Below, in pieces: positions 1 to 64,000 of a DNA stretch of 64,000 nt. Below the pieces are notes generated by a model. The model did not search any database. It saw only the letters and a list, made by a program, of their open reading frames with translations, and was not told the DNA's origin. Source of the stretch: Streptomyces sp. KMM 9044 (GTDB taxonomy: Bacteria; Actinomycetota; Actinomycetes; Streptomycetales; Streptomycetaceae); assembly GCF_024701375.2 (NCBI RefSeq), contig NZ_CP113910.1, forward strand, positions 6,572,001 to 6,636,000. The letters run 5' to 3'. The stretch's first letter is position 1. Each line of letters starts with the position of its first letter. The position numbers and the translations under genes are program-made.

Positions 1-515
1 CCGTGGGCGGGCGGCGGCATGGCAGCCGACACCGACGCCGAGGGCCGCCAGCAGCGCGGCGGCGTCGGCCTCCTCGACCCCGAGCAGGCGCTCGACGCGC
101 TCGAGGCCTGCGCCACGGACGGTCCGGCCGCGGTCCTCGTCGCCGACATCGACTGGGCACGCTTCGGTCCCGCCTTCACCGCCGTCCGCCCCAGCCCGCT
201 GCTCGCCGAGGTCTACCACGCTCCGGAAGCTCCTCGGACCACGGCCACAGCCACCACCGGACTGCGGGTCCGCCTGGCCGGCCTCACCCCCGAGGCCCGA
301 CAGCGTGAACTGCTCACCGAGGTCCGCACCCGGGCCGCCGCCGCACTCGGCTACGACGGTCCCGGGCAGGTGGGTGCTGAGCGGGCGTTCCGTGATCTGG
401 GTGTGGATTCGTTGATCGCGGTGGAGTTGCGCAACGTCCTGGCGGCTGCCACAGGTGTCACTCTTCCGACGACGGTGGTCTTCGACCATCCCACTCCGCT
501 GGCGCTGGCGGAGTT
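1..515 (+). other. Incomplete module: KR C-terminus and ACP
   Basis: Bases 4-21 encode the WAGGGM stretch found near the end of KR domains. An ACP follows, with the phosphopantetheine Ser at 409-411 in the motif GVDSL. Codon style switches at about base 360 from C/G-ending to T/G-ending codons in the middle of the ACP. The KS and AT of this module lie outside the window, so its extender and KR type cannot be read. Confidence 0.9.
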
Positions 516-3500
516 CTTGTACGGGGAGTTGTTCGGTGCGGACGGTGCCGCTGCGGCGGTGTCGGACGTGGCGGCCGTGGCGGTGCTGGACGAGCCGGTG
601 GCGATCGTCGGTATGGCGTGTCGTTTCCCGGGTGGTGTGGAGTCGCCCGAGGATCTGTGGGCGATGCTGGCGGACGGCCGGGACGGCATCGGTGACTTCC
701 CCACCGACCGTGGCTGGAACCTCGACCTCCTCTTCGCCCCGGATCCTGACAACCCCTACGCCAGCCACACCGCGCGAGGCGGCTTCCTCGACGGTGTCGG
801 TGGTTTTGATGCGGAGTTCTTCGGGGTGTCGCCGCGTGAGGCGTTGGCGATGGATCCGCAGCAGCGGTTGTTGTTGGAGGCGTCGTGGCAGGCCGTGGAG
901 CGGGCGGGTGTCGATCCTCGGTCGTTGCGTGGTTCGCGGGTGGGTGTGTTCGCGGGGACGAACGGTCAGGACTATCCGGCGTTGTTGAGCGTGTCGGAGG
1001 GCGACTTCGGCGGATACGTGGGCACCGGCAATGCGGCGAGTGTGGCCTCGGGCCGGGTGTCGTACGTGCTGGGCCTGGAGGGTCCGGCGGTGACCGTCGA
1101 CACCGCGTGTTCGTCATCGCTGGTCGCCCTGCATCTTGCGGTGCAGTCGCTGCGCAGCGGGGAGTGCGATCTGGCATTGGCCGGGGGTGTGACGGTGATG
1201 TCGACCCCGGGTGCTTTCGTGGAGTTCAGTCGTCAGGGGGGTCTGGCGGGTGACGGTCGGTGCAAGGCGTTCGCGGATGCGGCGGACGGGACGGGGTGGG
1301 GTGAGGGTGCGGGTGTGCTGCTGGTGGAGCGGTTGTCGGATGCGCGCCGTCATGGGCGTCGGGTTCTTGCGGTGGTGCGTGGTTCGGCGGTCAATCAGGA
1401 CGGTGCGTCGAACGGGCTGACGGCGCCGAACGGTCCGGCTCAGCAGCGGGTGATTCGTGCTGCGTTGGCGGGTGCGGGGGTGTCGGCGTCCGAGGTTGAT
1501 GTGGTGGAGGCGCACGGTACGGGGACGCGGTTGGGTGATCCGATCGAGGCGCAGGCGTTGCTGGCGACGTACGGCCGGGAGCGGGTCGAGGGCCGGCCGT
1601 TGTGGCTGGGTTCGGTGAAGTCGAATGTGGGTCATACGCAGGCGGCTGCGGGTGTGGCCGGTGTGATCAAGATGGTTGAGGCGCTGCGGCACGGTGTGCT
1701 GCCGGCGACGTTGCATGCGGATGAGCCGTCGTCGCAAGTGGACTGGTCGTCGGGTGGGGTGCAGCTGCTGACCGGGCAGCGGCCGTGGCCCGAGGTGGAG
1801 CGTGCGCGTCGTGCGGGTGTGTCGTCGTTCGGTCTGAGCGGTACCAACGCCCACGTCATCCTCGAAGAGGCGCCTGCCGAGAGCGTCGAGCCGACAGAGC
1901 CGACAGAGAACGCCGGGCTGCCCGTGATCCCGTGGGTGCTGTCCGGTCGCAGCGCCGAGGCCCTGCGTTCCCAGGCCGCCCGCCTGTTGGACGTCGTAAG
2001 GTCCGCGCCCGAGGCCGACCCCATGGAGATCGCCTCGGCGCTCGCCACCACGCGCACCGCGTTCGAACACCGGGCCGTCGTCCGGGGCCGTGACCGTACC
2101 GAACTCGTCGCCGCGCTCGCCGCGTTGGCGGACGGCGAGCGGACCCCTCATGCCGTGAGCGGGATCGCGAGCGAGGGCCGGACGGCGTTCCTGTTCTCCG
2201 GTCAGGGTGCGCAGCGGCCCGGGATGGGCCGGGAGCTGTACGAGGCGTTCCCCGTTTTCGCGGAGGCCTTCGACGAGGTGTGCGCGCATGTCGGTTCCGG
2301 GTTGCGGGATGTGGTTCTCGGCGATGACGCGGAGCGGTTGAACCGCACCGAGTGGGCGCAGCCGGCGCTGTTCGCGATCGAGGTCGCTCTGTTCCGGCTG
2401 GTGGAGTCCTTCGGGGTGCGTGCGGACTTCGTGGTGGGGCATTCGATCGGTGAGATCGCCGCCGCGCAGGTGGCGGGGGTGTTGTCGCTGGAGGACGCGT
2501 GCGCCCTGGTGGTGGCGCGTGGCCGGCTGATGCAGGAACTGCCGTCGGGTGGGGTGATGGTGGCGGTGGAGGCCACCGAGGACGAGGTCGTCCCGCTGCT
2601 GGATGCGGCGCGGGTCTCGGTCGCGGCGGTGAACGGGCCGAGGGCGGTGGTGATCGCCGGAGTCGAGGCGGCCGTGAACGAGGTCGCCGAGGTGCTGAAG
2701 GCGCGGGGCCGACGTGTCTCGCGTCTGCGGGTGTCGCACGCGTTCCATTCCCCGCTGATGGAGCCGATGCTCGACGCCTTCCGTGAGGTGGCGGAGCGGA
2801 TCACCTACGGAAGACCCGCCATCCCCGTCGTGTCGAACGTGACCGGACGCCTCGCCGCCGAGGGGGAGTTGGCGTCGGCCGAGTACTGGGTGCGGCATGT
2901 CCGTCAGGCGGTCCGTTTCGCCGACGGAGTGAGCGCCCTGGCGGCCGAGGGCGTGACCCGTTTCCTGGAGATCGGCCCCGACGGCACCCTCACCGCCCTC
3001 ACCCGGACCGTGCTCGGTGACGTCGACGACGCGGTCTGCGTACCCGTCCAGCGCAAGGACCGGCCCGAGGCCGACGCGCTGACCGCCGCGCTGGCCGCAC
3101 TGCACGCCGCCGGAGTACCGGTCGGCTGGAACACGGTGCTCGGCGCGGTGCGGCCCGCCTTCCCGCTTCCCACCTACGCCTTCCAGCGCACCTGGTACTG
3201 GCCCGAGCCACGGCGTGGTGTGACGGGGACGGGTACCGGTACGGCCTCCGTGGCGACGGCCGGGGAGGCCGCGTTCTGGCAGGCCGTGGACCGTGGTGAC
3301 GCCGAAGAGCTGGCCGGCGTGCTGGACCTCGACGGCACCGAACTGGAGAGCGTCGTGCCCGCGTTGTCCGCGTGGCGGCGTGCCGAGGCGGAGCGGACCA
3401 CCGCGGACGCCTGGCGCTATCGGGTCCGCTGGGAGCGGCTCGCACCGGCCGAGACCCGCACGGCCGACGGGCGGTGGCTGCTGCTGCAGGCCGACGCCGA

Positions 3501-6500
3501 CGCCGGCTCCGTCCTCTCCGGCATCGAGGAGTTCCTGCCGGGACTCGAACGCGTGATCTGCACCGACCTCGGGCGCGCCGCCCTGGGCGAGGTGTTCGCC
3601 GCGGCCGTCGCCGACGGCGCGCCGATCGCCGGCGTGCTGTCCTGCCTGCCCGGTGTGAAGAGCGCCCTCACCCTCGTGCAGGCGTACGGCGACGCGGCGG
3701 TCGCCGCGCCGCTGTGGCTCGTGACCAGCGGTGCCGTCGCCGTGGGCGGCGGCACCGAGGCCGCCGTCGATCCACGACGGGCCGCCGTATGGGGACTGGG
3801 CCGGGTCGCCGCGCTCGAACACCCCGACGTGTGGGGCGGACTGCTCGACCTGCCCGTCCGGCCGGACCGACGCACCCTCGCGCGGACCGTCGCCGTGCTC
3901 GCCGCCGGCGACGAGGACCAGGTCGCCGTACGCGGAACCGACGCGTACGCCCGCCGTCTGACGCCCGCTCCCGCCCTCGGCGCCACCGGCGTGTGGGCGG
4001 CTCCGGAGCGCGTCCTGATCACGGGTGGCACCGGTGCTCTCGGGGCCCGCGTCGCCCACTGGGCCGTCGCCCGCGGTGCCCGGGAGCTGGTGCTGACCAG
4101 CCGTCGGGGTGCGGACGCGCCCGGCGCGGACGACCTGCGGGGCGAACTCGCCGGGCTGGGCGCACGGGTGACCGTCGCCGCCTGCGACATGGGGGACCGG
4201 GACACCGTGGCGCGGCTGCTGGCCGCACACCCCGTCGACGCCGTCGTGCACTGCGCGGGTGTCCTCGACGACGACGTGATCGCCTCGTACTCGCCCGACC
4301 GGCTCGCCGCCGTGCTGCGCGCCAAGGCGGACGCCGCCGACCACCTGGACGAACTGACCCGCGACAGCGGCCTGTCGGCGTTCGTGGTGTTCTCCTCCAT
4401 CGCCGGCGTGTGGGGCAGCGGAGGGCAGGCCGGCTACGCCGCCGCCAACGCCCACCTGGACGCGCTCGTCGAGCGTCGGCGCGCTCGCGGCCTGACCGCC
4501 ACCTCCGTCGCCTGGGGCCCGTGGGGCGGCACCGGCATGGCCGCCGACGAGGCCGCCCAGCACCTGCTGAACCGCCGCGGCCTGCGCCCGGTCGACCCCG
4601 ACGCCGCGCTGACCGCGCTCGACCGTGCCCTGACCGCCCAGGACACCACCGTCGTCGTGGCCGACGTCGACTGGGCACTGTTCGCGTCCGCGTTCACCAC
4701 CGGACGCCCCAGCCCCCTGCTCGCCGCCCTGCCCGGGGCGGCCGTCGAAGCGGCGGCCGACACCGCCGTCGACGCGGCCGGTGCCGCGCTGCGGGACAGG
4801 CTCGCCCCGCTCTCCACCGAGGAGCGCGAAGCCGACCTGCTCGACCTGGTGCGCCGCAGGGCCGCCGCCGCGCTCGGCCACACCGACCCGGCCGCCGTCG
4901 CCGTCGGCCGGGCCTTCCGCGAGATGGGCTTCGACTCGCTGACCGCGGTCGAACTGCGCAACGCCCTCACGGCCGAGACCGGCATCACCCTGCCCAGCAC
5001 CCTCGTCTTCGACCACCCCACGCCGCTCGCCGTCGCCGCCCGCCTGCGGGACGAGCTGTACGGGGCCGAGCGGGAGCGGCAGGAAGCCCCGGTGCGGGCG
5101 ACCGACACCGACCCCGTCGTCATCGTCGGCATGGGATGCCGGCTGCCCGGCGGCATCGACGGCCCGGACCAGTTGTGGGATCTCCTCGCGGCCGGCGGTG
5201 ACGCCGTCGGAGCCTTCCCCGAGGACCGCGGCTGGGACCTGACGGGCCTGCTGGAGGCCAGCGACACCCTCTCCGGGGGCTTCCTGGCGCGGGCGTCCGC
5301 GTTCGACGCCGCGTTCTTCGGGATCAGCCCCCGCGAGGCCCGGGCCCTCGACCCGCAGCAGCGGCTCGTCCTGGAGACCTCCTGGGAGGCCCTGGAACAC
5401 TCCGGGATCGCCCCCACCGCGCTGAAGGGCTCCCGCACCGGCGTCTTCGTCGGAGCCGGCAGCTCCGGCTACGCCACCGGTCTGACCGAGATTCCCGAGG
5501 GGCTCGGGGGACATCTGCTGACCGGTCAGGCGGGCAGCGTGATCTCCGGCCGGATCGCCTACTCCCTAGGCCTGGAAGGCCCGGCCGTCACCGTCGACAC
5601 CGCCTGTTCCTCCTCCCTGGTGGCCCTGCACCTGGCCGCGCAGTCGCTGCGCGGCGGCGAGTGCGACCTGGCGCTCGTGGGCGGCGTCACCGTCATGGCG
5701 GACCCGGGCGCCTTCGTCGAGTTCAGCCTTCAGGGCGGCCTCGCGCCCGACGGCCGCTGCAAGGCGTTCTCCGACGACGCCGACGGCACCGGCTGGGCTG
5801 AGGGCGTCGGCGTACTCGTCGTGGAGCGGCTCTCCGACGCCCGCCGAGCCGGTCACCGCGTGCTGGCCGTGGTGGAGGGCACGGCCGTCAACCAGGACGG
5901 CGCCTCCAACGGCCTGACCGCCCCCAACGGCCCCTCCCAGCAGCGTGTCATCCGGCAGGCGCTGGCCTTCGCAGGGCTCTCCCCCCGGGACGTCGACGTG
6001 GTGGAGGCGCACGGCACCGGCACCACCCTCGGCGACCCCGTCGAGGCGCAGGCGCTGCTCGCGGCATACGGTCAGGAGCGGCCCGAGGACCGGCCGCTGT
6101 GGCTCGGCTCGGTCAAGTCCAACCTGGGGCACACCCAGGCCGCGGCCGGAGCCGTCGGCATCATCAAGATGATCCTCGCCCTGCGCAACGACACCCTTCC
6201 GCGCACCCTGCACGCCGGGCAGCCCTCGTCCCGCGTCGACTGGGACAGCGGGCGGATCCGACTGCTGCACGAGGCCGTCGCCTGGCCCGCCGGTGAGAAC
6301 GTCCGCCGCGCCGGGGTCTCCGCGTTCGGCGTCTCCGGCACCAACGCCCACGTCATCCTCGCCGAACCGCCCGCGACGCCGGACGCGTCCACCACGCCCA
6401 CCCGCGGACGCGGGGACACCGACCGCGCCGCCCTGCCCTGGCTGCTCGCCGCGCGCAGCGCGCCCGCCCTGCGCGACCAGGCCGGCCGGCTCCTCGCCCA

Positions 6501-9500
6501 CCTCGAACAGCACAGCGGCCTGGACGCCGCCGACGTCGCGCACGCTCTCGCGTTCACCCGCGCCCAGCTGGAGCACCGCACCGCCGTCACCGGCACCGGC
6601 CGCGACGCCCTGCTGGCCGGACTCCGCGCGCTCGCCGACGGCCGGACACACCCCGCCGTCGTCACCGGAAGCACCCTCACCACGGGCGGGACCGCGTTCC
6701 TGTTCGCCGGCCAGGGCACCCAGCGTCCCGGCATGGGCCACGGCCTGTACCAGGCGTTCCCCGCGTATGCCGACGCCTTCGACGCCGTCTGCGGCCACTT
6801 CGAGGGACTGCTGCCGCGCCCGCTCGCCGAGGTCGTGCACGGGGACGACGCCGACGCCCTGAACCACACCGAGTACGCCCAGCCCGCCCTGTTCGCCGCC
6901 GAGGTCGCCCTCTTCCGGCTCCTGGAGTCGTTCGGGGTGCGCCCCACCCACCTGCTCGGCCACTCCGTCGGCGAGATCGCCGCCGCCCACGTGGCCGGGG
7001 TGCTCACCCTGCCCGACGCCTGCCGCCTGGTCGCCGCCCGCGGCCGGCTGATGCAGAACCTGCCCGAGGGCGGCGCGATGATCGCCCTGCAGGCGGCCGA
7101 GGACGAAGTGCTGCCGCTGCTCGCCGGACGCGGGGACGTCCTCGGCGTGGCCGCCGTCAACGGCCCCCGCTCCGTGGTCGTCTCCGGTGACGAGGACGCC
7201 GCGCTCGCTGTCGCCGCGCACTTCGCCGCACAGGGCCGCAAGACCACCCGTCTGCGGGTCAGCCACGCCTTCCACTCCCCGCGCATGGAGCCGATGCTCG
7301 ACGACTTCCGGGCCGTCGCCGTCGCCGTCGAGTACGCCGAGCCGCGCATCCCGGTCGTCTCCGACCTCACCGGCCGCCTCGCCGGGCCCGGCGACCTCAC
7401 CGACCCGGAATACTGGGTACGGCACGTGCGGCACGCCGTACGGTTCGCCGACGGCGTCACCGCTCTGGAGGAACGCGGCGTCGTCCGCCTCCTCGAACTC
7501 GGCCCCGACACCACCCTGACCGCCCTCGCCCAGGGCGGCTGGCAGGGCACCGCCCCGCTCGCCGTGCCCACCCTGCGCGACGACCGCGACGACCGCGACG
7601 AGGCGGAGACGCTGCTGGCCGCCGTCGGCGCCCTGCACGCCCACGGCGCACCCGTCGACTGGCACGCCGTGCTCGCCACCACCGCACCCGGCGCCCGCCC
7701 TGTGGACCTGCCCACGTACGCCTTCCAGCACCACCCCTACTGGATCGAGACCACCCCCTCCGCGGGTGATCCGGCCGCCGCCGGACTCATCGCCGCCGGT
7801 CATCCGCTGCTCGGCGCGGTCGTCCCGTCCGCCGTCGACGACACCCTGCTGCTCACCGGTCGCCTCACCGCCCGCACCACGGGCTGGCTCGCCGCGCACC
7901 GCCTCGGCGGCACGGCCGTCGTCCCGAGCACCGCCTTCCTCGAACTCGCCCTCGCCGCCGGCGCACACGCCGGCCGCCCGCAGATCCGCGAACTCGTCCT
8001 GGAACGCCCGCTGGCCCTGCCCGAGTACGACGGAGTCGCCCTGCAACTGCGCGTCGAGGCACCCGACGCCCGCGGCGACCGTGCCTTCGCCGTGCACGCA
8101 CGCCCCACGGCCGACGCCGGCGCCGAGTGGACCCGGCACGCCGCCGGCGTCCTCACCGCCGAGACCGGACCGGACCCGGCCCACGACCTCGCGGCCTGGC
8201 CGCCGCCGGGTGCGGAGGAACTCGCCACCGACGGCCTCTACGTTCGCCTGCGTGAGGCCGGACTCGACTACGGGCCCGTCTTCCAGGGCTTTGTGGCCGC
8301 CTGGCGGGACGACACCGCCGTGTACGCCGAGGTCGCGCTCCCCGAGTCCGCCTCCGCCGACGCCGCCCGCCACGACCTGCACCCGGCGCTCCTGGACGCC
8401 GCCCTGCACCCGCTGGGCCTCGGCGCGTTCGACGGCCTCGGCGATGGGCGCATGCTGTTCTCCGCCGGCCAGGTCCGGCTGTTCGCCACCGGCGCCACCA
8501 CCCTGCGCGTCCGTCTGGAGCGCACCGGCCCCGACACCCTCGCCCTCACCGCCGCCGACGCGGTCGGCGAACCCGTCCTGGCCATCGGCTCCCTGCTGCT
8601 GCGCCCGGTGCCCCGCGCATCCCTCACGCCCGCCACCGCACCGGTGCCCGGCGGGGAGAGCGCCCCGGCCACCGAGCAGGTCCGCCGCCGCGCCGCCCGC
8701 ACCCAGCCGCCCGGCAGCCTCCTGGAACGCCTGGCCGGCCGGCCCGCCGCCGAACGCGAACGCTCCCTGCTCACCACCGTCCGCGACCGTGTCGCCGCCG
8801 TGCTCGGACACGCCGGCCCCGACGACGTCGAACCGGCCCGGCCCTTCACCGACCTCGGCCTCACCTCGCTGACCGCGGTCGAACTGCGCAACGGGCTCAG
8901 TGCCGCCCTCGGCGTCACCCTGCCCGCCACCCTCGTCTTCGACCACCCGACCCCGGCCGTACTCGCCCGGCACCTCGCCGACGACCTGTTCGGCACCGCC
9001 GGCGACGGCACCCCCGTCGCCGCCCGCCGCGCCGTCGACGACGACCCGATCGCCATCGTCGGTATGGCCTGCCGCTACCCTGGCGGCATTGCCGGACCCG
9101 AGGACCTGTGGGACCTGGTACGCGCCGGAGCCGACGGCATCTCGCCGCTGCCCACCGACCGCAACTGGAGCCCCGAGCGGCTCTACCACCCCGACCCCGA
9201 CCATCCCGGCACCGTCTACACCCGGGAAGGCGGCTTCCTGCACGACGCCAGCCGCTTCGACCCCGCGTTCTTCAGCATCTCGCCCCGCGAGGCCCTCGCC
9301 ATGGACCCCCAGCAGCGCCTGCTCCTGGAGGTCTCCTGGGAGGCCCTGGAACGCGCGGGTGTCGACCCGGCCGTGGCCCGCGGCTCCGCCACGGGCGTCT
9401 TCGCCGGCGTCACCTACCAGGACTACGTGACGATCCTCGCGGCCTCCGACGACAACTTCGAGGGCTACGTCGGCACCGGCAACTCGCCCAGCGTCCTGTC

Positions 9501-12500
9501 CGGCCGCATCTCCTACGCGCTCGGCCTGGAGGGCCCGGCCGTCTCCGTCGACACCGCCTGCTCCTCCTCCCTCGTCGCCCTGCACCTCGCCGCGCAGTCC
9601 CTGCGCCAGGGCGAGTGCGACCTCGCCCTGGCCGGCGGAGTCACCGTGATGTCGACGCCGGGCTCCCTCATCGAGTTCAGCCGGCAGCGCGCCCTCGCCG
9701 AGGACGGCCGCTGCAAGCCCTTTTCCGCGGACGCCGACGGCGCCAGCTGGGCCGAGGGCGTCGGTGTGATCGTCCTCGAACGGCTCTCCGACGCCCGCCG
9801 GGGCGGCCACCAGGTACTCGCCGTCATCCGCGGCTCCGCCCTCAACCAGGACGGCGCCTCCAACGGACTGACCGCCCCCAACGGCCCCTCCCAGCAGCGC
9901 GTCATCCGGCAGGCCCTCGCCACCGCCGGACTCGCCCCGCAGGACGTGGACGTCGTCGAGGCGCACGGCACCGGCACCACCCTCGGCGACCCCATCGAGG
10001 CCCAGGCCCTCCTCGCCGCCTACGGCCAGGACCGCGCCGAGGACCGGCCGCTGTGGCTCGGCTCCCTGAAGTCCAACATCGGGCACAGCCAGGCCGCCGC
10101 CGGCGTCGGCGGCGTCATCAAGATGGTGATGGCCCTGCGCGAAGGCGTCCTGCCCCGCACCCTGTACGCCGACAACCCCACCCCGCACGTCGACTGGACC
10201 GCCGGACATGTCCGCCTGCTCACCGAGGAACGCCCCTGGCCCGACACCGGCCGCGCACACCGCGCCGGAGTCTCCTCCTTCGGCATGAGCGGAACCAACG
10301 CCCACGTCATCGTCGAACAGGCCCCCGACATCCCCGACCGGACCGCCACGCGGGCCGCGCTGCCCGCCGTACCCGTGCTGCTCTCCGCCCGCACCCCCGC
10401 CGCGCTGCGCGCCCAGGCCGCCCGGCTCCGCGCCCACCTGCGCGCCCGGCCCGGCACCCCGCTCACCGACCTCGCCTACACCCTCGCGGTCGGCCGGGCC
10501 GCCCTCACCCACCGGGCCGCCTTCCTCGCCGACGACGTCCCCCGCCTCGACGAGGCCCTGGCCGCGCTCGCCGCCGACGGACCGCTCACCGCGCCCGCCC
10601 TGGTCGCCGACGCCGTGCCGGGCGGCGCCGAACCTGTCCTCGTCTTCCCCGGACAGGGCGCCCAGTGGGCCGGCATGGCCCGCGAACTCCTCGCGGGGTC
10701 ACCCGTGTTCGCCGACTGGATCGACCGCTGCGAACGGGCACTCGCCCCGCACGTCGACTGGTCGCTGACCGCCGTGCTGCGCGGCGACGCCGACGCCGCC
10801 GACCTCGCCCGCGTCGACGTCGTACAGCCCGCCCTGTGGGCCGTCATGGTCGCCACCGCCGCCCTGTGGCGCGCCCACGGCGTACGCCCGGCGGCCGTCG
10901 TCGGCCACTCCCAGGGCGAGATCGCCGCCGCCTGCGCCGCCGGAGCTCTCAGCCTGGACGACGGCGCCCGCGTCGTCGCCCTGCGCAGCCGCGCCATCAC
11001 CCGCATCGCCGGAACCGGCGGCATGATGTCCGTGCCGCTGTCCGCCGAGGACACCCGCGCCCGCATGGAGCCCTGGGCGGACCGCCTGGCCGTCGCCGCC
11101 GTCAACGGGCCCGCCACCGTCGTCGTCTCCGGCGAGGCCGAGGCCCTGGACGAACTGCACGCCGCCCTCACCGCGGACGGCGTCCGCGCCCGCAAGGTCG
11201 ACGTCGACTACGGGTCGCACTCCGCGCAGGTCGAGGCCATCCGGGACACCGTCCTCGACGCCCTGGACGGCATCACCCCGCGCGACGCGGAGATCCCCTT
11301 CCGCTCCTCCCTCACCGGCGACTGGCAGGACACCACCGGGCTCGACGCCACCTACTGGTACACCAACCTGCGGGAGACCGTCCGCTTCGAGGAGGCCGTA
11401 CAAGGCCTGATCGCCGCCGGGCACCGCACCTTCATCGAGGTCGGCCCGCACCCCGTGCTCGCCGTCGGGCTGCGCGACACCCTCGACGCGGCCGGTGTGG
11501 ACGGTGCCGTCCTCGGTTCCCTCCGCCGCGACCAGGGCGACCTCGGTCAGTTCCTCACCGCGCTCGCCGAAGCCCACGCGCACGGCGTCGACGTCGACTT
11601 CGAGACCGTCTTCGGCGGCACCGGCGCCGTCCGCACCGACCTGCCCACCTACCCGTTCGAGCACCAGCGTTACTGGCCCACCCTCCGCGAGACCGCCGCG
11701 GCCGGTCACGCCGACGGCGCGCCCGACGCGGACTCCGTCGAGGCCCGTTTCTGGGAGACCGTCGAGCAGGAGGACCTGCAGAGCCTCAGCGACGCCCTCG
11801 ACCTGGCCGCCGACGCCCCCCTCAGCAGCGTCCTGCCCGCCCTGTCGAACTGGCGGCGCACCCAGCGCGAACGCGCCACCACCGACGCGTGGCGCTACCG
11901 CGTCTCGTTCAGCCCCCTCACCCCGGGCCCGGCCACCCTCACCGGCACCTGGCTGCTCCTCGCCCCCGCCGACACCACCGGGCACGCCCGCATCGCCGAC
12001 GCCGTCGCCGACGCACTCTCCGCGGGCGGCGCACGCACCGTCCGGCTGATCACCGTGCCCGACGGTGTCCCCGACCGGGCCGCCCTCGCCGGCCTGCTCA
12101 CCACCGCCGAGGACGCCGCACGCCCCGCCGGTGTGCTCTCCCTCCTCGCCCTGGACACCCGCGCCCACCCCGACCACCCGGCCGTCCCCGTCGGGCTCGC
12201 CGGCACCCTCGCCCTGGTCCAGGCCCTCGGTGACCTCGGCATCGACGCCCCCCTGTGGTGCGCCACCCGCGGCGCCGTCGCCGTCTCCGGCGCCGACCCC
12301 GCGCCGGACCCCGCCCAGGCCCTCGTCTGGGGCTTCGGCCGGGTCGCCGCCCTGGAGCACTCCGACCGCTGGGGCGGCCTCATCGACCTGCCCGCCGACC
12401 TCGACGCCCGCAGCGCCACCCGCCTCGCCACCGTTCTCGCCGACCCCGGCCACGAGGACCAGATCGCGCTGCGCGCCACCGGCGCCCACGGCCGCCGCCT

Positions 12501-15500
12501 GGTCCACGCCCCCGGCGCCGACGTCCCCGCCGAGCCTTGGCGTCCCCGCGGCACGGTCCTCGTCACCGGTGGCACCGGCGCCCTCGGCGGCCACGTCGCC
12601 CGCTGGCTCGCCGACCGCGGCGCCACCCACCTGGTGCTGGCCGGCCGCCGCGGCGCCGACGCGCCCGGCGCCACCGGCCTGCGCGACGAACTGGCCGCCC
12701 GCGGCGTCGACGTCACCCTCGCCGCCTGCGACGTGTCCGACCGCGCCGCCCTCGCCGGGCTGCTCGCGGACGTGCCCGCCGACCGGCCCCTCGACGCGGT
12801 GTTCCACGCGGCCGGGTCCCTCGACGACGGCGTGATCGACTCGCTCACTCCCGGCCGCATGGACCCCGTCCTGCGTGGCAAGGCCACCGCCGCCCGTGCC
12901 CTGCACGAGCTGACCCGTGACCTCGACCTCTCCGCCTTCGTGCTGTTCTCCTCCACGGCGGGCGTCCTCAGCGGCGCGGGCCTCGGCAACTACGCCCCCG
13001 GCAACGCCTACCTCGACGCCCTCGCCGCCGAGCGCCGAGCCGCCGGACTGCCCGCCACCGCCGTCTCCTGGGGACTGTGGGCCGACGGCGGCATGGTCGG
13101 CGACGCGGCCGGCGACCGCATGCGGCGCCACGGAGTCCACCCCATGGACACCGCCGCCGCCTGCGAGGCCCTCGGCCACGCCCTCGACCTCGGCGACACC
13201 CACGTCGTCGTCACCGACCTGCGCTGGGACACCTACGCCCCGTCCTTCACCGCGCCCCGTCCCAGCCACCTGCTGGACGAACTGCCCGCCGCCCGCCGGG
13301 CGCTGGACACGGCGCGCCAGGACAGCGCACCCGCCACCGCCGACGCCTCCTCGCTCCACACCCACCTGGCCGCCCTGCCCGACTACGAACGGACCGGAGC
13401 CGTCCTGGAGATCGTGCGCGGCCATGTCGCGGGCGTCCTCGGCTACCCCGCCGCCGACGCCGTCGAACCGGAACGCCCCTTCACCGACCTGGGCATCGAC
13501 TCGCTCAGCGCCGTCGAACTGCGCAACGGCATGAACCGCATCACCGGCCTGCGCCTGCCCAGCACCCTCGTCTTCGACCACCCGAACTGCCGCGCCCTCG
13601 CCGACTTCCTGCTGGCCGAGGTCGCCGCCGACACCGTGCCCGCCACCCCGGACGACACCCCACGCCGCTCCGCCGCCATCGACGACGACGTCGCCATCGT
13701 CGCCATGGGCTGCCGCTTCCCCGGCGACATCCGCACCCCCGAACAACTGTGGCGGATGCTCCTGGAAGGCGAGGAGGGCCTGGTGCCCTTCCCCCAGGAC
13801 CGCGGCTGGGACCTCGACGCCCTGTACGACCCCGACCCCGGCAAGGTCGGCACCGTCTACACCCGGACCGGTGGATTCCTCAGTGACGCGGGCGGGTTCG
13901 ACCCGGCGTTCTTCAACATCTCGCCCCGCGAAGCCGTCGCCATGGATCCGCAGCAGCGTCTGCTGCTGGAGATGGCCTGGGAGACGTTCGAGCGGGCGGG
14001 CATCGACCCGAGTGCGCTGCGCGGCAGCCGCACCGGAGTCTTCGCCGGCACCAACGGGCAGGACTACACCGGCATGCTCGCCGCCTCCGGCGAGGACTTC
14101 GAGGGCTACATGCTGACCGGCAACGCCGCCAGCGTCGTCTCCGGCCGGTTGTCGTACACCTTCGGTCTGGAAGGACCGGCGGTCACCGTCGACACGGCCT
14201 GCTCCGCCTCCCTGGTGGCCCTCCACCTGGCCGCGCAGTCGCTGCGCAGCGGCGAGTGCGACCTCGCCCTCGCCGGCGGTGTCACCGTCATGGCCTCACC
14301 CGGTCTGTTCGTGGACTTCAGTCGTCAGCGGGGTCTGGCGGCGGACGGTCGGTGCAAGGCGTTCGCTGATGCGGCGGACGGGACGGGGTTCTCGGAGGGT
14401 GGTGGTCTGCTGCTGGTGGAGCGGTTGTCGGACGCGCGGCGTCTTGGGCATCCGGTGCTGGCGGTGGTGCGTGGTTCGGCGGTGAATCAGGACGGTGCGT
14501 CCAACGGTTTGAGTGCGCCGAACGGTCCGGCTCAGCAGCGGGTGATCCGTGCGGCTCTGGTGGATGCGGGGGTGTCGGCGTCCGAGGTTGATGTGGTGGA
14601 GGCGCACGGGACCGGTACCACGCTGGGTGATCCGATCGAGGCGCAGGCGTTGTTGGCCACGTACGGCCGGGAGCGGGATGCCGAGAGGCCGTTGTGGCTG
14701 GGGTCGGTGAAGTCGAATGTGGGTCATACGCAGGCGGGTGCGGGTGTCGCGGGTGTGATGAAGATGGTGCTGGCGATGCGGCACGGGGTGTTGCCTGCGA
14801 CGTTGCATGTGGATGCGCCGTCGTCGCATGTCGACTGGTCGTCGGGTGGGGTGGAGTTGCTGACCCGGGCGCGTGAGTGGCCGGAGTCGGTGGAGCGTCC
14901 GCGTCGTGCGGGTGTGTCGTCGTTCGGTATCAGTGGGACGAACGCGCATGTGGTGCTGGAGTCCGTCCCCGGAGAGCCGGTGGCGGAGGAGTCGCGCGGG
15001 GTGCCGGGTGGTGGTCCGGTGCCGTGGGTGGTCAGTGCCCGCAGCCGGGACGCCCTGCGCGCCCAGGCCGCACAACTCCTCGACCACATCGGTGAGTTCA
15101 CCGACTTCACCCCCGCGGACCTCGGCCTCTCCCTCACCGCGACCCGCGCCGCGTTCGAGCACCGAGCCGTCGTACTCGGCGCCGACCGCGCCGCGCTGAC
15201 CGACGGGCTGCGGCTGGTCGCCACGGGCGAGACCGGCCCGCACACGATCACCGGCGTCCAACGCGGTGAAGGGAAGACCGCCTTCCTCTTCTCCGGTCAG
15301 GGGGCCCAGCGCCCGGGGATGGGCCGTGGCCTGTACGAGGCCTTCCCCGTCTTCGCGGACGCCTTCGACGCGGTCTGCGCCCATCTCGGCGACGACCTGC
15401 GCGGCCTCGTGTTCGGCGACGACGCCGAGCGGCTGAACCGCACCGAGCACGCCCAGCCCGCCCTCTTCGCCTTCGAGGTCGCCCTCTACCGTCTGCTGGA

Positions 15501-18500
15501 ATCCTGGGGCCTACGGCCCGACTTCGTCGCCGGGCACTCCGTCGGCGAGATCGCCGCCGCCCACATCGCCGGCGTGTTCTCCCTGGACGACGCCTGCGCC
15601 CTGGTCGCCGCCCGCGGCCGACTGATGCAGGAACTGCCGCCCGGCGGCGCCATGTTCGCCGTGGAGGCGGCCGAGGACGACGTACGGCCGCTGCTGGAGG
15701 GCCACCCGGACGCGGGCATCGCCGCCGTCAACGGGCCCCGCTCCGTGGTGGTCTCCGGCGCCGAGGACGTGGTCGCCGGCATCGCCGCGCGGCTCGCCGC
15801 CGACGGGCGCCGCACCACCAGGCTGCGGGTCAGCCACGCCTTCCACTCACCGCTCATGGAACCCATGCTCGACGCCTTCCGCGAGGTCGCCGCGAGCATC
15901 TCCTACGCTCCGCCGCGCATGGCCGTCGTCTCCGACGTCACCGGCTGCGGCGCCGCCCCCGGCGAACTGGAGGACCCGGAGTACTGGGTGCGGCACGTGC
16001 GGGAGGCGGTCCGCTTCGCGGACGGCGTCGGCTGGCTCGCCGCGCACGGCGTCAGCCGGTTCGTGGAGGTCGGCCCCGACGGCACCCTGACCGCCATGGC
16101 GCAGAGCTGCCCGACGGACGACGAGAACACCCTGTTCGTGCCGTCGCTGCGCAAGGACCGCGACGAGCGCGAGACGCTCCTGGACGCCGTCGCCCGAGCC
16201 TTCGCCCACGGCATGTCCGTGGAGTGGCCCCGCCTCTTCGACGGCACCGGCGCCCGCACCGCCCAGCTGCCCACCTATCCCTTCCAGCGCCGCCGGTACT
16301 GGCCGAAGCCGCCCGTGCTGCTCGGCGACGTCACCGCCGCGGGCCTCGGCACCAGCGGTCACCCGCTGCTCGGCGCGGCCGTGGAACTGGCCGACGGCGC
16401 CACCCACGTGTTCACCGGCCGGTTCTCGCTGGGTTCCCACTCCTGGCTGAAGGACCACGCCCTCACCAGCACCGCCCTGTTCCCGGCGACCGGCTTCCTC
16501 GACCTGGCCCTGCACGCGGGCGCCCGCACCGGCTGCGAGCAGGTCGCCGAGCTGACGATCCTGGCCCCGCTCACCCTGCCCGCGCACGGCGGGGTGCAGG
16601 TCCAGGTCCGCGTCGAGGAACCCGACGCCACCGGGGCCCGCCCGCTGACCGTGCACGGCCGCCCCGACGACGCCGAACCCGGCACCCCGTGGACCCTGCA
16701 CGTCGGCGGTCTGCTCACGGCCGCCGACGAAACGGCGGCCACCCCCTACGACTTCACCGCCTGGCCGCCCGAGGGCGGCGAGGAAGTGCCGCTCGACGGT
16801 TTCTACGAGGCGTTCGCCGACCGCGGCCACCTCTACGGCCCGCTGTTCCAGGGACTGACCCGGGTCTGGACACGTGGCGAGGAAGTCTTCGCCGAGGTCG
16901 AGCTGCCTGCCGACGCCGCCCCCGCGGCCGACGCCTTCGACCTGCACCCGGCACTGCTCGACGCCGCCCTGCACGCGGTGATGTTCGTGCCGATGAAGGA
17001 CGCCGGACGGCTGCCCTTCTCCTGGAGCGACGTGCGCCTCGACGCCGTCGGGGCGTCCGCGCTGCGGCTGCGGATGGTCCAGGAGGGCCCGGAGGCCGTC
17101 GGCCTCGCCCTCGCCGACCAGGCGGGCCGGCCGGTCGCCTCCGTCGGCTCGCTCACCCTGCGCGAACTCAGCGGCGACCTCGCCGGCTCCACCTTCGGCG
17201 CGCCCGGCACCCGGGGCCTGTACGAACTGGACTGGCTGCCGGTCACCCCCGGCGGCACCGGCACGCCCGCCCCGTCGACGGTGACGGTCGTCGGCGCGGA
17301 CGAGGCCGACGAACTGGCCGCCGCCCTGCGCGCCGCCGGGCACACCGCGCGGTCCGTGCCCGGCCTGGACGCCCTGGCGGACGCCGACGAGGTGCCCGAC
17401 ACCCTCCTGTACGCCGTGCCGCTCGTGGCCGCGACGGGCGAGGGGACCCTGGGCGGCACCCTCGCCGACGCGGCCCGAACCACCGCCGGCGAGGTGCTGG
17501 CCCTCCTCCAGCGGTGGCTGGACGACCCGGCGTTCGCGCACGCCCGGCTCGCCGTCGTGACACGCGGCGCCGTCCCGGTCGGCCCCCGGCCGGCGGACCC
17601 GGCGCAGGCGGCGGTCTGGGGCCTGGTGCGGGCCGCCCGCACCGAGAACCCCGGCCGGTTCGTCCTCGCCGACACCGACGGCACCGACGCCTCCACGGCG
17701 GCGCTGCCCGCCGCACTCGACGACACCGCGTTCGAACTCGCCGTACAGGACGGCACGGTGACCGTGCCGCACATCGTGCCGCTCGACGCCGGCCGGGCCC
17801 TCGCCGCGCCGGCCGGCACGGACACCTGGCGGCTCGCGGTGGAGAGGCAGGGCACGCTGGAGGGGCTGCGGCTCGCGCCCTGCCCGGAGGTCACCGCCCC
17901 GCTCGCCCCGAACGAGGTGCGCCTCTCCCTGCGCGCGGCCGGCGTCAACTTCCGCGACGTCCTCACCACGCTCGGCATGTACCCCGGTGACGCCACCGGG
18001 ATCGGCCTGGAGGGCGCGGGCGTCGTCACCGAGGTCGGCGCCGACGTCACCGGCCTCGCCCCCGGCGACCGGGTGATGGGCATGTTCGCCGGAGCCTTCG
18101 GGCCCGTCGCCGTCGCCGACGCCCGCATGGTCGCGCGGATCCCGAAGGGCTGGAGCTTCGCGGAGGCCGCCACCGTCCCGATCGTGTACCTCACCGCGTA
18201 CTACGCGCTGGTCGACCTCGGCGGGCTGAAGCCCGGCGAGAACGTCCTCGTGCACGCCGCGGCCGGAGGCGTCGGATCGGCCGCCGTACAGCTCGCCCGC
18301 CACCTCGGCGCCGAGGTCCACGGGACCGCGTCGCCCGCCAAGTGGGGCGCACTGCGGGCCGCGGGTCTCGACGACGACCGCCTCGCCTCCTCCCGCGACC
18401 TCGGCTTCGAGCAACGGCTGCGCGAGGCGACCGCGGGCCGCGGCTTCGACGTCGTCCTCGACTCCCTGGCCCGGGAGTTCGTGGACGCCTCGCTGCGGCT

Positions 18501-20166
18501 GCTGCCGCGCGGCGGCCGGTTCCTGGAGATGGGCAAGACCGACGTCCGCGACCCCGCCCGGGTCGCCGCCGAGCACCCGGGCGTCGACTACCGCGCCTTC
18601 GACCTGGTCGAGGCCGGGCCCGACCGGATCGGCGAGATGCTCGCCGTCCTCGTGGACCTCTTCGAACGCGGCGTCCTCAAGCCGCTGCCGATGGCCGTGT
18701 GGGACGTGCGCCGCGCACCCGAGGCGTTCCGCTTCCTCAGCCAGGCCCGGCACATCGGCAAGGTCGTCCTGACCCTGCCGGCCGCGCCGGACCCCGCGGG
18801 CACCGTGCTGCTCACCGGCGGGCTCGGCGGGCTCGGCCGGATCACCGCCCGCCATCTCGTCGCCGAGCACGGCGTACGGCATCTGCTGATCGCCGGGCGG
18901 CGTGGCCCCGACACGCCGCAGGCGGCCGCACTGCGCGCCGAACTCGCCGCCCTGGGCGCCGAGGTCACCGTCGCCGCCTGCGACATCGCCGACCCCACCG
19001 CGCTCGCCTCGCTCCTCGCGGGCATCCCCGCCGACCGGCCGCTGACCGCCGTGGTGCACTCCGCCGGCGTCCTCGCGGACGGTGTGCTGTCCTCGATGTC
19101 ACCCCAGCGGCTCGCCGAGGCGTTGCGGCCGAAGGCCGACGCGGTGGCCGCCCTGCACGACCTCACCCGCGACCTCGACCTCGCCCGGTTCGTGGTCTTC
19201 TCCTCGGTCGCCGGAACCTTCGGCGGCGCCGGACAGGCCAACTACTCGGCCGCCAACGCGTTCCTGGACGCCTTCGCCCACCACCGGCGCGCCCAGGGCC
19301 TGCCCGCGGTGTCCCTCGCCTGGGGCACCTGGCTGCCGGACGCCGGCATGACCGGGGAACTCAGCGATGCCGACCGCGAACGCCACGCCCGTACCGGCAT
19401 GGTGCCGCTCGACGCCGGCCAGGGCATGCGCCTGCTGGACGCCGCCGCGGACTCCGACCGGGCCGCGCTGCTGCCGATGGACATCGACCCGGCCGCCCTG
19501 CGCGAACACCACGACGTCCTGCCGGTGCTGCTGCGCGGCCTGGTACGCACCCCCGCCCGACGCCGGGCCGGCACCGCCGCGGGACCGGCGCCCTCCGCGA
19601 CGGCACCGCAGCCGCTCGCCCAACGGCTGGCACCGTTGTCCGCCGCCGATCGCGAGTACCTGCTCCTGGACGTGGTCGCCGAACAGGCCGCGGCCGTCCT
19701 CGGACACGGCTCGGCCGCCGACATCGACCCCGAGCAGACCTTCAAGGAACTCGGCTTCGACTCCCTGACCGCGGTCGAGCTGCGCAACCGGCTCGGCGCG
19801 GCCACCGGCCTGCGGCTGCCCGCCACCCTGGTCTTCGACTACCCGACCGCCCTCGCCCAGGTCCGGTACCTGCTGGGCGAGCTGTCCCTGCCGGAACCTC
19901 CCGGCGCCACGCAGTCCCTGCTCGGCGAGATGGACCGCCTGGAGAGCGCACTGCTCGGCTCGGACGTGGCCGGCGAGGACCGGGAGAAGGTCTCCGCCCG
20001 GCTGCGTGAGCTGCTCTCCCGCTGGCAGGGCGAGCCCGTCGCCCCGGCCGGCACCCCCGCTGGACAGGCCGACACCCTCGCAGGACAGGACGACGAGGAA
20101 CTGGCCCTGGCCGAGACCGCGGGCGACCTCTTCGACCTGATCGACCGAGAGCTGGGGGACGCGTGA
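1..20166 (+). CDS. Modular type I polyketide synthase, 5' partial (end of one module plus four full modules)
   Basis: The reading frame is already open at base 1, and the first residues (WAGGGM) are the C-terminal end of a KR, so the gene starts upstream. The 6721 codons present encode, in order: KR end-ACP; KS-AT-KR-ACP (m1); KS-AT-DH-ACP (m2); KS-AT-KR-ACP (m3); KS-AT-DH-ER-KR-ACP (m4); and a C-terminal docking segment ending DLIDRELGDA. The four KS domains have the active-site Cys and both His motifs. The protein would extend an enzyme-bound polyketide by four units in the cytoplasm. The next PKS gene begins 63 bp downstream with a matching N-terminal docking helix, so the chain should pass directly to it. 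Codon style is mixed: 360-1840 and 14300-14990 are rich in T/G-ending codons, while the rest is C/G-ending. Oddities are the missing KR and altered ACP motif in m2. Family assignment is certain; product and module numbering within the whole pathway are unknown. Confidence 0.97.
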   Translation, partial: PWAGGGMAADTDAEGRQQRGGVGLLDPEQALDALEACATDGPAAVLVADIDWARFGPAFTAVRPSPLLAEVYHAPEAPRTTATATTGLRVRLAGLTPEARQRELLTEVRTRAAAALGYDGPGQVGAERAFRDLGVDSLIAVELRNVLAAATGVTLPTTVVFDHPTPLALAEFLYGELFGADGAAAAVSDVAAVAVLDEPVAIVGMACRFPGGVESPEDLWAMLADGRDGIGDFPTDRGWNLDLLFAPDPDNPYASHTARGGFLDGVGGFDAEFFGVSPREALAMDPQQRLLLEASWQAVERAGVDPRSLRGSRVGVFAGTNGQDYPALLSVSEGDFGGYVGTGNAASVASGRVSYVLGLEGPAVTVDTACSSSLVALHLAVQSLRSGECDLALAGGVTVMSTPGAFVEFSRQGGLAGDGRCKAFADAADGTGWGEGAGVLLVERLSDARRHGRRVLAVVRGSAVNQDGASNGLTAPNGPAQQRVIRAALAGAGVSASEVDVVEAHGTGTRLGDPIEAQALLATYGRERVEGRPLWLGSVKSNVGHTQAAAGVAGVIKMVEALRHGVLPATLHADEPSSQVDWSSGGVQLLTGQRPWPEVERARRAGVSSFGLSGTNAHVILEEAPAESVEPTEPTENAGLPVIPWVLSGRSAEALRSQAARLLDVVRSAPEADPMEIASALATTRTAFEHRAVVRGRDRTELVAALAALADGERTPHAVSGIASEGRTAFLFSGQGAQRPGMGRELYEAFPVFAEAFDEVCAHVGSGLRDVVLGDDAERLNRTEWAQPALFAIEVALFRLVESFGVRADFVVGHSIGEIAAAQVAGVLSLEDACALVVARGRLMQELPSGGVMVAVEATEDEVVPLLDAARVSVAAVNGPRAVVIAGVEAAVNEVAEVLKARGRRVSRLRVSHAFHSPLMEPMLDAFREVAERITYGRPAIPVVSNVTGRLAAEGELASAEYWVRHVRQAVRFADGVSALAAEGVTRFLEIGPDGTLTALTRTVLGDVDDAVCVPVQRKDRPEADALTAALAALHAAGVPVGWNTVLGAVRPAFPLPTYAFQRTWYWPEPRRGVTGTGTGTASVATAGEAAFWQAVDRGDAEELAGVLDLDGTELESVVPALSAWRRAEAERTTADAWRYRVRWERLAPAETRTADGRWLLLQADADAGSVLSGIEEFLPGLERVICTDLGRAALGEVFAAAVADGAPIAGVLSCLPGVKSALTLVQAYGDAAVAAPLWLVTSGAVAVGGGTEAAVDPRRAAVWGLGRVAALEHPDVWGGLLDLPVRPDRRTLARTVAVLAAGDEDQVAVRGTDAYARRLTPAPALGATGVWAAPERVLITGGTGALGARVAHWAVARGARELVLTSRRGADAPGADDLRGELAGLGARVTVAACDMGDRDTVARLLAAHPVDAVVHCAGVLDDDVIASYSPDRLAAVLRAKADAADHLDELTRDSGLSAFVVFSSIAGVWGSGGQAGYAAANAHLDALVERRRARGLTATSVAWGPWGGTGMAADEAAQHLLNRRGLRPVDPDAALTALDRALTAQDTTVVVADVDWALFASAFTTGRPSPLLAALPGAAVEAAADTAVDAAGAALRDRLAPLSTEEREADLLDLVRRRAAAALGHTDPAAVAVGRAFREMGFDSLTAVELRNALTAETGITLPSTLVFDHPTPLAVAARLRDELYGAERERQEAPVRATDTDPVVIVGMGCRLPGGIDGPDQLWDLLAAGGDAVGAFPEDRGWDLTGLLEASDTLSGGFLARASAFDAAFFGISPREARALDPQQRLVLETSWEALEHSGIAPTALKGSRTGVFVGAGSSGYATGLTEIPEGLGGHLLTGQAGSVISGRIAYSLGLEGPAVTVDTACSSSLVALHLAAQSLRGGECDLALVGGVTVMADPGAFVEFSLQGGLAPDGRCKAFSDDADGTGWAEGVGVLVVERLSDARRAGHRVLAVVEGTAVNQDGASNGLTAPNGPSQQRVIRQALAFAGLSPRDVDVVEAHGTGTTLGDPVEAQALLAAYGQERPEDRPLWLGSVKSNLGHTQAAAGAVGIIKMILALRNDTLPRTLHAGQPSSRVDWDSGRIRLLHEAVAWPAGENVRRAGVSAFGVSGTNAHVILAEPPATPDASTTPTRGRGDTDRAALPWLLAARSAPALRDQAGRLLAHLEQHSGLDAADVAHALAFTRAQLEHRTAVTGTGRDALLAGLRALADGRTHPAVVTGSTLTTGGTAFLFAGQGTQRPGMGHGLYQAFPAYADAFDAVCGHFEGLLPRPLAEVVHGDDADALNHTEYAQPALFAAEVALFRLLESFGVRPTHLLGHSVGEIAAAHVAGVLTLPDACRLVAARGRLMQNLPEGGAMIALQAAEDEVLPLLAGRGDVLGVAAVNGPRSVVVSGDEDAALAVAAHFAAQGRKTTRLRVSHAFHSPRMEPMLDDFRAVAVAVEYAEPRIPVVSDLTGRLAGPGDLTDPEYWVRHVRHAVRFADGVTALEERGVVRLLELGPDTTLTALAQGGWQGTAPLAVPTLRDDRDDRDEAETLLAAVGALHAHGAPVDWHAVLATTAPGARPVDLPTYAFQHHPYWIETTPSAGDPAAAGLIAAGHPLLGAVVPSAVDDTLLLTGRLTARTTGWLAAHRLGGTAVVPSTAFLELALAAGAHAGRPQIRELVLERPLALPEYDGVALQLRVEAPDARGDRAFAVHARPTADAGAEWTRHAAGVLTAETGPDPAHDLAAWPPPGAEELATDGLYVRLREAGLDYGPVFQGFVAAWRDDTAVYAEVALPESASADAARHDLHPALLDAALHPLGLGAFDGLGDGRMLFSAGQVRLFATGATTLRVRLERTGPDTLALTAADAVGEPVLAIGSLLLRPVPRASLTPATAPVPGGESAPATEQVRRRAARTQPPGSLLERLAGRPAAERERSLLTTVRDRVAAVLGHAGPDDVEPARPFTDLGLTSLTAVELRNGLSAALGVTLPATLVFDHPTPAVLARHLADDLFGTAGDGTPVAARRAVDDDPIAIVGMACRYPGGIAGPEDLWDLVRAGADGISPLPTDRNWSPERLYHPDPDHPGTVYTREGGFLHDASRFDPAFFSISPREALAMDPQQRLLLEVSWEALERAGVDPAVARGSATGVFAGVTYQDYVTILAASDDNFEGYVGTGNSPSVLSGRISYALGLEGPAVSVDTACSSSLVALHLAAQSLRQGECDLALAGGVTVMSTPGSLIEFSRQRALAEDGRCKPFSADADGASWAEGVGVIVLERLSDARRGGHQVLAVIRGSALNQDGASNGLTAPNGPSQQRVIRQALATAGLAPQDVDVVEAHGTGTTLGDPIEAQALLAAYGQDRAEDRPLWLGSLKSNIGHSQAAAGVGGVIKMVMALREGVLPRTLYADNPTPHVDWTAGHVRLLTEERPWPDTGRAHRAGVSSFGMSGTNAHVIVEQAPDIPDRTATRAALPAVPVLLSARTPAALRAQAARLRAHLRARPGTPLTDLAYTLAVGRAALTHRAAFLADDVPRLDEALAALAADGPLTAPALVADAVPGGAEPVLVFPGQGAQWAGMARELLAGSPVFADWIDRCERALAPHVDWSLTAVLRGDADAADLARVDVVQPALWAVMVATAALWRAHGVRPAAVVGHSQGEIAAACAAGALSLDDGARVVALRSRAITRIAGTGGMMSVPLSAEDTRARMEPWADRLAVAAVNGPATVVVSGEAEALDELHAALTADGVRARKVDVDYGSHSAQVEAIRDTVLDALDGITPRDAEIPFRSSLTGDWQDTTGLDATYWYTNLRETVRFEEAVQGLIAAGHRTFIEVGPHPVLAVGLRDTLDAAGVDGAVLGSLRRDQGDLGQFLTALAEAHAHGVDVDFETVFGGTGAVRTDLPTYPFEHQRYWPTLRETAAAGHADGAPDADSVEARFWETVEQEDLQSLSDALDLAADAPLSSVLPALSNWRRTQRERATTDAWRYRVSFSPLTPGPATLTGTWLLLAPADTTGHARIADAVADALSAGGARTVRLITVPDGVPDRAALAGLLTTAEDAARPAGVLSLLALDTRAHPDHPAVPVGLAGTLALVQALGDLGIDAPLWCATRGAVAVSGADPAPDPAQALVWGFGRVAALEHSDRWGGLIDLPADLDARSATRLATVLADPGHEDQIALRATGAHGRRLVHAPGADVPAEPWRPRGTVLVTGGTGALGGHVARWLADRGATHLVLAGRRGADAPGATGLRDELAARGVDVTLAACDVSDRAALAGLLADVPADRPLDAVFHAAGSLDDGVIDSLTPGRMDPVLRGKATAARALHELTRDLDLSAFVLFSSTAGVLSGAGLGNYAPGNAYLDALAAERRAAGLPATAVSWGLWADGGMVGDAAGDRMRRHGVHPMDTAAACEALGHALDLGDTHVVVTDLRWDTYAPSFTAPRPSHLLDELPAARRALDTARQDSAPATADASSLHTHLAALPDYERTGAVLEIVRGHVAGVLGYPAADAVEPERPFTDLGIDSLSAVELRNGMNRITGLRLPSTLVFDHPNCRALADFLLAEVAADTVPATPDDTPRRSAAIDDDVAIVAMGCRFPGDIRTPEQLWRMLLEGEEGLVPFPQDRGWDLDALYDPDPGKVGTVYTRTGGFLSDAGGFDPAFFNISPREAVAMDPQQRLLLEMAWETFERAGIDPSALRGSRTGVFAGTNGQDYTGMLAASGEDFEGYMLTGNAASVVSGRLSYTFGLEGPAVTVDTACSASLVALHLAAQSLRSGECDLALAGGVTVMASPGLFVDFSRQRGLAADGRCKAFADAADGTGFSEGGGLLLVERLSDARRLGHPVLAVVRGSAVNQDGASNGLSAPNGPAQQRVIRAALVDAGVSASEVDVVEAHGTGTTLGDPIEAQALLATYGRERDAERPLWLGSVKSNVGHTQAGAGVAGVMKMVLAMRHGVLPATLHVDAPSSHVDWSSGGVELLTRAREWPESVERPRRAGVSSFGISGTNAHVVLESVPGEPVAEESRGVPGGGPVPWVVSARSRDALRAQAAQLLDHIGEFTDFTPADLGLSLTATRAAFEHRAVVLGADRAALTDGLRLVATGETGPHTITGVQRGEGKTAFLFSGQGAQRPGMGRGLYEAFPVFADAFDAVCAHLGDDLRGLVFGDDAERLNRTEHAQPALFAFEVALYRLLESWGLRPDFVAGHSVGEIAAAHIAGVFSLDDACALVAARGRLMQELPPGGAMFAVEAAEDDVRPLLEGHPDAGIAAVNGPRSVVVSGAEDVVAGIAARLAADGRRTTRLRVSHAFHSPLMEPMLDAFREVAASISYAPPRMAVVSDVTGCGAAPGELEDPEYWVRHVREAVRFADGVGWLAAHGVSRFVEVGPDGTLTAMAQSCPTDDENTLFVPSLRKDRDERETLLDAVARAFAHGMSVEWPRLFDGTGARTAQLPTYPFQRRRYWPKPPVLLGDVTAAGLGTSGHPLLGAAVELADGATHVFTGRFSLGSHSWLKDHALTSTALFPATGFLDLALHAGARTGCEQVAELTILAPLTLPAHGGVQVQVRVEEPDATGARPLTVHGRPDDAEPGTPWTLHVGGLLTAADETAATPYDFTAWPPEGGEEVPLDGFYEAFADRGHLYGPLFQGLTRVWTRGEEVFAEVELPADAAPAADAFDLHPALLDAALHAVMFVPMKDAGRLPFSWSDVRLDAVGASALRLRMVQEGPEAVGLALADQAGRPVASVGSLTLRELSGDLAGSTFGAPGTRGLYELDWLPVTPGGTGTPAPSTVTVVGADEADELAAALRAAGHTARSVPGLDALADADEVPDTLLYAVPLVAATGEGTLGGTLADAARTTAGEVLALLQRWLDDPAFAHARLAVVTRGAVPVGPRPADPAQAAVWGLVRAARTENPGRFVLADTDGTDASTAALPAALDDTAFELAVQDGTVTVPHIVPLDAGRALAAPAGTDTWRLAVERQGTLEGLRLAPCPEVTAPLAPNEVRLSLRAAGVNFRDVLTTLGMYPGDATGIGLEGAGVVTEVGADVTGLAPGDRVMGMFAGAFGPVAVADARMVARIPKGWSFAEAATVPIVYLTAYYALVDLGGLKPGENVLVHAAAGGVGSAAVQLARHLGAEVHGTASPAKWGALRAAGLDDDRLASSRDLGFEQRLREATAGRGFDVVLDSLAREFVDASLRLLPRGGRFLEMGKTDVRDPARVAAEHPGVDYRAFDLVEAGPDRIGEMLAVLVDLFERGVLKPLPMAVWDVRRAPEAFRFLSQARHIGKVVLTLPAAPDPAGTVLLTGGLGGLGRITARHLVAEHGVRHLLIAGRRGPDTPQAAALRAELAALGAEVTVAACDIADPTALASLLAGIPADRPLTAVVHSAGVLADGVLSSMSPQRLAEALRPKADAVAALHDLTRDLDLARFVVFSSVAGTFGGAGQANYSAANAFLDAFAHHRRAQGLPAVSLAWGTWLPDAGMTGELSDADRERHARTGMVPLDAGQGMRLLDAAADSDRAALLPMDIDPAALREHHDVLPVLLRGLVRTPARRRAGTAAGPAPSATAPQPLAQRLAPLSAADREYLLLDVVAEQAAAVLGHGSAADIDPEQTFKELGFDSLTAVELRNRLGAATGLRLPATLVFDYPTALAQVRYLLGELSLPEPPGATQSLLGEMDRLESALLGSDVAGEDREKVSARLRELLSRWQGEPVAPAGTPAGQADTLAGQDDEELALAETAGDLFDLIDRELGDA
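592..5050 (+). other. PKS module m1: KS-AT(malonyl)-KR-ACP
   Basis: KS spans about 592-1875, with catalytic Cys at 1108-1110 in VDTACSSSL, His at 1513 (EAHGTGT) and His at 1633 (NVGHT). AT spans about 2185-3015, with nucleophile Ser at 2443 in GHSIG and HAFH at 2737-2748, the signature of malonyl-CoA selectivity. There is no DH. KR spans about 4006-4740, with GGTGALG at 4024-4044, LDD at 4264-4272 (B-type, D-hydroxyl) and Tyr at 4435. The KR also has the Trp eight residues before the Tyr that usually marks A-type KRs, so its stereochemical call is less clean than most here. The ACP Ser is at 4936. Expected product: a beta-hydroxy intermediate with no methyl branch. Confidence 0.9.
802..1874 (+). 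repeat. KS block in m1 nearly identical to KS of m10
   Basis: This stretch matches 59310-60385 closely over about 1.07 kb, with scattered substitutions and one 3-bp indel near the end. Both copies share T/G-ending codon style unlike their surroundings. Confidence 0.85.
5110..8985 (+). other. PKS module m2: KS-AT(malonyl)-DH-ACP, no KR
   Basis: KS spans about 5110-6365 (Cys at 5605). AT spans about 6694-7530, with GHSVG Ser at 6964 and HAFH at 7264-7275, so malonyl is predicted. DH spans about 7798-8610; its catalytic His (7897) fits HxxxGxxxxP and its Asp (8395) sits in LLDAALH, so it looks intact. Only about 100 bases separate DH from ACP, leaving no room for a KR, so the DH has no hydroxyl substrate made in its own module. 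The ACP motif reads GLTSL instead of GxDSL: the residue before the phosphopantetheine Ser (8866-8868) is Thr rather than Asp. Expected product: a beta-keto intermediate, unless the DH acts on a neighbouring hydroxyl or a KR acts in trans. Confidence 0.88.
9043..13620 (+). other. PKS module m3: KS-AT(methylmalonyl)-KR-ACP
   Basis: KS spans about 9043-10325 (Cys at 9559). AT spans about 10636-11500, with GQGAQW at its start, Ser at 10909 in GHSQG, and YGSH at 11209-11220, the YxSH signature of methylmalonyl-CoA ATs. It is the only AT in this gene of that type. KR spans about 12544-13270, with GGTGALG at 12568, LDD at 12820-12828 (B-type) and Tyr at 12991 in NYAPGNAY, so it should be active. The ACP Ser is at 13501 (GIDSL). 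Expected product: alpha-methyl, beta-hydroxy. Confidence 0.9.
13942..15086 (+). repeat. KS block in m4 nearly identical to KS of m8
   Basis: Matches 35406-36565 at a constant offset, apart from a divergent patch (about 14056-14150) and one 15-bp insertion in the partner. The section 14301-14985 is almost base-for-base the same. Confidence 0.88.
15415..15631 (+). repeat. 217-bp AT segment in m4 identical to AT of m8
   Basis: Compared by eye base for base with 36891-37107, with no difference found. It covers the GHSVG nucleophile region. The sequences on either side diverge quickly. Confidence 0.88.
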
Positions 20167-20229
20167 GCACCCCGCCGGTCCCGCACGCACCCGACGCCCC
20201 GGCTCGCCCGGTTCAAGGAAGTGACACAC

Positions 20230-23200
20230 GTGGCTGACGACGACAAGTACGTGGAATACCTCAAGCGGGTCACGGGCGAACTCCGGCAGACCCGCCGCAA
20301 GCTGCGCGAGGTCGAGGACCGGGGCCGTGAGCCGATCGCCATCGTCGCGATGAGCTGCCGTTTCCCCGGCGGCATCCGCACCCCCGAGGATCTGTGGCGC
20401 CTCGTCGACGAGGGCGGCGACGCCATCGGCGCACTGCCCGACGACCGCGGCTGGGACATCGAGGACCGCTACGATCCCGACCCCGACCGACCCGGCACCT
20501 TCTCCACCCGAGAGGGCGGCTTCCTGCACGACGCAGCCTCCTTCGACGCCGCCTTCTTCGGCATGAGCCCCCGCGAGGCACTGGCCACCGACCCGCAGCA
20601 GCGGATCCTGCTGGAGGCCTCCTGGGAACTCCTGGAGCGCGCCGGGATCCGCCCGCAGACCCTGCGCGGCAGCGCCACCGGCGTGTTCGTCGGCGCCGCC
20701 ACCGCCGGCTACGGGCAGGGCCCGGTCGAGATCCCCGAGGATCTGCACGGCCTGATGCTCGCCGGGAACGCGACCTCCGTCGCCTCCGGCCGCATCTCCT
20801 ACGTCCTCGGCCTCGAAGGCCCCACCGTCACCGTCGACACCGCCTGTTCGTCCTCCCTGGTCGCCCTGCACTGGGCGGTGCAGGCGCTGCGCGCCGGGGA
20901 GTGCGACCTCGCGATGGCGGGCGGCGTCGCCGTCATGGCCACCCCCGGCCTGCTGTTCGAGTTCAGCCGCCAGCGCGGGCTCGCCCCCGACGGCCGCTGC
21001 AAGGCCTTCGCGGACGCCGCCGACGGCACCGGCTGGTCCGAGGGCGTCGGCCTGCTCCTGGTCGAACGCCTCTCCGACGCCCGCCGCAACGGGCACCCGG
21101 TCCTCGCCGTGGTCCGCGGCTCCGCCGTCAACTCCGACGGCGCCTCCAACGGGCTGACCGCACCCAACGGGCCCGCCCAGCAGCGCGTCATCGAACAGGC
21201 CCTCGCGAACGCCGGTATCACCGCCGCCGACGTCGACGCCGTCGAGGCCCACGGCACCGGCACCACCCTCGGCGACCCCATCGAGGCCCAGGCGTTGCTC
21301 GCCACCTACGGCCGCGCCAAGGACACCGAGCGGCCCCTGTTCCTCGGCTCCCTGAAGTCCAACCTCGGTCATACCCAGGCCGCCGCCGGAGTCGCGGGCG
21401 TCATCAAGACGGTGATGGCGCTCCAGCACGGCCGACTGCCCCTCACCCTGCACGTGGACAAGCCGTCCACGCACGTCGACTGGGACGCCGGTCACGTACG
21501 GCTGCTCACCGAGCCCGTCGACTGGCCCCTCACCCCCGGACGCCCGCGCCGCGCGGCCGTGTCCTCCTTCGGCATCAGCGGCACCAACGCGCACACCGTC
21601 CTGGAGGCCGCCCCCGAGGAGCCGGAAGAGGAGGCCCAGGAGACCGGGACGGCCCCCGCGGCCGCCGTACGGCTGCCCCTCGCCCCGTGGCTGCTGTCCG
21701 CGCGCGGCGCCGAGGCCCTGCGCGGCCAGGCGGCCCGCCTGCTCGACCACACCGACGCCCACCCCGGCGACGACCCGCACGTCACCGCCCGTGCTCTCGC
21801 CGCGACCCGGCAGTCCTTCGAGCACCGCGCCGTCGTCCTCGCCGAGGACACGACCACAGCCCGCGACGCCCTGCGGGCCCTCGCCGCGGGAGAGGAACAC
21901 CCCGCCGTCGTCACCGGCCGCACCCTGCGCGGCGCGACCGCCTTCCTCTTCCCCGGGCAGGGCGCCCAGCGGCCCGGCATGGGCCGCGACCTGTACGCCG
22001 CGTTCCCCGCGTACGCCCGCGCCTTCGACCAGGTCTGCGCCCACCTCGACCCCGAACTCGGACTGTCCCCCAAGTCCCCCAAGTCCCCCAAGTCCCTCAA
22101 GTCCCTCAAGAACACGGTCCTCGGCGCCCCGGACGACGAGGCACTGCGGGGGACAGGCCTCGCCCAGCCGGCGCTGTTCGCGGTCGAGGTCGCCCTCTTC
22201 CGCCTCCTGGAGTCGTGGGGCATCGCCCCCAAGTACGTCCTCGGGCACTCCCTGGGCGAACTGTCCGCCGCGCACGTCGCCGGAGTGTGGTCGCTGCCCG
22301 ACGCCTGCCGTCTGGTGGCCGCCCGCGGCCGGCTCATGCAGGCCCTGCCCGAGGGCGGCGCCATGGTCTCCGTGGAGGCCGCCGAGGACGAGGTGACCGC
22401 GCTGCTCGCCGGGCACGCCGACGCCGTGTCGGTCGCCGCCGTCAACGGCCCGCGCGCCACCGTCATCTCCGGCGACACCACCGCCGTCGAGGCCGTCGCC
22501 GCCGAACTCGCCGCCCGCGGCCGGACCACCCGCAGGCTGCGCGTCTCGCACGCCTTCCACTCGGCGCGCATGGACGCCGCCCTGGACGACTTCCGTACCG
22601 TCGCCGAGAGCGTCACCGCGCATCCGCCGCGCCTCACCCTCGTCTCCAACCTCACCGGCGGCCCCGCCACCGCCGAGGAACTGGCCTCCGCCGACTACTG
22701 GGTGCGCCACCTGCGCCACACGGTCCGCTTCGCCGACGGCGTCGGCTGGCTCGCCGCCCACGGCGTCACCCGCTACCTCGAACTCGGCCCCGACGCCACC
22801 CTCACCGCGCTCACCCGCTCCTGCCTGCCCGACGACACCACCGACCGGGTCTGCGTGCCGCTGCTGCGCAAGGACCGTCCCGAACGCGACACCCTGCTCG
22901 CCGCCGTCGCCGCCGCCCACGCGCACGGCGTCCGCGTCGACCTCGACGCGCTGTTGGGCGGCGACCCGGCCGACCCGCGCATCGCCCTGCCCACCTACGC
23001 CTTCACCCGGGACCGCTACTGGCTGCCGCCCGCCCTCACCACCGCCGACGTCACCGGCGCCGGCCTGACCGGAACCGGGCACCCGCTGCTCGGCGCCGTT
23101 GTCCGCGTCGCCGACGACGACCGGGTGCTGCTCACCGGCCGCCTGTCCACCCGCGCCCAGCCCTGGCTCGCCGACCACACCGTGTCCGGAACCGTCCTGC

Positions 23201-26200
23201 TGCCCGGTACGGCGTTCGTCGAACTCGTCCTGCGCGCCGGCGACGAGGTCGGCTGCGGCCTCCTCGACGACCTCACCCTGGAAGCCCCGCTGGTGCTCCC
23301 GGACACCGCCGGTGTCCAGCTCCAGATCGCCCTCGGCACCCCCGACCCCACGGGCCACCGCCCCGTCACCGTGCACTCCCGTCCCGACGCCGACGACGAC
23401 TCCCCGTGGACCCGGCACGCCACCGCCGTCCTCGCCCCGGCACCCGCCGCCACCGAGGCCGAGCCGGCCGCATGGCCGCCCGCCGACGCCCGGCCCGTCC
23501 CCCTGGACGGCTTCTACCAGGCACTCGCCGACCAGGGCTACCAGTACGGGCCCGTCTTCCAGGGCCTGCGCGCCGCCTGGCAGTCCGGTGACATCCGGTA
23601 CGCCGAGGTCGCCCTCCCCGAGGACCAGCACCGCGACGCCGCCCGCTACGGACTGCACCCCGCACTCCTCGACGCCGCCCTGCACGTCCAGCTCGCCGGC
23701 GGTGGCGACGACGCCGGTGAACCGGGCGCCGTGGGCCTGCCGTTCGCGTTCAGCGGCGTCACCCTGCACGCCGTCGGCGCCACCGGCCTGCGGGTCCGCC
23801 TGGAGACCGGCACCTCGGGCGCCGTACGTCTGCACCTCGCCGACGGCACCGGACGCCCCGTCGCCACCGTCGACTCCCTCGTCAGCCGCCCGGTCGCCGT
23901 CGGCGCCCTCGACACCGCACGTCCCGCCGACGGCGCCCTGTACGCGGTGCGCTGGACCGCCGCCGAACTCCCGGCCACGCCGGGGACCGACGGCTGGCGC
24001 CTGGCCGGGGACGCCCCGGCGGGCCTGCTTCCCTCCTGGCCGCGGCTCGACGCCGACGAGGACTCCTGCGCCGCCGCCGTCCTGCCGTACGCCTCCCGCC
24101 CCGACGAGACCCCCGCCGGCATCGCCGCCCGCGCCCTCACCGCCCTGCAGACACTGCCGGCCGACCCGCGCACCGGCGGTGCTCCGATCGTCGTCGTCAC
24201 ACGCGGCGCCGTCGCCGCCGACGACGGTGAGGACGTCACCGACCTCGCCGCCGCCGCCGTGTGGGGCCTGGTCCGCGCCGCACAGACCGAGAACCCCGGC
24301 CGTCTCGTCCTCGCCGACCTCGACGACACCGACGCGTCCCGCGCCGCGCTCACCGCCGCCGTCGCCACCGGCGCACCCCAGTTCGCGCTGCGCGAGGGCA
24401 GGCTGCTGACCCCGGCGCTGGTCCGCACGCCCGCCGCCGACGCCGCACCCGCCTGGGACGCCGACGGCACGGCCTTGGTCACCGGCGGCACCGGCGCGCT
24501 CGGCGCCCTCGTCGCCCGCCACCTCGTCACCGCCCACGGCGTACGCTCCCTGCTGCTGCTCTCCCGCAGCGGCCCCGACGCCCCGGGCGCCCGCGACCTC
24601 GCCGACGAACTCACCGCCCACGGCGCCGTCGTCCGCGTCGAGGCGTGCGACGCCGCCGACCCCGACGCCCTCGCCGCCGCCCTGGCCGCGCTGCCCGCCG
24701 ACCGGCCGCTGCGCGCCGTCGTCCACACCGCGGGCGTCCTCGACGACGGCGTCCTCGGCTCACTCACCCCCGACCGGCTCGCCCCCGTGCTGCGTGCCAA
24801 GGCGGACACCGCGCTCGCCCTGCACACGGCGACCCGCCACGCCGACCTCACCGCCTTCGTCCTGTTCTCCTCCGCCTCCGGCCTCCTCGGCGGAGCCGGA
24901 CAGGCCAACTACGCCGCCGCCAACACCGTGCTGGACGCCCTCGCCCACCACCGCCGGGCGACCGGCCTGCCCGCCACCTCCCTGGCCTGGACCCTGTGGG
25001 ACCACGACAGCGGCATGACCGGCGGGCTCGGCGAGGACGACCGGCGCCGCATCGCGGCCTCCGGGCTGCCCGCCCTCGCCCCCGACCGGGCTCTGCGCCT
25101 CCTCGACGAGGCCGTCACCACCGGCGAACCCCTCCTCGCGCCGCTGCGCACCGATGCCGCCGCGCTGCGCTCCGCCGCCGCGACCGGACGCCTGCCCGCC
25201 CTGCTGCACGGCCTCGTCCCGGCACCCGCCCGCCGCGCCGCCCGCTCCGCCGACGCCGACTCCTCCGCGCTCGGCCGCAGCCTGGCCGGACTGTCCGGAC
25301 CCGATCAGGAACGGCTGCTCTCGGACCTGGTGCGCCGCCACGCCGCCGTCGCCCTCGGCCACGGCTCGGCCGGCGCGGTCGACGGCGAACAGTCCTTCAA
25401 GGACCTCGGCTTCGACTCGCTCACCTCCGTCGACCTGCGCAACCGCCTCAGCGCCGAGACCGGCCTGCGGCTGCCCGCCACGCTCGTCTTCGACCACCCC
25501 CGCCCCAGCGTCCTCGCCCGCCACCTGGCCCGGGAACTCGCGGGCACCACCGAGCAGTCGGCCCCCAGCACGGTCGCCGCGGCCGACGACGACCCGGTCG
25601 TCATCGTCGGCATGGCCTGCCAGTACCCCGGCGGTGTCAACTCGCCGGAGGACCTGTGGCGGTTCGTCTCCGAAGGCGGTGACGCCATCGGAGCCTTCCC
25701 CACCGACCGCGGCTGGGACCTGGACCGGCTGCCGGGCCTGCAAGCCGGATTCCTGCACGGAGCCACCCACTTCGACGCCGCCCTCTTCGGCATCGCACCC
25801 CGCGAGGCCCTCGCCATGGACCCCCAGCAGCGACTGCTCCTGGAGACCTCCTGGGAGGTCCTCGAACACGCCGGGATCGACCCGCTGTCCCTGCGCGGCA
25901 GCCGCACCGGCGTCTACGTCGGTGCGATGGGCTCCGGCTACGCCTCCGGACTCTCCGACATCCCCGAAGGCATGGAGGGCTACATCGGACTCGGCGTCTC
26001 CGGCAGCGTCATCTCCGGCCGGGTCGCCTACACCTTCGGTCTGGAGGGGCCGACCATGACGGTCGACACCGCCTGCTCCTCAGCCCTGGTCGCCCTGCAC
26101 CTCGCCGCCCACGCCCTGCGCCAGGGCGAATGCACCATGGCCCTGGCCGGCGGGGTCACCGTCATGGCCACACCCGGCACCTACACCGAGTTCACCGCCC

Positions 26201-29200
26201 AGAACGGCCTGGCCGCCGACGGCCGCTGCAAGGCCTTCGCCGCCTCCGCCGACGGCACCAGCTTCTCCGAGGGCGTCGGCATGCTCCTGCTGGAACGCCT
26301 CTCCGACGCCCGCCGCCACGGTCACCGGGTACTGGCCGTGGTCCGTGGCTCCGCCACCAACCAGGACGGCGCCTCCAACGGCCTGACCGCCCCCAACGGC
26401 CCCTCCCAGGAACGTGTCATCCGCCAGGCGCTCGCCTCGGCCGGGCTCTCCCCGGCCGACGTCGACGCCGTCGAGGCGCACGGCACCGGCACCACCCTCG
26501 GCGACCCCATCGAGGCCCAGGCCCTCTTCGCCACGTACGGCCGCGAACGGCCCGAGGGGCAGCCCCTGCTGCTGGGCTCCGCCAAGTCCAACTTCGGGCA
26601 CACCCAGGCCGCCGCGGGCGCCGCCGGCGTCATCAAGATGGTCATGGCCATGCGCCACGGCGAGCTGCCGCCCACCCTGCACGTCGACGAACCCTCCCCG
26701 CACATCGACTGGTCCGGCGGAACCATCGACCTGCTCACCGAGGCCCGCCCCTGGCCCGCCCAGGAGGGCCGGCCGCACCGTGCGGGCGTGTCGTCCTTCG
26801 GCATCAGCGGCAGCAACGCCCACCTCGTCCTGGAGGAGGCGCCCGCCCCCGAGCCGGCCCCCGGCCGGCCGGCACCATCCTTGCTGCCGCGCGTCCACCC
26901 CGTCTCGGGGCACACCCCCGAGGCGCTGCGCGCCCAGGCCGCCCGGCTGCGCACCCACCTGCTGAACCACGACGACGACCCCCGCGACATCGCCCACACC
27001 CTCACCGCCGCCCGCCACCCGCACCCGCACCGCGCCGCCGTCGTCGCCACCGACCGCGAGGAACTCCTCACCGGTCTCGCCGCCGTCGCCTCCGGCGAAG
27101 GCGCCGCGCACGTGGTCACCGGCACTGCCGACGGCGGCCGCCTCGCCGTCCTGTTCAGCGGCCAGGGCGCCCAGCACCCCGGCATGGGCCGCGACCTGTA
27201 CGCCGCCCACCCCGTGTTCGCCGAGACGTTCGACACCGTCTGCGCCGAACTCGACCGTCACCTCGACGGACCGCCGCTGCGCGACGTGGTCCTCGCCGCC
27301 GAGGGCAGCGACGAGGCCGCGCTCCTGGACCGCACCGCCCACACCCAGGCCGCCCTGTTCGCGTTCGGCACCGCCGCCCACGCCCTGGCGACGTCCTGGG
27401 GCATCCGCGCCGACGTGTTCGCCGGACACTCCATCGGAGAGGTGACCGCCGCGCACGCCGCCGGGGTCTTCGACCTCGACGACGCCTGCGCCCTCGTCGC
27501 CGGCCGCGGCCGGCTCATGCAGAACCTGCCCGAGGGCGGCGCCATGGCAGCCCTGGAAGCCACCGAGGCAGAGGCCCTGCCGCTGTTGGAGGGCCGCGCC
27601 GACCGCGTCGCGATCGCCGCGGTCAACGGACCGGTCTCGGTGGTCGTCTCCGGCGAGGAGAAGGACGTGGAGGAGATCGCCGCCGAGTTCACCGCGCGCG
27701 GACGCAGAACCCGACGCCTGCGGGTCAGCCACGCCTTCCACTCGCCCCTGATGGACGCCATGCTCGACGACTTCCGCGCCGTCGCCGCCCGGGTCCGCTA
27801 CACCGTCCCCGCCGTGCCCGTCGTGTCCGACCTGACCGGCGCCCTTGCCACCGGCGACGACCTGATCACCCCCGACTACTGGGTCCGTCACGTCCGCCAG
27901 GCCGTCCGCTTCGCCGACGCGGTCCGCGCACTGGAGACCGACGGCGTCACCCACTGCCTCGAACTGGGCCCCGACGCCACCCTCACCACCCTCGTCCAGG
28001 ACGGCATCACCGACCCGGCGACGATGACCGCCGTCCCCCTGCTGCGCCGCGGCGTGCCCGAGAACCGCGCCGCGCTGCTCGCGGCCGCCACCCTGCACGC
28101 CCACGGACACGGGAAGGCGCCCGCCGCCCAGGACGACGCCGAAGCCCGGCCCGTGGCCCTGCCGACGTACGCCTTCCAGCGCGAGCGCTTCTGGCTGGAG
28201 CCGTCCGCGCCGCCCGCCGCGCGCACCCACGACAGCGCGTTCTGGGAACTCGTCGAGGCCGCCGACCCCATGGCCCTCGCCGCGCGGCTCCACGTCGACA
28301 CCGACGCCCCGCTCAGCGCCGTCCTGCCCGCCCTCGCCGCCTGGCGCGACGAGGACCGCAAGGACGCGGAGATCGGGCGCTGGGAGCACCGCGCGGTGTG
28401 GCGGCCCGCCGCCGACGGCAGCGCCGCCACCCTCACCGGTACCTGGGTCCTCACCGTCCCCGACCGCGTCCACGGCGGCCCCTGGGCGACCTCCGTCGCC
28501 GAGGCACTCACCTCGCACGGCGCCCACGTCCACGTCCTGCCCGTCGACTGCGCCACCGCCGACCGCGCCCTCCTGGCCTCCGCCCTCACCGCCCTGCGGC
28601 AGGACGACGGGCCGGCCTGGACGGGCGTGCTGTCCCTGCTCGCCGCCGACACCGCACCGCTGCCCGGCCACCGGGCGGTCCCGGCCGGCCTCGCCGCGAC
28701 CGCCGCCCTCGTCCAGGCCCTCGCCGACGGCGCCGCGGGCACGGACCCGGTCCGCCTGTGGGCGCTCACCGCGGGCGCGGTAGGAGTCCTCGGGAGCGAG
28801 GCGCCCGCCGAACCCGAGCAGGCAGCCGTGTGGGGCCTGGGCCGCACCGCGGCCCTCGAACACCCCCAGCTGTGGGGCGGACTGGTGGACCTGCCCGGCG
28901 GCACCGGCACCGAGGTCACCGCCGACATCGCCCGCCGCCTCGCCGCGGCCCTCACCGACGGCGCCGAGGACCAGATCGCCGTCCGCCCCTCGGCCACCTT
29001 CCTGCGCCGCCTCGAACACGCACCGGCCGGCGCGCCCGCACCGACCACCCCCGACTGGACCGGGACCGTCCTGCTCACCGGCGCCACCGGAGCGCTCGGC
29101 CTGCGCACCGCCACCTGGCTCGCGGCCCGGGGCACCGCACGCATCGTCGCCGTCAGCCGCTCCGGGCCCGGCTCCGAAGGCGCCGCCCGCCTTCAGGAAA

Positions 29201-30381
29201 CCCTCGCCGGCACCGGTACCGAACTCGTCCTCGCCGCCTGCGACACCGCCGACCGGGACGCGCTCGCCGCGCTGCTCGCCGAACACCCCGTCGACGCCGT
29301 CGTGCACACCGCGGGCGTCCTCGACGACCGGCTCATCGACGGCATGGACCCCGCCGCCCTGGACCGCGTCCTGCGGCCCAAGCTGGCCGCCGCCCGCAAC
29401 CTGGACGAGCTGACCCGCGACCGCGACCTCACCGCGTTCGTCCTGTACTCGTCGGTCTCCGGCACCCTCGGCACCATCGGCCAGGCCAACTACGCGGCGG
29501 CCAACGCCTACCTGGACGCCCTCGCCGAACAGCGCAGGGCCGCCGGACTGCCCGCCACCTCGCTGGCCTGGGGACCCTGGGCCGGAGGAGGCATGGCCAC
29601 CGCCGTCGCCGACAGCGAGGCGCGGATGCGCCGCAGCGGCGTCAACCCGCTCGAACCCGAGCGGGCGGCCGACGCCCTCGGCCGGGCCGCCGCGCGGGCC
29701 GACGCCGTCCTCGCCGTCGCCGACATCGACTGGGCCCGCTTCGCGCCCGGGTTCACCACCTCCCGGCCCAGTCCGCTGCTCGCCGAACTCCCCGAGGTCC
29801 GCGACCTGCCGGCCCAGCGCCCGGACACCACCGCGGCAGCCCCGCACGCCCTGCGCGAGCGGCTCGCCGGGCAGTCCGCCGCCGAGCGCGACCGCACCCT
29901 CACCGCCCTGGTACGCACCGAGGCCGCTGCCGTCCTCGGCCACACCGGTACTGACCGCGTCGGCGCCTCGACGGCCTTCAACGCCCTCGGCTTCGACTCC
30001 CTCATGGCCGTCGAGCTGCGCAACCGGATCGGCGCCGCCACCGGCCTGGCCCTGCCCGCCACCCTCCTGTTCGACCAGCCGAACGCCACCGCGCTCGCCG
30101 CATACCTGCGCGGTCGGCTCACCGACGACACCGACGCCGCCGGAGCCGTCCTCGCCGGACTGGACTCCCTGGCGACGCTCCTGGCCGCCCTGCCCCAGGA
30201 CGACACCCGACGCGACCGCATCGGCTCCCGCCTGCAGTCCCTGCTCGGGCACTTCACCGGCAGTACCACCACCACCGCCGTCACCACGGCCGGCACCGGT
30301 GACGACATCGGCGACCGGATCCGGTCCGCGGACGCGGACGAGATCTTCAGCTTCATCGAGAACGACCTCGGCATCTCCTGA
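20230..30381 (+). CDS. Modular type I polyketide synthase, two modules (KS-AT-DH-KR-ACP, KS-AT-KR-ACP)
   Basis: A 3383-residue PKS. I chose GTG at 20230 over the in-frame GTG at 20221 because AAGGA at 20215-20219 sits 10 bases before 20230 but directly abuts 20221, and because the protein then begins with the usual docking helix ([13 protein letters not shown]). Domains: docking (20230-20328), KS-AT-DH-KR-ACP (m5), KS-AT-KR-ACP (m6), and C-terminal docking (about 30110-30378, ending FIENDLGIS). Both ATs have HAFH and so should use malonyl-CoA. The gene lies 63 bp after the preceding PKS gene and 35 bp before the next, so all three probably form one transcript and act in that order. The linker inside the first AT carries a run of Ser-Pro/Leu-Lys triplets coded by a 9-bp tandem repeat. 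All catalytic residues looked for are present. Confidence 0.97.
20329..25510 (+). other. PKS module m5: KS-AT(malonyl)-DH-KR-ACP
   Basis: KS spans about 20329-21610 (Cys at 20845). AT spans about 21940-22800, with Ser at 22249 (GHSLG) and HAFH at 22549-22560. DH spans about 23077-23900, with His at 23176 in [10 protein letters not shown] and Asp at 23671 in LLDAALH, both canonical. KR has GGTGALG at 24484, LDD at 24739 and Tyr at 24910. The ACP Ser is at 25417 (GFDSL). Expected product: a 2,3-alkene on the growing chain, probably trans because the KR is B-type. Confidence 0.9.
22066..22110 (+). repeat. 9-bp tandem repeat coding Ser-Pro/Leu-Lys in AT of m5
   Basis: Three units of TCCCCCAAG followed by two of TCCCTCAAG, all in frame. 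They insert a basic [15 protein letters not shown] stretch into the AT before the GHSLG loop; the other ATs lack it. Confidence 0.95.
25591..30090 (+). other. PKS module m6: KS-AT(malonyl)-KR-ACP
   Basis: KS spans about 25591-26840, with Cys at 26074 in the slightly unusual CSSAL. AT begins near 27150, with GQG at 27160, Ser at 27430 (GHSIG) and HAFH at 27730-27741. There is no DH. KR has GATGALG at 29080-29100, LDD at 29320-29328 and Tyr at 29491. The ACP Ser is at 29998. Expected product: an unbranched beta-hydroxy intermediate of the D series. Confidence 0.9.
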
Positions 30382-30416
30382 TGGCACGGCCACGGGACCT
30401 GAGAACGGGTGAAACC

Positions 30417-33400
30417 ATGAGCGATGAGGACAAGCTCCTCGGCTACCTGAAAAAGGTCACGGCCGATCTCCACCAGACGCGCCAGCGCCTGGCCGCGGCC
30501 GAGGCCCAGCAGCACGAATCCATAGCGATCGTCGCGCTGGGCTGCCGTTTTCCCGGCGGTGTGAGCGACCCCGACGACCTGTGGCGGCTGCTCGACGAGG
30601 GTGCCGACGCCATGACGGAATGGCCGCGCGACCGCGGCTGGGACACCGACGCGCTGTACGACCCGACGCCCGGCACTCCGGGCCGCAGCTACACCCGCGT
30701 CGGCGGATTCGTCGACCGGGTCGCCGACTTCGACGCCGGCTTCTTCGGCATCTCCCCCCGCGAGGCCGTCGGCACCGACCCGCAGCAGCGGCTCCTGCTG
30801 GAGATCTGCTGGGAAGCCCTGGAACGCGCCGGGATCGACCCGCTCGCCCTGCGCGGCAGCCGTACCGGCGTGTTCGCCGGTACCAACCTCCAGGACTACA
30901 CCACCCTGCTCAGCCTCTCCGACAACGCGGGGGACGACGGCGTCGGCAACTCCGCCAGCGTCCTGTCCGGCCGCGTCTCGTACACCCTCGGCCTGGAGGG
31001 CCCGGCCGTCTCCGTCGACACCGCCTGCTCCTCCTCCCTGGTCACCCTGCACCTGGCCGCGCAGGCGCTGCGCGCGGGCGAGTGCGACCTCGCACTCGCC
31101 GGGGGCGTCACCGTCATGTCGACGCCCACGGTCTTCCTGGAGTTCAGCCGCCAGCGCGGTCTGGCCGCCGACGGCCGCTGCCGCGCCTTCGCGGACTCCG
31201 CCGACGGCACCGCCTGGGGCGAGGGCGCCGGAGTCCTCGTCGTCGAACGGCTCTCCGACGCCCGCCGCCACGGTCACCCCGTCCTCGCCGTGCTGCGCGG
31301 CTCCGCCGTCAACCAGGACGGCGCCTCCAACGGCCTGACCGCCCCCAACGGCCCCTCCCAGGAACGCGTCATCTGGCAGGCGCTCAACTCCGCGAAGCTC
31401 GCCCCCGCCGACGTGGACGCCGTCGAGGCGCACGGCACCGGCACCCGCCTCGGTGACCCGATCGAGGCGCAGGCCCTGCTCGCGACGTACGGTCAGGACC
31501 GGCCCGCGGACCGGCCGCTGCTGCTCGGCTCGGTGAAGTCGAACATCGGCCACACCCAGGCCGCCGCCGGTGTCGCCGGCGTCATCAAGATGATCCTGGC
31601 CCTGCGCGCCGGACGCCTGCCCGCCACCCTCCACGTCGACCGGCCCAGCCGCCATGTCGACTGGTCCGCCGGCCACGTCGAACTGCTCACCGAGGCCCGC
31701 CCCTGGCCCGCCCCCGGCGACCGTCCGCGCCGCGCGGGCGTGTCCTCCTTCGGCGTCAGCGGCACCAACGCCCACGTCATCCTCGAACAGGCCCCGCCGG
31801 CCGACCCGGACGACACCGCCACATCCGCCGACGACGCCCCCCGCGCCCGCGCCTTCACCGTCTCCGGCCGTACCGCCGCCGCCCTGCGCGACCAGGCCGC
31901 CCGGCTCGACGCCCGGCTGCGCACCGCCCCGGACGGCGCCGTCCGCCCCGCCGACCTGGCCTGGTCCCTCGCCGCCACCCGGCCCGCACTCGAACACCGC
32001 GCCGTGGTCGTCGCCGCCGATCACGGGACACTCCTGCGCGGCCTGACCGCGCTGGCCGACGGCGCCCCCGACCCCGCCGTGGTACGGGGCGTCGCCGACA
32101 CCGACGGCGACCCGGTCTTCCTCTTCCCCGGTCACGGCCCGCAATGGGAGGGCATGGCAGTCGAACTCCACTCCTTCGACGCCCGGTTCCGCGCCTTCTT
32201 CGACGAAGCGGCCGCCGCCGTCGAGGAGTACACCGACTTCCGCGTCCTGGACGTCCTGCGCCGCGCCCCCGGTGCGCCGCCGCTGGACCGTCTCGACGTC
32301 GTCCAGCCCGCCCTGTTCGTCACCTGCGTCGCCCTCGCCCGACTGTGGATGGCGTGTGGAGTCCGCCCCGCCGCGGTCGCCGGGCAGAGCCTGGGAGAGG
32401 TCGCCGCCGCCCACATCGCGGGGGCCCTCACCCTTCAGGACGCCGCTCGCGTCATCGGCGTCCGCTCGCGTGAACTCATGGCCCTCGCCGGCCGCGGCGG
32501 CATGGTCGCCGTTCCGCTGCCGCTCGCCGAGGTCGAGCGGCTCATCGCCCCGTACGACGGCCGGATCTGCGTCGGCGGCGTCACCGGTCCCCGCTCCGTC
32601 ACCGTCGCCGGCGACACCGAGTCCCTCGCCGCGCTTCTCGCCCGCCTCACCGGCGACGGCATCCAGGCCCGCCGCGTCCCGATGGACTACGCCTCCCACT
32701 GCCCCCAGGTCGAGGAGGTCCGCGACGCGCTGCTCGCCGGATTCGCACCGCTCCGCCCGCGCCCTGCAGAGATCCCCTTCCACTCCACCGTCACCGGCGC
32801 CCGCATCGAGGACACCACCACCCTCGACGCCTCCTACTGGTACGACAACGCCCGTCGCACCGTTCGCCTCGAACCCGCCGTGCGCGCCCTCGCCGACGCC
32901 GGACACCGCGTCTTCGTCGAGGTGGGCCCGCACCCCGTGGTCACCTCGGCCGTCGGCGACATCCTCGACGACCTCGACATCACCGACGGCGTCGTCCTCG
33001 GCACCCTGCGCCGCTCCGACGGAGGCACGCAGCGGTTCCTCACCTCCGTGGCCGCCCTCGCCGTACGCGGTGGATCCCCGGACTTCGGCGCCGTCCACGA
33101 CGAGCCCGCCCGCCGCGCCGACCTGCCCGTCTACGCCTTCCAACGCCGCCGGTACTGGCCCGCCTTCACCCCCGCGGAGAGCGTCGGCCCGGCCGACGCC
33201 ATCGCGGACACCCCCTTCTGGCAGGCCGTCGACTCGGGTGACGTCACCACCCTCGCCACCGCGCTGGCCCTTGACGAGGGCACCGTCGCCACGCTGGCTT
33301 CCGCCCTCGCCGGCTACCGGCGGCGCAGCGAGGAACGCGGCACCGCCGACCGCTGGCGCTACCGGATCACCTGGCACCCGATCGAGGACAGAACCGTCCC

Positions 33401-36400
33401 CGCCCTCACGGGCCGCTGGGTCCTCGCCGTCCCCGGCGGCCAGGAGGACGGCACCGAGGCAACCGCCGTCCAGGCCGCCCTGACACGCGCGGGCGCCACC
33501 TGCGTCCCCGTGGTCGTCGACGCCACGGCCGGCCGCGCCGCCCTCGCCACCGCCCTGGGCGGGGCCGTCGCCGGAGCCCGCGGCCTCGTCTCCCTCCTCG
33601 CCCGGGACGGCACACCCCACCCGGCACACCCCCTGCTGCCCACCGGGTTCGCCGTCACCGTCGCCCTCGTCCAGGCGCTGGACGACCTCGACGCCCGCCT
33701 GCCGGTGTGGTTCCTCACTCGGGGCGCCGTGGCCGTCTCCGGCGCCGACCCCGCGCCGGACCCCGCCCAGGCCCTCGTCCAGGGCTTCGGACGCGTCGTC
33801 GCCCTGGAACAGGCCGACCTGTGGGGAGGCCTGGTCGACCTGCCCGAGCGGCTCGACGCGCGCACCGCCGACCGCGTCGTCGCGGTCCTCGCCGGAACCG
33901 ACCACGAGGACCAGGTCGCCGTGCGTGCCACCGGGGCACTCGGCCGCCGTCTGGAGCGCGCCGCCGTCGGCGGCCTGCCCGGCCGCCGCCGCTGGGACCC
34001 GCGGGGCACCGTCCTCGTCACCGGTGGTACCGGCGCCCTCGGCGCCCACGTCGCACGCTGGCTCGCCCGCACCGGCGCTGCACACCTCCTCCTCGTCAGC
34101 CGTTCGGGGCCCGACGCCGAAGGGGCCGCCGCCCTGCTCGCCGACCTGACCGCCGCCGGGGCCCACGCCGACATCGTCGCCTGCGACGTCGCCGACCCCA
34201 CCGACCTCGCCGCCCTCCTCGCGTCCATCCCCGAGGAACGGCCCCTCACCGCCGTCTTCCACACTGCCGCGGTCCTCGACGACGGCGTCATCGGCTCCCT
34301 CACCCCCGAGCGCCTCGCCGAGGTCCTGCGGGTCAAGGTGGGCGGAGCACTCAACCTCGACGCCGCCACCGCGCACCTCGACCTGTCCGCGTTCGTCTTG
34401 TTCTCCTCCTCCTCGGGCGTGTTCGGCAGCCCCGGCCACGGCAACTACGCCCCCGGCAACGCCTACCTCGACGCCCTCGCCGAGGACCGCAGGCTGCGCG
34501 GCCTGCCCGCCACCGCCGTCGCCTGGAGCGGCTGGGCCGACGGCGGCATGGCCTCCGGCGCCGTCGGCGAACGCCTCCAGCGCCACGGCGTACGCCTGAT
34601 GGACCCCGCCGTCGCCGTCACCGCCCTGCAGGCCGCCCTCGACCAGGACGACACCGCGCTCGTGGTCACCGACATCGACTGGGAGGTGTTCGGCGCCGAA
34701 CTCGACAAGGGCCGCCCGCGCCGCCTCTACGCCGGCCTCCCGGAGATCGAGCTGCTGCGCGCCCGGCGCCCCGCCCCCGCCCCCGCCCCGAGCAGCTCCG
34801 ACGGCGGCAACGAACTCCTCACCCGGCTGGCCGCGCTCACCGACTCCGACCGCCGCCACGCCCTGCTCGAACTGGTCCGCGCGCACATCGCGTACATCCT
34901 CAACCACCCCAGCCCCGACGACGTCGAACCCGCCCGCGCCTTCCGCGAACTCGGCTTCGACTCCCTCACCGCCGTCGAACTGCGCAACACCCTCGGCGAG
35001 GCGACCGGCATGCGGCTGCCGAGCACCCTCGTCTACGACTATCCGACCCCCGCCGCGCTCGCCGAGCACCTCGGCGGGCTGCTCGCCCCGGCCACACCGG
35101 CCGCATCCGGCGGCGCCGTCGCCGTGGCGCGCGGCGAGAGGGCCGAGGACCCCGTCGTGATCGTCGGGATGGCCTGCCGCTTCCCGGGCGACGCCGACAC
35201 CCCCGAGCGGTTCTGGCGGCTCCTGGCCGACGGCACCGACGCGATGGGCCCCTTCCCGCAGGACCGCGACTGGGACCTGGACGCCCTGTACGACCCCGAG
35301 CCCGGCAAGGCCGGCCGTACCTCCACCCTCGTCGGCGGATTCCTCGACGGCTTCGCCGACTTCGACCCGGGTGTCTTCACCATCTCGCCGCGCGAGGCAC
35401 TGGCCATGGATCCGCAGCAGCGTCTGCTGCTGGAGATGGCCTGGGAGACGTTCGAGCGGGCGGGCATCGATCCGCGTGCGCTGCGCGGCAGCCGCACCGG
35501 AGTCTTCGCCGGCACCAACTACCAGGACTACACCTCCCGCCCGATCGACCCGGGTGACGAGGCCGGCGCCCACCTGGGCACCGGCACCTCCGCCAGCGTC
35601 CTGTCGGGCCGGTTGTCGTACACCTTCGGTCTGGAAGGACCGGCGGTCACCGTCGACACGGCCTGTTCCTCCTCCCTGGTGGCCCTGCATCTTGCCGCGC
35701 AGTCGCTGCGCAGCGGCGAGTGCGACATGGCGCTCGCCGGTGGTGTGACGGTGATGTCGACCCCCGGTCTGTTCGTGGACTTCAGTCGTCAGCGGGGTCT
35801 GGCGGCGGACGGTCGGTGCAAGGCGTTCGCCGATGCGGCGGACGGGACGGGGTTCTCGGAGGGTGGTGGTCTGCTGCTGGTGGAGCGGTTGTCGGACGCG
35901 CGGCGTCTTGGGCATCCGGTGCTGGCGGTGGTGCGTGGTTCGGCGGTGAATCAGGACGGTGCGTCCAACGGTTTGAGTGCGCCGAACGGTCCGGCTCAGC
36001 AGCGGGTGATCCGTGCGGCTCTGGTGGATGCGGGGGTGTCGGCGTCCGAGGTTGATGTGGTGGAGGCGCACGGGACCGGTACCACGCTGGGTGATCCGAT
36101 CGAGGCGCAGGCGTTGTTGGCCACGTACGGCCGGGAGCGGGATGCCGAGAGGCCGTTGTGGCTGGGGTCGGTGAAGTCGAATGTGGGTCATACGCAGGCG
36201 GGTGCGGGTGTCGCGGGTGTGATGAAGATGGTGCTGGCGATGCGGCACGGGGTGTTGCCTGCGACGTTGCATGTGGATGCGCCGTCGTCGCATGTCGACT
36301 GGTCGTCGGGTGGGGTGGAGTTGCTGACCCGGGCGCGTGAGTGGCCGGAGTCGGTGGAGCGTCCGCGTCGTGCGGGTGTGTCGTCGTTCGGTATCAGTGG

Positions 36401-39400
36401 GACGAACGCGCATGTGGTGCTGGAGTCCGTCCCCGGAGAGCCGGTGACCGGAGAGCCGGTGGCGGAGGAGTCGCGCGGGGTGCCGGGTGGTGGTCCGGTG
36501 CCGTGGGTGGTCAGTGCCCGCAGCCGGGACGCCCTGCGCGCCCAGGCCGCACAACTCCTCGACCATGTGACCGGGCACCCCGGTGTTCCGCTCGCCGACA
36601 CGGCCCTGGCCCTGGCGACCACCCGTACCCCGTTCTCCCACCGGGCCGTCCTCGTCGGCGCCGACCGGGACGCACTCGCCGCCCAACTGCGGGCGCTGGC
36701 AGACGGAGCGCCGCTGCCCGGCACGGTCACCGGCACCGCCCGAACCGGCGGCAGGACCGCGTTCCTGTTCACCGGACAGGGCGCCCAACGGCCGGGAATG
36801 GGCCGCGAACTGCACGCGGCCCACCCGGTGTTCGCCGAAACCTTCGACGCCGTGTGCGAGCGCGTCCCCGGACTGCGCGAGGTGGTCCTCGGCGACGACG
36901 CCGAGCGGCTGAACCGCACCGAGCACGCCCAGCCCGCCCTCTTCGCCTTCGAGGTCGCCCTCTACCGTCTGCTGGAATCCTGGGGCCTACGGCCCGACTT
37001 CGTCGCCGGGCACTCCGTCGGCGAGATCGCCGCCGCCCACATCGCCGGCGTGTTCTCCCTGGACGACGCCTGCGCCCTGGTCGCCGCCCGCGGCCGACTG
37101 ATGCAGGCGCTTCCGGCCGGTGGCGCGATGGCGTCGGTCTCGGCCACCGAGGAGGAGGTGCTGCCGCTGCTCGCCGGACGCGAGCACGAACTCGGTATCG
37201 CCGCCCTCAACGGGCCCGCCGCGACCGTGGTCTCCGGCACCGAGACCGCCGTAGCCGAGATCTGCGACCACTTCGCGACATCCGCCAGACGCGTCACCCG
37301 GCTGCGGGTCAGCCACGCATTCCACTCACCGCTGATGGACCCGGTGCTCGACGACTTCCGAACCGTCGCCACCGCGATCTCCTACGCCGAGCCCCGTGTG
37401 CCCGTGGTCTCCGCCCTGACCGGCGAGCCCGCGACGCCCGGCCTGCTCACCGACCCCGAGTACTGGGTCCGGCACGTGCGCGAACCGGTCCGCTTCCACG
37501 ACTGCGTGACGCGGCTCCACGGTCTCGGAGCCCGCCGGTTCCTGGAAACCGGACCCGACGGTCCCCTCAGCACGCTGGCCGAGACGGTCCTCGCCGAGAC
37601 GGCGCCGGACACCGCGGACGAGGCGCTGTTCGTCGCGGCCGTCCTGCGCGACAAGCCCGAGACGGACCGTCTGCTCATGGCCGTCGGGGCGCTCTTCGCG
37701 CACGGCGCCGAACCCGACTGGACCGCACTGCTGCCGGGCGCCCGCACCGTGCCGCTGCCCACCTACGCCTTCCAGCGGCAGCGGTTCTGGCTGCCGACCG
37801 TGGCCCCCGCGGGCGACCCCGCCGGTGCCGGCCTGCGCGGCGCGGACCACCCGTTCCTCGGCGCCGAGGTCACCCGCGCGGGCTCCGACGACCTGCTGTT
37901 CACCGGGCGTCTGTCCCTGCGCAGCCATCCCTGGCTCGCCGACCACACCGTTCTCGGCCAGGCCATCCTGCCCGCCACCGGCTACCTCGACCTCGCCGTG
38001 CACGTCGGCGACCGCGCCGACTGCGGCCACCTGAGCGAACTCACCCTGCTCAGCCCGCTCGTCGTCCCCGCCGAGGGCACCGTCGACCTCCAGGTCACCG
38101 TCGACGCCGCCGACGAGACCGGGCAGCGCGCCTTCGCCGTGTGGTCCGCGCCCGCCGGGAACGACGGCGACTGGCAGCGGCACGCCCAGGGCACCCTGGC
38201 CCCACGTCCCCCGTCCGCCCCCGCCGACGACCTGGCCGCCTGGCCGCCGCCCGGCGCCGAGCAGGTCCCCGGCCAGGACCCCTACGTGGCGTTCGCCGCC
38301 GCCGGGTTCGCCTACGGGCCCAGCTTCCAGGGCCTCGGCACCGTGTGGGAGCGCGGCGACGAGGTGTACGCCGAGGCCGCGCTGCCCGAGCCGTACCGGG
38401 AGGACGCCGCGCGGTACGCCCTGCACCCGGCGCTGCTCGACGCCGCGGTCCAGGCGCTCCTGGTCCGTCGCCCAGGCCTCCGGGGCGACGACGAGGCGAC
38501 GGCGCCCATGCTGCCGTTCGCCTGGACCGGACTGACCCTGCATGCCACCGGTGCGACCACGCTGCGGGTGCGGCTCACCCCGGCGGGCCACGACCACGGC
38601 TACCGGGTTCTTGTCACCGACACCGCCGGGCAGCCCGTCGCCACCGCCGACGCGATCACCCTGCGCACCGTGTCCGCCGCACCCGGCACCGGGGCCGGCC
38701 GACCCGAACTGCTGCGCCTGGACTGGCAGGAAACCCTCGCGGCCCCCGAGCCGCCGCTCCCGCAGACGACGCGCTGGATCGTGTTCGGCACCGGCGACGA
38801 CCGGGTGGCCGCCGCACTCGACGCGGCCGGCGTCCACCTGGAGACCTACGCCGACCTGGAAGCCCTCGGCAAGGCCGTCGACACCGGCATGACCATGCCC
38901 GACGTGGTCCTCGTGGCTCCCGCGCCGTACCGCACGGGCGGCCCCGGCATGCCCGAGACGGTCCGCGGCCACCTGACCCGTGCCCACGACCTGATGTGCG
39001 GCTGGCTGGCCGACGACCGGTTCACCGACTCACGGCTGGTGTTCGTCACCCGGAGCGCGGTGAACGCGGGCCCTGACACCGGGACCCCGGACGTCGCGGG
39101 CGCCGCCCTGTGGGGCATGGTCCGCTCCGGCCAGGCCGAACATCCGGGCCGCTTCCAGCTGGTGGACCTGCCCGGTGACGCCGAGGACGCCGACGGTACG
39201 GCCCTGTTCGCCGCCGTCGCCCGCACACGCCCGCACAGCGCGGTCCGTGACGGCCGTGTCCTGCACCCCGACGCCACACCCGCCGCCACCGGCGCGGGCA
39301 CCCCGGACCTCGCCGCGGGTACGGTGCTCGTCACCGGCGCCACCGGCACCCTCGGCCGGTCCGTCGCCCGCCACCTCGTCACCCGGCACGGCGTACGGTC

Positions 39401-41273
39401 CCTCCTGCTGGTGTCACGGCGCGGTCCCGCCGCCGACGGCGCCGACACCCTCGTCGCCGAACTCACCGCACTGGGCGCCCAGGTGTCCCTGGAGACCTGC
39501 GACGTCGCCGAACGCGCCGACGTGGAGCGCCTGCTGACACGGCTGCCCGCCGACGCACGGCTGACCGGCGTCGTCCACGCGGCCGGGGTCGCCGACGACG
39601 CCGTCCTCACCGCTCTCGACGGCGGCCGCTTCGACACCGTGCTGCGGCCCAAGGCCGACGGGGCCTGGCACCTGCACGACCTCACCGCCCGCCTCGACCC
39701 GGCCGCGTTCGTGCTGTTCTCCTCCGCCGCGGGCACCTTCGGCGCCCCCGGCCAGTCCAACTACGCCGCCGCGAACGCCTTCCTCGACGGTCTCGCCGCG
39801 CTCAGGCACTCCCGCGGCCTGCCGGCCACGTCGGTCGCCTGGGGCCTGTGGGACGACGACAGCGGCATCACCGCCCGCCTGTCCCACGCCGACCGGAGCC
39901 GCCTGGCCCGCGGCGGTCTGCGCCCCCTGGCCACCGAGGACGCGCTAGGCCTCCTCGACGAGGTCCTGTGCGCCACCGAACCGGCGGTGATCGCCGTCGC
40001 CACCGGCTCCGGCCGGGCCGGAGTGCGGGCGCTGCTGAGGCCGGCCGCCCCGGCAGCGGCCCGGCGGACCGCCGCCGGCTCCTCGGGACCGGCGGCCGCC
40101 GTGTCACTCCTCGCCGGCCGCGGCCCCGAGGAGGGCCGAGCCCTGATGCTCGGCATGGTGCGCGACCTCGCCGCCACCGTCCTCGGACACGCCACCGCCG
40201 ACGAGGTGGAGGCCGACCGGCTCTTCACCGAGCAGGGCTTCGACTCCCTCACCGTCGTCGAACTGCGCAACCACCTCGCCACCGCGACCGGTCTGAAGCT
40301 GGCCCCGACCCTGCTGTTCGACCACGCCACCCCGGAGGCCCTCGCCACCCACCTGCACCGGAGGCTGGGCGAGCAGCCGTCCCAGGACTCGGGCACGGCC
40401 CGGACGGCGATCGCCGGGCCCGAGGCACGGGCCGAGGACACCCTCGGCGGCCTGTTCAAGAAGGCATGCCTGGACGGCCGCGTCGACGACGGCTTCACGC
40501 TGCTCCACGCCGCTGCGGGACTGCGGCCCACCTTCACCTCACCGGAGGAGCTCGACACCCTCCCCGGCGCGATCCGTCTCGCCACCGGTGACGCCACCGC
40601 GCCGCTGGTCTGCTTCAGCTCCTACGTCGCCCTCGCCGGAGTCCACCAGTACGCCCGGTTCGCCTCCGGCTTCCGCGGCCGACGCGACGTGTGGGCGCTG
40701 CCCACGCAGGGCTTCGGCACCGGGGAGGCGCTGCCCGTCACCTTCGACGCCGTCGCCGACCTGCACGCGGACGTCGTGGACCGCACCGTCGGCGACGCCC
40801 CGGCGGTCCTGCTCGGCTCGTCCTCCGGCGGCATCCTCGCCCTCTCCGCCGCCCGGCGGATGCAGGAGCGCGGGTCCGCGCCGGCCGCCGTGGTCCTGCT
40901 GGACACCTACATGCCGCGCGCGGACTCCCCGTTCCTGCGCTTCTCCCAGCAGATGCTGGGCGGCATGTTCGAGCGGGAGTCGATGTTCGCCCACATGGAC
41001 TCCGACCGGCTCACCGCGATGAGCTGGTACGTGGCGATGATCGGTGAGTGGGAGCCGGGCCCCCTGGACTGCCCCGTCCTGCTGGTGCGTTCCAGTGAAC
41101 CCCCGGTGCCCGCGGAACCCGGAACGTCGATGCGGCCCGAGGAGTGGCAGACGTCCTGGGACCGGGCCCAGACCGTCCTGGACGTCCCCGGCAACCACTT
41201 CACCATGATGGAGACCTACGCCCGCTCCACCGCCGAAGCCACCGACGACTGGCTCACCGACCGCGGCGTCTGA
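30417..41273 (+). CDS. Modular type I polyketide synthase, two modules with terminal thioesterase
   Basis: A 3618-residue PKS that ends the assembly line. I chose ATG at 30417 rather than ATG at 30381: the latter overlaps the preceding stop codon, whereas 30417 starts the standard docking helix (SDEDKLLGYLKKV) and has GGTGA a few bases upstream. Domains: docking (30417-30515), KS-AT-KR-ACP (m7), KS-AT-DH-KR-ACP (m8), TE (about 40560-41260). The first AT is methylmalonyl-type (YASH) but has an unusual active-site loop, GQSLG. The second has HAFH and should use malonyl. The TE would hydrolyse or, more likely, lactonise the finished chain. Bases 35740-36520 have the T/G-ending codon style and closely match part of the first PKS gene. 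The gene converges with the ligase/ACP gene, and a strong hairpin lies 16 bp after its stop codon. Confidence 0.97.
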   Translation: MSDEDKLLGYLKKVTADLHQTRQRLAAAEAQQHESIAIVALGCRFPGGVSDPDDLWRLLDEGADAMTEWPRDRGWDTDALYDPTPGTPGRSYTRVGGFVDRVADFDAGFFGISPREAVGTDPQQRLLLEICWEALERAGIDPLALRGSRTGVFAGTNLQDYTTLLSLSDNAGDDGVGNSASVLSGRVSYTLGLEGPAVSVDTACSSSLVTLHLAAQALRAGECDLALAGGVTVMSTPTVFLEFSRQRGLAADGRCRAFADSADGTAWGEGAGVLVVERLSDARRHGHPVLAVLRGSAVNQDGASNGLTAPNGPSQERVIWQALNSAKLAPADVDAVEAHGTGTRLGDPIEAQALLATYGQDRPADRPLLLGSVKSNIGHTQAAAGVAGVIKMILALRAGRLPATLHVDRPSRHVDWSAGHVELLTEARPWPAPGDRPRRAGVSSFGVSGTNAHVILEQAPPADPDDTATSADDAPRARAFTVSGRTAAALRDQAARLDARLRTAPDGAVRPADLAWSLAATRPALEHRAVVVAADHGTLLRGLTALADGAPDPAVVRGVADTDGDPVFLFPGHGPQWEGMAVELHSFDARFRAFFDEAAAAVEEYTDFRVLDVLRRAPGAPPLDRLDVVQPALFVTCVALARLWMACGVRPAAVAGQSLGEVAAAHIAGALTLQDAARVIGVRSRELMALAGRGGMVAVPLPLAEVERLIAPYDGRICVGGVTGPRSVTVAGDTESLAALLARLTGDGIQARRVPMDYASHCPQVEEVRDALLAGFAPLRPRPAEIPFHSTVTGARIEDTTTLDASYWYDNARRTVRLEPAVRALADAGHRVFVEVGPHPVVTSAVGDILDDLDITDGVVLGTLRRSDGGTQRFLTSVAALAVRGGSPDFGAVHDEPARRADLPVYAFQRRRYWPAFTPAESVGPADAIADTPFWQAVDSGDVTTLATALALDEGTVATLASALAGYRRRSEERGTADRWRYRITWHPIEDRTVPALTGRWVLAVPGGQEDGTEATAVQAALTRAGATCVPVVVDATAGRAALATALGGAVAGARGLVSLLARDGTPHPAHPLLPTGFAVTVALVQALDDLDARLPVWFLTRGAVAVSGADPAPDPAQALVQGFGRVVALEQADLWGGLVDLPERLDARTADRVVAVLAGTDHEDQVAVRATGALGRRLERAAVGGLPGRRRWDPRGTVLVTGGTGALGAHVARWLARTGAAHLLLVSRSGPDAEGAAALLADLTAAGAHADIVACDVADPTDLAALLASIPEERPLTAVFHTAAVLDDGVIGSLTPERLAEVLRVKVGGALNLDAATAHLDLSAFVLFSSSSGVFGSPGHGNYAPGNAYLDALAEDRRLRGLPATAVAWSGWADGGMASGAVGERLQRHGVRLMDPAVAVTALQAALDQDDTALVVTDIDWEVFGAELDKGRPRRLYAGLPEIELLRARRPAPAPAPSSSDGGNELLTRLAALTDSDRRHALLELVRAHIAYILNHPSPDDVEPARAFRELGFDSLTAVELRNTLGEATGMRLPSTLVYDYPTPAALAEHLGGLLAPATPAASGGAVAVARGERAEDPVVIVGMACRFPGDADTPERFWRLLADGTDAMGPFPQDRDWDLDALYDPEPGKAGRTSTLVGGFLDGFADFDPGVFTISPREALAMDPQQRLLLEMAWETFERAGIDPRALRGSRTGVFAGTNYQDYTSRPIDPGDEAGAHLGTGTSASVLSGRLSYTFGLEGPAVTVDTACSSSLVALHLAAQSLRSGECDMALAGGVTVMSTPGLFVDFSRQRGLAADGRCKAFADAADGTGFSEGGGLLLVERLSDARRLGHPVLAVVRGSAVNQDGASNGLSAPNGPAQQRVIRAALVDAGVSASEVDVVEAHGTGTTLGDPIEAQALLATYGRERDAERPLWLGSVKSNVGHTQAGAGVAGVMKMVLAMRHGVLPATLHVDAPSSHVDWSSGGVELLTRAREWPESVERPRRAGVSSFGISGTNAHVVLESVPGEPVTGEPVAEESRGVPGGGPVPWVVSARSRDALRAQAAQLLDHVTGHPGVPLADTALALATTRTPFSHRAVLVGADRDALAAQLRALADGAPLPGTVTGTARTGGRTAFLFTGQGAQRPGMGRELHAAHPVFAETFDAVCERVPGLREVVLGDDAERLNRTEHAQPALFAFEVALYRLLESWGLRPDFVAGHSVGEIAAAHIAGVFSLDDACALVAARGRLMQALPAGGAMASVSATEEEVLPLLAGREHELGIAALNGPAATVVSGTETAVAEICDHFATSARRVTRLRVSHAFHSPLMDPVLDDFRTVATAISYAEPRVPVVSALTGEPATPGLLTDPEYWVRHVREPVRFHDCVTRLHGLGARRFLETGPDGPLSTLAETVLAETAPDTADEALFVAAVLRDKPETDRLLMAVGALFAHGAEPDWTALLPGARTVPLPTYAFQRQRFWLPTVAPAGDPAGAGLRGADHPFLGAEVTRAGSDDLLFTGRLSLRSHPWLADHTVLGQAILPATGYLDLAVHVGDRADCGHLSELTLLSPLVVPAEGTVDLQVTVDAADETGQRAFAVWSAPAGNDGDWQRHAQGTLAPRPPSAPADDLAAWPPPGAEQVPGQDPYVAFAAAGFAYGPSFQGLGTVWERGDEVYAEAALPEPYREDAARYALHPALLDAAVQALLVRRPGLRGDDEATAPMLPFAWTGLTLHATGATTLRVRLTPAGHDHGYRVLVTDTAGQPVATADAITLRTVSAAPGTGAGRPELLRLDWQETLAAPEPPLPQTTRWIVFGTGDDRVAAALDAAGVHLETYADLEALGKAVDTGMTMPDVVLVAPAPYRTGGPGMPETVRGHLTRAHDLMCGWLADDRFTDSRLVFVTRSAVNAGPDTGTPDVAGAALWGMVRSGQAEHPGRFQLVDLPGDAEDADGTALFAAVARTRPHSAVRDGRVLHPDATPAATGAGTPDLAAGTVLVTGATGTLGRSVARHLVTRHGVRSLLLVSRRGPAADGADTLVAELTALGAQVSLETCDVAERADVERLLTRLPADARLTGVVHAAGVADDAVLTALDGGRFDTVLRPKADGAWHLHDLTARLDPAAFVLFSSAAGTFGAPGQSNYAAANAFLDGLAALRHSRGLPATSVAWGLWDDDSGITARLSHADRSRLARGGLRPLATEDALGLLDEVLCATEPAVIAVATGSGRAGVRALLRPAAPAAARRTAAGSSGPAAAVSLLAGRGPEEGRALMLGMVRDLAATVLGHATADEVEADRLFTEQGFDSLTVVELRNHLATATGLKLAPTLLFDHATPEALATHLHRRLGEQPSQDSGTARTAIAGPEARAEDTLGGLFKKACLDGRVDDGFTLLHAAAGLRPTFTSPEELDTLPGAIRLATGDATAPLVCFSSYVALAGVHQYARFASGFRGRRDVWALPTQGFGTGEALPVTFDAVADLHADVVDRTVGDAPAVLLGSSSGGILALSAARRMQERGSAPAAVVLLDTYMPRADSPFLRFSQQMLGGMFERESMFAHMDSDRLTAMSWYVAMIGEWEPGPLDCPVLLVRSSEPPVPAEPGTSMRPEEWQTSWDRAQTVLDVPGNHFTMMETYARSTAEATDDWLTDRGV
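30516..35085 (+). other. PKS module m7: KS-AT(methylmalonyl-type, atypical loop)-KR-ACP
   Basis: KS spans about 30516-31800 (Cys at 31026). AT begins near 32115. Its N-terminal motif is GHGPQW (32130-32147) instead of GQGAQW, and its nucleophile loop is GQSLG (32382-32396, Ser at 32388) instead of GHSxG. YASH at 32688-32699 still predicts methylmalonyl or a related substituted malonyl unit. KR has GGTGALG at 34023, LDD at 34275-34283 and Tyr at 34446. The ACP Ser is at 34962. Expected product: beta-hydroxy with an alpha branch. Confidence 0.85.
35406..36565 (+). repeat. KS block in m8, partner of 13942-15086
   Basis: Second copy, including the KS-AT linker and start of the AT region. It contains an extra 15-bp tandem unit at 36433-36462. 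Confidence 0.88.
36433..36462 (+). repeat. 15-bp tandem duplication in the KS-AT linker of m8
   Basis: CCGGAGAGCCGGTG plus one base (A, then G) occurs twice in a row; the m4 copy has it once. It adds five residues to the linker. Confidence 0.9.
36891..37107 (+). repeat. 217-bp AT segment in m8, partner of 15415-15631
   Basis: Second copy of the identical AT segment in the TE-containing gene. Confidence 0.88.
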
Positions 41274-41289
41274 CCCACGCCTGCCCCAC

Positions 41290-41331
41290 GCCAAGGGCCC
41301 GCCTCTTCCTGACAGAGGGCGGGCCCTTGGC
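41290..41331 (+). terminator. Hairpin terminator between convergent genes
   Basis: A perfect 14-bp stem (41290-41303 pairs with 41318-41331) with a 14-base loop starts 16 bp after the stop codon of the TE-containing PKS gene. There is no clear T-run, which is common for Streptomyces terminators. Being symmetrical, it could also stop transcripts arriving from the opposite strand. Confidence 0.8.
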
Positions 41332-41436
41332 TCTGCGTGTGGTTCTGGGTGCGCACGGCAGGCTGGCAGCACATGGTCAGACGGTTCACCCGGTGTCCGC
41401 CACGACACCCGAGCGCGACATCGGTCGGGTACAGCA

Positions 41437-41476
41437 CCGGTCGGGTACGGCACCGATCGGTGCCGTACCCGACCGG
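41437..41476 (-). terminator. 40-bp perfect palindrome just after the ligase/ACP gene
   Basis: Bases 41437-41456 and 41457-41476 are exact reverse complements with no spacer. The palindrome lies 24 bp beyond the stop codon of the minus-strand ligase/ACP gene, a normal place for a terminator. A near copy of one half-site (TCGGTCGGGTACAGCAC) sits just to the left at 41421-41437, making three related half-sites. It could instead be a protein-binding site. Confidence 0.55.
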
Positions 41477-41500
41477 GTGGCCTGGAAGTGCGGGCCCGCC

Positions 41501-44500
41501 TCAGTCGGCGAGCAGTTCGTTCCTCAGGCGGCGGGCCAGCTCCTCCGGTGTCGAGAAGTCGAAGATCACCGACGTCGGCAGGGAGAGCCCGGTCGTGGAC
41601 TCCAGCGCGTTGCGCGCGGTCAACGCGGTCAGCGAGTCGAACCCGAGGTCGCGGATCCGTCCCGTGTCCGGGACCTGCCCGGCCGAGGCGAGTCCGAGGG
41701 CCGTCGCGAAGTGTCCGCGCACCAGGCGCAGCAGGGTCTCCTGCTGCTCGGTGCCGGTGAGGGCCGCCAGCCGGTGGCGCAGCCCGCCCGGATCGGTGAC
41801 CGTGTCGCGCGCCGGACGCAGGCCGACGCCACCCGCCAGGCCGCGCAGCAGCGCGGCAGTGGCGCCGAGCGGCCCCGCGCCCCGCGGCGCGGACAGGTCG
41901 GGGCGGCCGGCGGTGAGCGCGGCCCGTCCGGTGGCGACGGCCGAGGCGAACAGGTCCGCCGCCTCGTCCGAGGCACCGGCGGGTCCGCGCACCGACACGG
42001 CCGCCACGCCGGCCCGCCGCAGGGCGCGGGCCCCCACGTCGAACACCGCGGCCACGGCCGAGTCGACCAGCCCCGCCGAGGCGGGTGCGGGTGTCGCGAG
42101 CACGACGGAGGCGACGCCCCGCCCGGCCGCCGACCGGACCAGCTCCAGCGCCGGGCCGACCACGGGACGCAGCGCGGCGTCCACCTCGGCCCGTGTCCCG
42201 GTCGTCGTTCCGTCGGTGGCCACGGCCGCGGTGAACAGCACCGTGCGGGGGGCGCCGTCGAACAGGGCCCGCACCGCACCGGCGGGGTCCACCGGGTCCC
42301 AGCGCACCAGCTCCGCCGTGCCCGCGGACGCCGGCAGTCGGTCGGCGGCGTTCTTGGCGAACGGGCCCGTCAGCAGCGGTCCGTGTGTCCCCGGTCCGGC
42401 CCCGTGCCCGGTCCGTGCCAGGAACGCCTCGGCCGGACCGTGTCTGTCGCTCCCGGCGAACAGCGCGGTCCGCCCGGGGGAAGACACCTCCGGGGAACTC
42501 ACCGGGACACGGGCCGCGCGCGGGGCCCGGACCTCCCCGCCACGGAGCATCAGCCGTGGTTCGCCGCAGGTCACGGCGGACTCCACGCGCTGCCAGGAAG
42601 GCCCCACGGCGTCCGTCTCGACCAGCACGAAACGGCCCGGCGCCCGGTCCTGCGCGGCTCCGACCAGACCCCACACGGCTGCCGCGCCCACGTCCGGCGA
42701 ACTGTCGTCGCCGGTGGCGACCGCGCCCCGGGTGACGACGACCAGCAGGCTTCGCGCGAGCCGGGGATCGGTGAGGTGCCGTACCCATTGCAGGGCCTCG
42801 AAGACCGCCGCGCGCACCGCGTCGGCCGGGTCCGTGTCCCGCGGTCTCGGGGGACCGGCGGAGACGAGCAGCACGTCCGGGACGGGAGCGCCCTCCTCGA
42901 CCGCCCGTATCAGCGACGGCAGGTCGGGCGGGGCCTCGCAGTGACGCCCCGCCGACAACAGGCCCGCACGGACACCGAGCGGATCGGGGCCGACGACCGC
43001 CCACCGGTCGGAGCGGTCCGCCCGCAGCGGCGGGTCGCACAGGGCCCAGGTCTCCTCGAACAGGCCGTCCTGTTGGGCCGCCGAAGCGGCCCGCACGGCA
43101 CGCTTCTCCCACGGCGCGCATGTCACCGACCGAGCGGTCAGTACCGGATCCCCGGCACCGTCGGCCGCGGTCACGTCCCAGGTGCCGTCCGCCGACTGTC
43201 GCAGACCCACTCGCAGCACGGACGCGCCCACGGCGTACAGCGACACATCGCGCCAGCGCACCGCCACCACGTCCGCGGCGTCCTCCCGTGTGTCCTCCCC
43301 TGTGCCCTGCGCCGTCTGCCGCACGGCGCAGGCCAGTGCCGTGTCCAGCAGCGCCGGGTGCGGGGCGAACCGGGCCTGTGCCGTCGTCCGGTCCGGCAGC
43401 GCCACCTCGACGAAGACCTCGTCGCCGCGCCGCCACACCCCACGCGGCGTCCGCGCGGTGTCCGGTCGGCCGGCACCGGTGCCCCCGCCCGTCCGACGGG
43501 CGCCCTGCGGCGGCCACACCGTCCAACCCGTGTCCGGCTCCGGCCCGGCGACGGGTGCCACCGACGCCACCGCGTGCCGGGTCCACGGGCGTCGTGCCGC
43601 GTCGCACGCGTCCCGGCGCCCGTGCACCGTCACTTCTCGTACGCCGTGGGAGTCGGGGGCACCGACCCCCACCCTCAGCTGCACGCCCTCGTCCCGCGGC
43701 AGCACCAGCGGCTCGTCCGCGGTCAGCTCCAGCACCCGGGCGCAGCCCGCCCGGCCCGCCGCGTGCAGCACCAGGTCCAGCAGGACGGCCCCGGCGACCA
43801 CCGTCGTGCCTTCGACGCGCCGCAGGAGCGAGGGATCGGACCCGGTCACGGTGATCCGTCCGGTGAACGCCAGCTCGTCCCGTCCGGGCAGTTCGACCGT
43901 GGCGGACAGCAGGGGGTGCCCGGCGTCCTGAAGCCCCATATCGCCGGCGCCGCGGTACCGGGCCGGTTCCCCGGCCGTCCGTCGGGACCCGCGCCACAAC
44001 AACCGGGCCGGCAGATCGGCCAGCAGTCCGCGGGCGATCTCCCCGGCCGGGTCGCGGGGCACCTCGGCGATCTCGTGGATCTCGTCCGGCAGCTTGTACG
44101 GCGGCAACCGCCGCCGGCAGGCGGCCAGCACCGTCTCCACATCGATTCCGCCCGACTCCGGCACCGGCAGCACGTACGCCACCGGTATCTCGCCGAGAGC
44201 CTCGTCGGGGGCGCCCGCCACGGCCGCGTCCGCGACCCCGGGCGCCTGGACCAGCGCCTGTTCGACCTCGCGGGGGTGAAGGTGCTCGCCTCCGCGGGTG
44301 ATGAGTTCCGTGAGCCGGCCCGTGATCGTCAGGTGCCCGTCCGCGTCCTGCCGGCCGAGGTCACCCGTGCGGTACCAGCCCTCAGCCAGCACGGCCGCGG
44401 TCTCCTCCAACCGCCCGTGGTAGCCCAGCATCAGCCCCGGACCGGACACCCGGATCTCGCCCTCGGCGCCCCGCTCCACCTCCTCGCCGGTGCGCGCGTC

Positions 44501-45583
44501 CGTCAGCCGAAGTGTCAGCCCGGGCAGTGGCACCCCGCACGAGCCCGGCACGTGCGGGCCCTGCGGCAGGTTCGTGGTGATCGCACCGCCGGTCTCCGCC
44601 GAGCCGTAACCGTCCAGCAACGCGACGCCGAAGACGGACCGGAACTCCTCGTGCAGGGGCTGCGGGCACGACGACCCCGCGACCAGGCACACCCGCGGCC
44701 GTGGCGGTCGCGCCGCCCCGGACCGCGCCAGCTCGACCATCCGGCGGTACATCGCCGGCGCGCCCACGAGGAAGGTGGCGTCCTCCTCGCGTACGCGGTG
44801 CAGCACCTCCTCGGCGTCCGGGCCGTCGGTGAGGCAGGCCGTGGCGCCGACCGCGACGACGCCGAGCACGCACACGTTGTGCGCCACGACGTGGGACAGC
44901 GGCATCGGGCACACCAGCCGGTCCTGCGGCGACATGCCCAGCAGGGGAGCGCCGCAGGAGGCCGTCGTCCACAGCGACGTCCGCTGGGTGGCCACGACTC
45001 CCTTGGGATGTACGGTCGTTCCGGACGTGTACAGCAACCAGGCGGGCTCGTCGAGCCCCAGGTCGTCCCGGGGCGGGTCGCGCAGCGACCACGTCGACGC
45101 CAGTTCCTCCCAGCGCGGCAGCTCGGCGTCGACGGCCGCAGCGAACCCCGGTTCGGAGTCGTCCCCGACCAGGATCACCGTGATCCCCGGTCGGTCCGCG
45201 AGCACCCGGCGCACCTGTGGCAGCCGTACCGCATCCGTGATCACCACCTGGGCCGCGCAGTCGTCCAGCACCCACGCGAGTCCCGGGCCGGTCGTCAGCG
45301 GGTCCAGCGGTACACCGACGGCACCGGCCCGGGTGACGGCGAGACAGCTCTCAACCGCTTCCACCCGGTTCGGCAGGCAGATCACCGCCGACGCGCCCCG
45401 CGCGAGCCCGAGGCCCACCAGATGGCCGGCGACCCGTGCGGTACGCCGTTCCAGCACGGCCCAGGTCACCGAGCGGCGGGCGTCCTTGAACGCGGTCCGC
45501 TCCGGCTGCCGGGCGGCGTGTTCGGCGAGCAGTTCGTGCAGCGGGCGGATCAGCTCCGCCCGGAGCGCCGCGTCCGCGGTCAC
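41501..45583 (-). CDS. PKS starter-loading protein: AMP-forming acyl ligase, degenerate DH and KR, ACP
   Basis: 1360 residues from GTG at 45583 (AGGGGA five bases upstream), 9 bp after the permease stop. Residues 1-530 are an ANL-superfamily acyl ligase: P-loop YTSGTT (185-190), GYGSAETGG, GWYRTGDLG and ITGRLTELITRGGE. Residues about 555-830 resemble a DH, but the catalytic His is Arg588 and the motif Pro is Ala597, and the second motif has lost its His, so it is dead. Residues about 850-1240 resemble a KR without a glycine-rich NADPH loop or catalytic Tyr, also dead. The ACP Ser is residue 1317 (GFDSL), and the protein ends soon after with no docking tail. Architecture and context suggest it activates a carboxylic acid and loads it on its own ACP as starter. 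Two ligase motifs deviate: Val191 in the P-loop and Glu515 at the A10 Lys position. The substrate is inferred only from the neighbouring mqn genes. Confidence 0.85.
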   Translation of the reverse strand: MTADAALRAELIRPLHELLAEHAARQPERTAFKDARRSVTWAVLERRTARVAGHLVGLGLARGASAVICLPNRVEAVESCLAVTRAGAVGVPLDPLTTGPGLAWVLDDCAAQVVITDAVRLPQVRRVLADRPGITVILVGDDSEPGFAAAVDAELPRWEELASTWSLRDPPRDDLGLDEPAWLLYTSGTTVHPKGVVATQRTSLWTTASCGAPLLGMSPQDRLVCPMPLSHVVAHNVCVLGVVAVGATACLTDGPDAEEVLHRVREEDATFLVGAPAMYRRMVELARSGAARPPRPRVCLVAGSSCPQPLHEEFRSVFGVALLDGYGSAETGGAITTNLPQGPHVPGSCGVPLPGLTLRLTDARTGEEVERGAEGEIRVSGPGLMLGYHGRLEETAAVLAEGWYRTGDLGRQDADGHLTITGRLTELITRGGEHLHPREVEQALVQAPGVADAAVAGAPDEALGEIPVAYVLPVPESGGIDVETVLAACRRRLPPYKLPDEIHEIAEVPRDPAGEIARGLLADLPARLLWRGSRRTAGEPARYRGAGDMGLQDAGHPLLSATVELPGRDELAFTGRITVTGSDPSLLRRVEGTTVVAGAVLLDLVLHAAGRAGCARVLELTADEPLVLPRDEGVQLRVGVGAPDSHGVREVTVHGRRDACDAARRPWTRHAVASVAPVAGPEPDTGWTVWPPQGARRTGGGTGAGRPDTARTPRGVWRRGDEVFVEVALPDRTTAQARFAPHPALLDTALACAVRQTAQGTGEDTREDAADVVAVRWRDVSLYAVGASVLRVGLRQSADGTWDVTAADGAGDPVLTARSVTCAPWEKRAVRAASAAQQDGLFEETWALCDPPLRADRSDRWAVVGPDPLGVRAGLLSAGRHCEAPPDLPSLIRAVEEGAPVPDVLLVSAGPPRPRDTDPADAVRAAVFEALQWVRHLTDPRLARSLLVVVTRGAVATGDDSSPDVGAAAVWGLVGAAQDRAPGRFVLVETDAVGPSWQRVESAVTCGEPRLMLRGGEVRAPRAARVPVSSPEVSSPGRTALFAGSDRHGPAEAFLARTGHGAGPGTHGPLLTGPFAKNAADRLPASAGTAELVRWDPVDPAGAVRALFDGAPRTVLFTAAVATDGTTTGTRAEVDAALRPVVGPALELVRSAAGRGVASVVLATPAPASAGLVDSAVAAVFDVGARALRRAGVAAVSVRGPAGASDEAADLFASAVATGRAALTAGRPDLSAPRGAGPLGATAALLRGLAGGVGLRPARDTVTDPGGLRHRLAALTGTEQQETLLRLVRGHFATALGLASAGQVPDTGRIRDLGFDSLTALTARNALESTTGLSLPTSVIFDFSTPEELARRLRNELLAD

Positions 45584-45592
45584 GAGATCCCC

Positions 45593-46444
45593 TCACGCAC
45601 CCATCGCGCGGTAGCGTCGCACGGCCAGCGCGCGTCCCACCACCGCGATCAGCACGGACCAGGCCAACGACACCAGCACCGGATGCTGCGTCGGCCAGGC
45701 GCCCGTGGCCGTGAGTCCCGGGTTTCCGAACAGCTCGCGTGCCGCTTGCACCGTCGCGCTCAGCGGGTTCCACTCCGCGGCCCAGCGCAGCACCGTCGGG
45801 AGCGTCGAGGGCGCCACGAACGCGTTCGACAGGAACGTCATCGGGAACAGCCACAGGAAGTTGCCGCTGGCCGCGGCCTCCGGGGCGCGCACGGTCAGCC
45901 CGATGACGACGCCCACCCACGACAGCGCGTATCCCATGAGCAGGAGCAGGGCGAAGCCCGCGGCGGCCCGCAGCACCCCGTGGTGGATGCGCCAGCCGAC
46001 CAGCAGCGCGCAGAGGATCATCACGGCGACCATGACGGTGTTCTGCACGAGGTCCGCGAGGGTGCGGCCGGTGAGCAGCGCGCCGCGCGCCATGGGCAGG
46101 GAGCGGAACCGGTCCACCATGCCGCTCTGTACGTCGTTGGCCAGGCTGATACTGCTGTTGCTGGCCGTGGAGAAGGCGATGGTCTGTGCGAAGAAGCCCG
46201 GCATCATGTACTCGCGGTAGGCCGCCGGACCGTCCGCTCCGGGCAGGGCGAAGGACCCCGCGAAGATGTACGCGAAGAGCAGCACGAACACGATGGGCTG
46301 CACCAGGCTGAGGACGAGCACCTCGGGTATCCGCAGCGTCCGGACCACGTTGCGCCGCGTCACGACCAGGACGTCACGCACGGACTTGGCGGCCGTGCCC
46401 GGCTTCAGCTCGGGTACGGCCGACGCCGTTGCCGACACTGTCAT
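45593..46444 (-). CDS. ABC-2 type transporter permease (daunorubicin-resistance DrrB-like)
   Basis: 283 residues. The ATG at 46444 overlaps the ATPase stop codon by one base (TGATG), a translational-coupling arrangement. After a polar N-terminus there are about six hydrophobic segments, including VLVLSLVQPIVFVLLFAYIF, a pair in the centre (VMVAVMILCALLVGW and a long LLLLMGYALSWVGVVIGL region) and a C-terminal LAWSVLIAVVG. This is the fold of ABC-2 permeases that pair with DrrA-like ATPases. It is expected in the cytoplasmic membrane, exporting the polyketide and giving self-resistance. The specific substrate cannot be read from the sequence. The starter-loading gene follows 9 bp downstream. 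Confidence 0.9.
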   Translation of the reverse strand: MTVSATASAVPELKPGTAAKSVRDVLVVTRRNVVRTLRIPEVLVLSLVQPIVFVLLFAYIFAGSFALPGADGPAAYREYMMPGFFAQTIAFSTASNSSISLANDVQSGMVDRFRSLPMARGALLTGRTLADLVQNTVMVAVMILCALLVGWRIHHGVLRAAAGFALLLLMGYALSWVGVVIGLTVRAPEAAASGNFLWLFPMTFLSNAFVAPSTLPTVLRWAAEWNPLSATVQAARELFGNPGLTATGAWPTQHPVLVSLAWSVLIAVVGRALAVRRYRAMGA

Positions 46445-47433
46445 CACTCCTTCTCGCTCGGCGCGCCGACGACGAGCGCCGCGCGCCTGGTGTCCCGACG
46501 GGTGTCCTCGGTGAGGGCGAGGAAGACCTCGTCCAGCGTGGGACGGCGCAGCGCGATGTCGGTGATCTCGATCCCGTCGCCGTCCAGCGCGGCGACGGCC
46601 TCCGTCAGCAGTCGTACGCCGCCGTCGACGGGCACGGAGACCGTGCTCCGAGGCCGGTCCACGTCCGGGGCACGGATGCCGAACCGGGCCAGCATGGCCG
46701 CGGCGGTGTCGAGCTGTCCGAGTCGGGAGACCGTCACCTCGATGCGCTGTCCGCCCGCCTGCGCCTTCAGCTCGCGCGGTGTGCCCCGGGCCACGATCCG
46801 CCCGTGGTCGACGACCGCGATGTCCCTGGCCAGCCGGTCGGCCTCCTCCAGGTACTGGGTGGTCAGCAGCAGTGTGGTGCCCTGCCCGACGAGGTCCTCG
46901 ATGGCGTCCCACAGCATCAGTCGGCTGGTCGGGTCCAGCCCGACCGACGGTTCGTCGAGGAACATCACCGACGGTCGTACGACGAGGGCGCCGGCCAGGT
47001 CGAGACGCCGCCGCATCCCGCCCGAGTACGTGCTCGACACCCGGTCGGCCGCGGCGGTCAGGTCGAACTGGTCCAGCAGTTCGTCGGTCCGCAGGCGGGC
47101 CGTCCGGGACCGCAGACCGTACAGTTCGCCGATCATGCGGAGGTTCTCCCGGCCCGTCAGCCGGTCGTCCACGGCCGCGAACTGGCCCGAGAGCCCGATC
47201 GACAGCCGGACCCGGTCCGGCTCGCGCACCACGTCGTGGCCGGCCACGGTGGCCGTGCCCGAGTCCGGGCGCAGCAGGGTGGTGAGCAGCCGTACCGTGG
47301 TGGTCTTGCCCGCTCCGTTGGGGCCGAGCAGTCCCAGCACGCCGCCTTCCGGCACATCCAGGTCTACTCCGTCAACGGCCCGGATCTCACCGAAGGTCTT
47401 CACCAGACCCGTGGCGTGAATGGCGCCCGCCAT
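46444..47433 (-). CDS. ABC transporter ATP-binding protein (DrrA-like)
   Basis: 329 residues from ATG at 47433, preceded by GGAGAG at normal spacing; a longer in-frame extension to 47505 lacks a better ribosome site. Walker A is GPNGAGKT (residues 37-44), the signature is YSGGM (136-140), and Walker B is VMFLDEP (about 156-162). The switch region reads TTQYLEEAD, with Gln where most ABC ATPases have His, as is typical of the daunorubicin-resistance subfamily. It would power the adjacent permease. It is 107 bp downstream of mqnC, with a strong hairpin in between, so it may be transcribed partly from its own start. Confidence 0.93.
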   Translation of the reverse strand: MAGAIHATGLVKTFGEIRAVDGVDLDVPEGGVLGLLGPNGAGKTTTVRLLTTLLRPDSGTATVAGHDVVREPDRVRLSIGLSGQFAAVDDRLTGRENLRMIGELYGLRSRTARLRTDELLDQFDLTAAADRVSSTYSGGMRRRLDLAGALVVRPSVMFLDEPSVGLDPTSRLMLWDAIEDLVGQGTTLLLTTQYLEEADRLARDIAVVDHGRIVARGTPRELKAQAGGQRIEVTVSRLGQLDTAAAMLARFGIRAPDVDRPRSTVSVPVDGGVRLLTEAVAALDGDGIEITDIALRRPTLDEVFLALTEDTRRDTRRAALVVGAPSEKE

Positions 47434-47490
47434 GGGCTCTCTCCGTCCTTGTGCAGGGATGGGGGTGGCAGTGCGTGCGGGGCTGGGCGC

Positions 47491-47530
47491 GTGTGTCCGG
47501 GGCACCGGCCCGCGCGAGCCCCGGACACAC
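47491..47530 (-). terminator. Hairpin after mqnC
   Basis: A perfect 13-bp stem (47491-47503 with 47518-47530) around a 14-base loop lies 10 bp beyond the mqnC stop codon, in transcription direction before the ABC ATPase gene. There is no T-run. It probably terminates or attenuates mqn transcripts and may protect their 3' ends. Confidence 0.7.
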
Positions 47531-47540
47531 GGGCCGGGGC

Positions 47541-48746
47541 TCAGGTCGCGGCGATCAGCTTCAGCTCGGGGTGCGCGGTGCCGCCCGCGATCGCCGTGGA
47601 CGAGATGTGCGAGACGATGCGCTCGTCGACCGGGTCGTTCGCCGGGTCGTCGTGCACCAGCAGGTGCTCGTACGTCGTGGCACGCTGCGCCGGAACCCGG
47701 TCCGCCCCCCGGATCAGGGTGATCAGTTCGCCAAGGTTGGAGCGGTGCTTGGCGCCGGCGGAGGAGACGACGTTCTCCTCCAGCATGATCGAGCCGAGGT
47801 CGTCCGCGCCGTAGTGCAGGGAGAGCTGGCCGATCTCCTTGCCGGTGGTCAGCCAGGAGCCCTGGATGTGGGCGATGTTGTCCATGAAGAGCCGCGCGAT
47901 GGCGATCATGCGCAGGTACTCGAAGAGCGTGGCCTGCGTACGGCCCTTCAGGTGGTTGTTCTCGGGCTGGTAGGTGTACGGGATGAAGGCGCGGAAGCCG
48001 CCGGTGCGGTCCTGGACGTCACGGATCATCCGCAGGTGCTCGATGCGCTCGGCGTTGGTCTCGCCGGTGCCCATGAGCATCGTGGACGTGGACTCCACGC
48101 CCAGCCCGTGCGCGATCTCCATGATCTCCAGCCAGCGCTCACCGGACTCCTTGAGCGGGGCGATGGCCTTGCGGGGGCGCGCGGGGAGCAGCTCGGCGCC
48201 GGCGCCGGCGAAGGAGTCGAGACCGGCCGAGTGGATCCGGGTGATCGCCTCCTCCACGCCCACCTTGGAGATCCTGGCCATGTGCTCGACCTCGGACGCG
48301 CCCAGGGAGTGGATGACCAGCTGCGGGAAGGCCTTCTTGATGGCCGCGAAGTGGGTCTCGTAGTACTCCACCCCGTAGTCCGGGTGGTGCCCGCCCTGGA
48401 ACATGATCTGGGTGCCGCCCAGCTCGACGGTCTCCGCGCAGCGGCGCAGGATGTCGTCGAGGTCGCGGGTCCAGCCCTTGTCCTTGTCCTTCGGCGGGGC
48501 GTAGAACGCGCAGAACTTGCACGCCGTGACGCACACGTTCGTGTAGTTGATGTTCCGCTCGATGATGTACGTCGCGATGTGCTCGGTCCCGGCGTACCTA
48601 CGGCGGCGTACGGCGTCGGCGGCGGCGCCGAGCGCGTGCAGGGGTGCGTCGCGGTAGAGGTCGAGCGCCTCCTCGGGGGTGATCCGCCCACCCTCGGCGG
48701 CACGGTCGAGGACGGGCTGGAGCGGGGACTTCGGAGGTCGGGACAT
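47541..48746 (-). CDS. mqnC: Cyclic dehypoxanthine futalosine synthase
   Basis: 401 residues from ATG at 48746. MqnC is a radical SAM enzyme that cyclises dehypoxanthine futalosine (DHFL) to cyclic DHFL in the futalosine route to menaquinone. The [4Fe-4S]/SAM motif is CVTACKFC, with Cys72, Cys76 and Cys79, followed by AFYAPPKDKDKGW, characteristic of MqnC. The sequence is full length with no visible damage. It starts 32 bp after mqnA and is followed by a hairpin. In known Streptomyces these genes serve respiration and are not in PKS clusters. Its position here, between an mqnA copy and an exporter plus starter-loading gene, suggests a dedicated copy for a naphthoate building block. The annotation of the enzyme is firm; the role in secondary metabolism is inference. 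Confidence 0.95.
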   Translation of the reverse strand: MSRPPKSPLQPVLDRAAEGGRITPEEALDLYRDAPLHALGAAADAVRRRRYAGTEHIATYIIERNINYTNVCVTACKFCAFYAPPKDKDKGWTRDLDDILRRCAETVELGGTQIMFQGGHHPDYGVEYYETHFAAIKKAFPQLVIHSLGASEVEHMARISKVGVEEAITRIHSAGLDSFAGAGAELLPARPRKAIAPLKESGERWLEIMEIAHGLGVESTSTMLMGTGETNAERIEHLRMIRDVQDRTGGFRAFIPYTYQPENNHLKGRTQATLFEYLRMIAIARLFMDNIAHIQGSWLTTGKEIGQLSLHYGADDLGSIMLEENVVSSAGAKHRSNLGELITLIRGADRVPAQRATTYEHLLVHDDPANDPVDERIVSHISSTAIAGGTAHPELKLIAAT

Positions 48747-48778
48747 GGTGGCCGGGCCTTTCGGTGACGGGGTACGGA

Positions 48779-49711
<933 letters not shown>

Positions 49712-50476
49712 TCAGGCCCGGCGGGCCGTCGCGGCGAAGTGCTCGTGGAGCACGGCGAGCACCTCGGCGGGACGCTCCGAGAGGAAGAAGTGTCCGCCGG
49801 AGAAGACCCGCAGGTCCGACCCGGCCTCGGTGTGCTCGCTCCAGGCACCGGCCTCCTCCAGCGACGTGCGCGGGTCGGCGTCGCCGGTGAGGACGGTCAC
49901 CGGGCAGCGCACCACCGCACCGGGAGTGCAGCGGTAGGTCTCCACGGCCCGGTAGTCGCTGCGGATGGCGGGCAGCACCATGCGCAGCAGTTCCTCGTCC
50001 TGGAGGACCTGGGCGTCGGTGCCGGACAGCCTGCGCAGCTCGGCGATCACCCCGTCGTCGTCGAGGGTGTGCACGTGCTCGTCGCGGGTGCGGGACGGGG
50101 CGCGGCGCCCGGAGGCGAACAGCTGGACGGGGCCCCGCCCGAGGCGCTCCAGGCGGCGCGCCACCTCGAAGGCCACCAGCGCGCCCATGCTGTGCCCGAA
50201 GAACGTCAGCGGACGGTCGTCGGCCCAGCCCGTCAAGGCCGAGGCGACCTGGTCGGCGAGGTCGGCGACCGAGGCGGGACCCGGTTCATGCCGTCGGTCC
50301 TGACGGCCGGGGTACTGGATGGCGGCGACATCGACACCGGGGCTGAGCGCGGTGGCGACCGGCACGTAGAAGCTGGCCGAGCCACCCGCGTGCGGGAAGC
50401 ACACCAGCCGATCGGCGGCGTCGGGAGAGGGCCGGAACCTGCGGATCCACAGGTCGTCGGCGGTGGGGGAACTCAT
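49712..50476 (-). CDS. Type II thioesterase
   Basis: 254 residues from ATG at 50476. It is an alpha/beta hydrolase of the stand-alone (type II) thioesterase family found in PKS and NRPS clusters. The triad is Ser96 in GHSMG, an Asp near 199-201 (TGDADP) and His229 in GGHFFL; the N-terminal RLVCFPHAGGSASFY is diagnostic. Its usual job is to hydrolyse aberrant or prematurely decarboxylated acyl groups from ACPs so that modules are not blocked. Its placement among mqn genes ties those genes to the polyketide pathway, because a thioesterase of this kind has no role in menaquinone synthesis. Confidence 0.95.
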   Translation of the reverse strand: MSSPTADDLWIRRFRPSPDAADRLVCFPHAGGSASFYVPVATALSPGVDVAAIQYPGRQDRRHEPGPASVADLADQVASALTGWADDRPLTFFGHSMGALVAFEVARRLERLGRGPVQLFASGRRAPSRTRDEHVHTLDDDGVIAELRRLSGTDAQVLQDEELLRMVLPAIRSDYRAVETYRCTPGAVVRCPVTVLTGDADPRTSLEEAGAWSEHTEAGSDLRVFSGGHFFLSERPAEVLAVLHEHFAATARRA

Positions 50477-50621
50477 GGGACGTGCGTGTCCTTCCCAGGG
50501 GGCGAGGTGCTGTGACCCGGCCGCAGGCCGGACGGGGGCGGCCGGGAGAGCGCGGAGCGGAGGGGGACGTCACCGGGGCGACGAGCCGATCGCCACGGTG
50601 ACCTGTCCGGGAGGGCCGGCG

Positions 50622-50921
50622 TCAGTCGTCGGCCACGGGCCCGTACACCTCGACCCCGTCGGAGACACGGCGCACGTGAATGCACTCGCCGGGGCACTCC
50701 TTGACCGAGTCGACCACGTCGGCGAGCACCTCCACGGGGATCAGGGCCGTCGCGCCCGGCGCCAGGAGCAGCTCGTCCTCGTCGTCCTTGACGTAGGCGA
50801 GCCCGTCGGTGTCCAGCTCGAACACCTCGGGCGCGTACTGGGCGCAGATTCCGTCACCGGTACACAGGCCCTGGTCGATCCAGACTTCCAGGTCCTCGTC
50901 GTTCGTCGTCTGCGTGGACAT
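50622..50921 (-). CDS. Small ferredoxin with CxxDxxC cluster motif
   Basis: 99 residues from ATG at 50921 (AGGCAGG upstream); a GTG two codons earlier is possible. It resembles actinomycete P450-type single-cluster ferredoxins: CTGDGIC (Cys20, Asp23, Cys26), APEVFELDTDGLAYV, and a C-terminal CPGEC (Cys76, Cys80). The middle ligand position is Asp, where 3Fe-4S actinomycete ferredoxins usually have Ala, Gly or His and 4Fe-4S proteins have Cys. It could pass electrons to the neighbouring radical SAM enzymes MqnC and MqnE, or to a P450 outside the window; no P450 or reductase is visible here. A 163-bp gap with two hairpins separates it from mqnE, and a 145-bp gap with a small stem (50569-50575 with 50596-50602) separates it from the thioesterase. 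Confidence 0.88.
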   Translation of the reverse strand: MSTQTTNDEDLEVWIDQGLCTGDGICAQYAPEVFELDTDGLAYVKDDEDELLLAPGATALIPVEVLADVVDSVKECPGECIHVRRVSDGVEVYGPVADD

Positions 50922-50953
50922 AAACACCTGCCTGGCGGGTCGTCATGATGCGG

Positions 50954-50998
50954 ACACGGTGCGCGCACCACGGTTGAACGGCGGCGCGCGCACCGTGT
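50954..50998 (-). terminator. Hairpin upstream of the ferredoxin gene
   Basis: A perfect 13-bp stem pairs 50954-50966 with 50986-50998 around a 19-base loop. It lies 32 bp before the ferredoxin start and is the second of two hairpins in the 163-bp gap after mqnE. It could be a terminator or an attenuator, or an operator in DNA form. Confidence 0.5.
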
Positions 50999-51010
50999 AC
51001 ACGAGGGGAG

Positions 51011-51054
51011 TCGTGCACGTCGTGCACGAGGGGAGTCGTGCACGACGTGCACGA
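51011..51054 (-). terminator. Strong hairpin after mqnE built from four CGTGCACG palindromes
   Basis: Bases 51011-51029 and 51036-51054 are exact reverse complements (19-bp arms, 6-base loop), 30 bp beyond the mqnE stop codon. Each arm holds two copies of the self-complementary octamer CGTGCACG, at 51012, 51021, 51037 and 51046. The same stretch can be read as an 18-bp direct repeat with a 25-bp period (51002-51019 and 51027-51044). Terminator is the simplest reading; a regulator-binding array is the alternative. Confidence 0.65.
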
Positions 51055-51084
51055 AAGGGTTCCCGGCCTCGGGGCCTGCCGGGG

Positions 51085-52248
51085 TCAGACGCGCATCGGC
51101 TGCGGAGACTCCCGGCGCGCAGGGTCGGGGCGGTCGTACTCCCGGATGATCTCGTACCGGGTGTTCCGCTCCACCGGGCGGAAGCCGGCGTCGCGGATGA
51201 GGTCCAACAGGTCCTCGCGGGTCAGCTTGTTCGGCGTGCCGTAGTTGTCCGCGTCGTGGGTGATCTTGTACTCGACGACCGAGCCGTCCATGTCGTCCGC
51301 GCCGTGCTGAAGGGCCAGCTGGGCGGTCTGGACACCGTGCATGACCCAGAACACCTTGACGTGCGGGACGTTGTCGAAGAGCAGCCGGGAGACGGCGAAC
51401 GTCTTCAGGGCCTCGGCGCCGGTCGCCATCTGCGTCCGTGCCTGCAGCCGGTTGCGGATCTTGCCGTCCTTCATGTCCACGAAGTCGTGCTGGTAACGCA
51501 GCGGGATGAAGACCTGGAAGCCGCCCGTCTCGTCCTGCAGCTCACGCAGCCGCAGCACGTGGTCCACCCGGTGCCGGCGTTCCTCGATGTGGCCGTAGAG
51601 CATGGTGCACGGGGTCTTGAGACCCTTCTCGTGCGCCAGGCGGTGGATACGGGACCAGTCCTCCCAGTGGGTGCGGTGGTCCACGATGTGCTGCCGGACC
51701 TCCCAGTCGAAGATCTCGGCGCCACCGCCGGTGAGCGACTCCAGACCGGCGTCGATCAGTTCGTCCAGGATCTCCGAGGCGGTCAGTCCGGAGATCGTCT
51801 CGAAGTGGTGGATCTCCGTCGCCGTGAACGCCTTCAGGCCGACGTTCGGCAGCGCCTTCTTCAGCTCCCGCAGCGAACGCGGGTAGTACCGCCACGGCAG
51901 ATTCGGGTGCAGACCGTTGACGATGTGCAGTTCGGAGAGGTGCTCGTTCTCCATCGCCTTGGCCAGCCGGACGGCCTCCTCGATGCGCATCGTGTACGCG
52001 TCCTGCTCGCCCGGCTTGCGCTGGAACGAGCAGTACGCGCAGGACGCGGTGCACACGTTCGTCATGTTGAGGTGACGGTTGACGTTGAAGTGGACCACGT
52101 CACCGTTCTTGCGGGTGCGCACCTCGTGTGCCAGACCGCCCAGCCATGCCAGGTCGTCCGACTCGTACAATGCGATGCCGTCCTCGCGGGACAGCCGCTC
52201 ACCGGAGAAGACCTTCTCCTCCAGCTCGCGCTTGAGCCCAGCGTCCAT
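51085..52248 (-). CDS. mqnE: Aminofutalosine synthase
   Basis: 387 residues from ATG at 52248, with a near-perfect GAGGAGG nine bases upstream. MqnE is a radical SAM enzyme that joins 3-[(1-carboxyvinyl)oxy]benzoate with the adenosine part of SAM to give aminofutalosine. The cluster motif is CTASCAYC (Cys66, Cys70, Cys73) followed by SFQRKPG. Other family stretches are LHIVNGLHPNLPW, GGGAEIFDWEVR and HGADDMDGSVVE. The gene is intact. It is the first gene of the leftward group and diverges from mqnD, so the two probably share regulation through the 376-bp intergenic region. Two hairpins directly downstream may make it a largely separate transcript. Confidence 0.95.
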   Translation of the reverse strand: MDAGLKRELEEKVFSGERLSREDGIALYESDDLAWLGGLAHEVRTRKNGDVVHFNVNRHLNMTNVCTASCAYCSFQRKPGEQDAYTMRIEEAVRLAKAMENEHLSELHIVNGLHPNLPWRYYPRSLRELKKALPNVGLKAFTATEIHHFETISGLTASEILDELIDAGLESLTGGGAEIFDWEVRQHIVDHRTHWEDWSRIHRLAHEKGLKTPCTMLYGHIEERRHRVDHVLRLRELQDETGGFQVFIPLRYQHDFVDMKDGKIRNRLQARTQMATGAEALKTFAVSRLLFDNVPHVKVFWVMHGVQTAQLALQHGADDMDGSVVEYKITHDADNYGTPNKLTREDLLDLIRDAGFRPVERNTRYEIIREYDRPDPARRESPQPMRV

Positions 52249-52624
52249 GGCCGGGAACCTCCTCGTTCAGTGCCTGGCGGCACACGTGGTGAGTGTGAGC
52301 ACGCGATGCGGCCCGACTCGTCGACACGCCCCGGGACGTATCAGCTTGGGAAGAACAACGGACCGCCCGTTCCGCCCGGGCGGAACGGAACGGAGCCGCA
52401 CCACGCGAACGGCTTCCGCTGAAGCGGCCGGCCACAACAGACCCGGGGGAACCGGCCAACGATCCGGGACCCACGGGCCCTGGCCGGGAACGGCGGGCAC
52501 CGACGCCGCGTCGGTGGGGCCTGCCCATCCTCGCGGAGGGCGGTCTGGGGAAAACCCCACATCCGCAACGGGTTTGCTGAGGGCTTCCGCCGCCGCCCGC
52601 CGACGAAGAAGGTAGCGCCCGCCC
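52249..52624 (+). promoter_or_regulatory. Divergent promoter region between mqnE and mqnD
   Basis: This 376-bp gap contains no convincing gene. It must hold the start signals for the leftward mqnE group and the rightward mqnD-PKS group. I see no clear -35/-10 pair, which is usual for Streptomyces. Visible structures are a perfect 22-bp palindrome (52367-52388) and a small TGGGG-AAAA-CCCCA hairpin (52546-52559). The ribosome site for mqnD (GAAGAAGG, about 52605-52612) lies at the right end. Confidence 0.6.
52367..52388. promoter_or_regulatory. Perfect 22-bp palindrome, candidate operator
   Basis: Two 11-base arms, CCGTTCCGCCC and its exact reverse complement, abut with no spacer about 120 bp upstream of the mqnE start codon and 236 bp upstream of mqnD. 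Length and symmetry suit a dimeric TetR- or MarR-type repressor site. No such regulator gene is in the window. Confidence 0.45.
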
Positions 52625-53485
52625 ATGACGACACCACTGACCCTCGCGCACTCGCCGTGCCCCAACGACACGTTCGTCTTCCACGCCTGGACCGAGGGAC
52701 TGCTTCCCGGCGCCCCGGACGTGCGGCTCACCTTCGCCGACATCGACGTCACCAACGGCCTCGCCCGACGCGGCGAACTCGACGTCCTCAAAGTCTCCTA
52801 CGGCGTGCTGCCGCACATCCTCGACGACTACGTGCTGCTGCCGAGCGGCGGCGCCCTCGGCCACGGCTGCGGCCCGCTCGTCCTGACCGCCCGACCGGGC
52901 GAACCCGCCGCCCTCTCCGGGGCCCGCGTGGCGGTGCCCAGCACCACCTCCACGGCCTACCTGCTGTTCCGGCTGTGGGCGGCCGATGCCGTGCCCGGCG
53001 GCATCGGTGAGACCGTCGTCCTGCCCTTCCACGAGATCATGCCCGCCGTCCGCGACGGCCTCGTGGATGCCGGACTCGTCATCCACGAGGCACGCTTCAC
53101 CTATGACCGCTACGGCCTGCACTGCACGGCCGACATGGGTGACGAGTGGGAGAAGCACACCGGCCTGCCCATCCCTCTCGGTGCCATCGTCGCCCGCCGC
53201 TCCCTCGGCGAACCCCTGCTGAGCCGCCTCACCGACACCGTCCGCGCCTCCACCCGCGCCGCCTGGGACGACCCGGCCGCGTCCCGCGCCTACGTCCTGC
53301 GGCACGCGCAGGAAATGGAACCGGCCGTCGTCGACCAGCACATCGCCCTGTACGTCAACGAGTTCACGGACCGGCTCGGCGAGGAAGGACTACACGCCGT
53401 ACGCACCCTCCTCGACCAGTCGGCCGAGCTCGGCCTGATGCCCCGCGTCCGCGCCGATGCACTGGACCCGACCCGCCGCCTGTGA
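52625..53485 (+). CDS. mqnD: 1,4-dihydroxy-6-naphthoate synthase
   Basis: 286 residues from ATG at 52625 (GAAGAAGG upstream). MqnD converts cyclic DHFL to 1,4-dihydroxy-6-naphthoate, the bicyclic aromatic acid at the end of the pathway's early half. The N-terminal [16 protein letters not shown] is the family signature; [11 protein letters not shown] and [11 protein letters not shown] are also typical. The gene is full length. Unlike the other mqn genes here it reads rightward, 289 bp ahead of a PKS gene on the same strand, so it may be co-transcribed with that gene. This places the last enzyme needed for a naphthoate starter next to a polyketide synthase. An ordinary respiratory role cannot be excluded from this window alone. 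Confidence 0.95.
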
Positions 53486-53774
53486 GCGGCGCTCCGCGGG
53501 AACAGCCTCAAAGGGCCTGCCGCCTCCAAGTCCTGCCACAACGCTAGAAGTTCTCTTAGAGCCCTCGGTCGGCACCCCGAGAACGGGCGGAACCCCTCCC
53601 ATAATCGGCCCCTGGGGCAGACCCGGGACCGGTGAGGCCTGCCCTGCCCCACGAGGGCGTCGGGCGGCGCGCCCGCCCCTCACCGGCCCCCGCGCCCCTC
53701 GGTGCTGGGGCCGACACCATGCCCCGTGCCCCACCGGCGAGCCAGCGTGCCCGCCGCCGAAGGGAGACCGATCC
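53486..53774 (+). other. Non-coding gap between mqnD and PKS gene
   Basis: 289 bp with no credible gene. One stretch (about 53542-53562, containing CTAGAAGTTCTCTTAG) is unusually A/T-rich for this DNA and could be part of a promoter. No strong terminator hairpin is seen after mqnD, so read-through into the PKS gene is possible. The PKS ribosome site AAGGGAG is at 53760-53766. Confidence 0.5.
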
Positions 53775-63805
<10,031 letters not shown>

Positions 63806-63873
63806 GGCACCGTCCCACCCCCTCCTTCTCCCCGGCCGCCCGCGTACGGGCCCACGAACCAGTGGAGCTGAGC

Positions 63874-64000
63874 ATGTCCACCTCCGAAGAGCGTGTCGTC
63901 GCCGCGCTGCGCGCGTCCCTGACCGAGAACGAGCGCCTGCGCCGGCACAACGACGAACTCGTGCGGACGGCGACCGAACCGATTGCCATCATCGGCATGG
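63874..64000 (+). CDS. Modular type I polyketide synthase, 3' partial (N-terminal docking and start of KS)
   Basis: ATG at 63874 opens a frame that runs to the window end (42 codons). It begins with a coiled-coil docking helix ([14 protein letters not shown]...[11 protein letters not shown]) and enters the KS with EPIAIIGMG. The helix belongs to a different docking class from those of the other PKS genes here ([26 protein letters not shown]), which implies a different partner, most simply the C-terminus of the gene 68 bp upstream. Nothing further can be said about its modules. Confidence 0.93.

Follow-up and report, generated by a model that had tools for sequence, protein, structure and literature searches.

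A probable second futalosine pathway for a naphthoquinone chromophore in a macrolide gene cluster of Streptomyces sp. KMM 9044

The mqn genes located in a macrolide polyketide synthase (PKS) cluster of Streptomyces sp. KMM 9044 very probably constitute a dedicated second futalosine pathway, whose product, 1,4-dihydroxy-6-naphthoate, would become the naphthoquinone chromophore of a glycosylated macrolide. The system is a real one, representing one more naphthoquinone macrolide cluster akin to the published gon cluster for PM100117/PM100118 in S. caniferus, which comprises gonM1-M4, gonT, gonF2, gonSL, gonS1/S2 and gonP8 (PMC4763440). Capture of the respiratory pathway, rated as notable in the initial annotation of this DNA, was already described in 2016 (PMC4763440).

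Within the 64,000-nucleotide stretch analyzed here (the window), PKS genes flank the mqn island on both sides. On the upstream side, all on the plus strand, are a five-module macrolide PKS (1..20166; the open frame starts ahead of the window, at G000:C1:6568092), a two-module PKS (20221..30381) and another two-module PKS ending in a chain-release thioesterase domain (30381..41273). The minus strand then carries a stand-alone GonSL-like protein composed of an acyl-ligase, a DH-like domain, an SpnB-type Rossmann domain and an ACP (41501..45583), a DrrB-like ABC-2 exporter permease (45593..46444; start inferred; TIGR01247 below and PF01061 over cut-off), the exporter ATPase DrrA (46444..47433; inferred ATG start; TIGR01188 over cut-off), mqnC (47541..48746; inferred ATG start), mqnA (48779..49681), a type II thioesterase (49712..50476; PF00975, 199.8 bits), a single-cluster ferredoxin (50622..50927; PF13459) and mqnE (51085..52248). 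On the plus strand, mqnD (52625..53485) is followed by a two-module macrolide PKS (53457..63065; first KS match at 53862) and the beginning of a further two-module PKS stretch (63649..64000), the last ACP match of which ends at G000:C1:6645103. Reading frames and family matches agree with the initial annotation in its coordinates, in the position of mqnA, mqnC, mqnD and mqnE between PKS genes, and in the presence of the thioesterase, the exporter pair and the acyl-ligase/ACP protein. The ferredoxin gene, which it had missed, sits among the mqn genes and is found at the matching position in L026, G013 and G110; it is a plausible electron donor for radical SAM enzymes.

The enzyme identities originally assigned to the four mqn genes are borne out. 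MqnC (cyclic dehypoxanthinyl futalosine synthase) and MqnE (aminofutalosine synthase) score over the cut-offs of the NCBI equivalogs TIGR03699 (451.6 versus 428.1 bits) and TIGR03700 (541.5 versus 434.55 bits), respectively. No NCBIfam match was obtained for MqnA (chorismate dehydratase) or MqnD (1,4-dihydroxy-6-naphthoate synthase) at E 0.001; both match PF02621 (243.3 and 247.3 bits, cut-off 26), and, among relatives of solved structure, MqnA is closest to SCO4506 of S. coelicolor (E 7.5e-125) and MqnD to TTHA1568 of T. thermophilus (E 3.6e-61). As mqnB, encoding futalosine hydrolase, lies 4.2 kb outside the window (G000:C1:6567025-6567753, plus strand), the cluster encodes all five futalosine enzymes, MqnA, MqnE, MqnB, MqnC and MqnD, the full set leading from chorismate to 1,4-dihydroxy-6-naphthoate.

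The initial annotation had also considered that these might be the only respiratory copies of the organism, and had held that a lack of other mqn copies would speak against its proposal. The genome-wide search for a second mqnA/C/D/E that it suggested revealed a complete futalosine set at other loci of the same genome, so that this objection falls away and a purely respiratory assignment of the cluster copies is rejected. Identity between cluster and second copy amounts to 68% for MqnA, 91% for MqnC, 69% for MqnD, 94% for MqnE and 60% for MqnB (191/256 aa aligned). Trees were built for MqnA and MqnD from 24 of 31 and 39 of 45 rows, respectively, with identical rows removed and loci L029-L103 as well as four loci carrying the window's own copies left out; most 'primary' labels in them are a default setting and were not derived from gene context, and two G145 labels (L139, L171) are interchanged, judging from the topology. 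In these trees, cluster MqnA (98/89) and MqnD (100/99) fall in clades apart from the second copies of the same genome, and for these two proteins recent duplication from those copies is rejected. Thus, the cluster contains the same five enzymes as the respiratory futalosine pathway of the S. coelicolor type, but its MqnA and MqnD form separate clades and second copies, presumably the respiratory ones, are present at other loci.

Duplicated targets beside biosynthetic genes are a familiar resistance pattern, and the cluster copies could accordingly be respiratory enzymes kept in reserve or under stress regulation, or could protect the strain against a product of its own that blocks the futalosine pathway. 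MqnC and MqnE, being 91-94% identical to the other copies, could work in respiration, and in S. caniferus an mqnD outside gon partly substituted for gonM4 (PMC4763440). However, five steps are duplicated instead of a single target, the mqn genes accompany a ligase-primed PKS and a KSIII of the acyl-transferring type in this genome as well as in G013 and G110, and deletion of gonM4, the mqnD homologue, lowered production and yielded intermediates devoid of the naphthoquinone (PMC4763440). We therefore regard a respiratory or protective role as very unlikely and favor a dedicated chromophore pathway.

The ligase-primed PKS is a satellite located outside the window (G000:C1:6518717-6531571, minus strand) next to a CerJ/ChlB3-like KSIII (G000:C1:6517693-6518742, minus strand). 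Its organization is CAL-ACP-[KS-AT-DH-KR-ACP]x2, with GHSQG/YASH ATs; both modules have a KR, and the DH motif is intact in the first and missing from the second. Among solved structures, the KSIII is nearest in sequence to CerJ/ChlB3-type acyltransferases (9z38, 203.5 bits; 7vyu, 188.2; ChlB3, 187.4; DpsC, 136.7; CerJ, 136.5) and matches ordinary FabH with 34.8 bits at best, far below those scores; its acceptor would be a sugar hydroxyl.

Aromatic acids often enter PKSs by ligase loading, and the acyl-ligase/ACP protein adjoins the mqn genes, which could make the naphthoate the starter of the large macrolide PKS surrounding these genes. This reading is extremely unlikely: the macrolide PKS carries a KSQ loading module (DSAQSSS) with a methylmalonyl-type AT (YASH), on which ground the mqn product is rejected as macrolide starter, G013 and G110 share a KS of equally low similarity (41-42%) at the loading position, and in gon it is the sugar chain that bears the naphthoquinone (PMC4763440). 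Moreover, the stand-alone ligase, to which the initial annotation had pointed as loader, has a Glu in place of the A10 Lys and altered A3 and A8 motifs, in contrast to the satellite ligase domain, in which A3, A8 and A10 are kept. What survives of the original proposal is that the naphthoate would serve as a PKS starter, most likely by priming the separate satellite PKS. The DH-like and Rossmann domains of the stand-alone protein likewise lack catalytic motifs, and from its sequence the ligase looks inactive. The ligase motif change is common to P0001 and P0002, the closest database relatives among the best 120 of 1990 matches. The underlying alignment (A1) contained 28 relatives from these 120, omitting P0003, P0007, P0009, P0010, P0012, P0013, P0016, P0018, P0020, P0021, P0029 and P0030, which are of similar length, and short rows. 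The catalytically dead DH/KR part was seen in the window's own genome only, among 32 of the 150 genus genomes.

The sequences show directly which gene families are present, that the five-enzyme set is complete and has a duplicate, how the PKS domains are ordered, the synteny, and the clades formed by MqnA and MqnD; as regards substrates, the sequence of steps, the size of the ring, the site of attachment and export, we infer the following scheme. MqnA, MqnE, MqnB, MqnC and MqnD would convert chorismate to 1,4-dihydroxy-6-naphthoate, with the ferredoxin perhaps serving MqnE and MqnC. The satellite ligase would adenylate this acid or a derivative and load it onto its own ACP, after which the two methylmalonyl-type satellite modules would elongate it. 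Given KR and DH in the first module and KR without DH in the second, the predicted arm is aryl-CH=C(CH3)-CH(OH)-CH(CH3)-CO, which the KSIII would transfer to a sugar hydroxyl. In parallel, the macrolide PKS, loaded through its KSQ and equipped with 18 KS domains for extension, would make a macrolactone, probably with a 32-membered ring. Its tailoring would fall to the two glycosyltransferases, a pair of P450s and a PF02458 acyltransferase, and export of the finished product to DrrAB.

The gon cluster, compared through its published table rather than sequence against sequence, resembles the window cluster in having mqnA/C/D/E homologues, a ferredoxin, a thioesterase, an ABC pair, an acyl-ligase/DH/KR/ACP protein, a KSIII, a ligase-primed satellite PKS, a KSQ-loaded macrolide PKS and deoxysugar genes. 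The likeness extends to a five-module protein without KR in the third module and with a methylmalonyl-type fourth AT (here, no KR match in the third module of 1..20166 and GHSQG/YGSH in its fourth AT), and to a YASH AT in the penultimate module. On the other hand, gene order differs, mqnB lies inside the cluster here, and we find 18 extension modules instead of 20, two satellite modules instead of one, and one KSIII and two glycosyltransferases where gon has two and four. In S. caniferus, the product is lost upon deletion of gonMT, gonSL, gonS1 or gonS2 and in a gonP8 mutant (PMC4763440), and a gonE mutant accumulates the naphthoquinone chromophore and its precursor (PMC5103430). Thus gonSL is essential there, yet its counterpart here looks inactive. 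Counterparts of gonMT and gonCM were not recognized. A family search with PF08241 and PF13649 found no gonMT counterpart within 6493001-6715000, the sole match being a gene at 6680469-6681416, 13.7 kb past the last conserved cluster gene, for which 41 stretches taken from relatives, among them G013 and G110, gave no match; a further methyltransferase gene lies at 6731781.

The plus-strand PKS genes contain 19 KS matches, one of them the KSQ, and a thioesterase domain. Two glycosyltransferase-family proteins are encoded in the cluster, together with two P450s, a PF02458 acyltransferase and deoxysugar genes; no third glycosyltransferase was recognized upon inspection of the region and of similarity in G013/G110. 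From module count and glycosyltransferases, the product is predicted to be a 32-membered macrolactone of the langkolide type. Langkolide from Streptomyces sp. Acta 3062, reported in PMC10669366 as a macrolactone bearing a disaccharide with a 1,4-naphthoquinone and an acetyl ester, and 32-membered according to a title cited there, fits the module count, the two glycosyltransferases and the PF02458 acyltransferase. No langkolide gene cluster came out of the searches made, and its identity with the window cluster is therefore a prediction. Notonesomycin (nbc) is similar in its 18 PKS modules and 32-membered macrolactone, with an aromatic unit and two deoxysugars at C-37 (PMC7081687); that aromatic unit, however, is 4-amino-3-hydroxybenzoate formed by other genes, and no futalosine product.

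Three macrolide PKS genes contain reading-frame breaks, which may reflect decay of the cluster or errors of assembly at these places; in the PKS at 53457..63065, the domain matches switch frame after the second KR match ends at 62888. The satellite PKS is displaced by about 80 kb relative to its position in relatives and lies beside a transposase gene, and the motifs of the stand-alone ligase are eroded. The proposed system might thus be correct but no longer functional in this strain, which we consider rather unlikely. The mqn, satellite PKS, KSIII, sugar and export genes are all open, and the ligase change is shared with P0001 and P0002. Moreover, judging from match positions in the four modules that follow mqnD, a single frame break occurs at a different place in G013 and none in G110, making sequencing error plausible.

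Apart from the satellite PKS and KSIII, which are placed elsewhere in the window genome, the approximately 140-kb cluster including mqnB is kept in order in G013 and G110, both of the same genus and with 21 KS matches each; their stand-alone ligase is shorter. Of the 80 named loci retrieved through the ligase, mqn genes are seen in five: S. rishiriensis L026 has every island gene, Streptantibioticus silvisoli L028 has all of them within the locus except mqnD, and L024, L025 and L027 have part of mqnC. Across 150 genus genomes, own genome included and counted by eye, PF02621 matches number two in 134, one in 4, three in 7 and four in 5. The 134 genomes with only two such genes indicate that the cluster is absent from most. 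Extra copies as a marker of the cluster proved only partly right. Besides the own genome, 11 have three or four matches: the third match is one split gene or weak matches in G003, G047, G049 and G079, G013 and G110 carry the present cluster, G128 and G145 contain another mqn-bearing macrolide cluster, G069 has an mqnA/mqnE/ferredoxin/mqnC group, and in G136 and G077 an mqnA-like gene stands alone.

It seems to us an evenly balanced possibility that the five futalosine genes and the ferredoxin form a self-contained chromophore cassette, old enough for clades of its own, working together with a satellite PKS primed by a ligase and independent of the respiratory set, and that this cassette has been mounted on two or more distinct macrolide clusters (that of the window and that of G128/G145), with the degenerate ligase kept as carrier or scaffold. 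On the favored reading, an entire pathway of primary metabolism has been duplicated within an antibiotic cluster and maintained there as a lineage of its own, so that the point where respiration and chromophore supply part can be probed one gene at a time. The cluster would also provide a candidate for the biosynthesis of langkolide-like naphthoquinone macrolides with a 32-membered ring, together with a concrete prediction of the quinone arm.

Gene calls were based on open frames and codon composition, and identities were assigned by NCBIfam, Pfam and PDB sequence searches. The minus strand carries, from 52248 down to 41501, mqnE, a ferredoxin gene, a type II thioesterase gene, mqnA, mqnC, genes for a DrrA ATPase and a DrrB-like permease, and the gene for a 1360-aa protein (41501-45583) with AMP-ligase, DH-like, SpnB-type Rossmann and ACP domains. 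Plus-strand mqnD has its start at 52625, with PKS downstream of it, and the PKS protein preceding the island, ending at 41273, is closed by a thioesterase domain. MqnC and MqnE exceed the NCBIfam equivalog cut-offs and the identity of MqnA and MqnD is firm from PF02621 and their best solved relatives, confirming the gene identities of the initial annotation.

The 7.43-Mb genome (G000, contig C1; the window spans G000:C1:6572001-6636000) contains four PF02621 genes by profile search, a second mqnC and mqnE detected with an MqnC query, and two genes of the futalosine hydrolase family. One hydrolase gene, at 4.16 Mb, is a neighbour of the second mqnD. The other, cluster mqnB (G000:C1:6567025-6567753), lies 4.2 kb short of the window start, flanked by a sugar-pathway nucleotidyl-transferase gene and a five-module PKS; the cluster therefore covers the complete five-step route from chorismate to 1,4-dihydroxy-6-naphthoate. 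Whether a second mqn set exists elsewhere in the genome had been raised as a question in the initial annotation, and a full set was located. Cluster and second copies are 68% (MqnA), 91% (MqnC), 69% (MqnD), 94% (MqnE) and, with 191 of 256 residues aligned, 60% (MqnB) identical. In maximum-likelihood trees, cluster MqnA sequences form a single clade (98/89) that joins the sequences from the related genomes G128 and G145 (100/99), and cluster MqnD sequences likewise form one clade (100/99), each apart from the second copy of the genome itself.

Domain mapping over 222 kb revealed 19 plus-strand KS domains. The first, at G000:C1:6538284, is a KSQ accompanied by AT and ACP, that is, a loading module; the remaining 18 belong to extension modules, four modules lie downstream of mqnD, and the macrolide PKS thioesterase is located within the window. 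The macrolide start is therefore not an aromatic acid, and the earlier proposal, read as naphthoate priming the embedding PKS, is not supported. Domain matches switch frame in three macrolide PKS genes (window 62888-63508; G000:C1:6546027-6548392 and 6644052-6645103), which may reflect sequencing error or decay.

The proposed extender of the naphthoate into a naphthoquinone arm is a ligase-primed satellite PKS on the minus strand outside the window (G000:C1:6518717-6531571), organized as ligase-ACP-[KS-AT-DH-KR-ACP]-[KS-AT-DH-KR-ACP]. Both ATs carry GHSQG and YASH, and the HxxxGxxxxP motif is present in the first DH and absent from the second. Because long stretches of KS and AT are identical between the modules, the second probably arose by internal duplication. 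A KSIII-type gene (G000:C1:6517693-6518742) overlaps the end of the satellite PKS, its closest solved structures being 9z38, 7vyu, ChlB3, DpsC and CerJ; CerJ and ChlB3 catalyze acyl transfer rather than condensation. This segment (6517693-6533160) is separated from the mqn island by about 80 kb and borders a transposase gene (PF13701).

The initial annotation had pointed to the acyl-ligase/ACP protein of the island, noting that acyl-ligase loading modules use free aromatic acids of this kind. The A10 motif lysine, which is required for adenylation, is retained in 26 of 29 homologues selected for alignment. In the island ligase and in P0001 and P0002, its nearest homologues among the matches listed, glutamate occupies this position and threonine replaces the lysine of A8. 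The island ligase also has an altered A3 loop, as do other homologues (e.g., P0006, P0011, P0015 and P0025). By contrast, the ligase of the satellite PKS, like its counterparts in the related genomes G013, G110 and G128, has intact A3, A8 and A10 motifs, so that, judged from these motifs, the satellite ligase is the more likely naphthoate loader. In G013 and G110, the short stand-alone ligases retain the lysine of A10 but lack the one in A3. The island ligase protein has many Streptomyces homologues, and its counterpart gonSL is described as essential in Streptomyces caniferus (PMC4763440); the eroded protein is possibly retained as a carrier or scaffold.

In G013 and G110, both of the same genus, the cluster is collinear over about 140 kb, in the order NDP-hexose 2,3-dehydratase gene, loading KS, mqnB (78%), PKS, thioesterase, satellite PKS, KSIII (90-91%), shorter ligase protein, ABC pair, mqnC, mqnA, type II thioesterase, ferredoxin, mqnE, mqnD, four PKS modules, LuxR-type regulators, P450s, sugar genes, glycosyltransferases and acyltransferase. 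Unlike in the window genome, satellite PKS and KSIII directly adjoin the mqn island. Each relative has 21 KS matches, as does the window genome region. Pfam supports the 2,3-dehydratase, nucleotidyl transferase, 4,6-dehydratase-type, DegT-type and two glycosyltransferase-family proteins, as well as one P450 in the window genome and a second through its G013 counterpart. Among 80 named loci retrieved with the ligase, mqn genes are present in five: S. rishiriensis (L026) has every island gene, Streptantibioticus silvisoli (L028) has the full set apart from mqnD within the locus, and the loci of S. marokkonensis, S. malachitofuscus and S. sporangiiformans, situated at contig ends, show the ABC pair and a fragment of mqnC. 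Just two PF02621 genes occur in 134 of the 150 genus genomes, and the cluster is uncommon in the genus.

Other mqn-bearing loci were also observed. A second type of macrolide PKS cluster occurs in G128 (L167, L168, L183-L186) and G145 (L170, L189, L190). In G128, mqnA-E are distributed over about 155 kb, 45 kb of which fall outside the fetched stretches, together with a ferredoxin gene, several genes resembling glycosyltransferases and a ligase-primed PKS with a thioesterase after it. G145 carries mqnA, mqnC, mqnE and ferredoxin on one contig and mqnD on a different one, accompanied by similar genes and a PKS. Extra mqnA, mqnE, ferredoxin and mqnC genes are found in G069 (L174:7035-10734), with no mqnD in the 20 kb fetched. 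Lone MqnA-like genes near ligase and KS matches (L172:10084-10857 in G136, 49% identical; L173:10410-11240 in G077, 45%) perhaps mark clusters in which the MqnA product on its own serves as building block.

The closest described system is the gon cluster of S. caniferus, compared here through its published text (PMC4763440). Its products, PM100117 and PM100118, are 36-membered macrolides with a naphthoquinone on a sugar chain. When gonM4 (mqnD) was deleted, production fell and intermediates lacking the quinone appeared; deletion of gonMT, gonSL, gonS1 or gonS2, or mutation of gonP8, abolished the product (PMC4763440). By that text, both clusters share a five-module protein with a KR-less third module and a methylmalonyl-type fourth AT, and a YASH AT in the penultimate module. 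They differ in extension modules (18 versus 20 in gon) and satellite modules (two versus one in GonP8), and gon contains mqnA, mqnC, mqnD and mqnE with mqnB supplied from outside. Features absent from the gon description are an mqnB within the cluster, a satellite PKS of two modules, a stand-alone ligase with eroded motifs, the clades formed by the cluster genes and the second type of mqn-bearing macrolide cluster (G128/G145). No gonMT counterpart was found in the 222 kb, where the sole methyltransferase-family gene (G000:C1:6680469-6681416, PF13489) lies 13.7 kb past the conserved block, and 41 stretches from related genomes contain no match to it; it is a weak candidate for the quinone methyltransferase.

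Naphthoquinone macrolides known at the time of one report were the axenomycins and langkolide (PMC4698589), and 18 extension modules are described for the 32-membered notonesomycin (PMC7081687). A literature search found no langkolide gene cluster. At the cluster edge, a PF02458-family acyltransferase gene (G000:C1:6665368-6666732) is a candidate source of a macrolide ester group. The cluster is well supported as a real system, of a kind already known since 2016, for which we infer substrates and product: given 18 extension modules, two glycosyltransferases and the PF02458 acyltransferase, the product would be expected to be of the langkolide kind, a 32-membered macrolide with a disaccharide bearing a 1,4-naphthoquinone, and an acetyl ester (PMC10669366).
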